The notes under the pieces are model-generated. The model was not told where the DNA came from, did not search any database, and saw nothing but the letters and a program-made list of their open reading frames with translations. Positions 1 to 48,312 of a stretch of DNA of 48,312 nucleotides are shown one piece after another. How positions within the stretch are numbered: the first letter of the stretch is position 1; each line of letters begins with the position of its first letter. This stretch comes from a virus. The stretch is taken from positions 1-48,312 of the IMG/VR virus record IMGVR_UViG_3300027706_000012; one strand, written 5' to 3'. The translations under genes were made by a program, and so were the position numbers.

Positions 1-1006
1 AACGATGATGCAACATCTTGCCGATCTGGAATTTATTAGTGTTGGCTTTAGCTGGTTCTTTTTGTTGCTCAACCGGCTGGCTGAGCCGTTGATGCTGGTG
101 AGTACGCTCTACGCGATTGCCGAGGCGGGTGTGCCTGCGCTCTCTATGGCAGGCCTTCACTTGCTGGCTACCACGATCCTCATTACGTCGCCGGAGATTA
201 TTCTTCCTGGCGCGTTTGTGCTGGCTTCTCAGGAGCGCGCTGCTGGTCGCCCCTACAAGGTCTTATTTGGCATGTGCTGGGCCTTCGTGGGCTTGATGGT
301 CTTTACGCTGGCCTCTTTATTCATCTTCCATTTTGATACAACCTGGCTCTCGGTGTTGATGTGGGCCAGGTGCATTACCTCAGTCAGTTACTCGATTTAT
401 ATCCGTACTCGGTCTCATCATGGTTCCATTGAGCAGGTTCAATTGACTGCCCAACAGACCTTCGAGGAAAAACTTGAGGAGACAGTGAACCAGTTCAACC
501 AGCGACTGGAAGAGGTGCAAAAGACCGTCATTGAACAAGTTCAATCTACCCTTGTTGAGCAGTCTCGGCAACTGGTTCAAGAGGTGTGGCTTGATGCTCC
601 CTTCGTCACTATTGACGAGGTACGATCAGTCATGACTGACGAACTCAAGCCGCTCGTCAGCGGCATTGAGCAATCCGTCAACCATCGCCTGTCGCAGTTC
701 GCCGCCGAGTTCAAACGGGAGCGGCTGACCGAGCAACCTGCTGCCTTGCAACTGCTTCCTGGTCGGTCTGGTCGGCATACAGGGGGTACAGGAGAAATGA
801 AACCTGTTCCGGTGACACCTGTTGAATCAGACCATCCAGATAAACCAGTTCAGGATCGTGTCACCCGGTTCATCCAACAAGAGATGAACCTGGGTCGTAA
901 ACCATCCCTGTCTGAAATCATGAACCATTGCCGGTGTTCAAAAAACACGGCGATCCGGTATCGTCGTGAACTCCTTGGCGAGTTGGTAGGTGAGGAGACA
1001 GCTTGA
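1..1006 (+). CDS. Membrane-anchored coiled-coil protein with C-terminal HTH (3' part; gene starts across the circle join)
   Basis: The reading frame is open from base 2, and its true start is the ATG at 48122 on the other side of the circular join, giving 343 residues. The first 140 or so residues are hydrophobic, with about four predicted membrane segments. A long amphipathic coiled coil follows (about residues 155-260, rich in Q and E), then a linker. A helix-turn-helix-like end contains SLSEIMNHCRCSKNTAIRYR. It closes a cassette with the membrane protein at 45738 and the FtsK-like ATPase at 46290, so a role in DNA transfer or segregation at the membrane is inferred. No family is recognised with certainty. 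Confidence 0.75.
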   Translation, partial: TMMQHLADLEFISVGFSWFFLLLNRLAEPLMLVSTLYAIAEAGVPALSMAGLHLLATTILITSPEIILPGAFVLASQERAAGRPYKVLFGMCWAFVGLMVFTLASLFIFHFDTTWLSVLMWARCITSVSYSIYIRTRSHHGSIEQVQLTAQQTFEEKLEETVNQFNQRLEEVQKTVIEQVQSTLVEQSRQLVQEVWLDAPFVTIDEVRSVMTDELKPLVSGIEQSVNHRLSQFAAEFKRERLTEQPAALQLLPGRSGRHTGGTGEMKPVPVTPVESDHPDKPVQDRVTRFIQQEMNLGRKPSLSEIMNHCRCSKNTAIRYRRELLGELVGEETA

Positions 1007-1012
1007 TTGCTC

Positions 1013-1040
1013 TAACCCATGAACCTATATTCATGGGTTA
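1013..1040. terminator. Perfect 11-bp stem-loop after the membrane/HTH gene
   Basis: Arms 1013-1023 and 1030-1040 are exact inverse complements with a 6-nt loop. There is no T-run behind the stem, so it could be a rho-dependent or attenuator hairpin, or an operator, rather than an intrinsic terminator. Confidence 0.5.
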
Positions 1041-1134
1041 ACTTGACGGGCGGGATGATAATGAAAGTATCCGGCCCTGTATGTGGCTAGTGGGTATTTA
1101 TTGATTGGTTGTTGGGAACTGGGCAAACAAAAAA

Positions 1135-1156
1135 AGACTTCTCTCGGAAGAAGTCT
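1135..1156 (-). terminator. Hairpin flanked by A-runs (terminator for leftward transcripts)
   Basis: Arms 1135-1142 and 1149-1156 form an 8-bp stem. On the minus strand the stem is followed by a run of T, the shape of an intrinsic terminator. The surrounding 393-base stretch (1007-1399) otherwise holds only regulatory-looking sequence and no convincing gene. Confidence 0.45.
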
Positions 1157-1247
1157 CCAAAAAACACCAGAGCAGCGCATTCAACGAGCCTTTGCCTGGT
1201 TCCGTCTTACTGCGCTGCCCTAGAAAGGTTACGGTATGATTATAACG

Positions 1248-1269
1248 CTTTTGCCGAGCAAAGTCAAAC
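1248..1269 (+). promoter_or_regulatory. Shared 22-bp leader motif, copy 1
   Basis: The motif TTTTGCCGAGCAAAGTCAAA lies upstream of the replication-like operon. An almost identical copy, one A shorter, occurs at 45700-45720 before the transfer-like cassette. A TATAAC box just upstream (1241-1246) and a TGACA...TGTCA dyad at 1312-1329 add to the regulatory look. A common regulator or RNA element for both operons is inferred. Confidence 0.5.
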
Positions 1270-1399
1270 CGGATACCCTCATTTCTATATTAGCACAAAT
1301 AGTCCTTATAATTGACATCGCTCGGTGTCATGTTGATGGTGTCCCTTCTGTAACAGGTCCTGCTATGTATAACACGTTGCACCCATGCGGAGGTGCGAC

Positions 1400-2422
1400 A
1401 TGCTAAATCATCTTGCCGAGACCTTACAGCGATTTGATGGCGTGCTTGGCGAGGGTACAAGCTGCCTGCCCAATACCTTGTTCGCCCACCAGTCTGATCT
1501 GCATCTCAATCCCACTCAGTTCAACCTGGTGCTGCAACTCTTTAGTGTGTGGTGGGACTCCTGGCCTCATCCCCCCATTCGGGCTATTGCCTTTCGCATG
1601 GGGCGCAGTGAGCGATGCATCCAGATGAACCTGCGCAAGCTGGCGCGCCCCCTTCTGGATGCGGAAGGTGTCGAGGTACGCCCTGCATTACTTGAAGTTC
1701 GCCCGCGTCGAACGGAGCGTGGCGACTCGGATACCAATGAGTATGATCTTTCGCCTTTGCTCGCATATCTCTCCCATGTGGTGACTGGTAAGCCGCTTGC
1801 GGAGTGTCAGCAGCCTCTTCTTCATGGCGAGGCTGCTGATAGTCGTCCAGCCTCGATAGATTTCACGACCTTTACAGAAGAGGCCATCGAGGCCCTGCCT
1901 GTGGAACCGGAAGAAACGCGGCGCGTACCTGCTCCACCGTTGCCTTCTGAGCTTGACTCGACAATAGAGAAGCTCTCCAAAGAGTTCGGCGATTATGCCC
2001 ATGTGAAATCCAATAAAAGCCGCTTGTCTCGTCTCTTTGTCAATGCGCAGCCGTATGGCATGGATGAGTCGCTCTGCCTCGCCATGATGGACGAGGTAGC
2101 GGCTGCCACCCGTGAGGCGAAGATCAAGAAGAGGAATGCCGACGGGCGCAAAAATAGGATGCCCTATTTCTTTGGTTTGCTGACGCAATGTTTTGAACGC
2201 TACTGCACTCGTCGCTCGAAGGAGGTCGAGGCAGAGCGCGAGTTTGAGCAACATCACCTGATTAGCAAGGCGTTCCGTCTGATGCCGCGTGAAGCGCAAT
2301 TGCAATATGAGCAAAGCAACTTTGATGAGCGGATCATCGCGCCTTATATCGAGCAGGTTCGTCGCCGTGATGAAGAGAATCGTCGCCAGTGGCAGGAAGA
2401 GGCCCAATATGCCGCTCGATAG
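1400..2422 (+). CDS. Winged-helix replication-initiator-like protein
   Basis: 340 residues. The ATG at 1400 is preferred over 1385 because GGAGGT lies at 1389-1394. The N-terminal part (about residues 30-115) has the layout of the winged-helix domain of plasmid and phage replication initiators: an LFSVWWDSWPHPP turn, the helix SERCIQMNLRKL, then a wing ending in NEYDLSPLL. An acidic linker leads to a second helical domain (residues 190-290) of unknown fold. It is the first gene of the early operon and overlaps the next gene by 14 bases. Role as initiator for the iteron-like array near 44 kb is inferred; a primosome-loading or regulatory role is also possible. Confidence 0.6.
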   Translation: MLNHLAETLQRFDGVLGEGTSCLPNTLFAHQSDLHLNPTQFNLVLQLFSVWWDSWPHPPIRAIAFRMGRSERCIQMNLRKLARPLLDAEGVEVRPALLEVRPRRTERGDSDTNEYDLSPLLAYLSHVVTGKPLAECQQPLLHGEAADSRPASIDFTTFTEEAIEALPVEPEETRRVPAPPLPSELDSTIEKLSKEFGDYAHVKSNKSRLSRLFVNAQPYGMDESLCLAMMDEVAAATREAKIKKRNADGRKNRMPYFFGLLTQCFERYCTRRSKEVEAEREFEQHHLISKAFRLMPREAQLQYEQSNFDERIIAPYIEQVRRRDEENRRQWQEEAQYAAR

Positions 2423-2855
2423 ATCGCGCTATCCGGCGAACTGGGATGAAATCAGCCGGGCCGTCAAAGAGCGGGCAGGATGGCGCTGCGAGTTTTGCGG
2501 GATTGCGCATGGCGCGGAGCGATTAAATGCGAAGGGCAAGCCTTACAAAGAGGTGTTGACCTGCGCGCACCTGGGCGTTCCCTATCCTGATGGTCGGCCT
2601 GGCAACCCTCACGATAAGATGGATTGTCGGCCTGAGAACTTATGTGCGCTTTGTAGTATCTGTCATCTTAGCTACGACCGAGTTGAACACGTCAAGCAAA
2701 GGCATATCAACCAGTTCCTTCGGGAAGCCCAACTGTATGCCTCGTTGTTGTTTGACCTGCCTGAACTGGTGAGAGGAGTCGTACAAGGCCATGTCCGCCC
2801 AGTCCTATGCCGAGCGACGAGAAAAGGCGCTGGCCGTCGCCGCTCTCATTCCTGA
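2409..2855 (+). CDS. HNH endonuclease
   Basis: 148 residues from the ATG at 2409, which overlaps the end of the previous gene; AGGAAG lies upstream. Zinc-finger HNH layout is visible: WRCEFCG, then LTCAHL, then DCRPENLCALCSICH. HNH nucleases of this size in phages nick or cut DNA during packaging, homing or recombination. The specific role cannot be told from sequence. The 3' end overlaps the next gene by 65 bases. Confidence 0.75.
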   Translation: MPLDRSRYPANWDEISRAVKERAGWRCEFCGIAHGAERLNAKGKPYKEVLTCAHLGVPYPDGRPGNPHDKMDCRPENLCALCSICHLSYDRVEHVKQRHINQFLREAQLYASLLFDLPELVRGVVQGHVRPVLCRATRKGAGRRRSHS

Positions 2856-3012
2856 ACGTCTCGGCGTGGCCTATGTCTGCTCGGAGACGCATGGCTGCGA
2901 GGTGTGTGGCTGCCTGATTAAGCTGGAAGTCTCAAGGGGATTGCGCTGCGCGAGATGCTGGCCGCCGCTCCAGCTTTCGCGAACCGTTCGACGTTTGTTG
3001 TCTGCTCTGTAG
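2791..3012 (+). CDS. Small cysteine-pair (zinc-ribbon-like) protein
   Basis: 73 residues. Cysteine pairs CEVCGC and CARC, 18 residues apart, suggest one zinc site. Basic overall, so nucleic-acid binding is plausible. GAGAGGAG precedes the ATG at some distance. No family recognised. Confidence 0.55.
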   Translation: MSAQSYAERREKALAVAALIPERLGVAYVCSETHGCEVCGCLIKLEVSRGLRCARCWPPLQLSRTVRRLLSAL

Positions 3013-3049
3013 TGCTGTTGTTCTTCAACAAAGCAAGGGGGTTACTGAA

Positions 3050-3766
3050 TTGGAGTTGATGGATTCAAACACGGGAAAGGTGACGCGCATTCTTTCCCCA
3101 CGTCAAGAAGCCACGTGCAAGTGGGCTTCTGATCTTGTGGCGCGTGGTGAGTTTGTAGTCCTCGATACCGAGACTACTGGCCTTGAAACCGATGATGGCA
3201 TCTGTGATCTTGCCATCATCGGGGCAGACCGCCGCGTGTTGTTCAACCAGATGGTCAATCCTGGCCGCCGCATTTCCGAGAGTGCGCGTCTGGTACATGG
3301 CATCTCTGACGAAGAGGTGGCTCGTGCTGCGAGTTTGGCGTTATGGTGGCCGCGAGTCTACGAGATCTTGCGCAGTGTCAAAACGATTGTGACCTACAAC
3401 GCGAAATTCGACTTGAGGATGCTGCGCCAATCGCTGCGCGCCGTTGGTATCCGGCTGCTCGCGGGTAAGAATCTCGCTCCTGCATCCTTCGAGTCACAAG
3501 GGCTTGCTGTGCTGCTGGAAGTGGAATGGCAGTGTTTGATGGAGAAGTACGCCTATGGCTTTGGGGAGCGGCGTACTTCCTCGTTCAAGCGGGGCCATGT
3601 GTCGCTTGAAACGGCCTGCAAGCGGCATGTGGTGATGCCCGATTCGTACCAGTGGCACCGGGCGCTCGGTGACGCCCTGGCCGCGTATGACCTGTTGAAG
3701 CGCTTGGCTGAAATGTACGATGAGCATATCCGGGGGCAACAGGACTACGGTATTGTTGATCTCTAA
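3050..3766 (+). CDS. DEDDh 3'-5' exonuclease (DnaQ-like)
   Basis: 238 residues from TTG at 3050 (AGGGGG at about 3037-3042); ATG at 3059 is an alternative. Exo I is DTETTG (D39, E41), Exo II is YNAKFDLRML (D121), Exo III is HRALGDALAAYDLL (H203, D208), so all four metal ligands and the general-base His are present. DnaQ-fold enzymes degrade single strands or proofread; with no DNA polymerase on this element it may support host-polymerase replication or recycle nucleotides. Followed 21 bases later by the HAD gene. Confidence 0.85.
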   Translation: MELMDSNTGKVTRILSPRQEATCKWASDLVARGEFVVLDTETTGLETDDGICDLAIIGADRRVLFNQMVNPGRRISESARLVHGISDEEVARAASLALWWPRVYEILRSVKTIVTYNAKFDLRMLRQSLRAVGIRLLAGKNLAPASFESQGLAVLLEVEWQCLMEKYAYGFGERRTSSFKRGHVSLETACKRHVVMPDSYQWHRALGDALAAYDLLKRLAEMYDEHIRGQQDYGIVDL

Positions 3767-3787
3767 TGGGAAAGGAAGCGATGAGAC

Positions 3788-4957
3788 GTGAGAAAACTGG
3801 CGGTTGTCGATCTGGATGGCGTTGTTGCTAACAATCGTGAACGAGAGGCGAAGGCGCGAGAAGCAGCTAAAGGGGCTTCCCGCAAATATTGGGCGGACTT
3901 GTATTATGGGACGCTCTTTGACCCGGAGCTTGTGCCACTCGACTCGCTTGTGGTCGAGACAAGCATGCATGACCCTGCGCATGCGACTCGCGCCGATGAG
4001 ATGGTTGCGTGGCTCATGGGCCAGGGCTATGAAATCATCCTGTTGAGTAATCGGCCTCATACCATGCGTGAGGCGACGGAAGCCTGGTTGAAACAGCATG
4101 GCGTGTTGTATAGCGAGTTGTTCCTGAAGGACTATGGTGATGCCGAGAGACCAGGCTATCGTTACATGAAAACGGTTGATTGGAAACGCATGATGCTCAT
4201 GCAGAAGATTATCGGCCCTCGCTCCATTCGTGGCGACCTGTTGCAAGTCCTTATCATTGACGATTCGCAAGAGATCCGGTATGCGCTTTACACGCTGCCC
4301 CAGAATTTCTATGCTGATGCCGTCAACATCACGATCAAATGTTCGTTGCGTGATGCGCTGGATACTGACCTGGTTGAATGCTACACGATGAATGGCGAAA
4401 CGGAACTGATGCGCCAATTGCAGCGCGTGTGTAATCTCGCCCAGGTGCGCAGCCGTTTTGAGACTGATCCCCTCTTCGAGTTGCGCGTACAACATCCTCC
4501 GGATGAGCGCGGTCATCGCGGGATGCCCCTGGTTATTCGGGCGTGGGATGAGACGGATAACGGGAAAGATTACTTTCGTTGGGTGATGATGACGCAACTG
4601 TTTCCGGTCCAGACTGAGGACGCGGGAGTAGTCGAGTTGGAACATCTCAAGGTGCTGCTCGATGGCGCTGGTCATATTCACGAAGTCTTTATCGACCAGG
4701 GGCGTGATGTTGGCCTGCTTCCAGCCTTTGATGATGAGCCGGATGAAGTCGAGCGGCAGAGGAAGCGTGAAGAATACTGTGACAAGTGGATCGCGCACTC
4801 GCTTGAGGAGTTCGGCTATCTGGCGGCTGCCCGTTACATGAGGCAATCCAAATTATGGCCGGAGCGTGCCATGAAGGAATACCAGCAGTCGCGTGAAGAG
4901 GCTGCCGAACAGATTCGGGAAGCGTTGCAATTGCCACCGAGGAGGGAAGTAGAATGA
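3788..4957 (+). CDS. HAD-family phosphohydrolase with long C-terminal extension
   Basis: 389 residues from GTG at 3788 with GGAAG upstream. HAD motif I is VVDLDGVV (D8, D10), motif II is LLSNRPH, and IIDDS supplies the late acidic motif. Phage HAD proteins of this kind are often nucleotide phosphatases or the phosphatase half of end-repair enzymes. No P-loop kinase is visible. The last 200 residues (LVIRAWDETDNGKDYF and beyond) match nothing I recognise. Overlaps the next gene by 4 bases (ATGA). Confidence 0.75.
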   Translation: MRKLAVVDLDGVVANNREREAKAREAAKGASRKYWADLYYGTLFDPELVPLDSLVVETSMHDPAHATRADEMVAWLMGQGYEIILLSNRPHTMREATEAWLKQHGVLYSELFLKDYGDAERPGYRYMKTVDWKRMMLMQKIIGPRSIRGDLLQVLIIDDSQEIRYALYTLPQNFYADAVNITIKCSLRDALDTDLVECYTMNGETELMRQLQRVCNLAQVRSRFETDPLFELRVQHPPDERGHRGMPLVIRAWDETDNGKDYFRWVMMTQLFPVQTEDAGVVELEHLKVLLDGAGHIHEVFIDQGRDVGLLPAFDDEPDEVERQRKREEYCDKWIAHSLEEFGYLAAARYMRQSKLWPERAMKEYQQSREEAAEQIREALQLPPRREVE

Positions 4958-5226
4958 ACAAGCAACCTGATTTACCTGTCCCCTTGAACTTGATGCGTTT
5001 AGAGGTGGACTATCTGGAAAAGCAGACTCCTCAGCTTGTAGAGGCTCTGCGCTACTTTCTCGATGGTGATTGGCAGGAAGTGCTGCAGCCTGGTACTCTT
5101 GGCTGGTTGCGTCTGGACAATCTGCGTTTGTTCACCCAGTTCGTTCGCCAGTCGTGCGAGCGGATCGAGGGCGTGCTTGAACTGATGGAGGAAAGGCGAA
5201 AGAAGGAGGAACAAGAGCGTGAGTGA
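4954..5226 (+). CDS. Small protein of unknown function
   Basis: 90 residues, predicted mostly helical with a charged C-terminal tail (MEERRKKEEQERE). Start codon overlaps the stop of the HAD gene by 4 bases, and its end overlaps the next start by 8, so translation is probably coupled. GAGGGAAG gives a good ribosome site. Family not recognised. Confidence 0.6.
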   Translation: MNKQPDLPVPLNLMRLEVDYLEKQTPQLVEALRYFLDGDWQEVLQPGTLGWLRLDNLRLFTQFVRQSCERIEGVLELMEERRKKEEQERE

Positions 5227-5566
5227 AACCAAAGTGGTCTATCAGGCTGGTGGCCAGCCTGACCGCATGCCGGATGTGGATCGCATCATTCAGCATTGCA
5301 CTACCGATATCGAGCGGAATGCTCGCCAGATGCTTCTCGCCGTTGCCCGTAAAGATCAGGGCGCGACGATGCTGTTCCGATATCAAATGAGTCGGATGGA
5401 AGCTCATCTCTCCAACTTTATCCATGAGTTGGGAACTGCCTCCATCGCGGCGAGTACGGATGGCTATCCCGACTCGACCGCTACGGTGATTGACGCTTTT
5501 TTAGAAAAGCTGCACCTGGTCGATCAACCAGGATCTCATCGGGAAGGAGAAGAGAGGAAGCAATGA
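5219..5566 (+). CDS. Small protein of unknown function
   Basis: 115 residues starting with GTG inside the end of the previous gene. Helical; DIERNARQMLLAVARKDQGA is the most regular segment. AAGGAGG lies just before the start. No catalytic motif seen. Confidence 0.6.
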   Translation: MSETKVVYQAGGQPDRMPDVDRIIQHCTTDIERNARQMLLAVARKDQGATMLFRYQMSRMEAHLSNFIHELGTASIAASTDGYPDSTATVIDAFLEKLHLVDQPGSHREGEERKQ

Positions 5567-5898
5567 AAACACGCTTTCGGCACAACTCGGCTCCGGCTCG
5601 AGAGCCACAAGAATCCGGCTTGAAGCAGATGTACGAACGTCTTGAGAAGTTGCGCAAGGCCCGCGCCATAGAGTTCTCACTGGCCTCGGATAGCGCGCTG
5701 CTGGTCTGGTGCGTCCAGACTCGTGAGGCGCTCGAACAGAAGCGAGAGCGCGAACTGAACTACATCAGTCGTCGCGCAAGCAAACATATTCATACGCCTA
5801 CCGATGAGGCGTATGAGTCTGATCAAGTGTTGTTGGAACAAGTGATAGCCTTTCTGGATATGGCTATCGAGAAGGGCAAGGAAGCGGGGTATCTATGA
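5563..5898 (+). CDS. Small helical protein of unknown function
   Basis: 111 residues, very rich in Arg, Lys and Glu with heptad-like spacing around REALEQKRERELNYISRR; probable coiled coil. ATGA overlaps at both ends show tight coupling in the operon. Confidence 0.6.
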   Translation: MKTRFRHNSAPAREPQESGLKQMYERLEKLRKARAIEFSLASDSALLVWCVQTREALEQKRERELNYISRRASKHIHTPTDEAYESDQVLLEQVIAFLDMAIEKGKEAGYL

Positions 5899-6206
5899 GC
5901 GAAGAGAAGAAAGATGATCCTCAGCTTCAGGCGATGGAGCATGATCTTGCTGAGGTGCTTGAACTGTTTGCGAAACGGCTGGCCCCGGATGTCCTGCTGG
6001 TCATGCGCTCGCGTACCAGGGCAACCTCGGTAACACGGCTCGAACGAGCGCAATTGGATGCCACACATGCCTGCCAGGATGGTATGCTGTTTCTCACGGA
6101 ACTCAATAACGTGGTGTTGAGACGCGATCTTTCCGGGCTGTATCGATTGTTGGAGAGTTGGAAGAAGAGGTTAAGTGAAGATGAACCTGGTTCCCGAGGC
6201 GAGTGA
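5895..6206 (+). CDS. Small acidic helical protein of unknown function
   Basis: 103 residues. Starts MSEEKKDDPQLQAMEHDL and overlaps the preceding stop by 4 bases. Similar in size and spacing to its neighbours. No motif recognised. Confidence 0.6.
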   Translation: MSEEKKDDPQLQAMEHDLAEVLELFAKRLAPDVLLVMRSRTRATSVTRLERAQLDATHACQDGMLFLTELNNVVLRRDLSGLYRLLESWKKRLSEDEPGSRGE

Positions 6207-6480
6207 TCTATACCGGGCGACGTGCCCGGTGTGTCGATCAACCTTATGGTTGTCTCAGCAAGACATGACCTTTTTTCAAGTGATTGGTCAACTGGTACAA
6301 GGCTCCGTCCAGATTAAGCATGAGCCTTGCAGTTGTTGGATGGAGATCGTGGAGATCTCCAACACGGAACGGCTTTCGATTCTGGCAACGGAGAAGCATC
6401 CTGCTGTATCCGGTGCCTTCTCTGGTGGAGAACAACGATATGAACAACAACCCGTTTTTCGACGGATTAAAACCGCTTAA
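6181..6480 (+). CDS. Small cysteine-rich protein
   Basis: 99 residues from ATG 6181 (GTG at 6175 is in frame and also possible). CPVC at the N-terminus and CSCW some 35 residues later could bind zinc. Overlaps the previous gene by 26 bases and the next by 41. Function unknown. Confidence 0.5.
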   Translation: MNLVPEASDLYRATCPVCRSTLWLSQQDMTFFQVIGQLVQGSVQIKHEPCSCWMEIVEISNTERLSILATEKHPAVSGAFSGGEQRYEQQPVFRRIKTA

Positions 6481-6640
6481 ATTGTATACACCTGAGCAGC
6501 TTCGCCAGTTGCTTCGTCAGGCGATGGCGATGCTGGATGAATGCCTTGCCCCGCCTGTCGATCATGAGGAGGCGAAGGCGTGGCTTGCGCGCCGCGATGC
6601 GCTGCGCGATCAAGTCATGGATGCATTGGCGGAGGAATAG
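6440..6640 (+). CDS. Small helical protein of unknown function
   Basis: 66 residues. ATG 6440 is chosen because GGTGGAG sits about 9 bases upstream; the frame is open further back but without a better start. Contains LYTPEQLRQLLRQAMAMLDE followed by a second helix. Confidence 0.55.
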   Translation: MNNNPFFDGLKPLKLYTPEQLRQLLRQAMAMLDECLAPPVDHEEAKAWLARRDALRDQVMDALAEE

Positions 6641-6644
6641 CGAG

Positions 6645-7178
6645 ATGCCGGAAAAGAAACAGACGCGCTATGCCGAGGGAACGACGGTCAGTGTTCCTCG
6701 CACACGCGAGGAAATCGAGAAGACGCTGATGAGATATGGCGCAACTGGCTTCATGTATGGCGAGTCCGGTGATACCGCCGCCGTTGCCTTCGAGATGCAA
6801 GGCCGCCATATTCGCCTGGAATTGCGCTATCCCCCGCTTTCTCAGTTCGCGCGCTCGAAGACTGTGATACGGACGCAGGCGCAACAAGAGGCGGCGCGAG
6901 CGCAGGAGATCCGGCGACTATGGCGAGGCCTTGCTATGATTGTCAAGGCAAAATTGGAAGCCATGAAGTCGGGTGTCATCACCTTTGAAGATGCCTTCGG
7001 GATGAGTGAGGTGATGCCGAATGGTCAGCGGTTCGAGACCTGGGCCGAACCGCAGTTAGAACAGATGCGCAATACTCGTCAAATGCCGCCCTTGTTGCCC
7101 TGGGTGAAACCGAAACGGCAGGCGCTCACTGCTGCTGCTGACTATATCGAAGGTGAGGTACGCACTGATGAAGAATGA
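6645..7178 (+). CDS. Conserved-looking phage protein of unknown function
   Basis: 177 residues from ATG 6645, 5 bases after the previous stop, with GGAGGAA upstream. The N-terminal half alternates short strands (TTVSVPRTREEIEKTLMRYG, GFMYG, AVAFEMQGRHIRLELRYP); the C-terminal half is helical with MIVKAKLEAMKSGVITFEDAFG. The style recalls phage proteins near recombination genes, but I cannot name the family. Confidence 0.6.
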   Translation: MPEKKQTRYAEGTTVSVPRTREEIEKTLMRYGATGFMYGESGDTAAVAFEMQGRHIRLELRYPPLSQFARSKTVIRTQAQQEAARAQEIRRLWRGLAMIVKAKLEAMKSGVITFEDAFGMSEVMPNGQRFETWAEPQLEQMRNTRQMPPLLPWVKPKRQALTAAADYIEGEVRTDEE

Positions 7179-7503
7179 AGATGCGATGAGCCAGGCCGAA
7201 CACGTTGCGCGTGAAGCCTGGCACTCTCAGATTGGCATGCTTATGTGCGAGGATGATTTACTCTCGCCGCCGCAATCCTCGCAAGAGGTGGCAGGCTATA
7301 TCATCTCTCGGTCGCTTGTCGGATGGCTGCGAACGAAGCGAGAGCGTGCCATGAAACGGAAGGCCCGGCTGTCCATGCTGGTGATTGCCGGGTTGTTCGT
7401 GGCCTTCTTCTATGGGCCGCTGCGCCTCTTGCCTGATTTTTGGACGATCATCCTGCTCGGTGCGCTGCTGTTTGCCTCGCTGTCGATTGGACTGGGGGAT
7501 TAA
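7168..7503 (+). CDS. Small membrane protein
   Basis: 111 residues from ATG 7168 with GGTGAGG upstream. A soluble N-terminal helix region is followed by two hydrophobic segments (about residues 68-84 and 88-106) close to the C-terminus. Overlaps the preceding gene by 11 bases. Possibly superinfection exclusion or anchoring; unknown. Confidence 0.55.
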   Translation: MKNEDAMSQAEHVAREAWHSQIGMLMCEDDLLSPPQSSQEVAGYIISRSLVGWLRTKRERAMKRKARLSMLVIAGLFVAFFYGPLRLLPDFWTIILLGALLFASLSIGLGD

Positions 7504-7505
7504 GG

Positions 7506-7859
7506 ATGAGTGAAGGAAGTATGCTTGTTGATTTTAAGCAGTTGCCCTATGTTGATATGGGGCATGCGCAGGTGCCGCTCTACTGGATGAATGAGCAGAG
7601 CGGCATCCTGAAAGAGAGTATCCAGGCTTTTCTTGAGGCTGGCATGGGCAAGTCTGAGATTTCCCCTGAACAATTCGAGCTGGTGCGCGGCTATCTGGAA
7701 TATGTCATCAAGGCTCCGTGCTGGCAGGAGCCGCCGCTTCCTGAGAAAGGGACACCAACGCTTGCCGAATTGCGGCGTGAGATTGTTGAGGCGAAAACGA
7801 CGAAAGAACTGGATGCCTGGCTTCATCGCTGTTTGAAACTGGGCATTGACCCGCTTTAA
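7506..7859 (+). CDS. Small protein of unknown function
   Basis: 117 residues. Start two bases after the previous stop, with a TAAGG ribosome site. Contains KGTPTLAELRREIVEAKTTK then a short C-terminal helix. No recognised domain. Confidence 0.55.
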   Translation: MSEGSMLVDFKQLPYVDMGHAQVPLYWMNEQSGILKESIQAFLEAGMGKSEISPEQFELVRGYLEYVIKAPCWQEPPLPEKGTPTLAELRREIVEAKTTKELDAWLHRCLKLGIDPL

Positions 7860-7887
7860 GCAAGCAAGCGAGGTGGCTGTCTGCGCT

Positions 7888-8787
7888 ATGCAAAAACGTG
7901 TTCAAGAACTGACGCGCCATGAATGGGAGATTGCTCATCTCGTGGCGCAAGGAAAGCGGCGGCGTGAGATTGCCGCTCTCCTGTTTATTGTTCCTCAGAC
8001 GGTGAATAATCATCTGAGGAATATCTATGAAAAGTTGGGTATCGCATCCCCTGTCGAACTCGCGGTGTGGGTGATGCAACAAGTGGAAAGGACGAATGAA
8101 AAACACATGGGAGCAAATGTCTTCTCATTTTCAGATGGATCAATCTTTTTGGATGCCTATGCTGCTTACTTGAAACAACTCAAAGAGCAGTTTCCTGAGA
8201 AGGAACTGGTCGTGAACATCAGCGTGGATCTCGTTCCTGATGGAGTGGGTTATGCAGTGAGGGAAGCGCCCTCGATCTTTGTCGAGGAAGTTACGCCGGA
8301 TGGCAACAAGAAGCTGCCGTTACCTGCTCCACAATCGGGAGAGGAGAGCCTGGCTGCGCGAACGGAAATCGAGGATTTAGGTGAGAGTGTCGAATCTCTC
8401 TCTGCTGAATTGACGCCGCAAGAAGTACAACGGGCGCAAGCCACGGCGCATCGAGTGACTTCTAGCGCCCTGGCGAAAGAACTCTTTACGGATGTGAGTG
8501 AAATCATTGGCAGGCTCAAAGCTCACCTGTGTGGCGATATTGTGACGTACCTGCTCGATGACCCTGGTGTGATCCCAGAGGCTAGACGGGTAGCACGTTT
8601 GGCGATGGCCTATGATACCCAGGAGTTCATCCAGTTTCTCACCGAACTGCAACACATGGCGCGTGAACACGGCCTCGAGGCTACTCGTGATTCACTTGCT
8701 CGCTGGAAAGAGCGAGTCGAGCATCTGGAGAAGAAATTTGCTGAGATCCTCGGAGGGAATGAAGATGCCCAGACGCAGTCCTCGTAA
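7888..8787 (+). CDS. LuxR/GerE-type HTH regulator with unusual N-terminal HTH
   Basis: 299 residues from ATG 7888 (TTG 7846 and GTG 7873 are alternatives in frame). Residues about 5-60 form a GerE helix-turn-helix: LTRHEWEIAHLVAQGKRRRE, then TVNNHLRNIYEKLGI. In most LuxR-family proteins this domain is C-terminal. Here it is N-terminal, followed by about 230 residues of helical, acidic sequence without a recognisable receiver or ligand domain. Likely transcription regulator of the element. A stand-alone receiver domain sits at 22191 in the late operon. Confidence 0.7.
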   Translation: MQKRVQELTRHEWEIAHLVAQGKRRREIAALLFIVPQTVNNHLRNIYEKLGIASPVELAVWVMQQVERTNEKHMGANVFSFSDGSIFLDAYAAYLKQLKEQFPEKELVVNISVDLVPDGVGYAVREAPSIFVEEVTPDGNKKLPLPAPQSGEESLAARTEIEDLGESVESLSAELTPQEVQRAQATAHRVTSSALAKELFTDVSEIIGRLKAHLCGDIVTYLLDDPGVIPEARRVARLAMAYDTQEFIQFLTELQHMAREHGLEATRDSLARWKERVEHLEKKFAEILGGNEDAQTQSS

Positions 8788-9127
8788 ACTCGGCAAACAA
8801 CAACGCAGGCAAGAGCGCCGCATCGAGCAAAGAATCCCCACAACCGAGAAGCTGATGAAAGCGTTACAAGCGTCGGGCGCTCCGACCTGGATGATTGAAT
8901 GCGCCCGTATCGGCTACTATGACGAGTGGAAATCGACCCTGGCCCTTCCACTCAAGCAACTCGTCGATGATGCTCGTGCCAATGGCCTTACGGAAGTTGC
9001 AGAGCGGGCGATTAATGGAGACTTCGACGGGCAGGATTGGGAAGCTGATGAGTGGCGCGAGAGTCCTGAAGGCCGGGCAACCTTTCAAGCGTTCATGGAC
9101 AGTATTGGGAAAGAGAAGCAGCCATAA
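8765..9127 (+). CDS. Small basic protein of unknown function
   Basis: 120 residues from ATG 8765, chosen for the GGAGGG 8 bases upstream; it overlaps the regulator gene. Very basic N-terminus (MPRRSPRKLGKQQRRQERR), then helical sequence. Last gene of the early operon. Confidence 0.6.
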   Translation: MPRRSPRKLGKQQRRQERRIEQRIPTTEKLMKALQASGAPTWMIECARIGYYDEWKSTLALPLKQLVDDARANGLTEVAERAINGDFDGQDWEADEWRESPEGRATFQAFMDSIGKEKQP

Positions 9128-9450
9128 AGTGTTTGCCTGCTCTGTTTATACTAAAGGTGCAGACGGACAACGGCATACCTCTCCCCCGAGTTGGAGTGAC
9201 GCCCAACTCATCCATCCTTTCCAATCGAATCCTCGTATCCTTTCCCCCTCGGTCGGCCAGATTCGTTGTACCCCCTCGGCGAATCTGGCTCCCTCTTTCT
9301 TTCTCATGTAGGAGACGGCACTTCTCTGGCTCAGCTTAGTGTCCAGGCAGAGCTTTTGCGCTACGCCTCGAATCGAGCCAGGTTCGCGCTTGTCTCCTGC
9401 GCCTTTTCTGGCAGGTTGTTGTTATATTATTTGAAACAAGGAAACAGAGT
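9128..9450. other. Intergenic region, 323 bases
   Basis: Open frames here are short, low-quality and without ribosome sites. A TATATT box near 9430 could belong to a promoter for the gene at 9451. Nothing else stands out. Confidence 0.4.
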
Positions 9451-9960
9451 ATGTCTCTCTTTAGAAAAAAGCCGGTAGTTGTTGAAGCTGCCCAATGGTT
9501 CAAAGTTGGCGATCATCCAAAGGTTCGCCATTTTACCGATCCACAAAATCGGACGCTCGAGGGAATAGTGTATGCTGCTCAGATCTGCGAGCATTGCGAG
9601 AAACGCAAAGGGGAGCATGGTTGGATAAGTACCCTGGAAGGCGGGCATATCGTTTGCCCTGGCGATTGGATTATCACAGGTGTGGCAGGAGAGTTCTATC
9701 CCTGCAAGCCGGATATCTTCAAGCAGACCTATGAACCGTTTGATGAGCCTCAGCACCAGGCGCGTCGATTTCTCCTTCACCGGCTGGAAGATGTGACGGG
9801 CATTTCCGGTACGGGTGTGATTGCCATTGGCACCCAATATGAACACCTGGTTACTCTGTACTGGCCCTCATCTCGAAGTGTGGCGATCTTCCCCTCCCTC
9901 GAGGAACTGGTGAAGGTGCATGGGCATGGTGGGAAAACGGTCATTCGCTGGCTGGATTAA
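9451..9960 (+). CDS. Phage accessory protein (two small conserved segments)
   Basis: 169 residues, AAGGAAAC before the ATG. The opening FRKKPVVVEAAQW and the segment PGDWIITGVAGEFYPCKPDI are familiar from many actinophage and firmicute phage hypothetical proteins. The C-terminal part (EDVTGISGTGVIAIG, then KVHGHGGKTVIRWLD) is another small module often found alone in phages. Fused here. Function unknown in the family as far as I know. Confidence 0.65.
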   Translation: MSLFRKKPVVVEAAQWFKVGDHPKVRHFTDPQNRTLEGIVYAAQICEHCEKRKGEHGWISTLEGGHIVCPGDWIITGVAGEFYPCKPDIFKQTYEPFDEPQHQARRFLLHRLEDVTGISGTGVIAIGTQYEHLVTLYWPSSRSVAIFPSLEELVKVHGHGGKTVIRWLD

Positions 9961-10082
9961 GTTGGTTATAAAATAACAGGAAAATTACAACAAGCAAGCA
10001 ATGATGGCCTCTCTGGTATAACAGAAAGAGAACCTTCTTTTTTGTGTATGCTCTCTAATAGACTTTTCTAGTTTTAAGTGGC

Positions 10083-10111
10083 TTGTGAAGCGGGTTCAAA
10101 TGTGATATACT
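10083..10111 (+). promoter_or_regulatory. Promoter of the serine recombinase gene
   Basis: TTGTGA (10083-10088), 17-base spacer, TATACT (10106-10111). A GTAAC...GTTAC dyad follows in the leader, and CAGTAACC recurs near 10185, which could be operator or recombination-site half-sites. Confidence 0.55.
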
Positions 10112-10161
10112 GTCCAGTAACCACCCCGTTACCGGACATGAAAGAGAGGTTCAGCAGGTTA

Positions 10162-11010
10162 ATGGACAAAACTGCGGGAAATCGTACAGTAACCTCTCGC
10201 GCCAAAAACACGAAGTCTGCTGCTCAGAAGTCGCTTCCATCCTTGCGTGTGGCCTGTTATTTGCGTGTGTCCACAGAAGATCAAGCCGAAAGCGGGTTAG
10301 GGATTGCCGCTCAGCGCACGCGCTGTTATGCGATGGCGGAAGTCAAAGGGTGGCCGCGCCCTATTCCCTATTCCGATGAAGGGATTAGCGGAACCAAAGA
10401 AGTCAGCGGTCGCCCTTCGCTGCGCCGTTTGCTCGAAGATGTGCATGCTGGGAATATCGACGCCGTGATTATTCTTTCACTGGATCGGCTTGGTCGTAAG
10501 ACCAGGTTGGTTCTTGACCTGGTTGAAGAGTTAACCGCTGCTGGCGTCAATTTGATTTCCTGTAAGGAATCATTGGATACCAGTACACCACAAGGTCAAT
10601 TTGTGTTGACCATGTTCGCGGCGCTGGCCCAGCTCGAACGAGACATTACGGTGCAGCGAACGACTGATGCTCTGGCCGAGCGAGGCAAGCGTGATGGTGA
10701 AAAGGGTGGCCGGGTTCCCTATGGCTATCGGCGCATCTTTGAGGTACGAGAAGAGAAGCGTGTATGTGTTGGTGTGGAGATTGATGAGGAGCAGGCGAAA
10801 GTAGTGAAGCGTATTATCTCGATGGATAAGCGCGGGTTGTCTCTGCGCGAGATTGCTTCTCGTTTGAATGAGCAGCAGATTACTGGGCCTCGTGGTGGAA
10901 AGTGGTATGCCAGTTCGGTGGATACGATCTTGAAGAATCTGCCGATGTACCGAGGGGGTAAACGTGGAGCCAGTCAAGTACGCTGGCCTGCGATTCTCAA
11001 GGCATCATAA
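10162..11010 (+). CDS. Serine site-specific recombinase (resolvase/invertase type)
   Basis: 282 residues from ATG 10162; ATG 10138 is possible. The N-terminal catalytic domain is clear: VACYLRVSTEDQAESG with nucleophile S37, then DEGISGTKEVSGRPSLRR and DAVIILSLDRLGR, plus the long helix containing GQFVLTMFAALAQLERD. A short recombinase DNA-binding region (PYGYRR, ITGPRGGKWYASSVDTILKN) follows. The protein stops before the zinc-ribbon and coiled-coil parts of large serine integrases (usually 450 or more residues). Dimer resolution or inversion is therefore more likely than integration. Repeated GTAAC sequences in its leader could be its site. Confidence 0.85.
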   Translation: MDKTAGNRTVTSRAKNTKSAAQKSLPSLRVACYLRVSTEDQAESGLGIAAQRTRCYAMAEVKGWPRPIPYSDEGISGTKEVSGRPSLRRLLEDVHAGNIDAVIILSLDRLGRKTRLVLDLVEELTAAGVNLISCKESLDTSTPQGQFVLTMFAALAQLERDITVQRTTDALAERGKRDGEKGGRVPYGYRRIFEVREEKRVCVGVEIDEEQAKVVKRIISMDKRGLSLREIASRLNEQQITGPRGGKWYASSVDTILKNLPMYRGGKRGASQVRWPAILKAS

Positions 11011-11032
11011 GTAAGAGGGGGAAATCAAGGGG

Positions 11033-11207
11033 ATGTTCAAGGTACTTCGACAATTTGGTATTACGTCTGCTGACGACGTGAGTGCATTGAAGTTTATCGA
11101 CTTTGGGCGGCTCAATTGTCGGGGCCTGGTTCGTGCATCTATCGCATGCTGAACAAGCCAGGCTGCTTGCACAGATGCAGGAATTAGTGAAGTCATCAAG
11201 CGAGTGA
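11033..11207 (+). pseudogene. Possible small gene interrupted by a frameshift
   Basis: An ATG at 11033 after AAGGGG opens MFKVLRQFGITSADDVSALK. That frame stops at 11152 with poor sequence, while another frame continues as protein-like VGAWFVHLSHAEQARLLAQM to a TGA at 11205. A frameshifted reading frame of about 57 residues would join them. Could be a relic or a sequencing error. The 406-base gap 11011-11416 otherwise holds two terminators. Confidence 0.3.
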
Positions 11208-11234
11208 CTTGCCCTTGCCAGTAGAATGAATACT

Positions 11235-11259
11235 GAATGAGACCTCGTAGGTCTCATTC
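11235..11259 (+). terminator. Terminator-like hairpin
   Basis: 10-bp perfect stem (11235-11244 with 11250-11259), loop TCGTA, followed by a T-rich stretch. Ends the recombinase transcript. Confidence 0.6.
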
Positions 11260-11298
11260 GTTCTTTGTACATTTAACCGAGCACAAGGCAAAACGTCA

Positions 11299-11345
11299 CC
11301 AGCCAGGCCAGGGACTTCAGAAGTTCCCTGGCCTGGCTGGTTTTT
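11299..11345 (+). terminator. Strong intrinsic terminator
   Basis: A 16-bp perfect outer stem, extended inward with one bulge, is followed by TTTTT at 11341-11345. It insulates the late operon from upstream transcription. Confidence 0.8.
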
Positions 11346-11416
11346 GGGGATAGGGGGCTATACTAAGATAGACGCACAACCTTCGCTTTGATAAAATCTC
11401 CAGGGAGATCTCCCTT

Positions 11417-13156
11417 ATGCCCCTTCTCAAAAATCCGTTCAAGCGCACTCCTAAACCTTCACTCGATCTGAATGCGCCCTTTGCCGATGTTGATCCAATC
11501 GAACATATTTCCAACTCGTTCACCGGCTACGTGCTTCGTCATCCAGAGCAGGCCCAGGACTTATATAACCGTATTTCGCCAACCTCGCCCACGCACGAAA
11601 ACGCGATCTCGGTTTTACGTTCCTCACTGACTGAAGATCCGGATACCACGATGAGGATATGGGAGCAAATCAATCCAACGGCCTTCTCATCCTCTCCGAC
11701 GCAGGAAGATTGGTACTGGGGTCGGCTTGCAACTGGTGGTGAGGAAGATTATTACTGGCGTAGGCTCTCGGACAACTGGTATCAAAAGGACGTTATTCCC
11801 AGCACCTTCTTAGAAATCTTAAACAGTTGTTACGAGGCGTATAACGCTAATCCGCTCGCGCAGGCCATTATCGAAATCACCGTCTCGTTCGTGGTAGGCC
11901 AGGGTATCAAGCCCGTTGCGAAAACCAAAAAGGTGCAGAAGCTGATAGATGCTTTTTGGAACGATCCTGATAACCATATGGATTCCCGCGTCGAGGACAT
12001 CTGCCGCGAATTGTCCTTATATGGCGAAATCTACGTGCGCTACTTCGTGAACCGCTATGATGGCTCGGTCAAAATCCGGCTTGTTGATCCGGCATTGATC
12101 GACCAGGTTGAGACCGATCCCGATGATATCGAGAAACACCTGCGCTATCATAGGCGTCCCATAGGTCCTTCTCCAACGCAAACCTATGACGCCACCGCCA
12201 ACACGCTCAACCCTGCTGTCTTCAAAAGCACCAATGGCTCCGCGCAAAGCAATGGCAGCTATGGCCTCAACATTGATAAAGCTTCTTTGAGCGGGCAGAA
12301 TCCGGCTGACCCGACCATGCAAGGCGACTGGTTCAAGGCTGGCGAGGAAGTGCAGCAGTTCGCCATTAATAAAGTCTCCAATGCCAAACGCGGCAAATCC
12401 GACTTAGCGACCTTGCTCCCCTGGCTGCGCCGTTACAAGGACTGGCTGACCGACCGTGTTCGCATCAACAAATATAAGGGGGCCTTCCTGTGGGATGTCC
12501 AACTGATAGGAGCGGACGCCAAAACGATTAAACGAAAGCAGATGGACTACAGCTATCCCCCTGAGCCTGGCTCCGTGATTATCCACAACGAAGCCGAAAA
12601 GTGGACTGCTGTACAGCCAAGCATCAACGCCAACGATGCCAAAGAAGACGGACGCGCCATCAAGCTGATGGTGGCTCTTGGCGCAACTATTCCAGAACAC
12701 TACTTATCCGACGGGGATAACAACAATAGAGCTACAGCCACGCAGATGGGGCTGCCAACGTTCCTCAAGTTCAAACGCAGGCAGAAAATCCTGGCGATTA
12801 TCCTGCGCGCCATCCTGGATCGCGTTCTCAAGGAAGCGCAAAAAGTGGGCAAGCTCGCCGCCTCGGTGGATATCGCCAGCGCCTATGACCTTATCTTCCC
12901 CGAGTTCGACCATGAAGACAATCAAGAACTCGGCATGGCCGTTAGCTACTTGATGGGCGGGCTGACTCAAGCAAGGCAGCAGGGATGGATTAGCGATGAG
13001 ACGGCTGCCGGTATCCTCTTCCAATTCTGCGGCCTGGAAGTCGATGTGAAGTCCGAAATCGAGAAAGCGCGAGCAGAAGCTGCCCTCAAAGAAAAGCCCT
13101 CGCATGCACCAGCTTCTCCACCATCGTCACAAGAAGGAGCAAATCAGGATGGCTAG
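11417..13156 (+). CDS. Phage portal protein
   Basis: 579 residues; GGGAGA lies 10 or so bases before the ATG. Portal features: an N-terminal disordered region, then YNANPLAQAIIEITVSFVVG, a stretch of strands with LSLYGEIYVRYF and IRLVDPALIDQVETDPDD, and a long C-terminal helical wing. Portals form the 12-mer ring through which DNA enters the capsid. First gene of the late operon, directly upstream of small unknown genes and the protease-capsid fusion. The C-terminus ends in a Ser/Pro-rich tail. Confidence 0.8.
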   Translation: MPLLKNPFKRTPKPSLDLNAPFADVDPIEHISNSFTGYVLRHPEQAQDLYNRISPTSPTHENAISVLRSSLTEDPDTTMRIWEQINPTAFSSSPTQEDWYWGRLATGGEEDYYWRRLSDNWYQKDVIPSTFLEILNSCYEAYNANPLAQAIIEITVSFVVGQGIKPVAKTKKVQKLIDAFWNDPDNHMDSRVEDICRELSLYGEIYVRYFVNRYDGSVKIRLVDPALIDQVETDPDDIEKHLRYHRRPIGPSPTQTYDATANTLNPAVFKSTNGSAQSNGSYGLNIDKASLSGQNPADPTMQGDWFKAGEEVQQFAINKVSNAKRGKSDLATLLPWLRRYKDWLTDRVRINKYKGAFLWDVQLIGADAKTIKRKQMDYSYPPEPGSVIIHNEAEKWTAVQPSINANDAKEDGRAIKLMVALGATIPEHYLSDGDNNNRATATQMGLPTFLKFKRRQKILAIILRAILDRVLKEAQKVGKLAASVDIASAYDLIFPEFDHEDNQELGMAVSYLMGGLTQARQQGWISDETAAGILFQFCGLEVDVKSEIEKARAEAALKEKPSHAPASPPSSQEGANQDG

Positions 13157-13433
13157 AACTACCGGGCCGCAAGGTGGCATCGGTGGCGGCATCGGCGGTA
13201 ATGCTGATTACCTGGTTCCATCGTGGGCGATGACCGAATCACCCGCGCCCCTGCCGACAACGCAACCGGCTCCCCCTGGCATTGTCTCAGGCAGTGGCAC
13301 CCCTCACACTTCCTCGCGCTCTCGCGGCCATCACGCGACCCGCGCCCACAAACCCAAAAAGCCGCCGAAGCCACATCATCCCCCGAAGCCCAAAAAGGAT
13401 CTCCCTCCAGGTATCGAGGAACAATCTTTCTAA
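13149..13433 (+). CDS. Small Gly/Pro/Lys/His-rich protein
   Basis: 94 residues from ATG 13149, overlapping the portal stop by 8 bases, with AAGGAGC upstream. Low-complexity: glycine-rich start (GGIGGGIGG), then a Pro-Lys-His tail (KPKKPPKPHHPPKPKKD). Probably disordered and cationic; might bind DNA or coat the capsid interior. No family. Confidence 0.5.
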   Translation: MARTTGPQGGIGGGIGGNADYLVPSWAMTESPAPLPTTQPAPPGIVSGSGTPHTSSRSRGHHATRAHKPKKPPKPHHPPKPKKDLPPGIEEQSF

Positions 13434-13475
13434 ATCTAATCATCTAACCAGTCAGAAGGGAATAGCCAGTTAGTT

Positions 13476-13862
13476 ATGCCGCTTGATAACCCGCAAAAGA
13501 TTGCGCACATACAGCAGGTGGTGAACCGGAGCTTTGCAGGCCGGACGAAAACCGTGGTGGTGGTCTATCTCTCCGGGGGTGTGTATTCGTATGTGCCGCT
13601 GTCGTGTATCTTCCGGCCAGAGCAGATAGTTGATCCGCAGGTGGCGAATGCAAGCGGTGGGCCGCCACAGATGAACGCGGATTATCAGCTTCTCGCGCCA
13701 CTGGGAACGAACTTCACCGGCGCGGTCTATGTGGCTGACACGGCAACGGCCTCGGCCTCGGCGGTGGCGGCTGCGCCCAAGTATGAGATTATCGAGGCCT
13801 TGCCCGTCGGCATTGTTCCTGGTGGAAGTCATATCCGCGTCTTGCTGCGCCGTTTGCGCTAG
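13476..13862 (+). CDS. Small structural-type protein of unknown function
   Basis: 128 residues, start at ATG 13476 without a strong ribosome site. Predicted strand-rich (TKTVVVVYLSGGVYSYVPLS; ALPVGIVPGGSHIRVLL). Position between portal and capsid genes suggests a head component. A CACAAAGAC...GTCTTTGTG inverted repeat (13880-13888, 13921-13929) lies downstream. Confidence 0.5.
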   Translation: MPLDNPQKIAHIQQVVNRSFAGRTKTVVVVYLSGGVYSYVPLSCIFRPEQIVDPQVANASGGPPQMNADYQLLAPLGTNFTGAVYVADTATASASAVAAAPKYEIIEALPVGIVPGGSHIRVLLRRLR

Positions 13863-14007
13863 CTGGCTTGCTTGAAAGACACAAAGACAACGCTGCTACT
13901 GCAGCTAGCCTATCGGCTCAGTCTTTGTGAGCGGAAGTATACTGAAGAAAACACTTCTGTATATGCTCCATACCTGATTGATCAATCACCCCAGAGGAGT
14001 AACCCCT

Positions 14008-14832
14008 TTGAATACCTCTCAATCTTCTTCTTTACAGCCCCCTGCGTACCCTTCGGTGCAGGGCCAAACGCAGCCAGATTTGAACCTGGCTGGCCTTGCC
14101 CCTGGCGCGCAGCAAACCGACCTTTCTCAGCGGGGCAATTTTGCGGACTCGATGCCGCCTCAGAATACGGCCGTACCGACCCTCAAAGATGATGGCGATG
14201 GCGATTCGATTTTCGACGATCTTCACACGATGGGCATTGACGAGAAGCTGCCCTACTTCGATCTCAATCTTGCCGGTGAGAAAGGCTTCCCAACTCCCTC
14301 GGATGTGGCGAATCCCTCTCGCTCGGATGAGATCAACACGCCCACGTTCACCGCGCCGAATTTCTCGGTGCCGGATGTCAAGCCCTTTGATCTGACTGGC
14401 CCGGGTCTCGACCACGTGCCGCCATTCCAGCCTGACCCGCATATCGGCGACTTGCTACAGTTCGATCAGCCGGAAGGCCTCGTGACGATGGCTGCTACTG
14501 ATCTCGGCCAGAACATCTTGCAGCCTGACCCGATGGCTCCCGATCTTGGCGATTATGACCGCCCTGCTGGCCTTGACATGCCCGGCATCATGACCGTTGA
14601 CCCTGCTTTGCCGGATTTGCAGAGTCCACAACTCACCCAGGACGTGCAGATGATGGACAGGCCGGGAGATCTCGCGCCTGGCGCGCTGGATGTGATGGCG
14701 CTTTCCCATACCTTCCAGCAGGTTGAGCAGAGCAATTACCCGGATGTCTTCTATGATGCCAATGGCGCAAATACGACTCGTCGCCGCCATTTTGAACTGA
14801 TGATGCGCGGACTTGGCGCAGAGGAACGTTAA
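14008..14832 (+). CDS. Proline-rich probable virion or assembly protein
   Basis: 274 residues beginning with TTG at 14008, chosen because AGAGGAG stands 8 bases before it. Dominated by Pro, Asp, Leu and Gly with repeating DLxxP-like units; likely disordered. Only the last 45 residues look folded. Placed just before the protease-capsid gene, so an assembly or internal head role is inferred. Confidence 0.55.
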   Translation: MNTSQSSSLQPPAYPSVQGQTQPDLNLAGLAPGAQQTDLSQRGNFADSMPPQNTAVPTLKDDGDGDSIFDDLHTMGIDEKLPYFDLNLAGEKGFPTPSDVANPSRSDEINTPTFTAPNFSVPDVKPFDLTGPGLDHVPPFQPDPHIGDLLQFDQPEGLVTMAATDLGQNILQPDPMAPDLGDYDRPAGLDMPGIMTVDPALPDLQSPQLTQDVQMMDRPGDLAPGALDVMALSHTFQQVEQSNYPDVFYDANGANTTRRRHFELMMRGLGAEER

Positions 14833-14836
14833 GCCT

Positions 14837-17341
14837 ATGCTGCCAGAATACAAGCCGCTCGACCGCTCGAAGATGTCGGCGCAGCACCAGGCCATTGCCG
14901 ATATTCACGAGGCCAAATGGTCGGCTGCGCAGCGCGAAGAGTACCACAAGCATTTCCCTGAGCGCTTTGCCGGGCCGGATGGCTCGCTCAGCTTCCCGAT
15001 CTCGGACGCCGAAGACGTAGAACACGCGGCGCATCTGTACGGCCATTCGCCTGAGCCGGAGAAAACAAAGCACAAGATTGTCCACATCGCGAAGGCCTTG
15101 GGACTCACTCATGCTTTGCCTGAGTCCTGGATGGAAGAAGTAGATTGCTACTCGCCTGATGGAGAGTCTGAAGAGAACTACTACACCGGCGAACCGGTCA
15201 AGGAGGCCATCGTTCTCCAGGGCCGTATCACGGAAGATCAACCTGATGCCGCAAGGTTGGAGGGTTCCGAAATCCGTGTGACCGTCCTCAAAGGTGGCAA
15301 GTCCATTAACGGCTACTTCTACAATCAGGAAGCCTTACAGGAAGTTTCCCGCCTGATAGAAGGCGCTCGTGCCTACTCCGATCATGGTCGGACGCCTGCA
15401 GATGACCAGGTGCGCAGCATTCGTGATCTGGTCGGCTTCTATCACAACGCGCAATACATCGCGCCGCATTATCCAGATAATCCGACGGGCCGAGTCGATG
15501 CCACGCTGCACATCTTAGAGGCGGCTGGCTGGCTCAGAAGTATGGTCAAAGAAGCCATCACATTAGGACGGCCTGAACTGGTCGGCCTGTCTGTGGATAT
15601 CTTCGGCACGTGGCAGCATTCCGATGCTCATAAGGCAAAGGATGTTACTCGCGTGCTTAGCCTCAACTCGTGCGATATCGTTACCCGCCCCAGCGCTGGC
15701 GGCTCAATCCAGCGCATCCTTCATCATTCCTCACAAGGAGATTCCATGCCAGATAGTAAGAAACCTGCTGCCCCCTCTACAACGCAGCAAGAAACTCCCG
15801 TTACTCCATCGGCTCCTGCCCCAGCGCCGGAACCTTCGCCAGTTGCTCCTCAGCAGCACATCGTTGAACAGGTCCAGGCTCCTATCGACCTGGCTGAAGT
15901 GCGCCGCATTCGCGAGGAGCAGGAAGCGGCCCTCGCGCAGTTGCGCGCTGAGCAGGAAGCTGCGCGCCAGTTGCGTGAAGAACAGCAGCGCATTATCGAG
16001 CAGGCCAAACTCGACCGCTGCGCCGCTCTGCTCGACCGGCAGCTTGCCGCCTGCAATTTGCCGCAAGCTGTGCAGGCACAAATCCGCAGCCAGTTCGAGG
16101 GCCGCATCTTCGAGGCAAGCGAACTCGAATCAAACATCAATAACATGCGTACCATGCTGGCTGGCCTCGCCTCAACTGGCCTCATTCGTGATATGGGCTA
16201 TGAGCATCCCGCCGTTGGCGAGATGATTACCGAGGCCGAGAAGTTGCAGGCGGCCTTTGATCTGATGTTCGAAGACTCGAAGGCGAGTATGCTTTCTGAT
16301 TCCGAACGTGCCAGATTCGCCGGAGTGCGCGGCTTCACCTCGATTCGAGAGGCTTACGTGCGGATCACTGGCGACTCAGATATGAGCGGTATGCAAGTGC
16401 GCGAGCCGGGCCGTATCCGCGTCAGCGAGAATGCTCCCATTGCGCGCATGACCGAGGCCGATACCACCACTGCCAGTTTCTCCTACCTGCTTGGCACATC
16501 CATGAACAAGCGCCTCTTGAAGGACTACCAGGCGTGGCCTGCGGAGTGGCAAAAGTGGGTAGTTATCACTCCGATTAAAGATTTCAAACAGCAAACCCGC
16601 GTCCGGTTGGGCGCATTCGGCTCCCTTTCGACCGTCCCGGAAGACACCGCTTATACCACAATTAGCTTGACGGACACAGCGGCAACCTATGTCCCAACCA
16701 AACGGGGCAACCTGGTAACGGTATCCAGGGAAACGATTATTAATGACGATCTGCAAGCCATCAAGCAGATTCCAACCAAATTGGCCGTAGCTGCCGCTTA
16801 CACCCTGGCCGAGTTCGTGTACTCGTTCCTCTCCACCAATCCGAACATCTACGATGGCAGCGCGCTGTTTACCTCTGGCGCTCCACACGCCAACCTGGGA
16901 GCCGCCAACTTGAGTAGTGCCGCTATGCAAACAGGCGTCACCGCGATGCGCGAACAAACCAACTTCGCCGGCAAACGCTTAGGGCTGCGCCCCAGCTTCC
17001 TGGTTGTACCGCCTGAACTGGAATGGACAGCGATGGTCGTTACCAAGTCGGCAGGTGTGCCAGGCTCCAACAATAACGACATCAACCCGATGCTGGGTTA
17101 TGTCCAGCCTATCGTTTCCCCGCAGCTTTCCAGCTCGACTCAGTGGTTTCTCGTCGCAGACCCGAAAACCATCGACACCATTGAAATCGGCTTCGTTGGC
17201 GGCCAGGTGAATCCTGCACTCTTCATCCAGGATCAGCCATTATTCGGACTCAACTTTACTCAAGATGTCATATCGTATAAGGTGCGTCACGAGTACGGCG
17301 GGGCCGTCTTAGACTTCCGCGGAATGTATAGGGGCATTTAG
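14837..17341 (+). CDS. Prohead protease - scaffold - major capsid protein fusion
   Basis: 834 residues from ATG 14837 (GAGGAA upstream). Residues 120-300 resemble a prohead serine protease: candidate catalytic His in YSDHGRTPADD (H183) and Ser in LVGLSVDIFG (S252). Residues 305-410 are a Pro-rich stretch and a Gln/Glu/Arg coiled coil, as expected of a scaffold delta domain. Residues 500-834 look like an HK97-fold capsid protein (DTAYTTISLTDTAATYVPTK, RETIINDDLQAIKQIPTKLA). One polypeptide would self-process. An internal ribosome site at 15735 could make scaffold plus capsid alone. Confidence 0.8.
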   Translation: MLPEYKPLDRSKMSAQHQAIADIHEAKWSAAQREEYHKHFPERFAGPDGSLSFPISDAEDVEHAAHLYGHSPEPEKTKHKIVHIAKALGLTHALPESWMEEVDCYSPDGESEENYYTGEPVKEAIVLQGRITEDQPDAARLEGSEIRVTVLKGGKSINGYFYNQEALQEVSRLIEGARAYSDHGRTPADDQVRSIRDLVGFYHNAQYIAPHYPDNPTGRVDATLHILEAAGWLRSMVKEAITLGRPELVGLSVDIFGTWQHSDAHKAKDVTRVLSLNSCDIVTRPSAGGSIQRILHHSSQGDSMPDSKKPAAPSTTQQETPVTPSAPAPAPEPSPVAPQQHIVEQVQAPIDLAEVRRIREEQEAALAQLRAEQEAARQLREEQQRIIEQAKLDRCAALLDRQLAACNLPQAVQAQIRSQFEGRIFEASELESNINNMRTMLAGLASTGLIRDMGYEHPAVGEMITEAEKLQAAFDLMFEDSKASMLSDSERARFAGVRGFTSIREAYVRITGDSDMSGMQVREPGRIRVSENAPIARMTEADTTTASFSYLLGTSMNKRLLKDYQAWPAEWQKWVVITPIKDFKQQTRVRLGAFGSLSTVPEDTAYTTISLTDTAATYVPTKRGNLVTVSRETIINDDLQAIKQIPTKLAVAAAYTLAEFVYSFLSTNPNIYDGSALFTSGAPHANLGAANLSSAAMQTGVTAMREQTNFAGKRLGLRPSFLVVPPELEWTAMVVTKSAGVPGSNNNDINPMLGYVQPIVSPQLSSSTQWFLVADPKTIDTIEIGFVGGQVNPALFIQDQPLFGLNFTQDVISYKVRHEYGGAVLDFRGMYRGI
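15735..15748 (+). promoter_or_regulatory. Internal ribosome binding site in the protease-capsid gene
   Basis: AAGGAG at 15735-15740 stands 5 bases before an in-frame ATG (15746, codon 304), exactly at the protease/scaffold boundary. Translation here would give a 531-residue scaffold-capsid protein without the protease, the nested-gene arrangement known from lambda (C/Nu3) and Mu (I/Z). Confidence 0.6.
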
Positions 17342-17374
17342 CTAGCTGATCTCCCATGAGGAGAAACAGTAACG

Positions 17375-17405
17375 GTGAAGTGTAAAGTGATGCTTTACAC
17401 TTCAC
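17375..17405 (+). other. Perfect 13-bp stem-loop after the capsid gene
   Basis: Arms 17375-17387 and 17393-17405, loop TGATG, no T-run. It could slow decay or tune read-through after the abundant capsid message. A second hairpin sharing GAAGTGT occurs at 21075. Confidence 0.6.
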
Positions 17406-17438
17406 CTGCTCTATCAATGAAAAGGAGATTGATCAGCT

Positions 17439-17849
17439 ATGGCACAAATTCCGAATCCTAATGCGCAGACCGTCTCTGATGGCCTCAATACCTATTGGAA
17501 TGTTGATACGCAGAATAAGCACGCTCAGCTTACGAATGCTGACTTGAGCGTGTCGCAGAGTAGTGGTGCTGCTCCTGATCCTGGGGCGGGCGGCACGATT
17601 GCGACGGCGGGTGTGGTGGTGGCGCGTGTGAATCCGGCGGCTGCGCGCACAGGCGTGATTTTGCAGCCTGGGACGCAGCCAGGGCAGATGTGCCTGGTGG
17701 TGAACGAAGCGGCTGCCGCCAACTCGATTACCTGGGCTGCGGCTGGCACCTCAAACGTCGCAGATGGCGCTGGCGCTGCTCTTGCTGGCCTCACCTCGCG
17801 CCTGTTCGTGTGGGACTCCTTTACCTCGTTGTGGTATAGGGCCGCGTAA
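17439..17849 (+). CDS. Probable head decoration or minor virion protein
   Basis: 136 residues, Ala/Gly/Thr-rich, AAGGAG before the ATG. The middle (VVVARVNPAAARTGVILQPG; MCLVVNEAAAANSITWAAAG) looks like a small beta-sandwich found in phage surface proteins. Follows the capsid gene. Confidence 0.5.
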   Translation: MAQIPNPNAQTVSDGLNTYWNVDTQNKHAQLTNADLSVSQSSGAAPDPGAGGTIATAGVVVARVNPAAARTGVILQPGTQPGQMCLVVNEAAAANSITWAAAGTSNVADGAGAALAGLTSRLFVWDSFTSLWYRAA

Positions 17850-17864
17850 ATAAAGGAGCCTGAT

Positions 17865-18503
17865 ATGAGCGGCTTTATTGGCAATGATGGCTCTGAACTG
17901 GCTGGAGGCATTAATCCCTCTGGCGTTGTGCAAGGGATGTTGGTCGATTCTGCTGGTAGATTGCTTACGGCCAACTACATCAATGGCTCGCCTGTGGGCG
18001 TGAGCAATCCTTATCCGAGCGCGGATCAGTTGCGTGGGTGGCTGCAAAACGGTCAGGTGTTTAGCGCCACGACCGGCTCGCAGGCTGCGCCTGCTGGCGC
18101 TGCGGTGGTGGGGTTGGCGCTGGTCAACCCTGCCAATTCGGGCAAGTCTATCTATGTGTTCGCAGCGCGCATCTACTACGCCACCTCTATTGGCAAGCAC
18201 CAGCTCAACATGTATGCCGGAGATCCCGCTTTGACGGGTCTGACAGGCATGGGGCCATACAACCTCAAAGCTGGCGGCCCTGCCTCGGTCGCGACGGTTG
18301 AGGGTCAGAACACCAACATCGCCACGCTGAACGGCAACCAGGTGATGCCAGGTGCTACCACCGGTAACACGCCCTTTGACTTCCTGGCGAACCGGCCCGG
18401 CATTCTGCTTCCAGCAGGAGTCTCAGTGAACTCGGTGGCGCTCTACATCAACAGTAACGCGGCCTCAACCTGGGCGGCTGAATTCGATTGGGTGGAATAC
18501 TAA
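17865..18503 (+). CDS. Probable virion/tail surface protein
   Basis: 212 residues with AAGGAG upstream; beta-rich with many Gly, Asn and Ser (VVGLALVNPANSGKSIYVFA; LYINSNAASTWAAEFDWVEY). No signal peptide. Part of a run of surface-type genes; exact role unknown. Confidence 0.5.
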   Translation: MSGFIGNDGSELAGGINPSGVVQGMLVDSAGRLLTANYINGSPVGVSNPYPSADQLRGWLQNGQVFSATTGSQAAPAGAAVVGLALVNPANSGKSIYVFAARIYYATSIGKHQLNMYAGDPALTGLTGMGPYNLKAGGPASVATVEGQNTNIATLNGNQVMPGATTGNTPFDFLANRPGILLPAGVSVNSVALYINSNAASTWAAEFDWVEY

Positions 18504-18506
18504 GCG

Positions 18507-20405
18507 ATGGGAACAGGTACGACGCGGCTGCAAGACACCTTTGCCACAGGAGGCCGGGGATCACCGAATGTGTGGTCTCCCGCCTCCTCTGGCTTAAACT
18601 GGTCGCATCCGAATGGAACCGCGACGCTCGGCTTTACCGGCTCGCAGGGAACGCTCAGCGGAGATACCAGTAAGAACGTCATGCTGTTGGGTTCGACCAT
18701 TTTGCAGGACGCGGACATCACCTGCCACTTGAGTAGCACCTCGCCAAATGATGTACTCGGCCCGGTAGGCCGCTATAACTCCAATGGTGGGACAAACTAC
18801 TACCGGGCAACCTATCAGAATGGCACGCTCTTTTTACAGAAGGTTGTGCTGGGTGGCCCTACCACGATTGCCTCGATTGCGGTTCCACCGGCCAGTGCTG
18901 GCTATTATGTGAGGCTTCAAATTACGAGCGTACCGGTCAATAATCTCAAAGTCTCGTACTGGCGCGATGGCGAGACTGACCCGGCCCTCGCGGGAAGCTG
19001 GTGGATCACGGCAACCGACTCGACGCAGCAGTTGCTTGTTCCGGGGCAATGTGGAGTCTACGGCAATGCTAACGCAGCCGGTGACACGATGAATTATGAC
19101 TCGTTCATCGTCGCTGATCCGAACGCCTGGCCTTCTCCACCTTCATCGGTTCCGGACTTGCCCTATGTGATGACCTTGCAGGTCCCGAGTAACAATACGC
19201 CTTTCTTGAGTTGGCAAACGATGCAGGATCTTATGGGCTGGGGAGTTGGCGTGTATCTGCGCTACCAATTGCACTGGAAGGTTGTGGAGCCGAACGCCGA
19301 CGGCAATTACAACTGGAGCTATTCGGACTATGCGGTCTCGCTGTGTAACGCCTTCGGCATCCGCATCTTGTGGCCGCTTCAGGACCCTCCAACTCCGTAT
19401 AGGACCATCAGCCCGACCGATGGCAGTACGCAGCCTCCTGCGAGCGGGAACTATGGCAACCCTACGGCCTGGCGTACTTTTGCGAGCGCTGTAGCCAATC
19501 GCTATAACGGAACAGTAGCCAGTCCCTGGACTGGCCGCCCGATGTACCTCGATGCCATCCAACTGGAGAATGAGGACTACGATTCGAGCAGCCACACGCC
19601 TCGCGATATTCAATCACAGTGGCTCGTGCCTGTGGCTCAGACCTGCTATCCGGCCATCAAAGCGGTGCATCCACAATGCAAGGTTGGGCTGTGCGCGGTG
19701 CGCAAAACCACCACTTCAGCACTCAGCCACATTCAAAACTGGATGACGAACCTGTACACCTATTCGGGCGGGATTGGTGGGAATGCAGACTGGTTGGATT
19801 TCCACTACTACCGCGATGGAAGTAGCGCAGGTCTCGATCCCAACACGCAGGATTCCAACACGCCATCAGTCGCCACAGAACTGGCGACAATCCTGGCAAT
19901 TATTGCGCAGTACGGCCAGCATCAACAGGTCTGGTGCTGTGAGTATGGTTGGAATACTGTGAATGCCAACACTGACCAGTACGGCAATTCTAGCCAGCTC
20001 GTCAGCCAGGCGGTTCAGGCGCAGTACAACCAGGAAATGATGGACGCTATGCGGCTGGGCGGTGGCTCCAAAGTGGGCATCTTCACGATGGACCCAACGG
20101 CGCAGGAATCCATCGTGAGTCTGCCCCCTGCGCAGGGACAGAACCCTGTACCAACGACGGTGAGTACGGTGCAGAAGTCGATCAGCCAGGTCGTGAACAA
20201 TGCGTACACCTACCTGCTGGCCTACTCGGCGATGGCAACCTATATTGCCTCGTATCCCGCCTGGTCGAGTGCGAGCGGTGGGAGTGGGTCAATGGTCGAG
20301 GCCTGCTCACGCGATGGCATCATCGAGGCTAGTTCGAGAGATGGCTATGTGGTATCGACATCAAGGGATGGCTATGTGGTAGCTACTTCTCGAGGGGGTT
20401 ACTAA
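18507..20405 (+). CDS. Virion glycoside-hydrolase-like protein with C-terminal repeats
   Basis: 632 residues. The N-terminal 200 residues look like a concanavalin/LamG-type sandwich (SPASSGLNWSHPNGTATLGF ... CGVYGNANAAGDTMNYDSF). Residues 215-560 resemble a retaining TIM-barrel glycosidase (GH5/39-like): IQLENEDY puts a Glu at about 354 as acid/base, and CCEYGWNT a Glu at about 479 as nucleophile. A Ser/Gly linker leads to four 9-residue repeats of the SRDGYVV type. Inferred role: degradation of the host surface polysaccharide during adsorption. Confidence 0.7.
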   Translation: MGTGTTRLQDTFATGGRGSPNVWSPASSGLNWSHPNGTATLGFTGSQGTLSGDTSKNVMLLGSTILQDADITCHLSSTSPNDVLGPVGRYNSNGGTNYYRATYQNGTLFLQKVVLGGPTTIASIAVPPASAGYYVRLQITSVPVNNLKVSYWRDGETDPALAGSWWITATDSTQQLLVPGQCGVYGNANAAGDTMNYDSFIVADPNAWPSPPSSVPDLPYVMTLQVPSNNTPFLSWQTMQDLMGWGVGVYLRYQLHWKVVEPNADGNYNWSYSDYAVSLCNAFGIRILWPLQDPPTPYRTISPTDGSTQPPASGNYGNPTAWRTFASAVANRYNGTVASPWTGRPMYLDAIQLENEDYDSSSHTPRDIQSQWLVPVAQTCYPAIKAVHPQCKVGLCAVRKTTTSALSHIQNWMTNLYTYSGGIGGNADWLDFHYYRDGSSAGLDPNTQDSNTPSVATELATILAIIAQYGQHQQVWCCEYGWNTVNANTDQYGNSSQLVSQAVQAQYNQEMMDAMRLGGGSKVGIFTMDPTAQESIVSLPPAQGQNPVPTTVSTVQKSISQVVNNAYTYLLAYSAMATYIASYPAWSSASGGSGSMVEACSRDGIIEASSRDGYVVSTSRDGYVVATSRGGY

Positions 20406-20740
20406 TGGGCGTATCTCCCTGGCCTGTTGGGCAACTTACTCCTATGACGATCCCTCTGACTCAGGAGAGCAAGATCGTTGATCTGACCAATGAGAACATT
20501 GGGCACTTGAGCGTCTTGATCTACTCAGTCACCACCAATGGCCCGACGACGATCTATACCCTGCTGCGCACCAGTACCGGGCCGATCTCCATCGTGCAGA
20601 ACAAACCGGCGATTATTCAATGGTCGCCCTCCTCGTTAGATGTTGCCAGCGCTGGTAACTTCGCGTTTCGCGTTGAAGTCAACTGGGGCGGCATAACTCC
20701 CCAACTCTTCGACTATATCCCCTGGGTAATCCAGGCTTAA
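20405..20740 (+). CDS. Small virion-type protein of unknown function
   Basis: 111 residues; the ATG overlaps the previous stop by one base. Beta-rich (HLSVLIYSVTTNGPTTIYTL; FAFRVEVNWGG). Probably a small tail or fibre-associated domain. Confidence 0.5.
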   Translation: MGVSPWPVGQLTPMTIPLTQESKIVDLTNENIGHLSVLIYSVTTNGPTTIYTLLRTSTGPISIVQNKPAIIQWSPSSLDVASAGNFAFRVEVNWGGITPQLFDYIPWVIQA

Positions 20741-20769
20741 CCAATCCCTTATCAAGAAAGGAACCTCGT

Positions 20770-21063
20770 ATGTTAGATGCTGCGGAACTCTTGTTTTTAG
20801 GTCGCTATAACGGCGGCGCATATGGTCCCATAGGCACCTATGTCAACCTGCGCACGCTGGACTATTACCAGCAGGCGGCAGACGGCAACCTGCCAACCGA
20901 TGGCACCTATATCCTCATCTCGTCCAATGCGACGCTCTCGGCTTCGCAGATTGCCACAACCATTAACGGCGTGCTGAACACGTCCTATACCTCGGCCAGC
21001 TTCCACGCGCGCACCGGCTCGGATGCGGCGTACTCGCAAGGCCAGGCATCCGACGACGCTTAG
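20770..21063 (+). CDS. Small protein of unknown function in the late operon
   Basis: 97 residues, GAAAGGAAC before the ATG. Contains YQQAADGNLPTDGTYILISS and a Ser/Ala-rich end. No recognised domain. Confidence 0.5.
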   Translation: MLDAAELLFLGRYNGGAYGPIGTYVNLRTLDYYQQAADGNLPTDGTYILISSNATLSASQIATTINGVLNTSYTSASFHARTGSDAAYSQGQASDDA

Positions 21064-21074
21064 TTATGCTACTT

Positions 21075-21114
21075 GCCTTGCACACTTCCACAGATGAATG
21101 GAAGTGTGCAAGGC
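21075..21114 (+). other. Perfect 16-bp stem-loop
   Basis: Arms 21075-21090 and 21099-21114 with an 8-nt loop; one of the longest perfect stems in the window, without a T-tail. It sits between late genes, and the loop contains a possible ATG (21098) for the next frame, so it could control that gene's translation. Confidence 0.65.
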
Positions 21115-21133
21115 TCTGCTGGGAAGTACGGAA

Positions 21134-21724
21134 GTGCAAGCAATCCGGCGCGGAATTATTCAATCCTTCAATCCTGTCTCATACACCGCAACGGTGCTGC
21201 TCCTGGAAGCCACTAGCGCAGCGCTGCAGAACGTGCCAATCTCCAACTCGGTTGATGGTACGAGCGTCGTGGCCGGTGCGTACTGCGCTGTTCTCTTCTT
21301 TGATGCCAACAACTACGCTGATGCGGTCGTATTGGCTTGCTATCCCAACGGAAGCGGCGGCGTCCCTTCACCAACTCCGGGTCGCGTGGTCTTTTGCGCT
21401 GGTTATCAATGGGTTAATGCGCAAAACATTGCGGCGAACACAGTAGCAACTTACTCAGTCACCGGCGCGGGCGGGATTCCTGCCGGTGCTTTAGGTGTGA
21501 TCTATAAAGCCTACTTCACTAGCGCGAATGTTGGAACCTCGATCCAGCTTGCTCCGCACAACGGTTCAATCGCCAATTATGACACCATCGGCAATCTCCA
21601 GGTGGCTGGCCAGTACGTCAACGGCGGCGGTATCCTGCAAGTCGATGCCAACGGCCAGATTGACATCAAGGCCAATAACAATGCTGCAACCGTGAGTTTT
21701 TTCACGCATGGCTATGTCTTCTAA
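21134..21724 (+). CDS. Baseplate/tail-tip-like protein
   Basis: 196 residues from GTG 21134; ATG 21098 is in frame but lies in the hairpin loop. The N-terminal part (GIIQSFNPVSYTATVLLLEA, then AGAYCAVLFFDANNYADAVV) resembles the OB-fold start of phage baseplate-spike proteins. The rest is Gly/Asn/Ala-rich and beta-like. Spike or tail-tip role inferred. Confidence 0.55.
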   Translation: MQAIRRGIIQSFNPVSYTATVLLLEATSAALQNVPISNSVDGTSVVAGAYCAVLFFDANNYADAVVLACYPNGSGGVPSPTPGRVVFCAGYQWVNAQNIAANTVATYSVTGAGGIPAGALGVIYKAYFTSANVGTSIQLAPHNGSIANYDTIGNLQVAGQYVNGGGILQVDANGQIDIKANNNAATVSFFTHGYVF

Positions 21725-21823
21725 GCGGTAGAGGCGATCTTGGAAAACAGTCAACAACGCCGCTTGATCGCGGCTACCGCTTCGCGGTCAGTTGACTGAA
21801 AGGAACGAAAGGCGGCTGCGCTC

Positions 21824-22075
21824 ATGTCAGAAGAAACGCTGCGGCGCATCAATACGCTGCTCGACGCGCTGGAACGCCACGCGCTCGACTTGATAGCGGC
21901 AGCCAATCCGCAGAATATCGAGCCAAAGGATGCCGCCATTGCAGCAGGCAAGCACGCGATGGTCATCGCCCGCCTGCTCGAACTTCGGCGGCAGGTCGAG
22001 GGCGAATCCTCAAGCGGCGGCCATGAAGATGAACTCTTGCGCGCACTGCTCGGTGATATGCCGCCTCTCCGGTAG
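21824..22075 (+). CDS. Small helical protein
   Basis: 83 residues, MSEETLRRINTLLDALERHA then NPQNIEPKDAAIAAGKHAMV. Size and helical composition would fit a small terminase-type DNA binder or chaperone, but it is far from the large terminase and I do not assign it. Confidence 0.5.
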   Translation: MSEETLRRINTLLDALERHALDLIAAANPQNIEPKDAAIAAGKHAMVIARLLELRRQVEGESSSGGHEDELLRALLGDMPPLR

Positions 22076-22100
22076 CTTGTTCGGTAGGTATTTCTACCTA

Positions 22101-22167
22101 TTGACGCTAGTGAATCTCGGCAATTACACTGAGTATTCATCAGCTTCGATGTATCGTAGAACGATAC
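22101..22167 (+). promoter_or_regulatory. Promoter/operator region before the receiver gene
   Basis: A TTGACG box near 22101 is followed by a perfect 7-bp dyad GTATCGTAGAACGATAC (22151-22167) just before the ribosome site of the receiver gene. No clear -10 at ideal spacing. Suggests that this gene has its own control inside the late operon. Confidence 0.4.
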
Positions 22168-22190
22168 AAATAAGAAAAGGGGTGCATGGA

Positions 22191-22580
22191 ATGTTGATAG
22201 GAATTGTGGAAGACGATCCTGACCTGAACGAGTTGTACCGCACTGGTCTCTTGCTGGCCGGTCATGAGTCGCGTGGCTGGTATAACGCGGTCGATGCCCT
22301 GCGCGATCTGCTCGGCCTGAAGCTCAACCGCGAGAAGTTGCCGGAGGTGGTAGTTGTCGATTTAAACCTGCCGGGCGGCATCGATGGGGCCGAACTCATC
22401 AAGCGGCTGCGCGAAGAGATTGCACCGCAGGAAGTCCAGTTTGTGCTGATGAGTGGAAACGACCTGGCTGAGCAGCGTTTAAAAGAGCGGCATATCCTCG
22501 ACGTGCCTTTCTTTAAAAAAACGGGCCTGACTCCTTCGGCCTTGCTCAAGGAATGTAAGAAACTGGCGAAAGCCTTGTAG
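22191..22580 (+). CDS. Stand-alone response-regulator receiver domain (CheY-like)
   Basis: 129 residues, AAAGGGG before ATG 22191. Full receiver layout: acidic pair EDDPD at the N-terminus, phospho-acceptor in VVVDLNLPGG, Ser in VLMSGND, and Lys in PFFKKTG. No output domain. Receivers are rare in phage late operons. A possible partner is the LuxR-type HTH protein at 7888, which lacks a receiver; a host histidine kinase would be the input. That pairing is inference. Confidence 0.85.
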   Translation: MLIGIVEDDPDLNELYRTGLLLAGHESRGWYNAVDALRDLLGLKLNREKLPEVVVVDLNLPGGIDGAELIKRLREEIAPQEVQFVLMSGNDLAEQRLKERHILDVPFFKKTGLTPSALLKECKKLAKAL

Positions 22581-22589
22581 GTTGCCTGA

Positions 22590-24647
22590 ATGGTACGAAC
22601 CCTTGATGCTCCCTTAACTGCCGCGCTCGGTCAATTGACGCGGCGTCCTGCTATCCAGGTCCAAATACAAGATCAAATTCCGCATTTCACGAGTTACCAG
22701 GCACCAGGCAATTCAGACGCCTGGCATGATGCGGCGGTGGCTGCTGACAACAGCATCATTCGGGCCTACATCTCGCGAGGTGGCTCCGGCTTCGACCGGA
22801 CGATCTTCGTGCAGAAGATCACCGATCCGACGAATGCCGCGCAGTGGAGTAGCTGGACGGCGCTTCCAGGTGGCTCAGGCAACATGTTCCAGGATGGCGG
22901 AATCGCGGTGTCAGTGTGGCCTGATGGCTCTGTGCATATTTACGCGCAGCAGGGAACGGGCGGGAACGCGATTTATAACTGGTACTCCAACGATAACGGG
23001 GCGAGCTGGAACTTCCCCGGCGCGATTGTCTCGCCGCCTGGGGGAGCGCTCTGCAAAGGCATTGGCAGCGCTGGCAATAACGATGTGTTTTTTATCTACG
23101 ACGTGGCCGGTGGCGAGAACCTCGGCGCGTGCTTCTACTCCGGGGGAGCCTGGGGAAGTCTGCATGCCTGGACATTGCCGGTCTTGAGTTACGGCGCGGG
23201 CTGTGATGCCGCGTGGAATGGGTCAGTTTACACGATAGTTTACAGTGATTCGTACACGCTCTCATCCTGCACCTATAATCCGAACACAAACGCCTGGTCG
23301 GCTGGCTCGGTGATTGCACCGGCAACCAGTACAGCCGTTGGCCGCCTGGCTCCTCGTCTTCAGTATTTCAATGGAGTGTACTGGCTGATCTGTATCGAGT
23401 CGGACACCGGGGCCTTGACTGGAACGGTCTATTCCTATCCTCGGGTGAGGCAGTCGAGCGACCTCATTCACTGGTCAACCGGCTGGATACTGCATCCTCT
23501 CACGGCCTCATATGGCGCGTGCATCATCGAGAATATTTCGCAAAGCGCAGGAACGCGGTTCTACGCCTTTACGATGGCAAGCGTGTATTCAGCCAGAGCC
23601 TACAGCGTCTCGAATCCCTGGCAGTATCTCGACTGCTCGAATCTTCTCCTTAGCTACTCGCGCCACGAACAGGGCGAGAAACCGGCAAAACTGGAGCTTG
23701 TGCTGGACAATAATCAAGGGGCTTTGAATGGCCTGATCAGTTCTCCGTTCGGGAGCAACTATCAGCCAATTGGGCCGAATGCTTCGATTGTTTTGAGCGA
23801 GGGCTACTACGTCGGTTCGCCGTCAGTCGTCAAGGACATGGTGCAGGTTGGCACGTATCGCATTAATCAAATCTTGATCGAGCGCTCGCCCGAACAGAAC
23901 CAGGTGAAGCTGGTGGCCTATGACCTTTCGCGGGACCTGGATCGGCAATGCCGGTGGCAAATGACCTATCTCGGTCAAACGGTGGCCTGGCTGGTGGCCG
24001 AGGTCTGCTCCAGGGCTGGCCTCTTGAACTATGCGATTCCCCAGACTGCGAACACCGGCCAGCCCATTCCTCAGTTCGTGCTGCATGCCGGTCAGACCTA
24101 CCGGCAAGCCCTAAACGAGTTGTGTAACACCTATGGTCTGTGGTACTTCCTCGACCAGAGTGAGGTGATGCAATTCCGGGAGTTGTCTGCGAGCGATCCG
24201 TCGGTATGGTCATATCAGCCGGAAATCGAGATCGTGGTGTTTGGGACGGATGACGAACGGGCGAATCACGTGATTGTGAGTGGCAAGCCGCCAACGGGTG
24301 GCTCGGCCTATGCCTTGACAGAAGCTGAGGCGTATGATGATACGAATGTGGCGCTGGTTCTGGTGGAAAGACTCTTGCATCACGTGGATCAGAAGCTGAC
24401 CAGCGCCGCGCAATGCGCGGCGCGCGCGGCGTCTCTGCTCGCGCAAGAACAAAGGGGGCAGGTGGCGCACACGGTGACAGTCCCGCCGAATCCGGCTTTG
24501 CAGTTATACGATGGGATTACTTTGACCGATAGCGCAGCTCCAACGGGATCGGGGCAATCCTCGGTGTGTCGCATTATCCAGAGTCAGGTGGTCTATGATG
24601 CGGCGCGTGCGGAATTCGAGCAACATCTGGCGCTTGAGGGAATGTAA
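22590..24647 (+). CDS. Tail hub/baseplate protein with inserted beta-propeller-like domain
   Basis: 685 residues. Residues 1-35 and 350-685 read as one phage baseplate hub-like protein (LLSYSRHEQGEKPAKLELVL, AYDLSRDLDRQCRW, YRQALNELCNTYGLWYFLDQ), as in gpD/gp27-like proteins. Residues about 40-340 are a separate repetitive beta domain with sialidase-style blades (YSNDNGASWNFPG, FFIYDVAGGENLG, WSTGWILHP). The insert probably binds or cleaves host glycans. Last gene of the rightward late operon, followed by a terminator. Confidence 0.6.
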   Translation: MVRTLDAPLTAALGQLTRRPAIQVQIQDQIPHFTSYQAPGNSDAWHDAAVAADNSIIRAYISRGGSGFDRTIFVQKITDPTNAAQWSSWTALPGGSGNMFQDGGIAVSVWPDGSVHIYAQQGTGGNAIYNWYSNDNGASWNFPGAIVSPPGGALCKGIGSAGNNDVFFIYDVAGGENLGACFYSGGAWGSLHAWTLPVLSYGAGCDAAWNGSVYTIVYSDSYTLSSCTYNPNTNAWSAGSVIAPATSTAVGRLAPRLQYFNGVYWLICIESDTGALTGTVYSYPRVRQSSDLIHWSTGWILHPLTASYGACIIENISQSAGTRFYAFTMASVYSARAYSVSNPWQYLDCSNLLLSYSRHEQGEKPAKLELVLDNNQGALNGLISSPFGSNYQPIGPNASIVLSEGYYVGSPSVVKDMVQVGTYRINQILIERSPEQNQVKLVAYDLSRDLDRQCRWQMTYLGQTVAWLVAEVCSRAGLLNYAIPQTANTGQPIPQFVLHAGQTYRQALNELCNTYGLWYFLDQSEVMQFRELSASDPSVWSYQPEIEIVVFGTDDERANHVIVSGKPPTGGSAYALTEAEAYDDTNVALVLVERLLHHVDQKLTSAAQCAARAASLLAQEQRGQVAHTVTVPPNPALQLYDGITLTDSAAPTGSGQSSVCRIIQSQVVYDAARAEFEQHLALEGM

Positions 24648-24690
24648 GAAACGCACTATTCGAAACAATCGAAATACTCGAAACCACAAA

Positions 24691-24729
24691 AACACCCGAG
24701 GTGTAGTGCGTGCCTCGGGTGTTTTTGTT
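24691..24729. terminator. Bidirectional terminator between convergent operons
   Basis: 11-bp perfect stem (24691-24701 with 24713-24723) followed by TTTTTGTTT and preceded by A-runs, so it can stop the late operon rightwards and the early block leftwards. Confidence 0.8.
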
Positions 24730-24808
24730 TGCCTGCTATAGCGAGGGCGGTTAAGAGTGTTTCAAATCCAACCGGATAGAAACAGTATAGCAAAACCGTT
24801 CCTGCTTT

Positions 24809-25162
24809 TCAATCAGAAGTATCTCTGATTTTTCTCGTAGATTCTTCTGATTCTTCTCGGTCGCTCGATCTCCTGGCCTGATGCGCCTTTTCCAGATTCA
24901 GGCGCGCAGCCTTCACGCGCTTCTCATACTGCGGAATCTTGCCGGTCTTGTGCTTGATCTGTGCCTGTACCTGGTTGCCGATGGCTCCGGCCCTTTTGTA
25001 GAGTCCGGAGCGCTTGCGCATCTCGATATCACACTCCCGCGAGCAATACTTCATACGTGGACTCTTCGCCAGCTTCTCGGGCGGGATTTGTTTCCCGCAG
25101 TCGGGACGCTGGCAATAGGCGATCCGGATCTGCTTTGGCTTCCTCATGATCTTCTTACTCAT
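24809..25162 (-). CDS. Small zinc-binding basic protein
   Basis: 117 residues from ATG 25162, overlapping the upstream gene by 8 bases (ATG 25147 possible). CQRPDCGKQI and MKYCSREC form a C4 zinc site; the remainder is Lys/Arg-rich and helical. Nucleic-acid binding is likely; no family named. Confidence 0.55.
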   Translation of the reverse strand: MSKKIMRKPKQIRIAYCQRPDCGKQIPPEKLAKSPRMKYCSRECDIEMRKRSGLYKRAGAIGNQVQAQIKHKTGKIPQYEKRVKAARLNLEKAHQARRSSDREESEESTRKIRDTSD

Positions 25163-25430
25163 CAGGAAACGCGCTTTCTGCCTGAAGCCGTTTGCCCAAC
25201 TCGCGCGGGACATCTTTGAGGAGGTAGTCCGGCTCACCTCGGCTGCCCTCTAGCCAGATCATACAGCAGGATGGATTGCTGGAATCCTGTACGAGTTCGG
25301 CCTGTATCTGTAGATCGGCCTTTGGAATGCCAAAGGCCCAGGCGTGCCTGATATCGAACGCTCCACACTCGCCCTCGATGGTGATCTGGGGAAACTCGTA
25401 ACATTCCTCAATGATTTCGCCAAGTGTCAT
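25155..25430 (-). CDS. Small acidic protein of unknown function
   Basis: 91 residues. Acidic, with four Cys in total; overlaps its upstream neighbour by 4 bases and its downstream neighbour by 8. Translationally coupled member of the leftward early block. Confidence 0.5.
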   Translation of the reverse strand: MTLGEIIEECYEFPQITIEGECGAFDIRHAWAFGIPKADLQIQAELVQDSSNPSCCMIWLEGSRGEPDYLLKDVPRELGKRLQAESAFPDE

Positions 25431-25630
25431 GATTGCTCCCTTATCCTTTCTTTCTTTTGCCGTCGGCGCTCGGCTCTGCCTTTGAGAATGCGCCGCTTTT
25501 TGCGCTGATACCAGTCCGCCTTTTTAGCGGATAGGCACCTTTTACATTGATTGCCGTAGCCAGGGAAGTACGAGGATGGCCCTTCCCTGCCACAATTGCT
25601 ACATCGCCGTACTTGCTCATCACTCATCAT
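25427..25630 (-). CDS. Small zinc-finger protein
   Basis: 67 residues from ATG 25630 (ATG 25627 equally possible). RRCSNCGREGPSSYFPGYG followed by QCKRCLSAKKADWY has the CxxC...CxxC layout of the N-terminal zinc site of phage endonuclease VII-like and related HNH proteins, but no nuclease half follows. Strongly basic tail. Confidence 0.55.
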   Translation of the reverse strand: MMSDEQVRRCSNCGREGPSSYFPGYGNQCKRCLSAKKADWYQRKKRRILKGRAERRRQKKERIREQS

Positions 25631-25995
25631 CGGACCAAATCGCCAGGCTCTAATCCCATCCTGCGCCAGAAGCGGCGAGCGGCGCGACTTTCGCAGTCGC
25701 CCCAAAGCTGCAAGTTGGGCTTCTCGCGCATGAGGGCCTGGATGATCTCTGATCCATAGCCCTCTCCTCGGTAGTCCAAATCGACTTCAAACACACAGAG
25801 ATCATCCGGGTTGTCCTCATGAAATCGAGCATAGGCTATGATACGGCCGTCAGGCCATAACCAGAAACGGAGTGTTTCTGGGGGAGCCAACAAAAAGCTG
25901 CCCAGGTCCCAATACCTGCTCCTGGCCTGTGCCTGCTCGACAAGCTGCTCGACGCGCCCTGGCTGTGTTGCTCCATCAACCATCGTGAATTGCAT
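25627..25995 (-). CDS. GNAT-family acetyltransferase
   Basis: 122 residues. The acetyl-CoA-binding signature is visible as VFEVDLDYRGEGYGSEIIQA, followed by NLQLWGDCESRAARRFWRRM, the usual last helix and strand. Small-molecule or protein acetylation; substrate unknown. A 12-codon leader peptide gene ends 6 bases before its start and carries its ribosome site. Confidence 0.75.
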   Translation of the reverse strand: MQFTMVDGATQPGRVEQLVEQAQARSRYWDLGSFLLAPPETLRFWLWPDGRIIAYARFHEDNPDDLCVFEVDLDYRGEGYGSEIIQALMREKPNLQLWGDCESRAARRFWRRMGLEPGDLVR

Positions 25996-26001
25996 GGCTG
26001 C

Positions 26002-26040
26002 TTACTCCTCTCCTTTGTTGTTGTTCCAGGTGAGTTGCAT
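26002..26040 (-). CDS. 12-residue leader peptide
   Basis: ATG 26040 after AAAGGAG encodes MQLTWNNNKGEE and a stop. The last codons, AAAGGAGAGGAG, are also the ribosome site of the acetyltransferase gene, whose own start MQFT resembles the leader start MQLT. Suggests translational coupling or a duplicated start region. Too short for certainty. Confidence 0.35.
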   Translation of the reverse strand: MQLTWNNNKGEE

Positions 26041-26091
26041 CGCTTTTTACTCCTTTCAATCGCTCAAACGGTGTCAATCCTTGCTCCAAGT

Positions 26092-26124
26092 ATAGAGCAA
26101 GAGGGTGAGCGCAATTGCGCTCAC
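26092..26124 (-). promoter_or_regulatory. 20-bp perfect palindrome beside a TATACT box
   Basis: GTGAGCGCAATTGCGCTCAC occupies 26105-26124 and touches the stop codon of the gene at 26124. A minus-strand TATACT box follows at about 26092-26097 inside TTGCTC...GAGCAA. It resembles a repressor operator overlapping a promoter for the acetyltransferase genes. Confidence 0.5.
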
Positions 26125-26363
26125 TAGTGGGACTCTTCAGCCAATTTCGCCGCTTCTTGATATCCTTCGTCTAGATCATGCCATGCGTTCTCAACCAGGG
26201 ACATCACTGTATCCTCTTCAGTCAAGTCTGGTTGGTTGAGGATGTCTCGTCTGTGGCGGGTAAGCAGGCGAATGAGTCTCGCCTGCTCAACCGTGAAATT
26301 CAATCGTTGGCGTAAGCGTCCTGATCCGGGCCGCTTGCCGCCCCAGTTGCCTTTAGAATTCAT
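26124..26363 (-). CDS. Small protein with GGKRPGSGR start
   Basis: 79 residues. The GNWGGKRPGSGR opening is common in small phage and mobile-element proteins, including terminase-small-like and unnamed families. Then helical with HRRDILNQPDLTEEDTVMSL. Overlaps its upstream neighbour by 11 bases. Confidence 0.5.
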   Translation of the reverse strand: MNSKGNWGGKRPGSGRLRQRLNFTVEQARLIRLLTRHRRDILNQPDLTEEDTVMSLVENAWHDLDEGYQEAAKLAEESH

Positions 26364-26658
26364 CGTCTTCCTCTGGAACCATTAATCCAACCTGGCTGTT
26401 ATATGGCACATCAACCAGGATGTACCCATTTTGCTGGCTATACCCGCGTAAGACCGTCTTCACCGGCACCGGGACCAGGAAATCATCAGGCGATCCACCT
26501 GGTCGATACAAGCTCTTGATGGCGCAAACAATCGAGTGACCGCCATCTCGCGTGTAACAATACCAGGGCTGCAACTCGGCGGGAAGTGGCTGCGGGTACT
26601 GCTTTCCGGGAACGAGATAGATTCCAACGATGTGCTTGATAATCTGCTGTGGGTTCAT
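26353..26658 (-). CDS. Small protein of unknown function
   Basis: 101 residues, ACAGGAGC before the ATG. Strand-rich (GIYLVPGKQYPQPLPAEL; GYILVDVPYNSQVGLMVP). No motif recognised. Confidence 0.5.
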   Translation of the reverse strand: MNPQQIIKHIVGIYLVPGKQYPQPLPAELQPWYCYTRDGGHSIVCAIKSLYRPGGSPDDFLVPVPVKTVLRGYSQQNGYILVDVPYNSQVGLMVPEEDDEF

Positions 26659-26676
26659 GAAATGCTCCTGTCTGTG

Positions 26677-26705
26677 TGGCTACCGGTATCATCTACCGGT
26701 AGCCA
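26677..26705. other. 12-bp perfect intercistronic stem-loop
   Basis: Arms 26677-26688 and 26694-26705, loop TCATC; lies between two leftward genes without a T-run. One of a series of hairpins separating genes of this block. Confidence 0.55.
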
Positions 26706-26711
26706 GGTGCT

Positions 26712-27437
26712 TTACTGCGCTACCTTTGTAGCAAGGTGGATAACGCCAGGGATGTCGCGAATAAGTGGCTCCAACTTTTCCAGGCGCTTATTGGCATCGG
26801 AGAAATCGAACTGCTTGAGACGCATACCGCCGCCGAAGTCATCGGTATATGGCTTTAGGTCCTCGTCAATGGTGGAGAGATCAAGCCGGGCGATCAAGGT
26901 GCGCTCCTGGTACTCATCCGGGTAGCCATACGGAAGCTGGTCATAGAGTGCATAGGCGGGAACGGGAACGCCCAACTTGTGTAGCGCGTGTTGCACGTTT
27001 GCTGCATCCTTTTTGTGGAGCAGGATATAAAAGGTGGCTTCGCGTCCTGCCATGCTTCTGAAGAGCGAGGCATCCTCGAGCAGTTCGCCGTCGCCCTCTT
27101 TCACGAGGTAAAACGGTTCTTGCTCAAGTCGTCCGTCCTCATTCCAGAAGCGGATCTCTCCCCGGATGCCCTGCGCGTATTTCTCGGCGTCTTCATCCGA
27201 GAAACCGGGCTGTAGGCGGTTCCACTCGACCAGGCTGTTCAGGTGCTTTCTGGCAAAATCGCGCTGCTGAACCAATAATTGATCTTCTCCTTCCGGGTCC
27301 TGGATTGGGCGGGTTGCCTGCATCATGAGGTGAACAAATGCCTCATGGATGGTGAGCGGCTTCCATGTGCCGTGAAACAGGTAGAGGTTGGTGTCATGCT
27401 CGAGGGACTCGAGGAGTTCAAACAAAGTTGTTGCCAT
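26712..27437 (-). CDS. Protein of unknown function
   Basis: 241 residues, AAGGGGG before the ATG. Mixed helical and strand content; segments LFELLESLEHDTNLYLFHGT and GREATFYILLHKKDAANVQH stand out but match no family known to me. First gene after a promoter that is embedded in a 16-bp inverted repeat. Confidence 0.55.
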   Translation of the reverse strand: MATTLFELLESLEHDTNLYLFHGTWKPLTIHEAFVHLMMQATRPIQDPEGEDQLLVQQRDFARKHLNSLVEWNRLQPGFSDEDAEKYAQGIRGEIRFWNEDGRLEQEPFYLVKEGDGELLEDASLFRSMAGREATFYILLHKKDAANVQHALHKLGVPVPAYALYDQLPYGYPDEYQERTLIARLDLSTIDEDLKPYTDDFGGGMRLKQFDFSDANKRLEKLEPLIRDIPGVIHLATKVAQ

Positions 27438-27479
27438 TTGGAAATACCCCCTTAAAAACTTGATTGTTGATATGTTTCA

Positions 27480-27530
27480 AGTATACCAGGTCCTATCTTG
27501 ATTGTCAAGGCTTTTCAAGATAGGACCTGG
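27480..27530 (-). promoter_or_regulatory. Promoter embedded in a 16-bp inverted repeat
   Basis: Perfect arms 27486-27501 and 27515-27530. On the minus strand TTGACA (27508-27503) lies in the loop, and 17 bases further is a TATAC-type -10 box (about 27485-27480). The left arm fills the spacer, the right arm lies upstream. A dimeric repressor on the arms would cover the promoter. Confidence 0.6.
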
Positions 27531-27537
27531 AAATGTT

Positions 27538-27714
27538 TTAGCTGCTGCTCTTTTTGCGAGACTGCCGCATCTCCTTGTACTGGTGGCTGAGGTCGGTAAT
27601 CAGTTCTTTGGCGGCCAGACATGCTTCTCCTGTGGAGTGAGTGGGGAGCGGCTGTGGGGCCGCTCCCTGGTTGGTCGGTTTATTCGTCTGGAAAATCGGG
27701 CAGGAAGGGATCAT
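27538..27714 (-). CDS. Small protein overlapping the end of the next gene
   Basis: 58 residues from ATG 27714, with AGGCAGG upstream. The sequence after the overlap, such as LAAKELITDLSHQYKEMRQS, is protein-like and not explained by the neighbouring frame. Shares 35 bases with the gene at 27680. A hairpin with GGGAGCGGC/GCCGCTCCC arms lies within it. Confidence 0.4.
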   Translation of the reverse strand: MIPSCPIFQTNKPTNQGAAPQPLPTHSTGEACLAAKELITDLSHQYKEMRQSRKKSSS

Positions 27715-28342
27715 CATCCTGATCCTGCCTGACCTGGGAGGGGAATAAGGGAAGAACGCGCTTGATCTCTTCGAGGGCTTGCTCGTACTGGTCGAGGAAG
27801 CTGGTCGCCTTCTGAAGTTCTTCGCGCATCCAGATGTCAAGTTCCATCTCGTGCAAATGCTGGAATTTGGCGCGGGTTTCCTGCTTCTGAAGGATTTTGG
27901 CTTGCCACGCTTTGAGCGCATCGAGTAGACCGGAGAACAGGTTATCTGCGCTGGAGTACGCGCGGTCATACCTGAGTGGCTCGATGGAAATGGTCCAGAC
28001 TCGTTGGCCTCTTTTGGCCTGGCTCTCTTTGATCTGGACGCTGCTCACCTGGCTGGCAATCTCGTAAGCCAGCGCAATCACCTGGTTCTGGCGTTCCTCT
28101 TCGGCGGCCTGGGCTGCCTCGCGCTCGCGCTTGTAGGTCTGCCACGCCTCACACAGCGCGTCGAGTTCTGAGGCGGCGAGATAGAACTGCTTCGGCTTCT
28201 TCACGCTCCCAATGCGGTGAATGGTGACAGCCTCGCTGTTGATCTCGGCGAAGAGTTCATGGATTTCGTAGCCGTAGGACTCGTCGAGGCGAACGACGCG
28301 CGATTCGCGGCTTAAAAGGTCGACGGTATTCATGATTTCCAT
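27680..28342 (-). CDS. Coiled-coil protein of unknown function
   Basis: 220 residues; AAAGGA precedes the ATG (ATG 28333 also possible). Helical, with a long Lys/Glu/Ala/Gln segment about 75-110 and a second coil 150-205, ending very acidic (QDQDDDPFLPDFPDE). Possibly a DNA-mimicking or scaffold-like early protein; not recognised. Confidence 0.55.
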   Translation of the reverse strand: MEIMNTVDLLSRESRVVRLDESYGYEIHELFAEINSEAVTIHRIGSVKKPKQFYLAASELDALCEAWQTYKREREAAQAAEEERQNQVIALAYEIASQVSSVQIKESQAKRGQRVWTISIEPLRYDRAYSSADNLFSGLLDALKAWQAKILQKQETRAKFQHLHEMELDIWMREELQKATSFLDQYEQALEEIKRVLPLFPSQVRQDQDDDPFLPDFPDE

Positions 28343-28411
28343 TGGTATCGTATCCTTTCAATCTGGTGATGGCAGGAACGGCTTCGAGGGCCGCTCCCGC
28401 TGACTGTTGTG

Positions 28412-28657
28412 TTACTGACGGCGCAGGCGCAGGCGGTTCGCGCTTGCGTCATGGTTGAACTGGTAGGCCAGGTAATAGGTCTCCTCATCTGGGAAGCTGA
28501 TGACCGCTTCGTAGCTGCGTGGCGGGCATTCGCTGAGGCAAGCGACTTCGATGAGTGTCAAGCCTTCGAGGCTGACAATAAAGGCGTCATGGCGCATGAG
28601 AAGGCCGCGTTCCTCGGGGCCGAGCTGGCCGCCAACAATAAGGGTGATGACATGCAT
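28412..28657 (-). CDS. Small protein of unknown function
   Basis: 81 residues, GAAGGAGA before the ATG. Two-residue gap to its upstream neighbour. Contains HDAFIVSLEGLTLIEVACLS. No motif. Confidence 0.5.
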   Translation of the reverse strand: MHVITLIVGGQLGPEERGLLMRHDAFIVSLEGLTLIEVACLSECPPRSYEAVISFPDEETYYLAYQFNHDASANRLRLRRQ

Positions 28658-28658
28658 G

Positions 28659-28964
28659 TTACTTTGTCTCCTTCTGTTGTTTGATCAAAATGGTCGTAGC
28701 CGGGTCGCCGTTGTCGCGTTCGATATGGTCGAGGGCGACGATGAGGGCGCGGTTCATGTCTTCATTCCACATGATCTTTACTGGGCGATTCCAGTAGTAG
28801 GCATGGTCGCCGTTCGGGTCTTCCTCGGTGATCATGTTCGCCAGGGGAAAGTAATAGGGGCCGAATTCGTCGCATTCGCGTACCATCCACTCAGCCAGGT
28901 TCAATTCTGGCTTGGTCAGCAGATCAAGCAAGGTAGTTTCCTCGCATAGACCGATGTTGAGCAT
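28659..28964 (-). CDS. Small acidic protein of unknown function
   Basis: 101 residues after AAAGGAG. Acidic with several aromatic residues (ECDEFGPYYFPLANMITEED). First gene behind the leftward promoter at 29046-29074. Acidic first-expressed phage proteins are often anti-defence or host-takeover factors, but that is only a general expectation. Confidence 0.5.
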   Translation of the reverse strand: MLNIGLCEETTLLDLLTKPELNLAEWMVRECDEFGPYYFPLANMITEEDPNGDHAYYWNRPVKIMWNEDMNRALIVALDHIERDNGDPATTILIKQQKETK

Positions 28965-29045
28965 GTCTGGTATACTCCTTTCGTGTGAGATTCTTCGCGC
29001 CCATACCGGCGCGGGGAGAGGGCCATCCGTTTTTGCCTCTCACAT

Positions 29046-29110
29046 ATTATAACGTGCCGAAATCGAAAAAGTAACATCAAATGTTACGAATTTTGATGCT
29101 GGCACGTTAT
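29046..29110. promoter_or_regulatory. Divergent promoter region with two concentric palindromes
   Basis: Outer arms ATAACGTGCC (29049-29058) and GGCACGTTAT (29101-29110), inner dyad GTAACATCAAATGTTAC (29071-29087), both centred near 29079. Leftward TTACTT (29074-29069) and TATAAT (29051-29046) with 17-base spacing lie inside it. The next gene rightwards encodes a probable HTH protein. Looks like the main early/lysogeny switch operator. Confidence 0.65.
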
Positions 29111-29143
29111 GTTTTGTAAGAACAGACAAGGAGGCAAAAAAGG

Positions 29144-29479
29144 ATGGGCCATTATTCAAAGCGACTCAAAAGGGATTTTCAGGATGATGACCTGCTGCTG
29201 CATGCGGAAGTGGTCGAGGTGATCTCTGCCAACTCTGGAGGAATCGCTGTTCCGAGGCGGCAGGTGGGAGACCTGGTTGATCAGGGAAAATTGCATCCAG
29301 AACCGCTCGAACCAGGGCGTCTGAATCTCTATCCCTATCGAGAGGTGAAGAGCCTGACCTATAAGCGAGGGGCTGGCCGTATGAAGCACAAGGAACCGAC
29401 TCCGAATGCTATCAGGCAAAGGCGATATAGGGAACGGCATAAAAAGCCGCCAGAAGAGCCTGAATTAAAAGCAGGTTAG
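29144..29479 (+). CDS. Small MerR/excisionase-like HTH protein
   Basis: 111 residues with AAGGAGG before the ATG. The segment VPRRQVGDLVDQGKLHPEPL then LNLYPYREVKSL follows the winged-helix pattern of MerR-like and excisionase DNA binders; the tail is basic. It is the only rightward gene in this block, divergent from the leftward early genes across a palindromic operator, so autoregulation or a switch role is inferred. Confidence 0.6.
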   Translation: MGHYSKRLKRDFQDDDLLLHAEVVEVISANSGGIAVPRRQVGDLVDQGKLHPEPLEPGRLNLYPYREVKSLTYKRGAGRMKHKEPTPNAIRQRRYRERHKKPPEEPELKAG

Positions 29480-29504
29480 GGAGCAATCCCTAACCTGCTT
29501 TTTT
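29470..29504. terminator. Strong terminator with GCAA loop
   Basis: 13-bp perfect stem (29470-29482 with 29487-29499), GCAA tetraloop, then TTTTTT. Preceded by AAAA, so it can act in both directions. A related stem with the same loop is at 30062-30087. Confidence 0.8.
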
Positions 29505-29505
29505 C

Positions 29506-29700
29506 TTACTGCCCCGCTTTATCAGATTGATAATAATCTGAGAAGTGACATTCAAGAAAATGGCAGTAGTCACATAAATAACGGTGGCAACACATTCGAA
29601 GAGGTTGCCCTTTCTTCTTGCAGCGAGAACATTTGGTAGCCTCTTTCATCGTTTCCTGCCAACGCCGCTCTATCTCTAAAGCTATATGTGTATCTTTCAT
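29506..29700 (-). CDS. Small zinc-finger protein
   Basis: 64 residues from ATG 29700, favoured by AAAGGA upstream (29715 is the next ATG). CSRC, then MCC, CDYC and a final His/Cys-rich segment (HFLECHFSDYY) suggest a treble or double zinc site. It overlaps the end of the next upstream frame by 131 bases. Confidence 0.6.
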   Translation of the reverse strand: MKDTHIALEIERRWQETMKEATKCSRCKKKGQPLRMCCHRYLCDYCHFLECHFSDYYQSDKAGQ

Positions 29701-30043
29701 CAAAAGTCCTTTCATTTAAGGGAATCGGTGTGAAAGCCGATTCCCTTTTATTGTATAGACCTGCAATCATGGCGCGTCCTAACTCGACGCGCGTGCTGGT
29801 ATAGACCTTCACAAACGTTGAGATAAATTCCTCTTCGTACTGGCCCATATCCTCGCAGAGAAGATAGTGCCTTTTGTAGCTGTCGATGATGAGCGCCGTA
29901 AAATGGCGATACGCCAGTTCACGGGCCATATTGGTATCATTGCCAGGGCGTCCGGCTTCCTCCTGCGCGAAAGCGTGGGCCAGGGTTCGGGCGCTTGTCA
30001 GGTCATCTTCGACGGTTGGTGCTGCGATAGCGTATTCAATCAT
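29570..30043 (-). CDS. Protein of unknown function with long 3' overlap
   Basis: 157 residues, GAGGAGA before the ATG. The first 100 residues are convincing (ARELAYRHFTALIIDSYKRH; YEEEFISTFVKVYTSTRVEL). The last 50 share DNA with the zinc-finger gene in another frame, and a GGGAATCGG/CCGATTCCC hairpin (29717-29745) falls inside. The C-terminal part may simply be read-through sequence. Confidence 0.5.
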   Translation of the reverse strand: MIEYAIAAPTVEDDLTSARTLAHAFAQEEAGRPGNDTNMARELAYRHFTALIIDSYKRHYLLCEDMGQYEEEFISTFVKVYTSTRVELGRAMIAGLYNKRESAFTPIPLNERTFDERYTYSFRDRAALAGNDERGYQMFSLQEERATSSNVLPPLFM

Positions 30044-30061
30044 GATCTATCTCCTCGCTCG

Positions 30062-30087
30062 GTGGTAGGGGATTGCTCCCCTACCAC
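30062..30087. other. 11-bp perfect stem-loop with TTGC/GCAA loop
   Basis: Arms 30062-30072 and 30077-30087. Same design as the terminator at 29470 (a TAGGG-rich stem with a GCAA loop on the minus strand) but without a T-run; lies between two leftward genes. Confidence 0.5.
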
Positions 30088-30129
30088 ATACGGTGACATC
30101 CTGGAGCTGGTAGCTTTTCGCTTTCATGG

Positions 30130-30570
30130 CTATCGCTCCTCATCCAAATAAGCCGGATAGCAGCAAGGTCGATAGCTGGCAAGGAATGCCTGATAGTCGG
30201 ACTCTGCCTTTTGCTCGCGCTTCTTTGCATCCTGGATGTGCAGGCGTGTCACTCGCTCCAGATAGGCTTGATGCTCCTGGGAACGCTGTGCCTTTTCAAG
30301 CTGCCTGCGTTTGATCTCTGAATCGAGATAGGCCAGGAAGTCCTGGCGGTGTTTGCAATTGCCGTTGTGGCGCGGACCCTGCGCGTCTGGACAAGAGCAA
30401 ATCCACCGCTTAATGGTCTTGTGTGACAACTCTGCAATGACGTACTTGATGCTGTACCATTTGCCAGGATGGGTATAACTCTCCACCTGATAATGATCTT
30501 GTGCAATCTTGCGGAAAACGGGGGTATGTGCCTGGAGCTGGGGCTGCTGGCTTGCAATTTGGGTAGTCAT
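30130..30570 (-). CDS. SWIM-like zinc-finger protein
   Basis: 146 residues; AAGGAG lies 9 bases before the ATG. ICSCPDAQGPRHNGNCKHRQ has the CxCx(n)CxH pattern of SWIM zinc fingers, preceded by the usual strands (HYQVESYTHPGKWYSIKYVI). SWIM domains bind DNA or protein partners. The C-terminal half is a charged helix. A possible antisense RNA covers its leader. Confidence 0.65.
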   Translation of the reverse strand: MTTQIASQQPQLQAHTPVFRKIAQDHYQVESYTHPGKWYSIKYVIAELSHKTIKRWICSCPDAQGPRHNGNCKHRQDFLAYLDSEIKRRQLEKAQRSQEHQAYLERVTRLHIQDAKKREQKAESDYQAFLASYRPCCYPAYLDEER

Positions 30571-30657
30571 CTGGTATACTCCTTGTACTTCGCTGAGACT
30601 AATCGGACGATTGGTTTCGAGGGCCTTGCCAGTGTCCCACCACTGGCAAGGCTTTTT
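30552..30657 (+). ncRNA. Possible short antisense RNA to the SWIM-gene leader
   Basis: On the + strand TTGCAA (30552-30557), a 17-base spacer and TATACT (30575-30580) form a good promoter. About 70 bases on is a 12-bp perfect stem (30623-30634 with 30641-30652) followed by TTTTT. The transcript (about 30587-30657) would be complementary to the leader of the leftward gene at 30130. Confidence 0.4.
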
Positions 30658-30659
30658 GT

Positions 30660-31178
30660 TTAGATGAGGCTATCGAGATATGCCTCGTAGGGGTCCTGCA
30701 TGTCGTAGGCTTCGGCAGGGTCGGGCTGCTCTGGCTCGCCTTCCTCACCCTCATCCTCGCCGTAGTAGGCTGCCATGCGCTTCATCTCCGCGTCTGATGG
30801 CTGGCCGCCTTCGGCTTCGACCAGCTCGGCAATGAGCTGGTCGAGCTCGGTATAGAACTGTGCAAGCGCCGTTTCGTGCTGCTCTTTGTTGTGGCTGGTG
30901 CCTGCTGCGCAAAGAGCGCAATTCAGGTCCTGCGCGAAACCAGCAAAGAAGAGATTCAGACCTGCGGCGATGCGCGCTTTATGGCTGGCTGCGATAGAGT
31001 CGACATGCTGGCGGCGCGTGTGGAAAACGGCTTTGAGGCAATGCTCGCAGTCGAGGTTGAGATCAAAAGGCTGCGCAACCAGGGCCGCGTGTTGCTCTGG
31101 TGTATGCGCCATTGGCTGCCAAAAGCAGCAATAGCACAGGCTGGAGTAAACGAAGGTCTGAGTCTTGAGAGTGGTCAT
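30660..31178 (-). CDS. Cysteine-rich protein with acidic tail
   Basis: 172 residues from ATG 31178, with AAAGGAA upstream. CEHC and CALC pairs plus an N-terminal CYCC cluster suggest metal binding; residues 130-172 are very acidic (GEDEGEEGEPEQPDPAEAYD). First gene behind the promoter at 31246-31276. An in-frame start MAL of an overlapping leader frame is present at 31227. Confidence 0.55.
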   Translation of the reverse strand: MTTLKTQTFVYSSLCYCCFWQPMAHTPEQHAALVAQPFDLNLDCEHCLKAVFHTRRQHVDSIAASHKARIAAGLNLFFAGFAQDLNCALCAAGTSHNKEQHETALAQFYTELDQLIAELVEAEGGQPSDAEMKRMAAYYGEDEGEEGEPEQPDPAEAYDMQDPYEAYLDSLI

Positions 31179-31245
31179 GAGTGAAATTCCTTTCTTTGAG
31201 GCCCAAGATGGGCGTTTTGAGGGCCATCCGTTTTTTGCCCCTCTG

Positions 31246-31276
31246 TATATAGAACGATTTGGATACGTAAAAGTAA
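31246..31276 (-). promoter_or_regulatory. Leftward promoter, normal copy
   Basis: TTACTT (31276-31271), 17-base spacer, TCTATA (31253-31248). The leader carries GGCAAAAAACGGATGGCCC, which recurs behind the promoter at 29046. This promoter is the reference copy for the adenine-stripped one at 32034-32062. Confidence 0.65.
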
Positions 31277-31386
31277 CGTAAAAATTGGCTAAACTGGCTC
31301 TATTCCTGCATCCATGCCACATTGTTCTCTTGTGTACAGGATGAGGCATGAACCTCTTGTGTAGCGCAAGCAAGGCAAGCACGCCA

Positions 31387-31405
31387 GGGGTGGGGCGGGG
31401 AGGGG
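31387..31405 (+). other. Perfect G-quadruplex motif, copy 1
   Basis: GGGGTGGGGCGGGGAGGGG: four runs of four G with single-base loops. A near-identical motif is at 32235-32253, so the pair brackets the SLOG gene. Both lie on the + strand, the template strand for the leftward transcript. Confidence 0.7.
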
Positions 31406-31441
31406 CGAAACCTGGGGGAAGCACGAACGAACTGGGGACAC

Positions 31442-31473
31442 AAAAAAGCCGCCGACCAGGAAGGCCAGCGGGT
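31442..31473 (-). terminator. Terminator of the SLOG gene
   Basis: On the minus strand a 9-bp stem, CCGCTGGCC with GGTCGGCGG (G-T pairs included), is followed by CTTTTTT. It stands 17 bases after the SLOG stop codon. Confidence 0.6.
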
Positions 31474-31489
31474 CTTTTTTGCGGGGCGA

Positions 31490-31969
31490 TCAGCCCCAAA
31501 GCGAGGGGGCCGACACGCCAGAAGCAGCCGCGCAGGAGCAGGAAACGACGAACACTGGAACGCCCATTTTTTTGGCGAGAGCCACAGAAGCCGCCGAACC
31601 GCGAGAACCGCAGCAGGAAAAGACGACGGCGCAAGAAACCGAGCGCAGCAGCGCAGCCGAGCGAGCAACACCAGCGCCCCGACCGAGCGAGGACCAGGCG
31701 GCAGGGAAGACCGAGACCGACAAACCACGCGAACGGGCCGCAGAGACAGCCAGCGCGTCAGCGCCAGAAGCACCACCGGAGACGACCACCGAACCGGCAG
31801 GCAGGGCCGCAACCAGGGAGCGAACCAGCGAGGCAGGCGCGGAAGGAGACGAACCCCAGGCGCGAGACCCGAGCACCGCGACACGGGAACCAGCCGGAAG
31901 CGAGCGAACGAAAGAAACAGCGGGCGCAAGGGCCGCAGGAACGGAGGCAGAAGAAGAGCAAGAGACCAC
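31490..31969 (-). CDS. SLOG-family (DUF2493/YspA-like) nucleotide-binding-type protein with adenine-free coding strand
   Basis: 159 residues from GTG 31969 (TTG 32020 also in frame). SLOG motifs: RVAVLGSRAW, VVVSGGASGADALAV, VFPAAWSSLGRGAGVARSA, VALAKKMGVPVFVV. Compared with the usual family pattern, charged positions are changed (SRDW to SRAW, RN to RS). Adenine is almost absent from the coding strand, so the protein uses F L S C W P R V A G plus one Asp, two Lys and one Met. The start is A-free with a GGGGG ribosome site at a spacing of 7, and lies 58 bases after the predicted transcription start, as in the normal promoter copy (63). SLOG proteins bind nucleotides or ligands and some act in phage defence; the ligand here is unknown. 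Confidence 0.7.
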   Translation of the reverse strand: MVSCSSSASVPAALAPAVSFVRSLPAGSRVAVLGSRAWGSSPSAPASLVRSLVAALPAGSVVVSGGASGADALAVSAARSRGLSVSVFPAAWSSLGRGAGVARSAALLRSVSCAVVFSCCGSRGSAASVALAKKMGVPVFVVSCSCAAASGVSAPSLWG

Positions 31970-32033
31970 CGGACACCCCCAGAAAGAACGCCCACCCCGC
32001 GCAGGAGGGGCCAGGAACAAAAGCGCATCTACT

Positions 32034-32062
32034 TATAGAACGAGCAGGAAACGGAAAAGTAA
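32034..32062 (-). promoter_or_regulatory. Leftward promoter, adenine-stripped copy, driving the SLOG gene
   Basis: TTACTT (32062-32057), 17-base spacer, TCTATA (32039-32034). In a 31-base alignment with the promoter at 31246-31276, 26 bases agree and the five differences all fall on adenines of the normal copy, replaced by C, T, T, G, C. The A residues in the -35 and -10 hexamers are kept. Confidence 0.75.
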
Positions 32063-32580
32063 CGCGCATAGAAAACAGACCGACCGGACGGAAAAGGCGC
32101 GAAGGCAGGGAAGGCCCGCGACGAAGGAACAACAACACGCGACCAGCCGCGCCACAGCACCCCACCTGTGTTTTCAAAAAGGGAACGAGCGCCGACCAGC
32201 CGCGCCCACAACGCGAAAAGGCGACGGCACGCGAGGGGCGGGGCGGGGAGGGGCGAAGGGAACGAACGGCACGCAGGCAGCCGGAGCGCGACGAGGGCAG
32301 CCGGGCGACAAGCGCGAAGGCGCCAAAAGGAGGGGAACGACACCCGCGCGGCACGAGCAACCAGGCAAAGGAAACAAGAGCAGGGCAGCCGGGCGAAAAG
32401 GCCGCGCGCCGCGAAGCCCCGCCCAAAACGCGCACCAGGCCGCCCGAGACGAGCGGAAACCCACCCAGGCCGGGGCGCAAGACCAAGACGCCGACAAAAA
32501 AACGCCGCGAACGCCGACAACCGCGCAGGAAACAAGAAACGCACAAAGACCCCCACCACCAACAACACAGCGAGCAGCAC
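32063..32580 (-). other. Adenine-free leftward segment without assignable product
   Basis: Three minus-strand frames are open through almost all of it. One ends at a TGA at 32174-32176, one of the few places where A is kept; another reads through LKTQVG there. None matches a known protein to me, and composition (Arg, Cys, Pro, Phe) does not single out a coding frame. It could be an untranslated leader, a second reduced-alphabet gene or a structured RNA. Confidence 0.5.
32235..32253 (+). other. Perfect G-quadruplex motif, copy 2
   Basis: GGGGCGGGGCGGGGAGGGG, one base different from copy 1 at 31387. The identity extends into a following CGAA. Confidence 0.7.
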
Positions 32581-32803
32581 TACAAGAAAAAAAATTGCAT
32601 GTCAAGGACGTAGTGGAATGGAGTGTAGTGGAATGGAATGGAGTGTAGTGGAATGGAGGGAAATGCCGCGTTGTTTCGATGGCGAGAAAGCTTAAGTGTT
32701 GAAAGCGGCATTTCCCGGAATGGAACGGAACGGAATGGAATGGAACGGAACGGAATGGAACGAAGCCGAAGGGTATCCTTGACATGCAATTTTTTTTCTT
32801 GTA
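32581..32803. promoter_or_regulatory. Divergent promoter region built on a 28-bp inverted repeat
   Basis: Perfect arms 32581-32608 and 32776-32803, each containing TTGACA and a T8 tract pointing outward. A second perfect 12-bp pair, GGGAAATGCCGC (32658-32669) and GCGGCATTTCCC (32705-32716), is nested inside. The remaining sequence is a pentamer satellite of GGAAT and GGAAC units on both flanks. Fires towards the adenine-free unit on the left and the methyltransferases on the right. No gene in this 348-base gap. Confidence 0.7.
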
Positions 32804-32928
32804 CCATGTTAAGTGTTGTGGGTGTGGGTCGTCATCACGCTATCATCCCCCTTTTGCGCTGCCACCTTGCCCCTTTTTTCAAAAAAAATTCATGGTGTTT
32901 TTCAACCCTCTTTATACTAAAAGCAAAA

Positions 32929-33741
32929 ATGCTCACCGTTGGTTCACTCTTCACCGGCATCGGCGGCATCGATCTTGGCCTGGAGCAGACTGGTGGCTTT
33001 CGTATTGCCTGGCAGGTTGAAATCTCTCCATATTGTTGTCGCCTTCTTGCTTATCGATGGCCGCATATTCCCCGCTATGGCGACATTTGCCAGCTTGATT
33101 TCTCTCAAATGGAGCCGGTTGATGTGCTGGCTGGTGGCTTTCCGTGTCAGGATGTGAGCCTTGCTAATCGTCGCCGGGAGGGACTTGATGGAGCGCGATC
33201 TGGATTGTGGGGCGAATTTGTGCGTGCCATTGTTGCGCTTCGACCCAGATATGTCCTCGTGGAAAACGTTGACGCCCTGCGTTATGCAGGGACAGCACAA
33301 AAAGCGGCTGCCCCTCTTGGTCGAATACTTGGCGACCTGGCCGGAGTCGGGTATGATGCGGAGTGGTGTCGTTTATCGGCAGCCGCCCTCGGTTACTCCC
33401 ACTATCGCCCCCGTCTCTTCATTATTGCCTACCCCGAAGGCTCACGACGGGAGGCGCTCTTATGTGACATCCCAATGGGCTATTTCACGCAACGAGAAGG
33501 GCCTTCCGTTCAGTTGGATCGGCGTGGGTGCGTACTGGCATCACTTGAGCAAAGCCTACGGCAACCCTCGGTTTTCGGAAGCGATCCTGGGATTCCCTCT
33601 CGACTGGACCGCCTTACCGCCCTCGGAAACTCGGTGATGCCGGAGATGGCTCGTGTGATTGGAGCATGCATTCTTGTCGCAGAAGCAAACGAAGCAAATG
33701 AAACAGAGTCACGAATGGTATACGCCCCCGCGCTACCTTGA
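32929..33741 (+). CDS. DNA cytosine-5 methyltransferase (Dcm type)
   Basis: 270 residues, ATG 32929; a TATACT box only 11 bases upstream and no ribosome site suggest an almost leaderless message. Motif I is GSLFTGIGGIDLGLE, motif IV GGFPCQDVS with catalytic C73, motif VI ENV (112-114), motif VIII RPRLFIIA, motif X LTALGNSVMPEMA. The target-recognition region between VIII and X is short (about 55 residues). Transfers methyl from S-adenosylmethionine to cytosine, likely to protect element DNA from host restriction. A second plausible protein is encoded in another frame of the same DNA. Confidence 0.9.
   Translation: MLTVGSLFTGIGGIDLGLEQTGGFRIAWQVEISPYCCRLLAYRWPHIPRYGDICQLDFSQMEPVDVLAGGFPCQDVSLANRRREGLDGARSGLWGEFVRAIVALRPRYVLVENVDALRYAGTAQKAAAPLGRILGDLAGVGYDAEWCRLSAAALGYSHYRPRLFIIAYPEGSRREALLCDIPMGYFTQREGPSVQLDRRGCVLASLEQSLRQPSVFGSDPGIPSRLDRLTALGNSVMPEMARVIGACILVAEANEANETESRMVYAPALP
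33161..33637 (+). CDS. Overprinted frame inside the cytosine methyltransferase gene
   Basis: 158 residues entirely inside the Dcm gene, in a different frame. SSWKTLTP, EYLATWPESGMMRSGVVYRQ, SSLLPTPKAHDGRRS and NPRFSEAILGFPLDWTALPP match a recurrent signature of phage Dcm-associated sequence (WPxSGM, LPTPxAxDG, GFPxxWT), which in other phage methylases lies just before motif X. Both frames therefore look family-like. It may be translated on its own or be a frame-shifted relic; no strong ribosome site seen. Confidence 0.4.
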   Translation: MLIVAGRDLMERDLDCGANLCVPLLRFDPDMSSWKTLTPCVMQGQHKKRLPLLVEYLATWPESGMMRSGVVYRQPPSVTPTIAPVSSLLPTPKAHDGRRSYVTSQWAISRNEKGLPFSWIGVGAYWHHLSKAYGNPRFSEAILGFPLDWTALPPSETR

Positions 33742-34261
33742 GGTAGTGCGTCAGCTTCTGGGCGTGATTGATCTGGACCCTGCAAGCTGCGCGGAGGCAA
33801 ACACACTCGTTCAGGCTCGCTGCTTCTATGATCGAGAGATGGATGGGCTAATGAGGTTGTGGCCTGGACGAGTCTATCTGAATCCTCCCTATGGCAAGTA
33901 TGGCTCATCCTCGCAGCAGGGGCGTTGGATGGCGAAGCTACGAGAGCAGTTTGAGGCTGGTATCACAGTGGAGGCGGTGGCGCTGGTGAATGCGGCGACG
34001 GATGCGAAATGGTTTGCTCCGCTCTGGCGTTACTCTCTCTGCTTTGTCGATCATCGTATCAACTTCATTGATGGCTCTGGCGGGTGCGCGGGGAGATTAT
34101 CTCAACGCGCAAGCTGTTTTGTGTATCTTGGTACTCGCTCCGATTCCTTCGCTCGTCTCTTTCGCCCTTTCGGCCATGTGGTGTGTCCTGCTGTATCGTT
34201 TGAGGAACGCGAGAACGGTCGGGTGCGCGTCAGCTTTTCAAGAACCCGCCGCAGCGGATAG
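33698..34261 (+). CDS. Phage DNA N6-adenine methyltransferase
   Basis: 187 residues from ATG 33698, overlapping the Dcm gene by 44 bases (TTG or GTG codons further up are possible). EWYTPPRYLEVVRQLLGVID and LDPASC are the S-adenosylmethionine-side motifs; YLNPPYG is the catalytic (D/N)PPY motif; FVDHRINFIDGSG follows as in the phage Dam family (PF05869 type). Protects DNA or marks it. The 3' end lies in the first copy of a 55-bp repeat. Confidence 0.85.
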   Translation: MKQSHEWYTPPRYLEVVRQLLGVIDLDPASCAEANTLVQARCFYDREMDGLMRLWPGRVYLNPPYGKYGSSSQQGRWMAKLREQFEAGITVEAVALVNAATDAKWFAPLWRYSLCFVDHRINFIDGSGGCAGRLSQRASCFVYLGTRSDSFARLFRPFGHVVCPAVSFEERENGRVRVSFSRTRRSG

Positions 34262-34439
34262 CCTTGCTCCCGGCAGGGTTGCGCCACGCCCTTCCTTTTT
34301 CTCTTTCAAGATAGGCAGGTGGCGCGCTACCTTGAATGCTGCGCTAGTTGACCAGGCTGCCTTAAACGCGGTAACGGTGGATGTGCGTCAGCTTCTAAGA
34401 GACCCGCCGCAGCGGAATAGCCTTGCTCCCGGCAGGGTT
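34226..34439 (+). repeat. Duplicated 55-bp segment ending in TTGCTCCCGGCAGGGT
   Basis: Copies at 34226-34280, overlapping the adenine methyltransferase stop, and 34385-34439. They share CGTCAGCTT, CCCGCCGCAGCGGA and CCTTGCTCCCGGCAGGGTT. The last 18 bases occur a third time at 34677-34694 and in degraded form near 34715. Confidence 0.75.
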
Positions 34440-34451
34440 ACTTTCAAGAGA

Positions 34452-34504
34452 GAGATGCCCGACTGGCCTACCCCTTGTACTTTAAAGGGCCAGTCGGGCA
34501 TCTC
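34452..34504. repeat. Hairpin 1: 17-bp perfect inverted repeat
   Basis: Arms 34452-34468 and 34488-34504, 19-base loop. First of three large hairpins in the 536-base gap 34262-34797, which has no convincing gene. Confidence 0.7.
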
Positions 34505-34527
34505 ATTCCTTATGGTCTTTAAAGGCA

Positions 34528-34590
34528 GTGAAAGCATGATGATCTTTCTTCCTTTTTAAACTAGAAAGGAAAAGATCATGATGCTTTCAC
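34528..34590. repeat. Hairpin 2: about 27-bp imperfect inverted repeat
   Basis: GTGAAAGCAT at 34528 pairs with ATGCTTTCAC at 34581-34590; the arms continue inward with few mismatches to an A/T-rich loop. Confidence 0.65.
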
Positions 34591-34617
34591 CTTCTTTGTG
34601 GTAAGAGTTTCGCGGAG

Positions 34618-34667
34618 CATGATGCCCTCATTCCTTTTTTTACTATCAAGAGAAAGAGGGCATGATG
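34618..34667. repeat. Hairpin 3: 12-bp perfect inverted repeat
   Basis: CATGATGCCCTC (34618-34629) pairs with GAGGGCATGATG (34656-34667). CATGATG also occurs in hairpin 2, so the hairpins may share an origin. Confidence 0.65.
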
Positions 34668-34797
34668 CGTAGCGTTCCTTGCTCCCGGCAGGGTCATTAC
34701 TTAACAGTTCCGCGAATGCGTGCCTGCCCCCGGAGGGTAACTATTTAAACAGATTTCGCGCAGGCGTTCCTATGCGGGGAAGGTGGGAATGGTGGGG

Positions 34798-35187
34798 TTA
34801 ATGCCGTTTGACGACCACAAACGACTTTGAGGTTTCGGCCTGGCTTCCATCTTGCCACCGGGCGATAGCCGAGGCCTCTGCTTTACCAGTGCAGGGAGCC
34901 GGACTATTGAGCCAGATCCAACGATACTCGTTCGGCATATCTTTCTGTGCAGTGATGGGCGTACTCAGTAAATGGCTCCCATCACAATACTCGATGGAGA
35001 TCTGCACACTCGCCCCTGGATCTCCCTTGACACAAAATTCACTGATGCCATCTTCCAGTGCCACAATGCAGGTGAATGAGATCGACCTGGTTGTTTGATG
35101 AGGTTTGAAATGCTGCTGGAGAATGATTCCATATCCCAAGAAGACGATGAAAAAGAGTAAGGCTGTTGAAATTGCTCGTTGTTTCAT
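34798..35187 (-). CDS. Secreted or membrane-anchored small protein
   Basis: 129 residues from ATG 35187 (ATG 35244 possible). One N-terminal hydrophobic segment (STALLFFIVFLGYGIIL), then a strand-rich extracytoplasmic part with Cys residues (ISFTCIVALEDGISEFCVKG; APCTGKAEA). Last gene of the leftward late operon. Could be a lysis accessory, a surface exclusion protein or a cargo gene. Confidence 0.55.
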   Translation of the reverse strand: MKQRAISTALLFFIVFLGYGIILQQHFKPHQTTRSISFTCIVALEDGISEFCVKGDPGASVQISIEYCDGSHLLSTPITAQKDMPNEYRWIWLNSPAPCTGKAEASAIARWQDGSQAETSKSFVVVKRH

Positions 35188-35244
35188 AATGCCATGTATG
35201 CCCCTATCAATCAGAATCAATCTCCTCAACGTATCACCTTTCAC

Positions 35245-36726
35245 TTAGTATCGGCTCTCCCCCGGATACATCTTCTCCGGCACAACAAGCGTACTTTCCG
35301 CAGGCTTCATCACTCCCTCGACGGCTTCAGTCGTTAAGGCCAGGCTCATCAAGAAATCATCATGGCCTTCACCGGCTGCCACATAAAAATCAATGATCTC
35401 CGGCGCTGGCAACCTGTACCTCGCTTTCCTGAGTTGCGCCCAACATTCCTCTGCTATCTCTTGCGGCGCTCCCCCTTGCGCGTACAACTTCAATCTCCCT
35501 GAATTTATCATCCCCAGGACCTGGAATCCTAATCTGCTTTTCGATGGCCGCGAGAACTTGAAGGCCTCTACTCGCTCCTCGCCCCATTTGTCAATCAACA
35601 AGGAAGCCAGCCCTGCACCCTCGCCCGTTGCATCCACCACCAATCTTTTGATATTCCACCTGGCTACATAGTCACAGACCGCCGCATATTGCTCGACGTG
35701 ATGCATGCCGGTCCACCAGGCTTGATGAACAATCTCAAGCACTGGTAGCATCAACTCGTTGAAACTCACACGCCCGATGGTCAGCACCGTTGAGTCTCGT
35801 TTGGTGTTAACCTTCGTTGGATCAGCCGGATCGACTCGTTCCTCGCCACCAACATCCAGGCCTGCGACATAGAAACCTGTGCCTTCGGTGGCTTCACTTT
35901 CCCAGGAGTGAACATCCTGTATCATGGTGCGCTGCAGGTCATTCAAGAAGTACCCAGCTCCGGATATGGGCCTCAAGAAATACTGGGTCTGTATGGCAAT
36001 GTGATTTTCACCGAGTCGGCGTATCTCATCCTCAACAAACTTGCGGTAGTTCTCATTCACACTGGCGGGAGTTGTCCAGTCGAATTCAAAGTGCCGCTTT
36101 TCTCCCGTTTGCGCTTCAATCTCCAGGTTGACCGCCCTTTGCCTCGCGAGCAGCGTATCGTCACTCCACGCGGTGCCATACATGACCGTAGTCGAACGGG
36201 TTGTACTTGCCATTGGTCGAAAATCACGATCAAACTTCTCCGGTAGGACATCCTGGGCTTCATCCACTTCGAGCAGGATGGAGGCCGTTGCCCCTACCAC
36301 ATTGCTATCTGGATCGGCACTAAAGAACTGCACAAATGGGCCAACATGCCGCTTTAAGAGTCCCTTGTCTGCGCGGGGAGCCAGGCCAATGACGCCGTAA
36401 CTGGTCCAGATGCGCCCGGATGTGACCTTTGTTTCGAGCATGGACATTAAGCGGCGGTGTGAGTTGGTGATTTGCGGTGAGAAGGTTGGGGCGCATTTGA
36501 CGATACACCCTGACGGACGAGTGAAAAGTAAAAAGGCTTCAAGGACTGCTGACAACTGGTTTTTTCCGGCCTGACGGGAGAGCATGACGGTGATGATGTG
36601 GCCAAGATTGTTATTGATGCTGTGAATAATGGCGTTGGCAATGATGGCCTGATAGGGGTACAACGGCTTGCGAAGAATCACTCGCGCAAATTTCTCAATT
36701 GGCGTTTCCTGCTGCTGCGGTTGCAT
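35245..36726 (-). CDS. terL: Terminase large subunit
   Basis: 493 residues from ATG 36726. ATPase: Walker A MLSRQAGKNQ (about 48-57), Walker B ILLEVDEAQD (150-159), coupling motif near GTAWSDD. Nuclease: acidic residues in AGLDVGGEE (D291), VVDATGEG (D365) and EGHDDFLMSLAL (D456/457). All motor and RNase H-like nuclease parts are present. It packages DNA through the portal encoded on the opposite strand at 11417. No small terminase gene is next to it. Confidence 0.9.
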   Translation of the reverse strand: MQPQQQETPIEKFARVILRKPLYPYQAIIANAIIHSINNNLGHIITVMLSRQAGKNQLSAVLEAFLLFTRPSGCIVKCAPTFSPQITNSHRRLMSMLETKVTSGRIWTSYGVIGLAPRADKGLLKRHVGPFVQFFSADPDSNVVGATASILLEVDEAQDVLPEKFDRDFRPMASTTRSTTVMYGTAWSDDTLLARQRAVNLEIEAQTGEKRHFEFDWTTPASVNENYRKFVEDEIRRLGENHIAIQTQYFLRPISGAGYFLNDLQRTMIQDVHSWESEATEGTGFYVAGLDVGGEERVDPADPTKVNTKRDSTVLTIGRVSFNELMLPVLEIVHQAWWTGMHHVEQYAAVCDYVARWNIKRLVVDATGEGAGLASLLIDKWGEERVEAFKFSRPSKSRLGFQVLGMINSGRLKLYAQGGAPQEIAEECWAQLRKARYRLPAPEIIDFYVAAGEGHDDFLMSLALTTEAVEGVMKPAESTLVVPEKMYPGESRY

Positions 36727-36730
36727 AAGG

Positions 36731-37240
36731 CTAGGCCTCGACGAGTTCAATCGCCACGAGATAGGAGAGTCCGGGGGCTGCGCCCGTTGCCAGTGGAACC
36801 TGTTGGGTGTGCAGGTCCATGATGGTTTCGATGTAGTTATCGAAATGTACCGCGACGGCGACTTTCCCGAGAGGATCTGTGAAGTTGATGGTCTGCCCGA
36901 CCGAGTTGATGTATGAGGCGCGTAGGGCATCTCTATACTGCTGGCCGGTCATGTTGGTAGAGCTGCCATCATATCCTACCAGGTCGTTGATGCATAGGAT
37001 AATCATGCTCCAGATGCGCTTACCAGGGCCGAGATCAACGTAGGATTCGCCGCCATCTGCCCTCACGGTGGCTTTGCGCACGCGGGGCTGGTGCATTTTG
37101 TAGGAGCCTGGCCGGACAAAGTAGCCGGTGCCATCCAGGATCAGCTCGCAGTTCTGCCCGATGGTGAAGCTTCCGCCCCCTCCACCGCCTCCGCCCGAGC
37201 TGCTAGATGAGGATGCAATGAGAAGCTCGAATCTGCTCAC
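36731..37240 (-). CDS. Virion protein of unknown function with Ser/Gly linker
   Basis: 169 residues. A homopolymeric stretch, SSSSSSGGGGGGGG (residues 10-23), links a short N-terminus to a beta-rich domain (CELILDGTGYFVRPGSYKMH; TINFTDPLGKVAVAVHFDNY). The repeats may vary in length by slippage. Position between tail spike and terminase suggests a tail or neck part. Confidence 0.55.
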   Translation of the reverse strand: MSRFELLIASSSSSSGGGGGGGGSFTIGQNCELILDGTGYFVRPGSYKMHQPRVRKATVRADGGESYVDLGPGKRIWSMIILCINDLVGYDGSSTNMTGQQYRDALRASYINSVGQTINFTDPLGKVAVAVHFDNYIETIMDLHTQQVPLATGAAPGLSYLVAIELVEA

Positions 37241-37257
37241 CGGTTAAGCTCCTTTAT

Positions 37258-38592
37258 CTACCAACCCGTTTGGGCGATCCAACCAAAGTTGACAGTTGCA
37301 GCAGGATTGGCATCTACATGCAGGGTGAAAGAGGTGCTGGTGATGGTATCAATCCAGAAGAAATGGGCACTGCCGAGTGAGTTCTGAGGCGTCACAGAGA
37401 TTTGCTCGAGTGTGGGTGTTAAAGCTAACCCATGATTGACCACCACACTCGTATTGCCTGAAGTAATCTGCGCCGTTCCGTGATTCTCGGTCACGAAAAT
37501 AGCCTTCGAGTTGACCGAGTCGTAGCCGACATTCTGCCGGACGCGGCATCCGGCGGGCTGGCTGCTCACAAAGTAGATCGGCGCGGTAAGCGTGCCGCTA
37601 TTTGCCTTCACATTGAGCGTATTGCCTTCGACCAGGCAGTAGGTCGCGCCCGTGTCAATCTTGATAAATGAATTGGTCTTTGGCGTGGCTGACGCATCAC
37701 TCTCAAAGTAGTTGCTCCGGATCACACACCTGGTCGCGTTCAAGTAAATCCCGTTGATACTATTGGCCGTTCCGCCACTGGCCTGATATCCCACGTTGAG
37801 CGCGATATTACCTTCGATGATGGTATCGGCTGCGCTGGCGTTGATTTGAACACAGTTCCCACCATTGCCATCAAAAATGTTGCCGATGATGCGGCACTGC
37901 AGGCCATCCAGCTTGAAGACGCCCATGCCGTTCACAAACGAATTCCCGATATAATCGGTCAGCCCATTTTGATCGTATATGTGGAACCCATAGACCGTGT
38001 CGTTCGGATTGCCATTGTTCTCGAAGTGATTGCAGTAGACATGATTCTCATCGGTGTTGATTAACCGGAGGCCGTTGCCATAGGCGTTCGTGCCTGTGGT
38101 CGTATTCATCCCACCTTCGATGAAACAATTAGAAATCCTGTTCTGATACCCAAAGTCGGAGACATCGGCAGTAAGCAGGATTCCAGCTTGCCAGGGATTG
38201 TGAATCCACACAAAGTCAATGAGGCACCTGCGCCACTTGTAGCCATAGATGCCGCCTGATGCTGCGGTCTGGTTGGCCGCATTGCAATCCAGCTTGAGAT
38301 TGCAGATGGTTGTCCCGAGCTGGCTGCCCGTCGTGTTCTTGATAATCCAGTCATTCGCCCCATTCTTGAGCTTGAGGACAGAAGACCAGCCGCCGCCCAT
38401 GATGACCAATGAGCCGCTATAGGCGCTAATATCGACATGTGACACCAGGAACGTATGGTTCGGCGGAAAGTAGAGGACGCCGCCCGTTGAGGTTGGAATG
38501 TTGGCGAGGGCTGTAGCGATGGCGGCGGTATCGTCGGTCACACCATCACCGGCTGCGCCGAACTGTGTCACATCGACAAAAACGGTGGTCAT
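37258..38592 (-). CDS. Tail-spike-like parallel beta-helix protein (pectate-lyase superfamily)
   Basis: 444 residues. The N-terminal signature VDVTQFGAAGDGVTDDTAAI is typical of pectate-lyase-3 tail spikes; about 12 turns of right-handed beta-helix follow (NCFIEGGMN, NHFENNGN, NIFDGNGG, NYFESDAS, NTLNVKAN). A small C-terminal sandwich ends the protein. Polysaccharide binding or depolymerisation at the host surface inferred. Confidence 0.8.
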   Translation of the reverse strand: MTTVFVDVTQFGAAGDGVTDDTAAIATALANIPTSTGGVLYFPPNHTFLVSHVDISAYSGSLVIMGGGWSSVLKLKNGANDWIIKNTTGSQLGTTICNLKLDCNAANQTAASGGIYGYKWRRCLIDFVWIHNPWQAGILLTADVSDFGYQNRISNCFIEGGMNTTTGTNAYGNGLRLINTDENHVYCNHFENNGNPNDTVYGFHIYDQNGLTDYIGNSFVNGMGVFKLDGLQCRIIGNIFDGNGGNCVQINASAADTIIEGNIALNVGYQASGGTANSINGIYLNATRCVIRSNYFESDASATPKTNSFIKIDTGATYCLVEGNTLNVKANSGTLTAPIYFVSSQPAGCRVRQNVGYDSVNSKAIFVTENHGTAQITSGNTSVVVNHGLALTPTLEQISVTPQNSLGSAHFFWIDTITSTSFTLHVDANPAATVNFGWIAQTGW

Positions 38593-38608
38593 TCTGTACT
38601 CCTAACTC

Positions 38609-38953
38609 CTATTGGTTTTCTTGAATGCGACCGGCCTGATGGGTATTGCCCTGCGCGTCGGAGATGCTGACCAGATCGCCATCAATGGTGATGGTGAGGC
38701 CGCGCTTGTGCAAGGCTTTCCTGATGAGGCTCATCGTCTGATTGAGGCGCGTATTCTCTTTCTCCAGATCAGACACTTTATCCTTCAAAGTATCGATCTC
38801 GTCCTTGAGCGCATTGATCACGCGCTCCTGAATCTCGCTGGCTGTCCTGGATATGCCCACGCGAAAGGCGATGATGCCGCCAATCACGGTGCCGATCATC
38901 AACATCAGATAGAGGAAGTTGAGGAGAATGCTGGAATTTGAAAAAATGTTCAT
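38609..38953 (-). CDS. Small membrane protein with coiled coil
   Basis: 114 residues from ATG 38953 (AAGGAAG upstream). One N-terminal membrane segment (FLYLMLMIGTVIGGIIAF), then a clear coiled coil (ALKDEIDTLKDKVSDLEKEN), then a short strand-rich end. Could be a holin partner, spanin-like or injection component. Confidence 0.55.
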   Translation of the reverse strand: MNIFSNSSILLNFLYLMLMIGTVIGGIIAFRVGISRTASEIQERVINALKDEIDTLKDKVSDLEKENTRLNQTMSLIRKALHKRGLTITIDGDLVSISDAQGNTHQAGRIQENQ

Positions 38954-38967
38954 AATGAGAGCTTCCT

Positions 38968-40143
38968 TTACAAGCGAGGATAGCGCGCAGGAATATCGCC
39001 CCAATGCACTCTCGCACTGCTTGCGAAATCGCGCTGATTCTTGATCTCTTGCAGCCTTGCTTCAAACTGCTGAAGTTTGGCATTGGCCGCCGCAAGCCAG
39101 GCAGCCGGTATCTTGGTATCGTCAATCCTATCGCGCAGCGCACCATCCTGGAAGTCGAAGTTGTCATTGGTCGGCACCTGGTAGGCCTGCATGGCGTAGC
39201 CAGTTGCGCCCAGCACAATGATGTCTCGATGCACATTCGGGATCGTCGAACCGCTCGTATCCAACTGGTGTTTGGTGGCATAGAACACGCGCATGATGAC
39301 CGTGTTATCAATCGGCAACTCGGCTATTCCGACCTTGAGCGTGAATGATTGCGTAAACTCCGACAGGTTGGAGCTATACGCGCCAACTGCTCCCATAGCG
39401 CCCATATTGCCGCCTGCCGCAAGCGAAATCTCCGAATCGAAGATATTCGAAAACTCCGAAAAGTCTCGCTCGAAGGGCGGCCAGTACATCACGCCGGATG
39501 TGTTCAAGGTAGGAGGTGCAGGATTACTCGCTATGCTGCTATCTGAGGCCGTATCACTGTAGGTCGTGGTGGTATTATCCGCGATGGTGGCAAGCAGCGT
39601 TAAGCCGGTGCCGTTGGCCTGGCTCCTGTACAAATTGCGGCCAATCACGGTATTGGTTGCCACTTGCGGCGTGGATGGTGCAGGAGGCCCCAACGGAATG
39701 TTCGCAAGAGTGACTTTCTGATTCCCATTCGATGTGGTCACACTGGCCAGCGGAGAAATCGGCGTTTCTCCACCCTGGCTCAAAAAGGTGACGCCGTACT
39801 GGTAGGTTCCAATGCTGAGGCCGGAACCTGCCACAGCTTGCGCGGTCATACCAGCGCCGGGAGGATTGAAGTAGCTGCCATAGACCTGTAGGGGCGCGAT
39901 GACGCGCTCAATCCACCAGACCGGATAATTGGGATTGGCGGGGGTGGGGTAGGGATACGTGCGCTGGTAGGGCTGCATGCTCATGTCCGTGAAATTGATG
40001 TTCGGGTAATACTGCGAATACCGCTCGACCGCTTTGTCGATGGCTCGATCAATGTCTGAGGTTTGCCAGCGTTGGGTTGCACCGCCAGGAGGATCAAACA
40101 AGTCTTGTCGAACCAATGTTTCAATATCACTCAGTAACATCAA
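38968..40143 (-). CDS. Probable head-tail connector/adaptor with Ig-like insert
   Basis: 391 residues. Begins MMLLSDIETLVRQDLFDP and WQTSDIDRAIDKAVERYSQY, the helical opening of phage head completion/connector proteins. Residues about 95-215 are an inserted Ig/fibronectin-like module (YQYGVTFLSQGGETPISPLA; GRNLYRSQANGTGLTLLATI). The helical end (LAAANAKLQQFEARLQEIKN) completes the adaptor. Encoded opposite to portal and capsid. Confidence 0.6.
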   Translation of the reverse strand: MMLLSDIETLVRQDLFDPPGGATQRWQTSDIDRAIDKAVERYSQYYPNINFTDMSMQPYQRTYPYPTPANPNYPVWWIERVIAPLQVYGSYFNPPGAGMTAQAVAGSGLSIGTYQYGVTFLSQGGETPISPLASVTTSNGNQKVTLANIPLGPPAPSTPQVATNTVIGRNLYRSQANGTGLTLLATIADNTTTTYSDTASDSSIASNPAPPTLNTSGVMYWPPFERDFSEFSNIFDSEISLAAGGNMGAMGAVGAYSSNLSEFTQSFTLKVGIAELPIDNTVIMRVFYATKHQLDTSGSTIPNVHRDIIVLGATGYAMQAYQVPTNDNFDFQDGALRDRIDDTKIPAAWLAAANAKLQQFEARLQEIKNQRDFASSARVHWGDIPARYPRL

Positions 40144-40161
40144 TCATCCCTCGCTTGCTTG

Positions 40162-40500
40162 CTAGATGACAAATTTGAACTTGCGTAAATCGAAGGGCTG
40201 CCGCTCGATGAGTTCTTTGAGCGTTTCGTACCTGACCGACCAGATGCGATACTCGTGCAGGTTGCGGCGCGAGGTCTGCCCTGCGTAACACTCGACCTTG
40301 AATTGTGCCGCATCCACGCAAGTGATTTCATACAAAAGCTTGTCGAACTGGTAGCCGATGTTGGAGCCATCAGCCACGAAGACTAAGCGGCGACCGCTCT
40401 GCAAGTGTCGGCTAATCGACTCGATGGGCATATCTGCAACCGGAATGCCTTGCGCCTCATCTGTAGTTTTGATGGCTGGTGGCGGCACTGCTGTACCCAT
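40162..40500 (-). CDS. Small virion-associated protein
   Basis: 112 residues from ATG 40500, preceded by GAGGAG. A flexible N-terminus, then a compact mixed domain (RRLVFVADGSNIGYQFDKLL; FKVECYAGQTSRRNLHEYRI). Upstream of the connector gene; role unknown. Confidence 0.5.
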   Translation of the reverse strand: MGTAVPPPAIKTTDEAQGIPVADMPIESISRHLQSGRRLVFVADGSNIGYQFDKLLYEITCVDAAQFKVECYAGQTSRRNLHEYRIWSVRYETLKELIERQPFDLRKFKFVI

Positions 40501-40548
40501 TGGTAGAGGCTCCTCGTGCAAGTGTCATGCATCTTGCAATCTAAAGTT

Positions 40549-40992
40549 TTACTGGGCGGGCGCGGGAGGCTGCGCTACTGGCGCTGGTTGCGCCTGAACT
40601 GGCTGATCCTGGGCAATCGGCGCAATGGGATGAAGGGAGTCGCCACTATCGAATAGGTACGTATCCGGTTTGGCCTGATACTGGTTCATCAACTTGACAG
40701 CGGATTCGATAGCCGTATCAATGAGTGAGTCCGGGACCTGGATGCCGAAATGGTGTAAGTAGTCCTGCATCCTGCGAACCGCATCCTGCTTTTTCATGCT
40801 GCTGCTCGCGCCGTTCATGGCCTGCTCGACGGCATGCACCGCTTTAGTGGCGGCGTATTCAATGAAAAATCGCTGATTTTCCGGCAATTTACTCACAATC
40901 AGGTGATAAAGCCAGATAATCGCGGCAATACACACGGAAATCAGCGGAGGGACAACGTAGGGAACGAGGGCGCTAAAGAGGTCTTGATACAT
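40549..40992 (-). CDS. Holin, LLH type
   Basis: 147 residues. One N-terminal membrane helix (VVPPLISVCIAAIIWLYHLI), then the family-like cytoplasmic helices FIEYAATKAVHAVEQAM and KKQDAVRRMQDYL and IDTAIESAVKLMNQ, then a Pro/Gln/Ala tail. Matches the layout of phage holin LLH (holin_6) proteins. Adjacent to the endolysin-like gene, so it forms the lysis cassette. Confidence 0.75.
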   Translation of the reverse strand: MYQDLFSALVPYVVPPLISVCIAAIIWLYHLIVSKLPENQRFFIEYAATKAVHAVEQAMNGASSSMKKQDAVRRMQDYLHHFGIQVPDSLIDTAIESAVKLMNQYQAKPDTYLFDSGDSLHPIAPIAQDQPVQAQPAPVAQPPAPAQ

Positions 40993-41048
40993 GTGTAGGC
41001 TCCTTTACTTTCTGTGAGGGAGAGGTTACTTAAAAGGTTCGCACACCC

Positions 41049-41969
41049 TTACTGAAGGGCGTTCAGTTGCTCGACCAGATGGTTTGCTGAATCACTCATC
41101 AACTTAGCCGAGGCGAGGATTTGCCGGAGGGTGGGCAGGTTCTGCTCGCGCAACTTGCGCAGCGCCACAAGCTCCTGACCGGTCCACATCTCGAATACTC
41201 CTCTGCCAGTAGTCCACTCAAGCACGGTCCATCTGAAGGGTTGCCAGGTGCCGCTGCCCAATGCCGGGTTGCTGATCTCAAGCTGGGTAATGCCTTCTTC
41301 TGGCTGCAAGGGGAAATTCGAGGGATGCCAGTTGTGAGTGGGATCGAGAATCCATTCGCGGAATCCTTTGACAACGGCGATGTTGTTGGGCGCGAGAAGG
41401 GTCGTGCCATCGTCGCGCCAGCCGGTGGGAACTTGATAGTTGCTCATCGTTATGGGGTGTACTCCTGGAAGTAGCTCGCCAATCCAGATCTCATGGAATT
41501 GCAGGATGGCGGCCCAATCTTTATCGCTCCGAGTGACGGGATGCGCGCCGTAGGGATCCATGGCCGTTAGCTGACCAGGCTGATCGGCATAAAAGAGGAT
41601 GACGTGACTCCATCCCTTGCTGGGATTGACATACGGATCAGGCTCGGTCGCGACCACCGGCAACCCTTTAGCGAGGTACTGGTGAATCAGTTGGACAAGC
41701 TGCATGCCGTACCCTTCGACCGGATAGAGCTTGATTCCCTGGCTTCTCGCGAAGGAAACGTACTCGCTGGCTGCTGTGAACCCGACGTAGCCCTGACCGC
41801 AAGCGGCATCTTTGAGCAGGTCGCCGTTGTACTTGTTCGTTTTTAGGAGCCAGTTAAACACCATCGCGAGACTGTCGGGTACGCAATTGAACTCGCGGTT
41901 CTCGTCCGGTTTGCCGTCTGATGTTGGCTCGTTGAGTTGGTTCAAGGGCTTGATGGGAATGGTGGTCAT
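41049..41969 (-). CDS. C39-like cysteine peptidase, probable endolysin
   Basis: 306 residues. Papain-like C39 catalytic layout: FNCVPDSLAM (C29), KGWSHVILFY (H122), AMDPYGAHPV (D138). No signal peptide, so export would need the neighbouring holin. The C-terminal half carries a strand-rich possible wall-binding domain (GITQLEISNPALGSGTWQPF) and a final helix. Probably cuts peptidoglycan cross-bridges or stems. First gene of the leftward late operon. Confidence 0.7.
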   Translation of the reverse strand: MTTIPIKPLNQLNEPTSDGKPDENREFNCVPDSLAMVFNWLLKTNKYNGDLLKDAACGQGYVGFTAASEYVSFARSQGIKLYPVEGYGMQLVQLIHQYLAKGLPVVATEPDPYVNPSKGWSHVILFYADQPGQLTAMDPYGAHPVTRSDKDWAAILQFHEIWIGELLPGVHPITMSNYQVPTGWRDDGTTLLAPNNIAVVKGFREWILDPTHNWHPSNFPLQPEEGITQLEISNPALGSGTWQPFRWTVLEWTTGRGVFEMWTGQELVALRKLREQNLPTLRQILASAKLMSDSANHLVEQLNALQ

Positions 41970-42138
41970 CTGGTGGTCATCCTTTGGAGCGATACATGAT
42001 GAATGAAAGTGGGGAAGTAGTTGGAAGAAGAGTCTGCCTGCCAGGACATTGCTTCCTTTGTTGAGGATGCGGTGGTAGTGCGTGCAGTTGAATAAGTAAG
42101 CCCTGGCAGACAGGTTTTTATTTTAGCATACATTCCTT

Positions 42139-42468
42139 TCACAAGTGCTGAGCGGAGCTAGATGCGCTAGCATCGTTGCACTTGTGTGTTTCAAGGATTC
42201 CCGTCGAGGCCAAAACTTCCTCTATCTGCTGGTACAGGCATTCCAGCCGGTCTAATCGTTCCTCAAGCCCGCTCGTCTCCGGTATCTCAAAGATGACGCG
42301 ATGATGCATCCTCGCGAGGATGGTAAGCTGCCTTCTCGACAGGGATTTCTCGCGATGGTCGGATGGATGCGTCGCAGGCTCTATGGCCGCTCTCCTGCAC
42401 CAGCGGTAGAGGGTGGAGGCGTTGATATCGAGGAGTCTACACGCTTCCTTGAGGCGATAATATTTCAT
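42139..42468 (-). CDS. Small MerR-like HTH protein (possible excisionase)
   Basis: 109 residues from ATG 42468 (longer frame from 42561 possible). MKYYRLKEACRLLDINASTL then YRWCRRAAIEPATHPSDHRE is a MerR/Xis-type helix-turn-helix; a coiled coil (LEERLDRLECLYQQIEEVL) may dimerise it. A TATACT box sits at 42480-42475 just upstream. Located next to the tyrosine recombinase, so a directionality factor is a good guess. Confidence 0.6.
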   Translation of the reverse strand: MKYYRLKEACRLLDINASTLYRWCRRAAIEPATHPSDHREKSLSRRQLTILARMHHRVIFEIPETSGLEERLDRLECLYQQIEEVLASTGILETHKCNDASASSSAQHL

Positions 42469-42476
42469 ATGGTCAG

Positions 42477-42638
42477 TATAATGTGGAGTGTGACAAAGGG
42501 GTAACACAACCGTAGATAGACCGGATTCCATTGAATGGTTGGGAGTTGTTGTTGCGTTCAACTCACTCCTATCTTCTACATCCTCGCTTCTAACCAGAGA
42601 CCGGACTTCTGTTGATGAAGTCCGGTCTCTGGTTTTTT
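42477..42638 (+). ncRNA. Possible small RNA ending in a strong terminator
   Basis: TATAAT at 42477-42482 (no clear -35) could start a + strand RNA that ends at a 16-bp perfect hairpin (42594-42609 with 42617-42632) followed by TTTTTT. Both neighbouring genes are leftward, so this terminator serves no known gene. Confidence 0.35.
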
Positions 42639-42749
42639 CTAGATACCCCCATAATCGCCTTTATAGGGCGATTCTCTGGTTCTGCGTCTCTCAGTCTATC
42701 GTGTTCGTTTTATCGATGCTGGCGGTTCTGTTCTCGCCAAAGCACGAGG

Positions 42750-43895
42750 TTATAAATTCCGGAAGGATTGTTCCAACAGTTTGATGCCGGGATCAGCAGT
42801 TGCCAGTAATCCTTGCAGGTAGCGGTCGGTTGTTGCCAGGGATTCATGGAGCAAGAGCTTCTGCAAGGAACGGATATCCTGCCCGGCGGCATAACGCTGC
42901 TGTGTGGCTGTGTGCCGCCAGGAATGAATGGAGATCTTCTCCGCGTCGAGTCCTGCCTTTCGCGCATACTGCTTCATGAGAGCGTAGATGGTATTGCTCG
43001 ATAAGGGTTTATCTCGCGTTGGAAGATCAGCCGCTTTACATCCTGGGCCTTGATGTGCTGCCACAAAGAGCGGTGAGGTGGGCCGCATGTGTTTGAGACG
43101 GCCTGATGCTTCGAGATAGAGATCAAGCGCATCCTTCGCGGGTTGCGGTAATTCCGCTAAGAATTCCTGCTCGCCGTGTCCCTTGCTTTTGAAACGGTAG
43201 AGCCATCCCATGTGACGCCCGCCGCCCTCTTCGACAATGACGCCATATTCGAGATCTCCCCATCTGAGTCGAGCGATTTCTTCTCTGCGCCTGGCTGTCC
43301 AGAAGTAAAACAGGAAGATGGCGCGATCTCTTAGGCCCTGCACCGTGTCGCGGGGGATGACCGCGAAAAAGCGAGAGATGTCCTCGAACGGGATGGCGTG
43401 ATAATTGAGCGCGCGTTTGCTAAAGTGCATGCCTGCGGTCGGATTCGCCTTGTTGAATAACGCGATCTCCTCATCTTCATCCGATGAGTCGAGCAGGAAG
43501 CTAGAGGCATAATCATAGAAGCTGCGTAGGACAGCCAGGCGTACATCACTGGTAGCGGGCGATGGCGGTTTGCTTTTGCCTCGCCCACGTGGTGAAAGCG
43601 GCTCCTGGTAGACGAAAGCTTCAATGTCTCTTCGTCTCACGCGCTCCGGGTGCGCTGCGCGTTCTCCCTGGAAGAATCGTATGAGCGTGGAACTGTACAC
43701 CCTGACCGATGATTGGCTGTGGCTCCTGGCGTAAATCTGGGTCATGAACTGGTGGAAGCAACTCTCCCAATGGCTTCCGGCTGGAAATGGCGCTGGTGGC
43801 ATCTCAAACGCGGTAGAGGTCACAGGTTTCCTTCTCCCCCAAAAAAGATGAGGATGGCCGTTCTGTGCCTCGCTACACATCCGGGCCATCCTCAC
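42750..43895 (-). CDS. Tyrosine recombinase/integrase
   Basis: 381 residues from GTG 43895; ATG 43889 and 43880 are alternatives. SAM-like N-terminal domain (about 45-135), then catalytic residues: R204 in TARRREEIARLRW, K238 in RFKSKGHGE, H324-x-x-R327 in HSWRHTA, H350 in LLHESLATTDRY and nucleophile Y359. Complete set. A TATAAT box lies at 43912-43907, about 12 bases from the start, and the repeat array lies directly upstream. Integration into the host, or dimer resolution, is inferred. Confidence 0.85.
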   Translation of the reverse strand: MRMARMCSEAQNGHPHLFWGRRKPVTSTAFEMPPAPFPAGSHWESCFHQFMTQIYARSHSQSSVRVYSSTLIRFFQGERAAHPERVRRRDIEAFVYQEPLSPRGRGKSKPPSPATSDVRLAVLRSFYDYASSFLLDSSDEDEEIALFNKANPTAGMHFSKRALNYHAIPFEDISRFFAVIPRDTVQGLRDRAIFLFYFWTARRREEIARLRWGDLEYGVIVEEGGGRHMGWLYRFKSKGHGEQEFLAELPQPAKDALDLYLEASGRLKHMRPTSPLFVAAHQGPGCKAADLPTRDKPLSSNTIYALMKQYARKAGLDAEKISIHSWRHTATQQRYAAGQDIRSLQKLLLHESLATTDRYLQGLLATADPGIKLLEQSFRNL

Positions 43896-43906
43896 GTGAA
43901 GGTTTT

Positions 43907-43912
43907 ATTATA
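43907..43912 (-). promoter_or_regulatory. -10 box of the tyrosine recombinase gene
   Basis: TATAAT on the minus strand. The first repeat of the array (43939-43952) falls at the -35 position, so whatever binds the repeats should control the recombinase. Confidence 0.55.
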
Positions 43913-43938
43913 CGGCCTGCCGATTCGCGCAAGCACAC

Positions 43939-44243
43939 GATTCACCACCCCCACCCTGACTAGTTGGGGGTGGTGAATCTTTTGTTCTCCAATTAACCAG
44001 GGGGTGGTGAATCTTTTGCAAGAACATGTTGAGGGGTGGTGAATCTTTGTTGTTTTTGCAGGAAAAAGATTCACCACCCTGCGCTGAAATGGTGCAGAAG
44101 TTTCACCACCCCTACCCGTGAATGGTGAAAAAGTTTCACCACCCCCTGGATAAAACAACACGAAGTTTCACCACCCTCTTCAGGCTGGCGATGGGTTGCG
44201 ATGAGGAAATAAGCCAATCAAAAGGGGGTGGTGAAACTTTTTG
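43939..44243. repeat. Iteron-like array: nine copies of a GGGTGGTGAA(T/A)C motif
   Basis: Copies near 43939, 43966, 44000, 44033, 44063, 44098, 44128, 44163 and 44224. Two subtypes: GGTGGTGAATCTTTT (first five) and GGTGGTGAAACTTTT (last four), in both orientations. Spacing 25-60 bases. Typical of a plasmid replication origin, a partition site or a recombination regulatory site. The region 43896-44459 has no gene. Confidence 0.8.
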
Positions 44244-44255
44244 CGCGAAGTCCTT

Positions 44256-44310
44256 CGAATCTATTCGAGTAATAGATTCGCTTTAGATTCGCTTATAGGG
44301 ATTCGAATCG
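44256..44310. repeat. Palindrome and GATTCG cluster beside the array
   Basis: Perfect 10-bp arms CGAATCTATT (44256-44265) and AATAGATTCG (44271-44280), followed by further GATTCG/CGAATC copies. A/T-richer than its surroundings. Could be the unwinding or recombination-crossover part of the locus. Confidence 0.6.
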
Positions 44311-44393
44311 CTGCGCTCTTCGCCCCTATTTTTCTTTCTCTTGAAAAAGTTGTTGAAAGGTGAGGATGAGATTGCATCTGAGTGGTGAACAAC

Positions 44394-44427
44394 AAAAAGA
44401 GCAATGCGTTTCAGCATTACTCTTTTT
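44394..44427. terminator. Bidirectional terminator
   Basis: AAAAAGAG...CTCTTTTT stem of about 14 bp with one mismatch (44394-44407 with 44414-44427); ends the leftward operon at 44460. Confidence 0.65.
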
Positions 44428-44459
44428 GACGGACGTACTTCCGAACTGGTGAATTGAAC

Positions 44460-44744
44460 CTATGAGAATTGAGCATGTTCCTTTCGTATTACTATAAGAA
44501 ATCTCACCTGCTCCTCGGTGTCATTGGTCGGGAATGAGCCGAGAGGTTGTTTGCAATTGGCACAGCGAACAACGGTTTGTTCGCTGTGCTGCTGGAAAGT
44601 GACATCCAGCGCTGGGAGGTCGCCGCCCCACAGATGGCGAATCACGTCCGGGCCTTCGTGCTGAAAGTCCGGGTCCTGAAATGGGTTGCCTGAAAGTGAC
44701 TGTCGAATTTTTTGTTCAGCGGTAAGCTGCTCGTTCTCAAACAT
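44460..44744 (-). CDS. Small protein with CxxC
   Basis: 94 residues, overlapping the upstream gene by 8 bases. VVRCANCKQPLGSF gives one Cys pair only. Acidic. Unknown function; operon partner of the HTH-GNAT gene. Confidence 0.5.
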   Translation of the reverse strand: MFENEQLTAEQKIRQSLSGNPFQDPDFQHEGPDVIRHLWGGDLPALDVTFQQHSEQTVVRCANCKQPLGSFPTNDTEEQVRFLIVIRKEHAQFS

Positions 44745-45567
44745 CTAAGTATCTCCCGGTTAAATTGGCAAGCCGCTCGACTCCGGCTTCGTCTAATGGA
44801 AACACGTAGGCCAGTCTGCCAGGGGCGATAGACTTACCTTTCATCAGGTGAAAGCCGATCTTTCTCACGAGCCGATCACCCTCTGGCGTGGCTGTCACCG
44901 TATATAAATGCCGAATGTCATAATTATTGGCTCTGAGATCCAATATTTTGTTCGCCATTCTTTGCACGATTAACCCGGCATACAGTCGTCGCTCATGATC
45001 GGGAAGGGTGGGATCGACGGCCATCACGTCGATATACACGTCAAATTGCTCCAGGCGAGTAAACTTGAGGACGTGCCGCAACTTGATTTCTCGCTCGATG
45101 CGCTTGCCAGTTAAGAGGTCATCAAGAAATCCTGGGGTAAAGCGGAACATGGAAACGTAGCCCACCACCCGGCTTCCGACCTTCAAACTCCAAAAGGTGA
45201 ACTCGCTCTTTTGCTGGAACGCAATGCGTTCAGGCAAGGGCGTAATGAACTCCTCGCCGAAACACGCGATGCCAATCCGAAGTTCTTCCGCCTGGTCTCC
45301 GGGGGTTGAGCGGGAGAAATAGATATGGTCACGAATGAACCCGTATTCATCGTGTGTCGCCCTGGCAAGCGCATCGATATCTCGTTTAGGGTAGACTCTC
45401 GTTTTCTTCCACGGATGCTGATACCAGGGGATTTTGTTTTCATTGACCCGTCTATAGAACATGCCCTTATCGAGTCCGAGAACTCTCTGGGCATCTTTAG
45501 CTTCATAGAAATGGCGCTCAATCTCCTCTCGTGTGAGCGCGTTTGGGTGTGTTTCATCTTCGGTCAT
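44737..45567 (-). CDS. HTH - GNAT acetyltransferase-like fusion protein
   Basis: 276 residues from ATG 45567 (GGAG upstream). N-terminal HTH of excisionase/MerR type: AKDAQRVLGLDKGMFYRRVN then HPWKKTRVYPKRDIDALA. C-terminal GNAT-like fold (residues 85-276): VGYVSMFRFTP, DVYIDVMAVDPTLPDHERRL, LYTVTATPEGDRLVRKIGFH. A DNA-binding acetyltransferase could sense acetyl-CoA or modify a partner. Divergent from the transfer-like cassette. Confidence 0.65.
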   Translation of the reverse strand: MTEDETHPNALTREEIERHFYEAKDAQRVLGLDKGMFYRRVNENKIPWYQHPWKKTRVYPKRDIDALARATHDEYGFIRDHIYFSRSTPGDQAEELRIGIACFGEEFITPLPERIAFQQKSEFTFWSLKVGSRVVGYVSMFRFTPGFLDDLLTGKRIEREIKLRHVLKFTRLEQFDVYIDVMAVDPTLPDHERRLYAGLIVQRMANKILDLRANNYDIRHLYTVTATPEGDRLVRKIGFHLMKGKSIAPGRLAYVFPLDEAGVERLANLTGRYLDV

Positions 45568-45631
45568 GAGGATAGCTCCGTTGGTGAAGTTCCTGTATTG
45601 TAACACATAGACACCCCTGTGACTCTCTCTC

Positions 45632-45660
45632 TTGACAAATTGGCAAACATCATTTATAAC
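45632..45660 (+). promoter_or_regulatory. Promoter of the transfer-like cassette
   Basis: TTGACA (45632-45637), 17-base spacer, TATAAC (45655-45660): close to consensus. Divergent from the HTH-GNAT gene. Confidence 0.75.
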
Positions 45661-45699
45661 CATAGTATACCGTTGTAACTCTATGAAGTCAACCGTCTG

Positions 45700-45720
45700 C
45701 TTTTGCCGAGCAAGTCAAAC
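45700..45720 (+). promoter_or_regulatory. Shared leader motif, copy 2
   Basis: TTTTGCCGAGCAAGTCAAAC, the partner of 1248-1269, about 40 bases downstream of the -10 box. Confidence 0.5.
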
Positions 45721-45737
45721 TGAGAGGGGTGTCTATC

Positions 45738-46265
45738 GTGTCTACTACGACCCAACAAACCACGACGACGATTATCAAAAACCGTAGTCCGCTCTTGCTA
45801 ATCCTCGTGGGAGGAATGGCTTTTCTGTTCTGGCTGCTTGCCAGCATGCTCCAAATTCAAACATCTGAGGCCTTCATTTTGCAGGGACCTGCGGTGTCTC
45901 TTGCGCCGAATTGGGCGATCCTTCGTCAGCCGCTTGATCTAGTGCAGGGTCGTCTGTCTGTGGATGTGGCAAAGTCGGTGATGTGGGGGTGGGGAATCGA
46001 GTTGATCTATCTGATCTGTATTGTGGGCTACGAGGTTGCTCATGAAAGCGTCAAGGCATCGAATAAGTCCCTGGCGAAGTGGTTCCGTACCGGTCTGATT
46101 GCGCTCATTGCGCTGGATGCCTATACCGATTACACCTATGGTAATCTGGCAAGTGGCCCCTGGGGTCAATTCGCCTTTGCGCTGATTACCTCGTTTATCG
46201 TGGCCTTCTTCGGTATTGTTGGCGTTCGTCTGATTGAACACGCGGTAAAAGAGTGGAATAGCTAG
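45738..46265 (+). CDS. Four-helix membrane protein
   Basis: 175 residues from GTG 45738, spaced 8 bases from GAGAGGGG (GTG 45729 is too close). Four hydrophobic segments (about 18-40, 78-104, 118-134, 145-166). Thr-rich N-terminus. It directly precedes the FtsK-like gene, so a membrane docking partner for that ATPase is inferred. Confidence 0.65.
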   Translation: MSTTTQQTTTTIIKNRSPLLLILVGGMAFLFWLLASMLQIQTSEAFILQGPAVSLAPNWAILRQPLDLVQGRLSVDVAKSVMWGWGIELIYLICIVGYEVAHESVKASNKSLAKWFRTGLIALIALDAYTDYTYGNLASGPWGQFAFALITSFIVAFFGIVGVRLIEHAVKEWNS

Positions 46266-46289
46266 CCTATCTGGTGGGGTGTATCAATC

Positions 46290-47921
46290 ATGGACGAGAT
46301 CCGCGAAATAACGCCTGAGGATTCCGAGGCTCGCCGCTATGCTGCCTTTCGTCGCCCGTCTCCTTTGATGGTCGGCGGTGGGACGATGCTTGCTGCCGGC
46401 ATTGTTGATCTGCTGGCGCATCTTGGCCCGACTGGCCTGGTCATTGGTGGGATTGCCGCCTTCATTGCCTCACAGCATGTTCCTGATGCGGTTGAGCAGG
46501 TGAGTGGAGCGCTGCCCGTCGCGCTCCCTCGCCGTTCCAATGCTGTTCATACTGCTGATGGGAAACGTACCTTGCTTGATAGAGCGCTTGGTCGTCATCC
46601 AGTGGTCGTGTCTTCTGAAATACAGGAGCCTGATGATACGACGCTGGTTGAGGAGGAGGATGAGGAGGATGAATATCAATTACACCTGGGAGAGGAAGCG
46701 ATTTTTGCTTCCTCGGCTCTCCTTCGAGCGGGACCGTCCATCAAGCGGATTACTGTTGAGCAGGCAGTAGCGCATATCGAGCGCAATAGTTATGAGGCCT
46801 ATCTTGGCCGGTCGCTGACCCGACCGGGAAATCCGGCGGTCAAATTCAATTTCTATAAACGGCATCTCAAGCTGATTGGTGCCTCGCAGCATGGTAAATC
46901 GAGTATGGCGGCGGCCCTGCTCGACATGATTACTCGGACGCATGATCCGCGCCATGTGCAGATCGCGCTGTTAGATATCGAGAACAAAACGGGGAATCTT
47001 TTCGCGCATCTGCCCCACGTAGCGCGTGTGCGCAAGCATGGCGAGACGATTCAGTTGCATGCCACCAATTATGACCAGGTGCTTGAGCATCTGACACACC
47101 TGGTCTCGCTGATTGAATACCGGTATACGCTCTCGGAAGAGGAACTGGATCGTCAACCTGTGGTGATTGTCTACCTGGAAGAATTCATCGATCTCAAAGA
47201 TCATTTCAAGCTGCGCATCGATGCGGTCGAGCGTTCCGAGAAAGACCAGGCCAAACAAGAGTATGCGCAGTTGGTCTACTGTATCAAGCAGATTGCGCGC
47301 CGTGGCCTCAAAGTCTATGTCCAGTTATTGATGTGCGCCCAGGTTGATTATCGAGATGATGATCTGCAGGAAGCGCTGGTGAATGTCACGAGTGGCCTTT
47401 CCTTCTGTGTGCGTGTGTCGGCAGCGCAGGCAGCCGGGTTCTATCAGACCGAGTTGCTGACTCGCAACGCGAAAGAGGATATGGTTGGTCAGGCTGTGGT
47501 AGAGATGCCTGATTGCAAAGATCTCATCCTGGCTCCCGATTTCGACTTGAAAGCTCGCCTGAAGATACACGCGCAGGCAGTCGCGCAGGTGGAACCGCTT
47601 GTGGCACGTCAAGCGGTGAAAGAACGTGATGATACGCCTGAACTGTCCACTCCGATTCAGAATCCGGCAAAGATCACGATCCTGGCAGCTCGTAGTGGCG
47701 CAAAGCCACAGCCTCGCTTGCAGGATGCGATTGCTTGCTGGAATGAACTGGTAGAGGCTGGTCAAAATCCATCGAGGAATAATCTCCAGCAGGCGCTTCT
47801 CGCGAAAGGGTTTGAATGCCGCGAGAACTGGGCGCGCAAATTCTACGAGGACATTCGCGAGATGCTTGCCGCTGAATCAGCATCATCGTCTTCTGGTGAG
47901 GAAGTGGCTGCAGGTGGGTAG
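46290..47921 (+). CDS. FtsK/TraB-like DNA translocase
   Basis: 543 residues. Two membrane segments (about 26-62), an acidic linker (EEEDEEDEY near 121-129), then a RecA-like motor: Walker A GASQHGKSS (197-205), ALLDIENKTG strand, Walker B VVIVYLEEF (291-299), and sensor-type helix QIARRGLKVYVQLLMCAQ. The C-terminal 70 residues form a winged-helix-like end (SRNNLQQALLAKGF, NWARKFYEDIREM). This order (membrane, motor, DNA-recognition wing) is that of actinobacterial TraB conjugation translocases and FtsK. Conjugal transfer or segregation of the element is inferred. Confidence 0.75.
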   Translation: MDEIREITPEDSEARRYAAFRRPSPLMVGGGTMLAAGIVDLLAHLGPTGLVIGGIAAFIASQHVPDAVEQVSGALPVALPRRSNAVHTADGKRTLLDRALGRHPVVVSSEIQEPDDTTLVEEEDEEDEYQLHLGEEAIFASSALLRAGPSIKRITVEQAVAHIERNSYEAYLGRSLTRPGNPAVKFNFYKRHLKLIGASQHGKSSMAAALLDMITRTHDPRHVQIALLDIENKTGNLFAHLPHVARVRKHGETIQLHATNYDQVLEHLTHLVSLIEYRYTLSEEELDRQPVVIVYLEEFIDLKDHFKLRIDAVERSEKDQAKQEYAQLVYCIKQIARRGLKVYVQLLMCAQVDYRDDDLQEALVNVTSGLSFCVRVSAAQAAGFYQTELLTRNAKEDMVGQAVVEMPDCKDLILAPDFDLKARLKIHAQAVAQVEPLVARQAVKERDDTPELSTPIQNPAKITILAARSGAKPQPRLQDAIACWNELVEAGQNPSRNNLQQALLAKGFECRENWARKFYEDIREMLAAESASSSSGEEVAAGG

Positions 47922-47932
47922 GTAGGTGTTCA

Positions 47933-48008
47933 GGTAGGTAGGTGGGTGGGTGACTGTAAGACGAGCGGGAAAATGGGTGTATTCCAGTCACCCACCCACC
48001 TACCTACC
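47933..48008. repeat. 24-bp perfect inverted repeat of GGTA/GGTG units
   Basis: Arms 47933-47956 and 47985-48008 are exact inverse complements; loop of 28 bases. One arm is G-rich (GGTAGGTAGGTGGGTGGGTG) and could fold as a quadruplex; together they could form a cruciform. It starts 12 bases after the stop of the translocase gene, a position like the clt transfer locus next to tra genes of Streptomyces plasmids. Confidence 0.75.
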
Positions 48009-48082
48009 TACCTACCCAGGCTCATTAATCACCTTGCATGAGTCGATGTGATGCAATCGTTAAACAAACAGAAGCGTTTTAT

Positions 48083-48100
48083 CGTTCGTTCGTTCGTTCG
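48083..48100 (+). repeat. CGTT tetranucleotide repeat
   Basis: Four and a half tandem CGTT units just before the ribosome site of the membrane/HTH gene. Possible slippage-variable leader or protein-binding site. Confidence 0.6.
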
Positions 48101-48121
48101 TCTTGGAAGGGATAGGGAATT

Positions 48122-48312
48122 ATGTCAATCGTAGCTCAACCCAAAAAAACGATGATGCAACATCTTGCCGATCTGGAATTTATTAATGTTGGCTTTAGCT
48201 GGTTCTTTTTGTTGCTCAACCGGCTGGCTGAGCCGTTGATGCTGGTGAGTACGCTCTACGCGATTGCCGAGGCGGGTGTGCCTGCGCTCTCTATGGCAGG
48301 CCTTCACTTGCT
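48122..48312 (+). CDS. Start of the membrane/coiled-coil/HTH protein (continues at base 2)
   Basis: ATG 48122 after GGAAGGG. It encodes MSIVAQPKKT and then continues in the same frame as base 5 of the window. The overlapped portion repeats residues 11-63 with one change, Asn here for Ser at the other end. Confidence 0.75.
   Translation, partial: MSIVAQPKKTMMQHLADLEFINVGFSWFFLLLNRLAEPLMLVSTLYAIAEAGVPALSMAGLHL
48148..48312 (+). repeat. Terminal redundancy with 1-165 (circular molecule)
   Basis: 165 bases match 1-165 at an offset of 48147, with one mismatch (A at 48186, G at 39). The simplest reading is a circular molecule of 48,147 bp assembled slightly past its own start. A genuine direct terminal repeat is less likely because a gene spans the join. 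Confidence 0.85.

Follow-up and report, generated by a model that had tools for sequence, protein, structure and literature searches.

Why is one strand of about a kilobase of a phage genome almost free of adenine? We examined this question in the window, the whole IMG/VR virus record IMGVR_UViG_3300027706_000012 of 48,312 bases. We know of no described process that strips adenine from the coding strand of a natural gene.

Composition and limits of the tract

The + strand contained exactly 14 T in the 960 bases 31621-32580, for which the binomial probability is ~1e-88 given a T content of 23.6% in the window. Three T-free runs were located on this strand at 32175-32580 (406 nt), 31759-32027 (269 nt) and 31574-31757 (184 nt), and the longest one well outside the tract was 44 nt. 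Recounting thus returned the same values as the initial annotation, both for the 14 T and for the 406-base run. Over the complete A-depleted unit (31362-32580, − strand), the sense strand carried 34 A in 1219 nt (2.8%), mostly clustered in signals. When the composition was checked in stretches of 300 nt, the depletion was confined to the tract: the count of A or T was at least 36 elsewhere in the window and fell to 0 for A in the tract.

A 156-nt A-free pattern gave 394 matches in the window, every one of those listed lying inside the A-poor region, and none in each of 100 dinucleotide shuffles; by these shuffles and the binomial test, chance is ruled out as the cause. The leader (32181-32580) contained 140 C, 137 G and 123 T on the sense strand, about one third each, bearing out the earlier statement that one base is missing and the other three are common. 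Because of these proportions and the high 8-mer complexity of the tract (0.92-0.97), it is not a repeat; low complexity, repetition and GC-richness were all excluded as causes by the T-free runs together with this complexity. The RNA family search on the tract gave no match, and its predicted RNA folding showed no excess over shuffles (z −0.7).

The initial annotation had equated the limits of the tract with a transcription unit, which is approximately right. At the 5′ side the last + strand T is at 32581, where the A-exclusion begins within the -10-like hexamer of the presumed leftward promoter, immediately after the first A of this hexamer. At the 3′ side the low-A tract overruns the terminator by ~85-110 nt, to 31362, with just three A's from 31433 to 31391.

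A SLOG gene in two phages

Since A-free DNA has almost no stop codons, open reading frames alone are uninformative here. The coding features of the tract are as follows.

31490-31969, − strand: YspA-type SLOG gene, 159 aa, TGA stop (PF10686, phrog_289, codon-position conservation and AlphaFold)
31976-31980, − strand: GGGGG, candidate A-free Shine-Dalgarno sequence, then TGTCCG and GTG (inspection)
31556-31573, − strand: patch of A's, AAA AAA ATG ... CCA, not all demanded by the protein (unexplained)

The gene matched PF10686 with an E-value of 2.4e-8 (34.1 bits against the curated cut-off of 28.2) and phrog_289 with 7.6e-16, and its product aligned over nearly the full length with chromosomal Ktedonobacteria orthologues and with an A-free phage homologue. 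The AlphaFold model (pLDDT 89.1, pTM 0.83) matched DprA, LOG and DUF2493 structures, the best viral fold matches being DUF2493/YspA proteins, and a SLOG Rossmann-like fold is predicted for the product. The initial annotation had described the leftward product as an RNA of only U, G and C apart from a few positions; the sense strand is indeed nearly A-free, but the conserved SLOG protein that it encodes was overlooked. Ten amino acids (A, C, F, G, L, P, R, S, V and W) make up 155 of the 159 residues. The gene contains 10 A in 480 nt, eight of them in the one patch (31567-31573 and 31556).

The A-free homologue belongs to IMG/VR record 3300031520_000006 (L004), a related temperate phage whose portal, capsid, terminase and other proteins are ~54-70% identical. 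Its SLOG gene is located at 5572-6336, the corresponding place in the phage, and the sense strand shows A-free runs of 394, 170 and 139 nt from ~5111 to 6397. Through a six-frame search this copy scored 26.2 bits against PF10686, just under the cut-off of 28.2. Relatives of the terminase occur in Dictyobacter, Ktedonospora and another Ktedonobacterium, which indicates hosts among the Ktedonobacteria.

Alignment to L004 and to the chromosomal orthologues places the probable start codon at the GTG at 31969. It is preceded by GGGGGTGTCCG in the window and by GGGGGTGTCTC at the same place in L004, so that even the presumed ribosome-binding site would be A-free. The window protein keeps GGASGAD (including the D of GAD), with RN changed to RS, WDG to CCG and GT to GS; the L004 protein keeps GGA-x-G-[AV]-D, RN and WDG-x-S-x-GT. 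In both phages A replaces D in FPADW, giving FPAAW. Three chromosomal Ktedonobacteria orthologues (L045, L046 and L047) have an ordinary composition and have lost the GGA-x-G-D motif.

Among the homologues examined elsewhere, viral and chromosomal, the base composition was ordinary. Homologues of ordinary composition, which had been proposed as a counter-argument to the depletion, were thus found only at a distance, and the nearest homologue is A-free on the same strand. An assembly or sequencing artefact is hardly credible: the two known A-free loci are independent, and although both are held by metagenome-derived records only, these records are too diverged to share reads, are depleted on the same strand of a homologous gene, and show coding conservation and intact signals. 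Together these observations refute an artefact in practice.

Searches of IMG/VR with the SLOG motif pattern returned L004 as the sole other A-free locus, and the promoter-plus-A-free pattern returned L004 alone. No similar DNA was found among annotated phages, no SLOG gene occurred within 10 kb in the prophage relatives found through the terminase, and the leaders of the window and L004 showed no homology above shuffles. In the Chloroflexota and Ktedonobacteria genomes compared, the A-free stretches among the matches listed were shorter than at the two phage loci and mostly repetitive or less complex. Literature searches, within a partial coverage, revealed nothing relevant on adenine-free genes.

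Several side observations concern these sequences. Within the A-poor tract, a 31-nt segment at 32227-32257 (− strand) is 94% identical to 31379-31409, 848 nt apart; despite this segment in common, the profile search for a second SLOG copy in the leader was not significant. A 64.7-kb Ktedonobacteria contig (L033, G036:C5) contains a T-poor, partly repetitive region of ~400 nt at ~1380-1800 with a GTTACACCTCGACGTAACG palindrome. The L004 phage contig carries a CRISPR array of eleven 37-nt repeats (L042:9789-10553) ~1 kb from the A-poor unit, and its spacers had no significant match to the window or the other loci compared.

Constraint and age of the depletion

Over 128 aligned codons, identity between the window and L004 genes was 72% at codon position 1, 75% at position 2 and 36% at position 3, where chance alone would give 32%. 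High identity at the first two positions and near-chance identity at the third indicate that the SLOG protein is under purifying selection and that the synonymous sites are saturated. At four-fold sites, A accounted for 0.7% (1/140) in the window gene and 0% (0/225) in L004, against 19.5% and 21.1% in the neighbouring genes; given the A content of the neighbouring genes, the chance of zero A at these sites is ~1e-13 for the window and ~1e-23 for L004. As the synonymous sites are saturated and yet both genes are A-free, the A-exclusion has been sustained throughout the divergence of the two phages and does not stem from one chance event. Changes found in both genes, among them FPADW to FPAAW, suggest that the common ancestor was already A-free.

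The remaining bases were also shifted. Taking the neighbouring genes as a fair baseline, the T:C ratio at four-fold sites was 1.17 against 0.34 in the window (p 8e-8) and 0.95 against 0.56 in L004 (p 0.008).

Transcription signals and the remaining adenines

The signals in and around the tract are as follows; the promoter assignments were made partly by inspection.

32581-32608, − strand: left arm of an inverted repeat, with TTGACA (32605-32600), 17 nt and TAGTGC; presumed leftward promoter (inspection)
32776-32803, + strand: right arm, TTGACA-17-TACCAT (hexamers 32779-32807); rightward promoter (consensus scan)
32023-32065, − strand: internal promoter-like element, the A's of TTAC and TATA kept and most other A's of the ordinary copy exchanged for G, C or T (comparison with the ordinary copy)
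31237-31278, − strand: copy of this element with ordinary composition, upstream of gene 30660-31184 (sequence comparison)
31449-31480, − strand: terminator hairpin CCGCTGGCC/GGTCGGCGG with a T tail; the flanking A6 is kept and pairs with the T tail
32167-32174, − strand: cluster of residual A's in the leader, TTTTTGAAAACACAGGTGG (unexplained)

The inverted repeat formed by the two promoter arms is perfect over 28 nt, and the presumed leftward promoter at 32581-32608 failed the consensus scan. DNA downstream of the rightward promoter is not depleted. The initial annotation had assumed a single unit from a promoter at 32581; since the essential A's of the internal element are retained, a second transcript probably starts there.

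The intervening region (32609-32775) is an odd divergent promoter region, in which TGGAA-type tandem repeats flank a 15-bp hairpin (GGGAAATGCCGC/GCGGCATTTCCC). Farther to the right, the match of a C5-cytosine methyltransferase at 32929-33741 to its Pfam domain is limited to the N-terminal half, and a C-terminal-like stretch (LLPTPK..., GFPLDW) is found at 33161-33637 in another frame, so this gene may be frameshifted. Repeated CTTGCTCCCGGCAGGGT segments alternate with long hairpins at 34230-34750.

The two promoter-like copies differ at six positions as far as the -10 box. Each of these is an A in the ordinary copy, the replacing bases being G, C, T, T, G and C, and every non-A base is unchanged; past the -10 box there are further, mixed differences. 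The equivalent pair in L004 shows three differences only, one of them A to T, and in an imperfect inverted repeat that straddles the 5′ edge in L004, several differences between the arms consist of an A turned into G or an A lost. The loss of a single base from a single strand recalls pan-edited cryptogenes, in which one base is missing from one strand, and A's might likewise have been deleted from the DNA and put back at the RNA level, in the way that trypanosome mitochondria edit U's into their transcripts. Such editing is very improbable here, as the promoter copies differ by substitution and not by deletion, and the A-free frame, without any insertion, aligns colinearly with normal SLOG proteins and gives a SLOG fold when modelled.

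The segment 31379-31405, beyond the terminator, matches the end of the coding sequence in the L004 gene, which suggests that the terminator may have been inserted later. Ahead of its stop, the L004 gene has seven codons with an A, for E, D, E, N, D, T and Q, mostly at residues conserved in the family: D of GVD, N of RN, D of WDG, T of GT and a Q in the terminal region. Further A's are retained in the stop codon and in the internal promoter-like element, and in the window also in the terminator hairpin. Most of the residual A's sit at functional positions, namely promoter-like elements, stop, terminator and conserved codons. The leader cluster at 32167-32174 is possibly a ribosome-binding or protein-binding signal.

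Origin of the depletion

Selection for an A-free RNA, mutagenesis directed at adenine and evasion of an enzyme specific for adenine had been listed beforehand, with none chosen, and all three are still live candidates. We favour a lasting A-to-N mutation of the sense strand of the transcribed unit over selection for an A-free messenger, with a probability of about 0.48. In the proposed process, the sense strand of the SLOG and leader transcription unit would be under a long-standing, A-specific, randomising mutation (A to any base), and purifying selection would preserve just those A's on which a signal or an amino acid depends. The agent might be an A-infidel reverse transcriptase, supplied by host or phage, which returns a copy of the transcript to the locus that it came from, in a self-templated process related to mutagenic retrohoming; alternatively, an adenine-specific lesion on the exposed non-template strand might be responsible. 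The process would be self-limiting, because few targets are left once the A's are gone, and could thus coexist with a functional gene. That the cause is mutation rather than selection is an inference, and so is any agent proposed for it.

An A-free messenger would be required if the mRNA had to survive, or be made, during an adenosine-specific activity: an adenosine-specific RNase (type III CRISPR effectors of the Csx1 type are an example), an adenosine deaminase or a toxin. Depletion of ATP, or an action of the SLOG protein itself on adenine nucleotides, could have the same effect. Each A would then shorten the life of the mRNA, and A's would be purged even at the cost of altering the protein. 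An RNase of this kind exists, since PfuCsx1 is an adenosine-specific Csx1 that cuts after adenosines (PMC9704534). Cas10-like matches, all under the family cut-off, were found in 25 of 47 Ktedonobacteria genomes, the SLOG relatives include LOG, which was crystallised with AMP, and ACA-less messengers used with MazF offer an artificial analogue. The remaining A codons of L004 spend few A's per residue encoded, and the strand specificity is explained as well by this selection as by mutation. However, the upstream leader and the internal promoter spacer are A-free too, the window gene retains A's that it could do without (A7 and CCA) and no longer has some of the conserved residues, and A-purging alone does not predict the strong T:C shift at four-fold sites. 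We therefore regard selection for the messenger as doubtful, though a serious contender.

The T:C shift favours mutation, because A-purging under reversible mutation leaves the C:G:T proportions unchanged, while A-to-N recycling drives C, G and T towards equality, the pattern present in the leader. The changes RN to RS and WDG to CCG in the window are expected if mutation pressure outweighs function. A-to-N mutation would thus explain the promoter substitutions, the equalisation of C, G and T, the depletion of the leader and the loss of conserved residues. Against it, the avoidable A7 and CCA in the window gene are awkward, as they ought not to persist under strong A-to-N mutation; the promoter-copy substitutions number only six and the independent loci only two; and selection for an A-free mRNA would likewise retain A's only where needed. 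No recognisable mutator was found among the scanned proteins.

The tract could also be the ordinary target (variable repeat) of a diversity-generating retroelement with its reverse transcriptase outside the contigs. We consider this improbable: a typical variable repeat is far shorter than this tract of ~1.2 kb, the template repeat normally resupplies A's, an ungapped scan of the window found no A-containing template copy of the tract (the promoter copy was the sole match), and the PF00078 reverse transcriptase is absent in six frames from both phage records, which may be incomplete. The feature in its favour is A-to-N substitution, the defining chemistry of such elements (PMC12875486, PMC3240598). 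The complete statement, that a transcription-bounded, adenine-directed and continuous mutation reduced one phage gene to three letters and left a folded, conserved protein of about ten amino acids, by a mutator other than a diversity-generating retroelement, is put forward tentatively.

Mutation or selection, either would be new. If the mutation reading is true, there would be a natural targeted mutator, specific for a single base, one strand and one gene, with a new boundary rule; if the messenger is selected to be A-free, it would represent a natural way of evading attack at adenosines. On either reading the locus amounts to a natural reduced-alphabet experiment, a SLOG protein under purifying selection with almost only ten amino acids; questions on small amino-acid alphabets become directly testable, and the few retained A's would be a footprint of essential signals and residues.

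Comparison with known systems

The window protein resembles the YspA/YAcAr SLOG family of phages (PF10686, DUF2493) in profile, in the GGA-x-G-[AV]-D core and in the predicted Rossmann-like fold, whereas the members examined apart from the two A-free copies have a normal composition and a 20-letter alphabet. Diversity-generating retroelements are alike in that sense-strand A's are substituted to G, C and T, here in six promoter-copy changes, a small sample; they differ in that the phage tract was found without a reverse transcriptase or template repeat, the whole unit is affected, and its A's are exhausted and not resupplied. Trypanosome cryptogenes share the absence of one base from one gene strand, but the phage tract shows substitution and its frame lines up with normal homologues as it stands. 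The ACA-less messengers employed together with the MazF toxin share an mRNA without the nuclease target; these are artificial and lack one triplet, whereas the phage tract is natural and lacks a whole base.

Follow-up and report, generated by a model that had tools for sequence, protein, structure and literature searches.

A nine-copy mixed-orientation repeat array upstream of an Xer-type phage integrase gene as a candidate nucleoprotein assembly site

A 305-bp array of nine short repeats is located upstream of the tyrosine recombinase (integrase) gene in the genome of the soil-bacterium phage analysed here. We read this array, with moderate confidence, as a nucleoprotein assembly site of the integration module, which would govern the expression of the integrase, the recombination complex, or both. 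One oligomerising DNA-binding protein, most likely phage-encoded, would bind the nine asymmetric 17-bp sites, and the bound protein would coat or wrap the region upstream of the integrase. The coating would set the transcription of the integrase, and the coated array may also build the complex for the Xer-type integrase acting at a palindromic candidate core. The reading is based on the invariance of the repeat motif between flanks of random similarity, on the stretch 43896-44390 that is left as the promoter region of the integrase, on the palindromic cluster that adjoins the array, on the Xer-type architecture of the integrase and on precedents in other integration and Xer systems. It would be unusual for a temperate phage to control integration through nine sites in mixed orientation next to an integrase of the Xer type, not of the lambda type, and the reading makes a clear, testable prediction as to which phage protein binds the array.

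All positions refer to the window, i.e. the whole virus record of 48312 bp, which has a 165-bp terminal repeat with one mismatch. Therefore, this IMG/VR virus genome of ~48147 bp is probably circular or circularly assembled. The phage encodes a portal, a capsid, a terminase, a holin, a tyrosine recombinase, a serine recombinase, a cytosine methylase and an FtsK-type ATPase, and it also codes for a weakly DnaD/HTH_36-like (Rep-like) protein. The serine recombinase (10078-11010) is related to CcrB/CcrC but has only 310 aa, and it coexists with the tyrosine integrase in this genome. At 31300-33000, beside the cytosine methylase gene, the AT skew is strong (0.4) and GGAAT/GGAAC pentamers are repeated. 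The relatives identified by the capsid were found as prophages in Ktedonobacter, Dictyobacter, Thermogemmatispora and other Ktedonobacteria (Chloroflexota), and they point to Ktedonobacteria as the host group. The phages of this group have been little studied so far.

The array consists of nine exact copies of GGGTGGTGAAWC at 43939-44237, and no exact copy was found outside the array in the whole 48.3 kb. By our own estimate, chance would give ~0.01 exact copies. When two mismatches were allowed, 15 copies were found against 6.6 expected, and none of the 100 shuffles reached 15. Eight of the nine copies extend to GGGTGGTGAAWCTT. The conserved motif is 14-17 bp long, with a T-rich tail at its last positions, and the information drops after ~17 bp. 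The 12-mer is invariant across the nine copies except at the W position, where five copies read GAATC and four read GAAAC. The GAATC copies are located on the left: copy 1 (43939-43950, minus), which is the sole copy without the T-rich tail, copy 2 (43968-43979, plus), which together with copy 1 makes up an inverted pair of 15 bp, copy 3 (44002-44013, plus), copy 4 (44034-44045, plus) and copy 5 (44068-44079, minus). The GAAAC copies are located on the right: copy 6 (44100-44111, minus), copy 7 (44133-44144, minus), which is followed by a second half-site TTCACCA, copy 8 (44165-44176, minus) and copy 9 (44226-44237, plus), 61 bp from copy 8. The orientations thus run - + + + - - - - + (four plus, five minus). 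The centre spacings are 29, 34, 32, 34, 32, 33, 32 and 61 bp, mostly 32-34 bp, or roughly three helical turns. The mixed orientation, the 12-17 bp motif and the 32-34 bp pitch do not fit a CRISPR array.

A nine-copy mixed-orientation array with GAATC and GAAAC subtypes segregated to left and right had been reported in a sequence-only reading of this DNA, and both observations were confirmed here. The probability of perfect segregation by chance is 2/126 = 0.016, and the subtype does not track the orientation of the copy. That reading had also taken the two subtypes to suggest two cooperating proteins or two conformations. The segregation stands, but two proteins are not required, since one variable base in a site that otherwise does not vary also fits a single protein. 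The surroundings of copies 6 and 7 are somewhat similar, so local duplication may be the source of the segregation. The flanks of the copies have a similarity of 8.75 within subtypes and 8.35 between subtypes, whereas ~9.2 is expected for two random flanks. Because the flanks are no more alike than random, the motif appears to be a selected binding site and not the leftover of a recent duplication. This divergence is as expected of putative protein-binding sites under selection, and is the strongest evidence for them that the sequence itself offers.

The array sits in a non-coding gap of 560 bp, in which ~500 bp lie between two flanking hairpins. The first, a terminator-like 15-bp hairpin at 44391-44430 (z -5.8), follows the operon 45663-44460 on the minus strand. 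Because this hairpin closes the upstream operon, 43896-44390 would be the integrase's own promoter region. Transcription of the integrase should start inside the gap, or come by read-through of the terminator. The second hairpin, at 43848-43895 on the minus strand (z -4.65), is read from the sequence as terminator-like, with a U6 tail, and belongs to the integrase leader. It is located between the array and the likely integrase start. Unless it acts as an attenuator, it would impede transcription that runs from the array into the integrase, which is a point against the nucleoprotein-site reading. The array had been proposed to act as an operator of the recombinase. Consistent with this, it fills the gap where the integrase promoter should lie. 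A search of the gap gave no consensus sigma-70 promoter, another point against the nucleoprotein-site reading. Promoters in the phylum of the phage host may differ from the sigma-70 consensus.

The integrase gene (42750-43823, minus) encodes a tyrosine recombinase of 357 aa. The longest open reading frame starts at GTG 43895, but translation more likely begins at the in-frame GTG 43823, which has GGAGAAGG in front of it. The array, which had been placed adjacent to this gene, is indeed upstream of it, but at ~116 bp from the likely start and with the terminator-like leader hairpin in between. According to Pfam, PHROGs, NCBIfam and PDB searches, the integrase is near the Xer recombinases. Positions 2-271 of the 290-position XerD model align with residues 25-335 of the 357, nearly end to end with XerD/XerC, though the scores do not reach the curated cut-offs of XerC and XerD themselves. 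The PDB sequence matches are XerA/XerC/XerD, and the PHROG integrase profile matches from position 176 only. In the alignment with a 38-39% homologue, the catalytic-set positions R, K, H-R, H and Y are kept. By these sequence comparisons, the integrase is of the two-domain Xer type. Right after the gene, a perfect 18-bp inverted repeat with a T-run is found at 42592-42634; it is probably a terminator, and is a second candidate recombination site.

On the other side of the array, a 25-bp palindrome, CGAATCTATT-CGAGT-AATAGATTCG (10-5-10), is present at 44256-44280 and is a candidate recombinase core site or operator. From 44256 it reads CGAATCTATTCGAGTAATAGATTCG, and more GATTCG half-sites adjoin it. 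In total, five CGAATC/GATTCG half-sites are contained in the 54 bp of 44256-44309, against never more than three in 100 simulated sequences. The palindrome/GATTCG cluster noted earlier beside the array was thus borne out. Since the RNA folding of 44250-44312 is no better than that of shuffles (z -1.25), the palindromic element is likelier to function at the DNA level. The palindrome could be the recombinase core site; its 25 bp are roughly the right size compared with the ~28-30 bp inverted-repeat Xer core, as a candidate only. As a point against the nucleoprotein-site reading, no convincing attB or integrated copy that would prove the palindrome as the core was found in 47 Ktedonobacteria genomes, a set that may exclude the true host. 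Neither the best matches of 20 bp nor a CGCTGCGCTCTTCGC match that recurs is persuasive, as they seem to be due to chance or to coding sequence.

Two proteins encoded near the array are candidate binders. A small HTH_17/MerR-type protein (42139-42561, minus), next to and downstream of the integrase, is a candidate excisionase or array binder. Upstream, a protein with weak HTH_17 and weak GNAT-like matches (44737-45663, minus) is a candidate array binder. An FtsK/SpoIIIE-type DNA translocase is encoded at 46290-47921 on the plus strand, and inverted AGGTAGGTAGGT / ACCTACCTACCT runs are found at the end of this gene and beyond (47911-48018). The element GCTTTTGCCGAGCAA(A)GTCAAAC is observed at 1247-1270, 1312-1325 and 45699-45719, ahead of both the Rep-like gene and the FtsK operon, and has an inverted partner. 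This distribution makes it a candidate common early operator, and suggests that the early genes use an operator other than the array.

The array was not found in related virus records, one of which has a single isolated 11-bp match, and the array pattern was absent from the 47 Ktedonobacteria genomes and, in inverted orientation, from IMG/VR. The sole IMG/VR match in direct orientation is an unrelated repeat-rich contig. Across 400 Chloroflexota genomes the pattern matched once, at a genuine tandem repeat of 32 bp whose spacers are nearly identical (CACCAAGACACCAAG type), and this match was judged unrelated. In 11 prophage regions examined, only simple tandem repeats were observed. In the nearest integrase homologues (38%, L076 and L086), a gene takes the place directly upstream and there is no array, which also counts against the nucleoprotein-site reading.

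The position between the terminator-like hairpin and the integrase gene would also suit a plain operator that controls only integrase transcription and takes no part in recombination. Since a different shared element precedes the Rep-like and FtsK genes, such an operator would be integrase-specific. However, nine sites over 300 bp exceed the usual need of a simple operator, and a second, palindromic repeat family adjoins the array. We consider a plain operator possible but rather unlikely.

It is doubtful that the array is a replication origin, in which the repeats would be iterons for a phage initiator and the AT-rich 44240-44489 would be the melting region, as the sequence-only reading had also proposed. 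The sites are asymmetric, of iteron length and repeated at regular spacing, the adjoining 44240-44489 reaches 65% AT per 100 bp, and the genome is apparently circular. However, many other gaps in the genome are equally AT-rich, and the copies are in mixed orientation (four plus, five minus), not direct repeats. Around the circle, 5.3 kb separate the array from the Rep-like gene (1385-2422), which has no repeat family in or beside it. Its product gives DnaD/HTH_36 matches below the curated cut-offs and no PHROG match. A DnaA-box-like 9-mer is absent within ~7 kb of the array. The GC skew, suggested as a check, shows no turn at the array, and its detrended extremes are at 11.4 and 26.6 kb. The mixed orientation, the lack of nearby DnaA boxes and of a skew turn, and the weak and distant Rep-like gene thus argue against the origin claim. 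Virus G004, a relative in which the N-terminal part of the Rep-like protein is also found, has no such array either. It has a CRISPR-like array of 11 repeats of ~37 nt (L037:9786-10553), and a contig with an FtsK homologue has five such repeats (L084:5745-6072), with a pitch of 71-74 bp in these two arrays; neither array consists of iterons. A 28-bp palindrome with dif-like geometry, TAACCCATGAA-CCTATA-TTCATGGGTTA (11-6-11), occupies 1013-1040, in the interval that separates gene 5-1006 from the Rep-like gene.

It is quite unlikely that the array is a partition centromere or a loading site (TraB/KOPS-like) of the FtsK-like translocase for segregation, transfer or resolution of the circular genome. 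The sites are G-rich, asymmetric and oriented, the FtsK-like gene is 2.1 kb from the array, and the C-terminus of its product is divergent among relatives. The FtsK-like, membrane-protein and tyrosine-recombinase genes are also neighbours in K. racemifer and L086, and this recurrence keeps the translocase idea alive. However, the sites point both ways with no convergence on the palindrome, and the homologous FtsK loci in K. racemifer and L084 have no such array. A partition site had been proposed earlier, but no ParA/ParB, ParM/ParR or TubZ/TubR gene was recognised among the proteins scanned (Pfam, PHROGs, NCBIfam; small ORFs covered in part). It is improbable that the oriented G-rich repeats recruit the phage's own FtsK-type translocase, which would activate the Xer-type integrase at the palindrome. 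Such an Xer/FtsK-like module would couple integration, excision or dimer resolution to translocation, outside the host XerCD-dif-FtsK system. The proposal that the repeats, beside the integrase and a candidate core, are lambda-style arm-type sites of the integrase itself is very improbable and largely refuted, because only ~24 residues precede the core-binding domain and leave no room for an arm-binding domain.

The reading of the array as a nucleoprotein assembly site can be compared with known systems. In KplE1, the integrase promoter overlaps the att region and is repressed by Int and the directionality factor (PMC2951348). The attL/intS promoter region with its IntS and TorI sites resembles the present array, with its putative sites, in that many sites for recombination proteins overlap the integrase promoter. 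The KplE1 sites are, however, for an arm-binding integrase and an RDF (PMC2951348), whereas the phage integrase has no arm domain. In ICEMlSym, the wHTH protein RdfS oligomerises over attP and the intS promoter (PMC11963761). There, the stretch upstream of the integrase is bound by an oligomerising small HTH protein that controls expression and excision, as is proposed for the present array; the RdfS sites have no consensus (PMC11963761), whereas the phage motif is exact and in mixed orientation. Plasmid iterons and the lambda origin (PMC10797057) share multiple short repeats with regular spacing, but the phage array is in mixed orientation, is not beside a rep gene and has no DnaA boxes nearby. 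At the cer site, with PepA/ArgR, the 30-bp Xer core is adjoined by accessory sequence of ~180 bp (PMC2409434). It is similar to the phage arrangement in the Xer-type recombinase and in the short core, a candidate in the phage, at one end of roughly 200-300 bp of flanking DNA. It differs in that the recombinases of cer come from the host and no repeat array is described there (PMC2409434).

Follow-up and report, generated by a model that had tools for sequence, protein, structure and literature searches.

The described systems closest to the locus reported here are the transfer and spreading modules of the Streptomyces plasmids pIJ101, pWTY27 and pSVH1, in which the genes follow the order TraB, SpdA and DUF2637/SpdB; the pump is a membrane ATPase of the FtsK superfamily with a C-terminal HTH, and after it comes a membrane protein with a coiled coil and an HTH. 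Spd proteins are very diverse; SpdB2 of pSVH1, a membrane protein that forms oligomers, binds dsDNA as well as TraB, and spd genes, spdA2 among them, also influence stability (PMC4170104). The clt site of pWTY27 comprises 16 bp inside traA and 159 bp downstream, with direct and inverted repeats that are bound by TraA (PMC3583192).

A cassette similar to these modules in order and architecture is present in the window, that is, the whole stretch of DNA analysed (IMG/VR record IMGVR_UViG_3300027706_000012, 48,312 nt). There, it is part of a packaging phage, whereas the modules of pIJ101, pWTY27 and pSVH1 reside on plasmids. The layout gives a hint, no more, that viral DNA might pass from cell to cell without being packaged as well.

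The phage and its genome

Terminase, portal (E 1.7e-42), head protease/major head protein (E 1e-71 to the best named family), tail protein, holin and integrase are all encoded, and by these genes we are dealing with a genuine tailed phage (Caudoviricetes), which bears out the preliminary description of a packaging phage. Genes that matter for the discussion of its life style are:

35245-36930, minus strand: large terminase (tblastn matches to annotated phage terminases; Terminase_6C)
42750-43895: tyrosine integrase
10078-11010: serine recombinase
1385..2422, plus strand: 345-aa HTH protein, candidate plasmid-type replication initiator

Positions 1-165 and 48148-48312 differ by one mismatch (99.4% identity over 165 bp). 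Because its ends are near-identical, the genome is in all probability present in full length, either as a circle or with terminal redundancy, despite being classed as linear in IMG/VR; from the shared ends it also follows that the third gene of the cassette is not truncated and that the genes at the two ends should be joined. The phage is probably temperate since it carries an integrase together with the plasmid-type initiator candidate. In its N-terminal half the latter is approximately 31% identical to a plasmid protein, the only one annotated on that 2.3-kb plasmid, and because of this resemblance the prophage may replicate as a circle. In having integrase, replication initiator (here a candidate) and FtsK/SpoIIIE-type pump on one element the phage is like the AICEs of the pSAM2 and SLP1 types; these, however, lack the capsid genes that the phage has, and the initiator candidate gave no match to RepSA, RepAM or Prim-Pol in the searches made. 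The closest plasmid match of the integrase is to a Chloroflexota plasmid (32.9%), which is only a hint of a link of the phage to this group, and a search of that plasmid itself gave no match; if the host were a mycelial member of the Chloroflexota, Streptomyces-like spread would make sense.

Elsewhere in the genome, 3050-4957 encodes an exonuclease (RNase_T, of the DNA polymerase exonuclease type) and, after it, a protein resembling polynucleotide kinase/phosphatase, and 21930-22580 a protein with a response-regulator receiver domain, directly upstream of a tail gene. A C5-cytosine methyltransferase and a Dam-type methyltransferase follow one another at 32638-34261, possibly as an anti-restriction pair. 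The region 31001-33000, which precedes the C5-methyltransferase gene, is strongly strand-asymmetric (AT skew 0.41 with high GC) and holds a 421-aa Arg/Lys/Pro-rich ORF as well as repeated GGAATGGAA-type units.

Layout of the cassette and its membrane proteins

The cassette consists of a promoter, a membrane protein, an ATPase, a repeat region and a protein with membrane, coiled-coil and HTH parts; it sits beside the plasmid-type replication gene candidate and is arranged as are the genes for transfer and spreading on Streptomyces plasmids:

44737..45663, minus strand: divergent 308-aa protein, candidate regulator (HTH_17 and GNAT-like segments, both weak)
45607..45736: perfect 12-bp inverted pair, ATAGACACCCCT (45607-45618) and AGGGGTGTCTAT (45725-45736), candidate operator
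45632..45660, plus strand: near-consensus promoter, TTGACA-17 bp-TATAAC, from direct reading of the sequence
45729..46265, plus strand: 178-aa membrane protein with three hydrophobic segments
46290..47921, plus strand: FtsK/SpoIIIE-family ATPase, 543 aa (PF01580)
47913..48016: GGTA/GGTG array with a 25-bp perfect inverted repeat, candidate cis site, reaching into the 3′ end of the ATPase gene
48122..48312, plus strand: 5′ end of the Spd-like gene, which continues at the window start
1..1006 (ORF 5-1006), plus strand: remainder of the Spd-like gene, with hydrophobic segments, a coiled coil and an HTH at the C-terminus

That a membrane protein, an ATPase, an inverted repeat and a membrane/HTH protein lie in a row had been proposed before, and both the ORFs and the repeat were confirmed. 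The consensus promoter proposed for them can be read directly as near-consensus (TTGACA at 45632-45637 and TATAAC at 45655-45660, 17 bp between), but the automatic promoter scan, which is stricter in that it demands a T as the sixth base of the -10 box, omits this site and lists neighbouring weaker ones instead, with no excess over shuffles. The 12-bp inverted pair brackets this divergent (intergenic) promoter region. The HTH_17 and GNAT-like Pfam matches of the divergent 308-aa protein are both below the cut-off; the place of its gene is korA-like by comparison with pIJ101, where the tra gene likewise faces a divergent regulator, GntR.

The 178-aa protein (hydrophobic segments at aa 22-40, 83-101 and 148-166) had no significant match in sequence searches. 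Its gene is an extra one upstream of the ATPase, whereas the plasmid modules have SpdA between pump and SpdB. The gene after the ATPase, once joined across the ends (48122 to 1006), encodes a 343-aa product with N-terminal membrane helices, a coiled coil (judged from the sequence) and a C-terminal HTH (a Pfam match below the cut-off). This protein appears to have the architecture of SpdB/DUF2637 in common but not the sequence: the profile probability to SpdB/DUF2637 is <1%, and there is no DUF2637 Pfam match. The missing similarity weighs little because of the diversity of Spd proteins mentioned above.

The motor and its relatives in phages

By its match to PF01580 (35.8 bits, E 7.6e-9, cut-off 24) the ATPase is a member of the FtsK/SpoIIIE superfamily. 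Its Walker A motif is GASQHGKS, its Walker B-like motif VVIVYLEEF, and a hydrophobic segment is present near the N-terminus (aa 41-59). The AlphaFold model of the whole protein, made from a two-row alignment, has a mean pLDDT of 39.5; in the model of the C-terminal domain (mean pLDDT 80.8) a three-helix HTH is predicted. The winged helix that had been suggested for this domain is plausible, with weak winged-helix matches to the model; the FtsK gamma domain is not listed in the structure search with this domain, an absence that proves nothing. A role of the ATPase in packaging was dropped since a separate large terminase (35245-36930) exists.

The preliminary description had called the ATPase FtsK/TraB-like, and the two halves of this label fared differently. 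In profile-profile comparison the motor matches FtsK with a probability of 97.8%, the first domain of EccC with 95.9% and TraB with 68-74%, and in a maximum-likelihood tree the TraB clade (82/88) excludes this ATPase as well as its relative in a second phage (see below); the two form a long branch of their own, the placement of which is not fixed (52/62). On present evidence, the ATPase thus appears to be an isolated branch of the FtsK superfamily outside the TraB family, although the reference sets of the tree were small and mostly actinobacterial, and, with these and a branch so long, its falling outside TraB is no proof of a separate origin. From chromosomal FtsK/SpoIIIE, its best profile match within the common superfamily, the phage ATPase differs in being shorter and in lying in an operon with two membrane proteins. 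Weak profile matches to HerA (E 0.0014) and to EccC (E 7e-9, far below the cut-off) could be taken to indicate a defence module or one resembling a T7SS; as such scores reflect the common motor fold only, and neither a nuclease partner nor an ESX substrate gene was found adjoining the ATPase, we consider this highly improbable.

Full-length and motif scans of IMG/VR yielded one true relative of the ATPase (the motif-matched loci L057 and L058 are outside this count); L004, L018, L019, L021 and L056 were rejected as relatives after these scans. A profile made from the two sequences gave no more than weak matches among 246 Actinomycetota genomes (best E 5.7e-6), and most of the open frames matched were about as long as FtsK. 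The relative is encoded by a 58.8 kb phage (IMGVR_UViG_3300021344_000002, hereafter G001). It is 54% identical to the window ATPase over 307 aa, by far the best conserved gene between the two phages, matches PF01580 above the cut-off of 24 (32.3 bits) and keeps the Walker A motif, so that the two read GASQ(H/R)GKS; a hydrophobic segment above threshold was not found at its N-terminus. The gene order in G001 is identical, with a three-helix membrane protein (P0010, the counterpart of the 178-aa protein, with similar spacing of the segments), the ATPase and a membrane/HTH protein. Apart from these, one full-length match (36%, to the protein of window 37258-38592) and short stretches were obtained, and packaging and structural genes of the two phages are mostly unrelated. 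Since the same trio is found in otherwise unlike phages, the cassette recurs as a unit in different phages.

Genuine TraB proteins are also encoded by phages. A comparison of pIJ101 Tra with phage records led to Streptomyces phages of the genus Woodruffvirus (43-46% identity over approximately 80% of the protein), and their pumps are nested with pIJ101 in the tree (100/99); by sequence, the pumps of YDN12, Xkcd426 and Geonosis belong to TraB proper, within the pIJ101 clade. Close upstream of TraB lie gene 70 of YDN12 and gene 76 of Xkcd426, the products of which are membrane proteins with four helices and an HTH at the C-terminus; this predicted architecture is that of SpdB, and the family is listed as unknown in PHROGs (phrog_16651):

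YDN12, L059:4540-7965: TraB and 4TM-HTH region
Xkcd426, L060:4106-7851: TraB and 4TM-HTH region

Like the window phage, these are packaging phages with a pump of the FtsK superfamily and, in YDN12 and Xkcd426, a 4TM-HTH protein nearby; unlike it, they have a genuine TraB, located at the right genome end. The combination of a packaging phage with a TraB-type transfer system had been put forward as a notable hybrid; going by the sequences deposited in GenBank, it has precedents in the databases, and the cassette described here, which recurs in phages, is a new form of a module whose kind is known. No paper on TraB/Spd modules in phages was found in the literature searched, which does not imply that there is none.

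Geonosis is described as virulent, and from its TraB homologue comes another interpretation, namely that the pump has a lytic function in that it moves phage DNA, or helps to replicate it, within the cell or mycelium, with virion-free spread through cross-walls. The authors of the Geonosis study suggested that the FtsK-like protein might serve in replication, and the plaques of the phage grow from 4 to 38 mm2 (PMC11536984); the PHROG category of such pump genes, morons and host takeover, would also fit. As growing plaques have many causes, and as the integrase-bearing window phage is probably temperate, we regard this interpretation as quite improbable.

The repeats and the function of the module

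The arms of the inverted repeat (47932-47956 and 47985-48009, 28 nt between) are perfect and consist of GGTA/GGTG units as had been described, but measure 25 bp each and not 24. They form the longest perfect inverted repeat of the whole window; when the whole window was simulated 40 times with a first-order Markov model, the longest to arise was 12 bp. The predicted hairpin is very stable (z = -7.6 as DNA and -6.5 as RNA, with 0 shuffles as stable); its matches to Rfam microRNAs are far below the gathering scores and were dismissed as chance. GGTA/GGTG units begin at 47913, within the final codons for the ATPase (its stop codon, TAG, is at 47919-47921), and the repeat is therefore placed as clt of pWTY27, across the 3′ end of the pump gene. 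In this respect the comparison to clt holds. Two observations speak against it. The 8-mer of pSVH1 TraB, GACCCGGA, does not cluster in this genome (4 scattered copies in 48 kb), and no inverted repeat was found at the equivalent place beside the G001 ATPase. The longest one of G001, 29 bp and perfect, is located within an initiator-like gene 2.2 kb upstream of the ATPase, where, together with four repeats spaced by 22 bp, it occupies coding sequence at 51977-52098 (L014:11977-12098); by sequence, this has the appearance of an origin embedded in an initiator gene. The claim of a conserved transfer site is thereby weakened, and an origin remains an alternative. It is quite conceivable, if on balance somewhat doubtful, that the repeat of the window is no transfer site but acts as an RNA hairpin separating two operon genes, or as a replication origin, and is unconnected with the ATPase, which would be compatible with the other readings of the cassette. 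An RNA hairpin of such stability would fit, as would the situation in G001; however, since no T run follows, the repeat does not have the form of an intrinsic terminator, and a 25-bp hairpin made of 4-bp units, in an array extending over a stop codon, would be unusual as an operon spacer.

A second array is found on the stretch that separates the integrase gene from ORF 44460-44744:

43941..44242: GGGTGGTGAA(T/A)C, nine copies, some in each orientation and most at distances of 32-35 bp, which may be an origin, a centromere or an operator array

This regular, iteron-like array near the integrase bears on the possibility that the pump serves vertical inheritance only, segregating or clearing a circular prophage-plasmid across the division septum as FtsK/SpoIIIE do with a chromosome, with the array as a centromere-like site and no transfer involved. 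Neither a relaxase (PF03432) nor VirB4 (PF12846) was matched in the window phage or in G001, and no ParA gene was found in either; this fits a relaxase-free dsDNA pump, and segregation stays the strongest rival. Besides the array and the lack of ParA, the highest profile similarity of the motor, which is to chromosomal FtsK, the plasmid-type initiator candidate and the effect of spd genes on stability are in line with it. Yet segregation of the FtsK type needs no dedicated membrane partners, two of which are kept in both phages, and the integrase points to a prophage that is able to integrate as well; segregation alone seems to us unlikely.

The explanation we prefer, tentatively and with slightly less than even confidence, is a dsDNA-translocation/spreading module analogous to TraB/Spd which would serve the unpackaged prophage or phage genome. 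It is favoured by the PF01580 matches above the cut-off and the three-gene order kept in both phages, by the TraB-SpdA-SpdB order, the position of clt in pWTY27 and the binding of dsDNA and TraB by SpdB2, and by the adjoining initiator candidate, the lack of relaxase and VirB4 and the pairs of TraB and 4TM-HTH proteins in Woodruffvirus. It is weakened by a motor nearer to FtsK/EccC, by the missing similarity to SpdB and, in G001, by an ATPase without a clear N-terminal hydrophobic segment and by the absence of the inverted repeat. Beyond the genes, their order, the motor family, the repeat and the recurrence in G001, which were observed, we infer the following course. The ATPase would be anchored in the membrane by its N-terminus and form a hexameric DNA pump, which would load via its C-terminal HTH at a site in cis, for which the GGTA/GGTG inverted repeat is the likeliest candidate; the two membrane proteins may form or anchor a channel, at which the HTH of the third protein would hold the DNA, and the divergent HTH protein probably represses the operon via the paired operator. 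As substrate we envisage the phage genome in its circular, unpackaged form, maintained by the neighbouring plasmid-type initiator, and the pump would drive this circle through the septum or a contact site into the neighbouring compartment or cell. The proposal of a TraB transfer cassette was thus right in the layout and in the probable mode of action; as a family assignment it was, on present evidence, wrong.

It is a more far-reaching idea, and one we hold to be rather unlikely, that phages, probably those of mycelial or filamentous hosts, spread naked dsDNA by means of a separately evolved FtsK pump with Spd-like partners as an alternative to virions. As culturable Streptomyces phages carry TraB beside 4TM-HTH genes, it can be tested at once in laboratory strains. 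If it is true, one and the same genome could spread in virions and, besides, as unpackaged dsDNA, transduction and conjugation-like spread would be joined in a single element, and filamentous bacteria would face a second route of phage infection.
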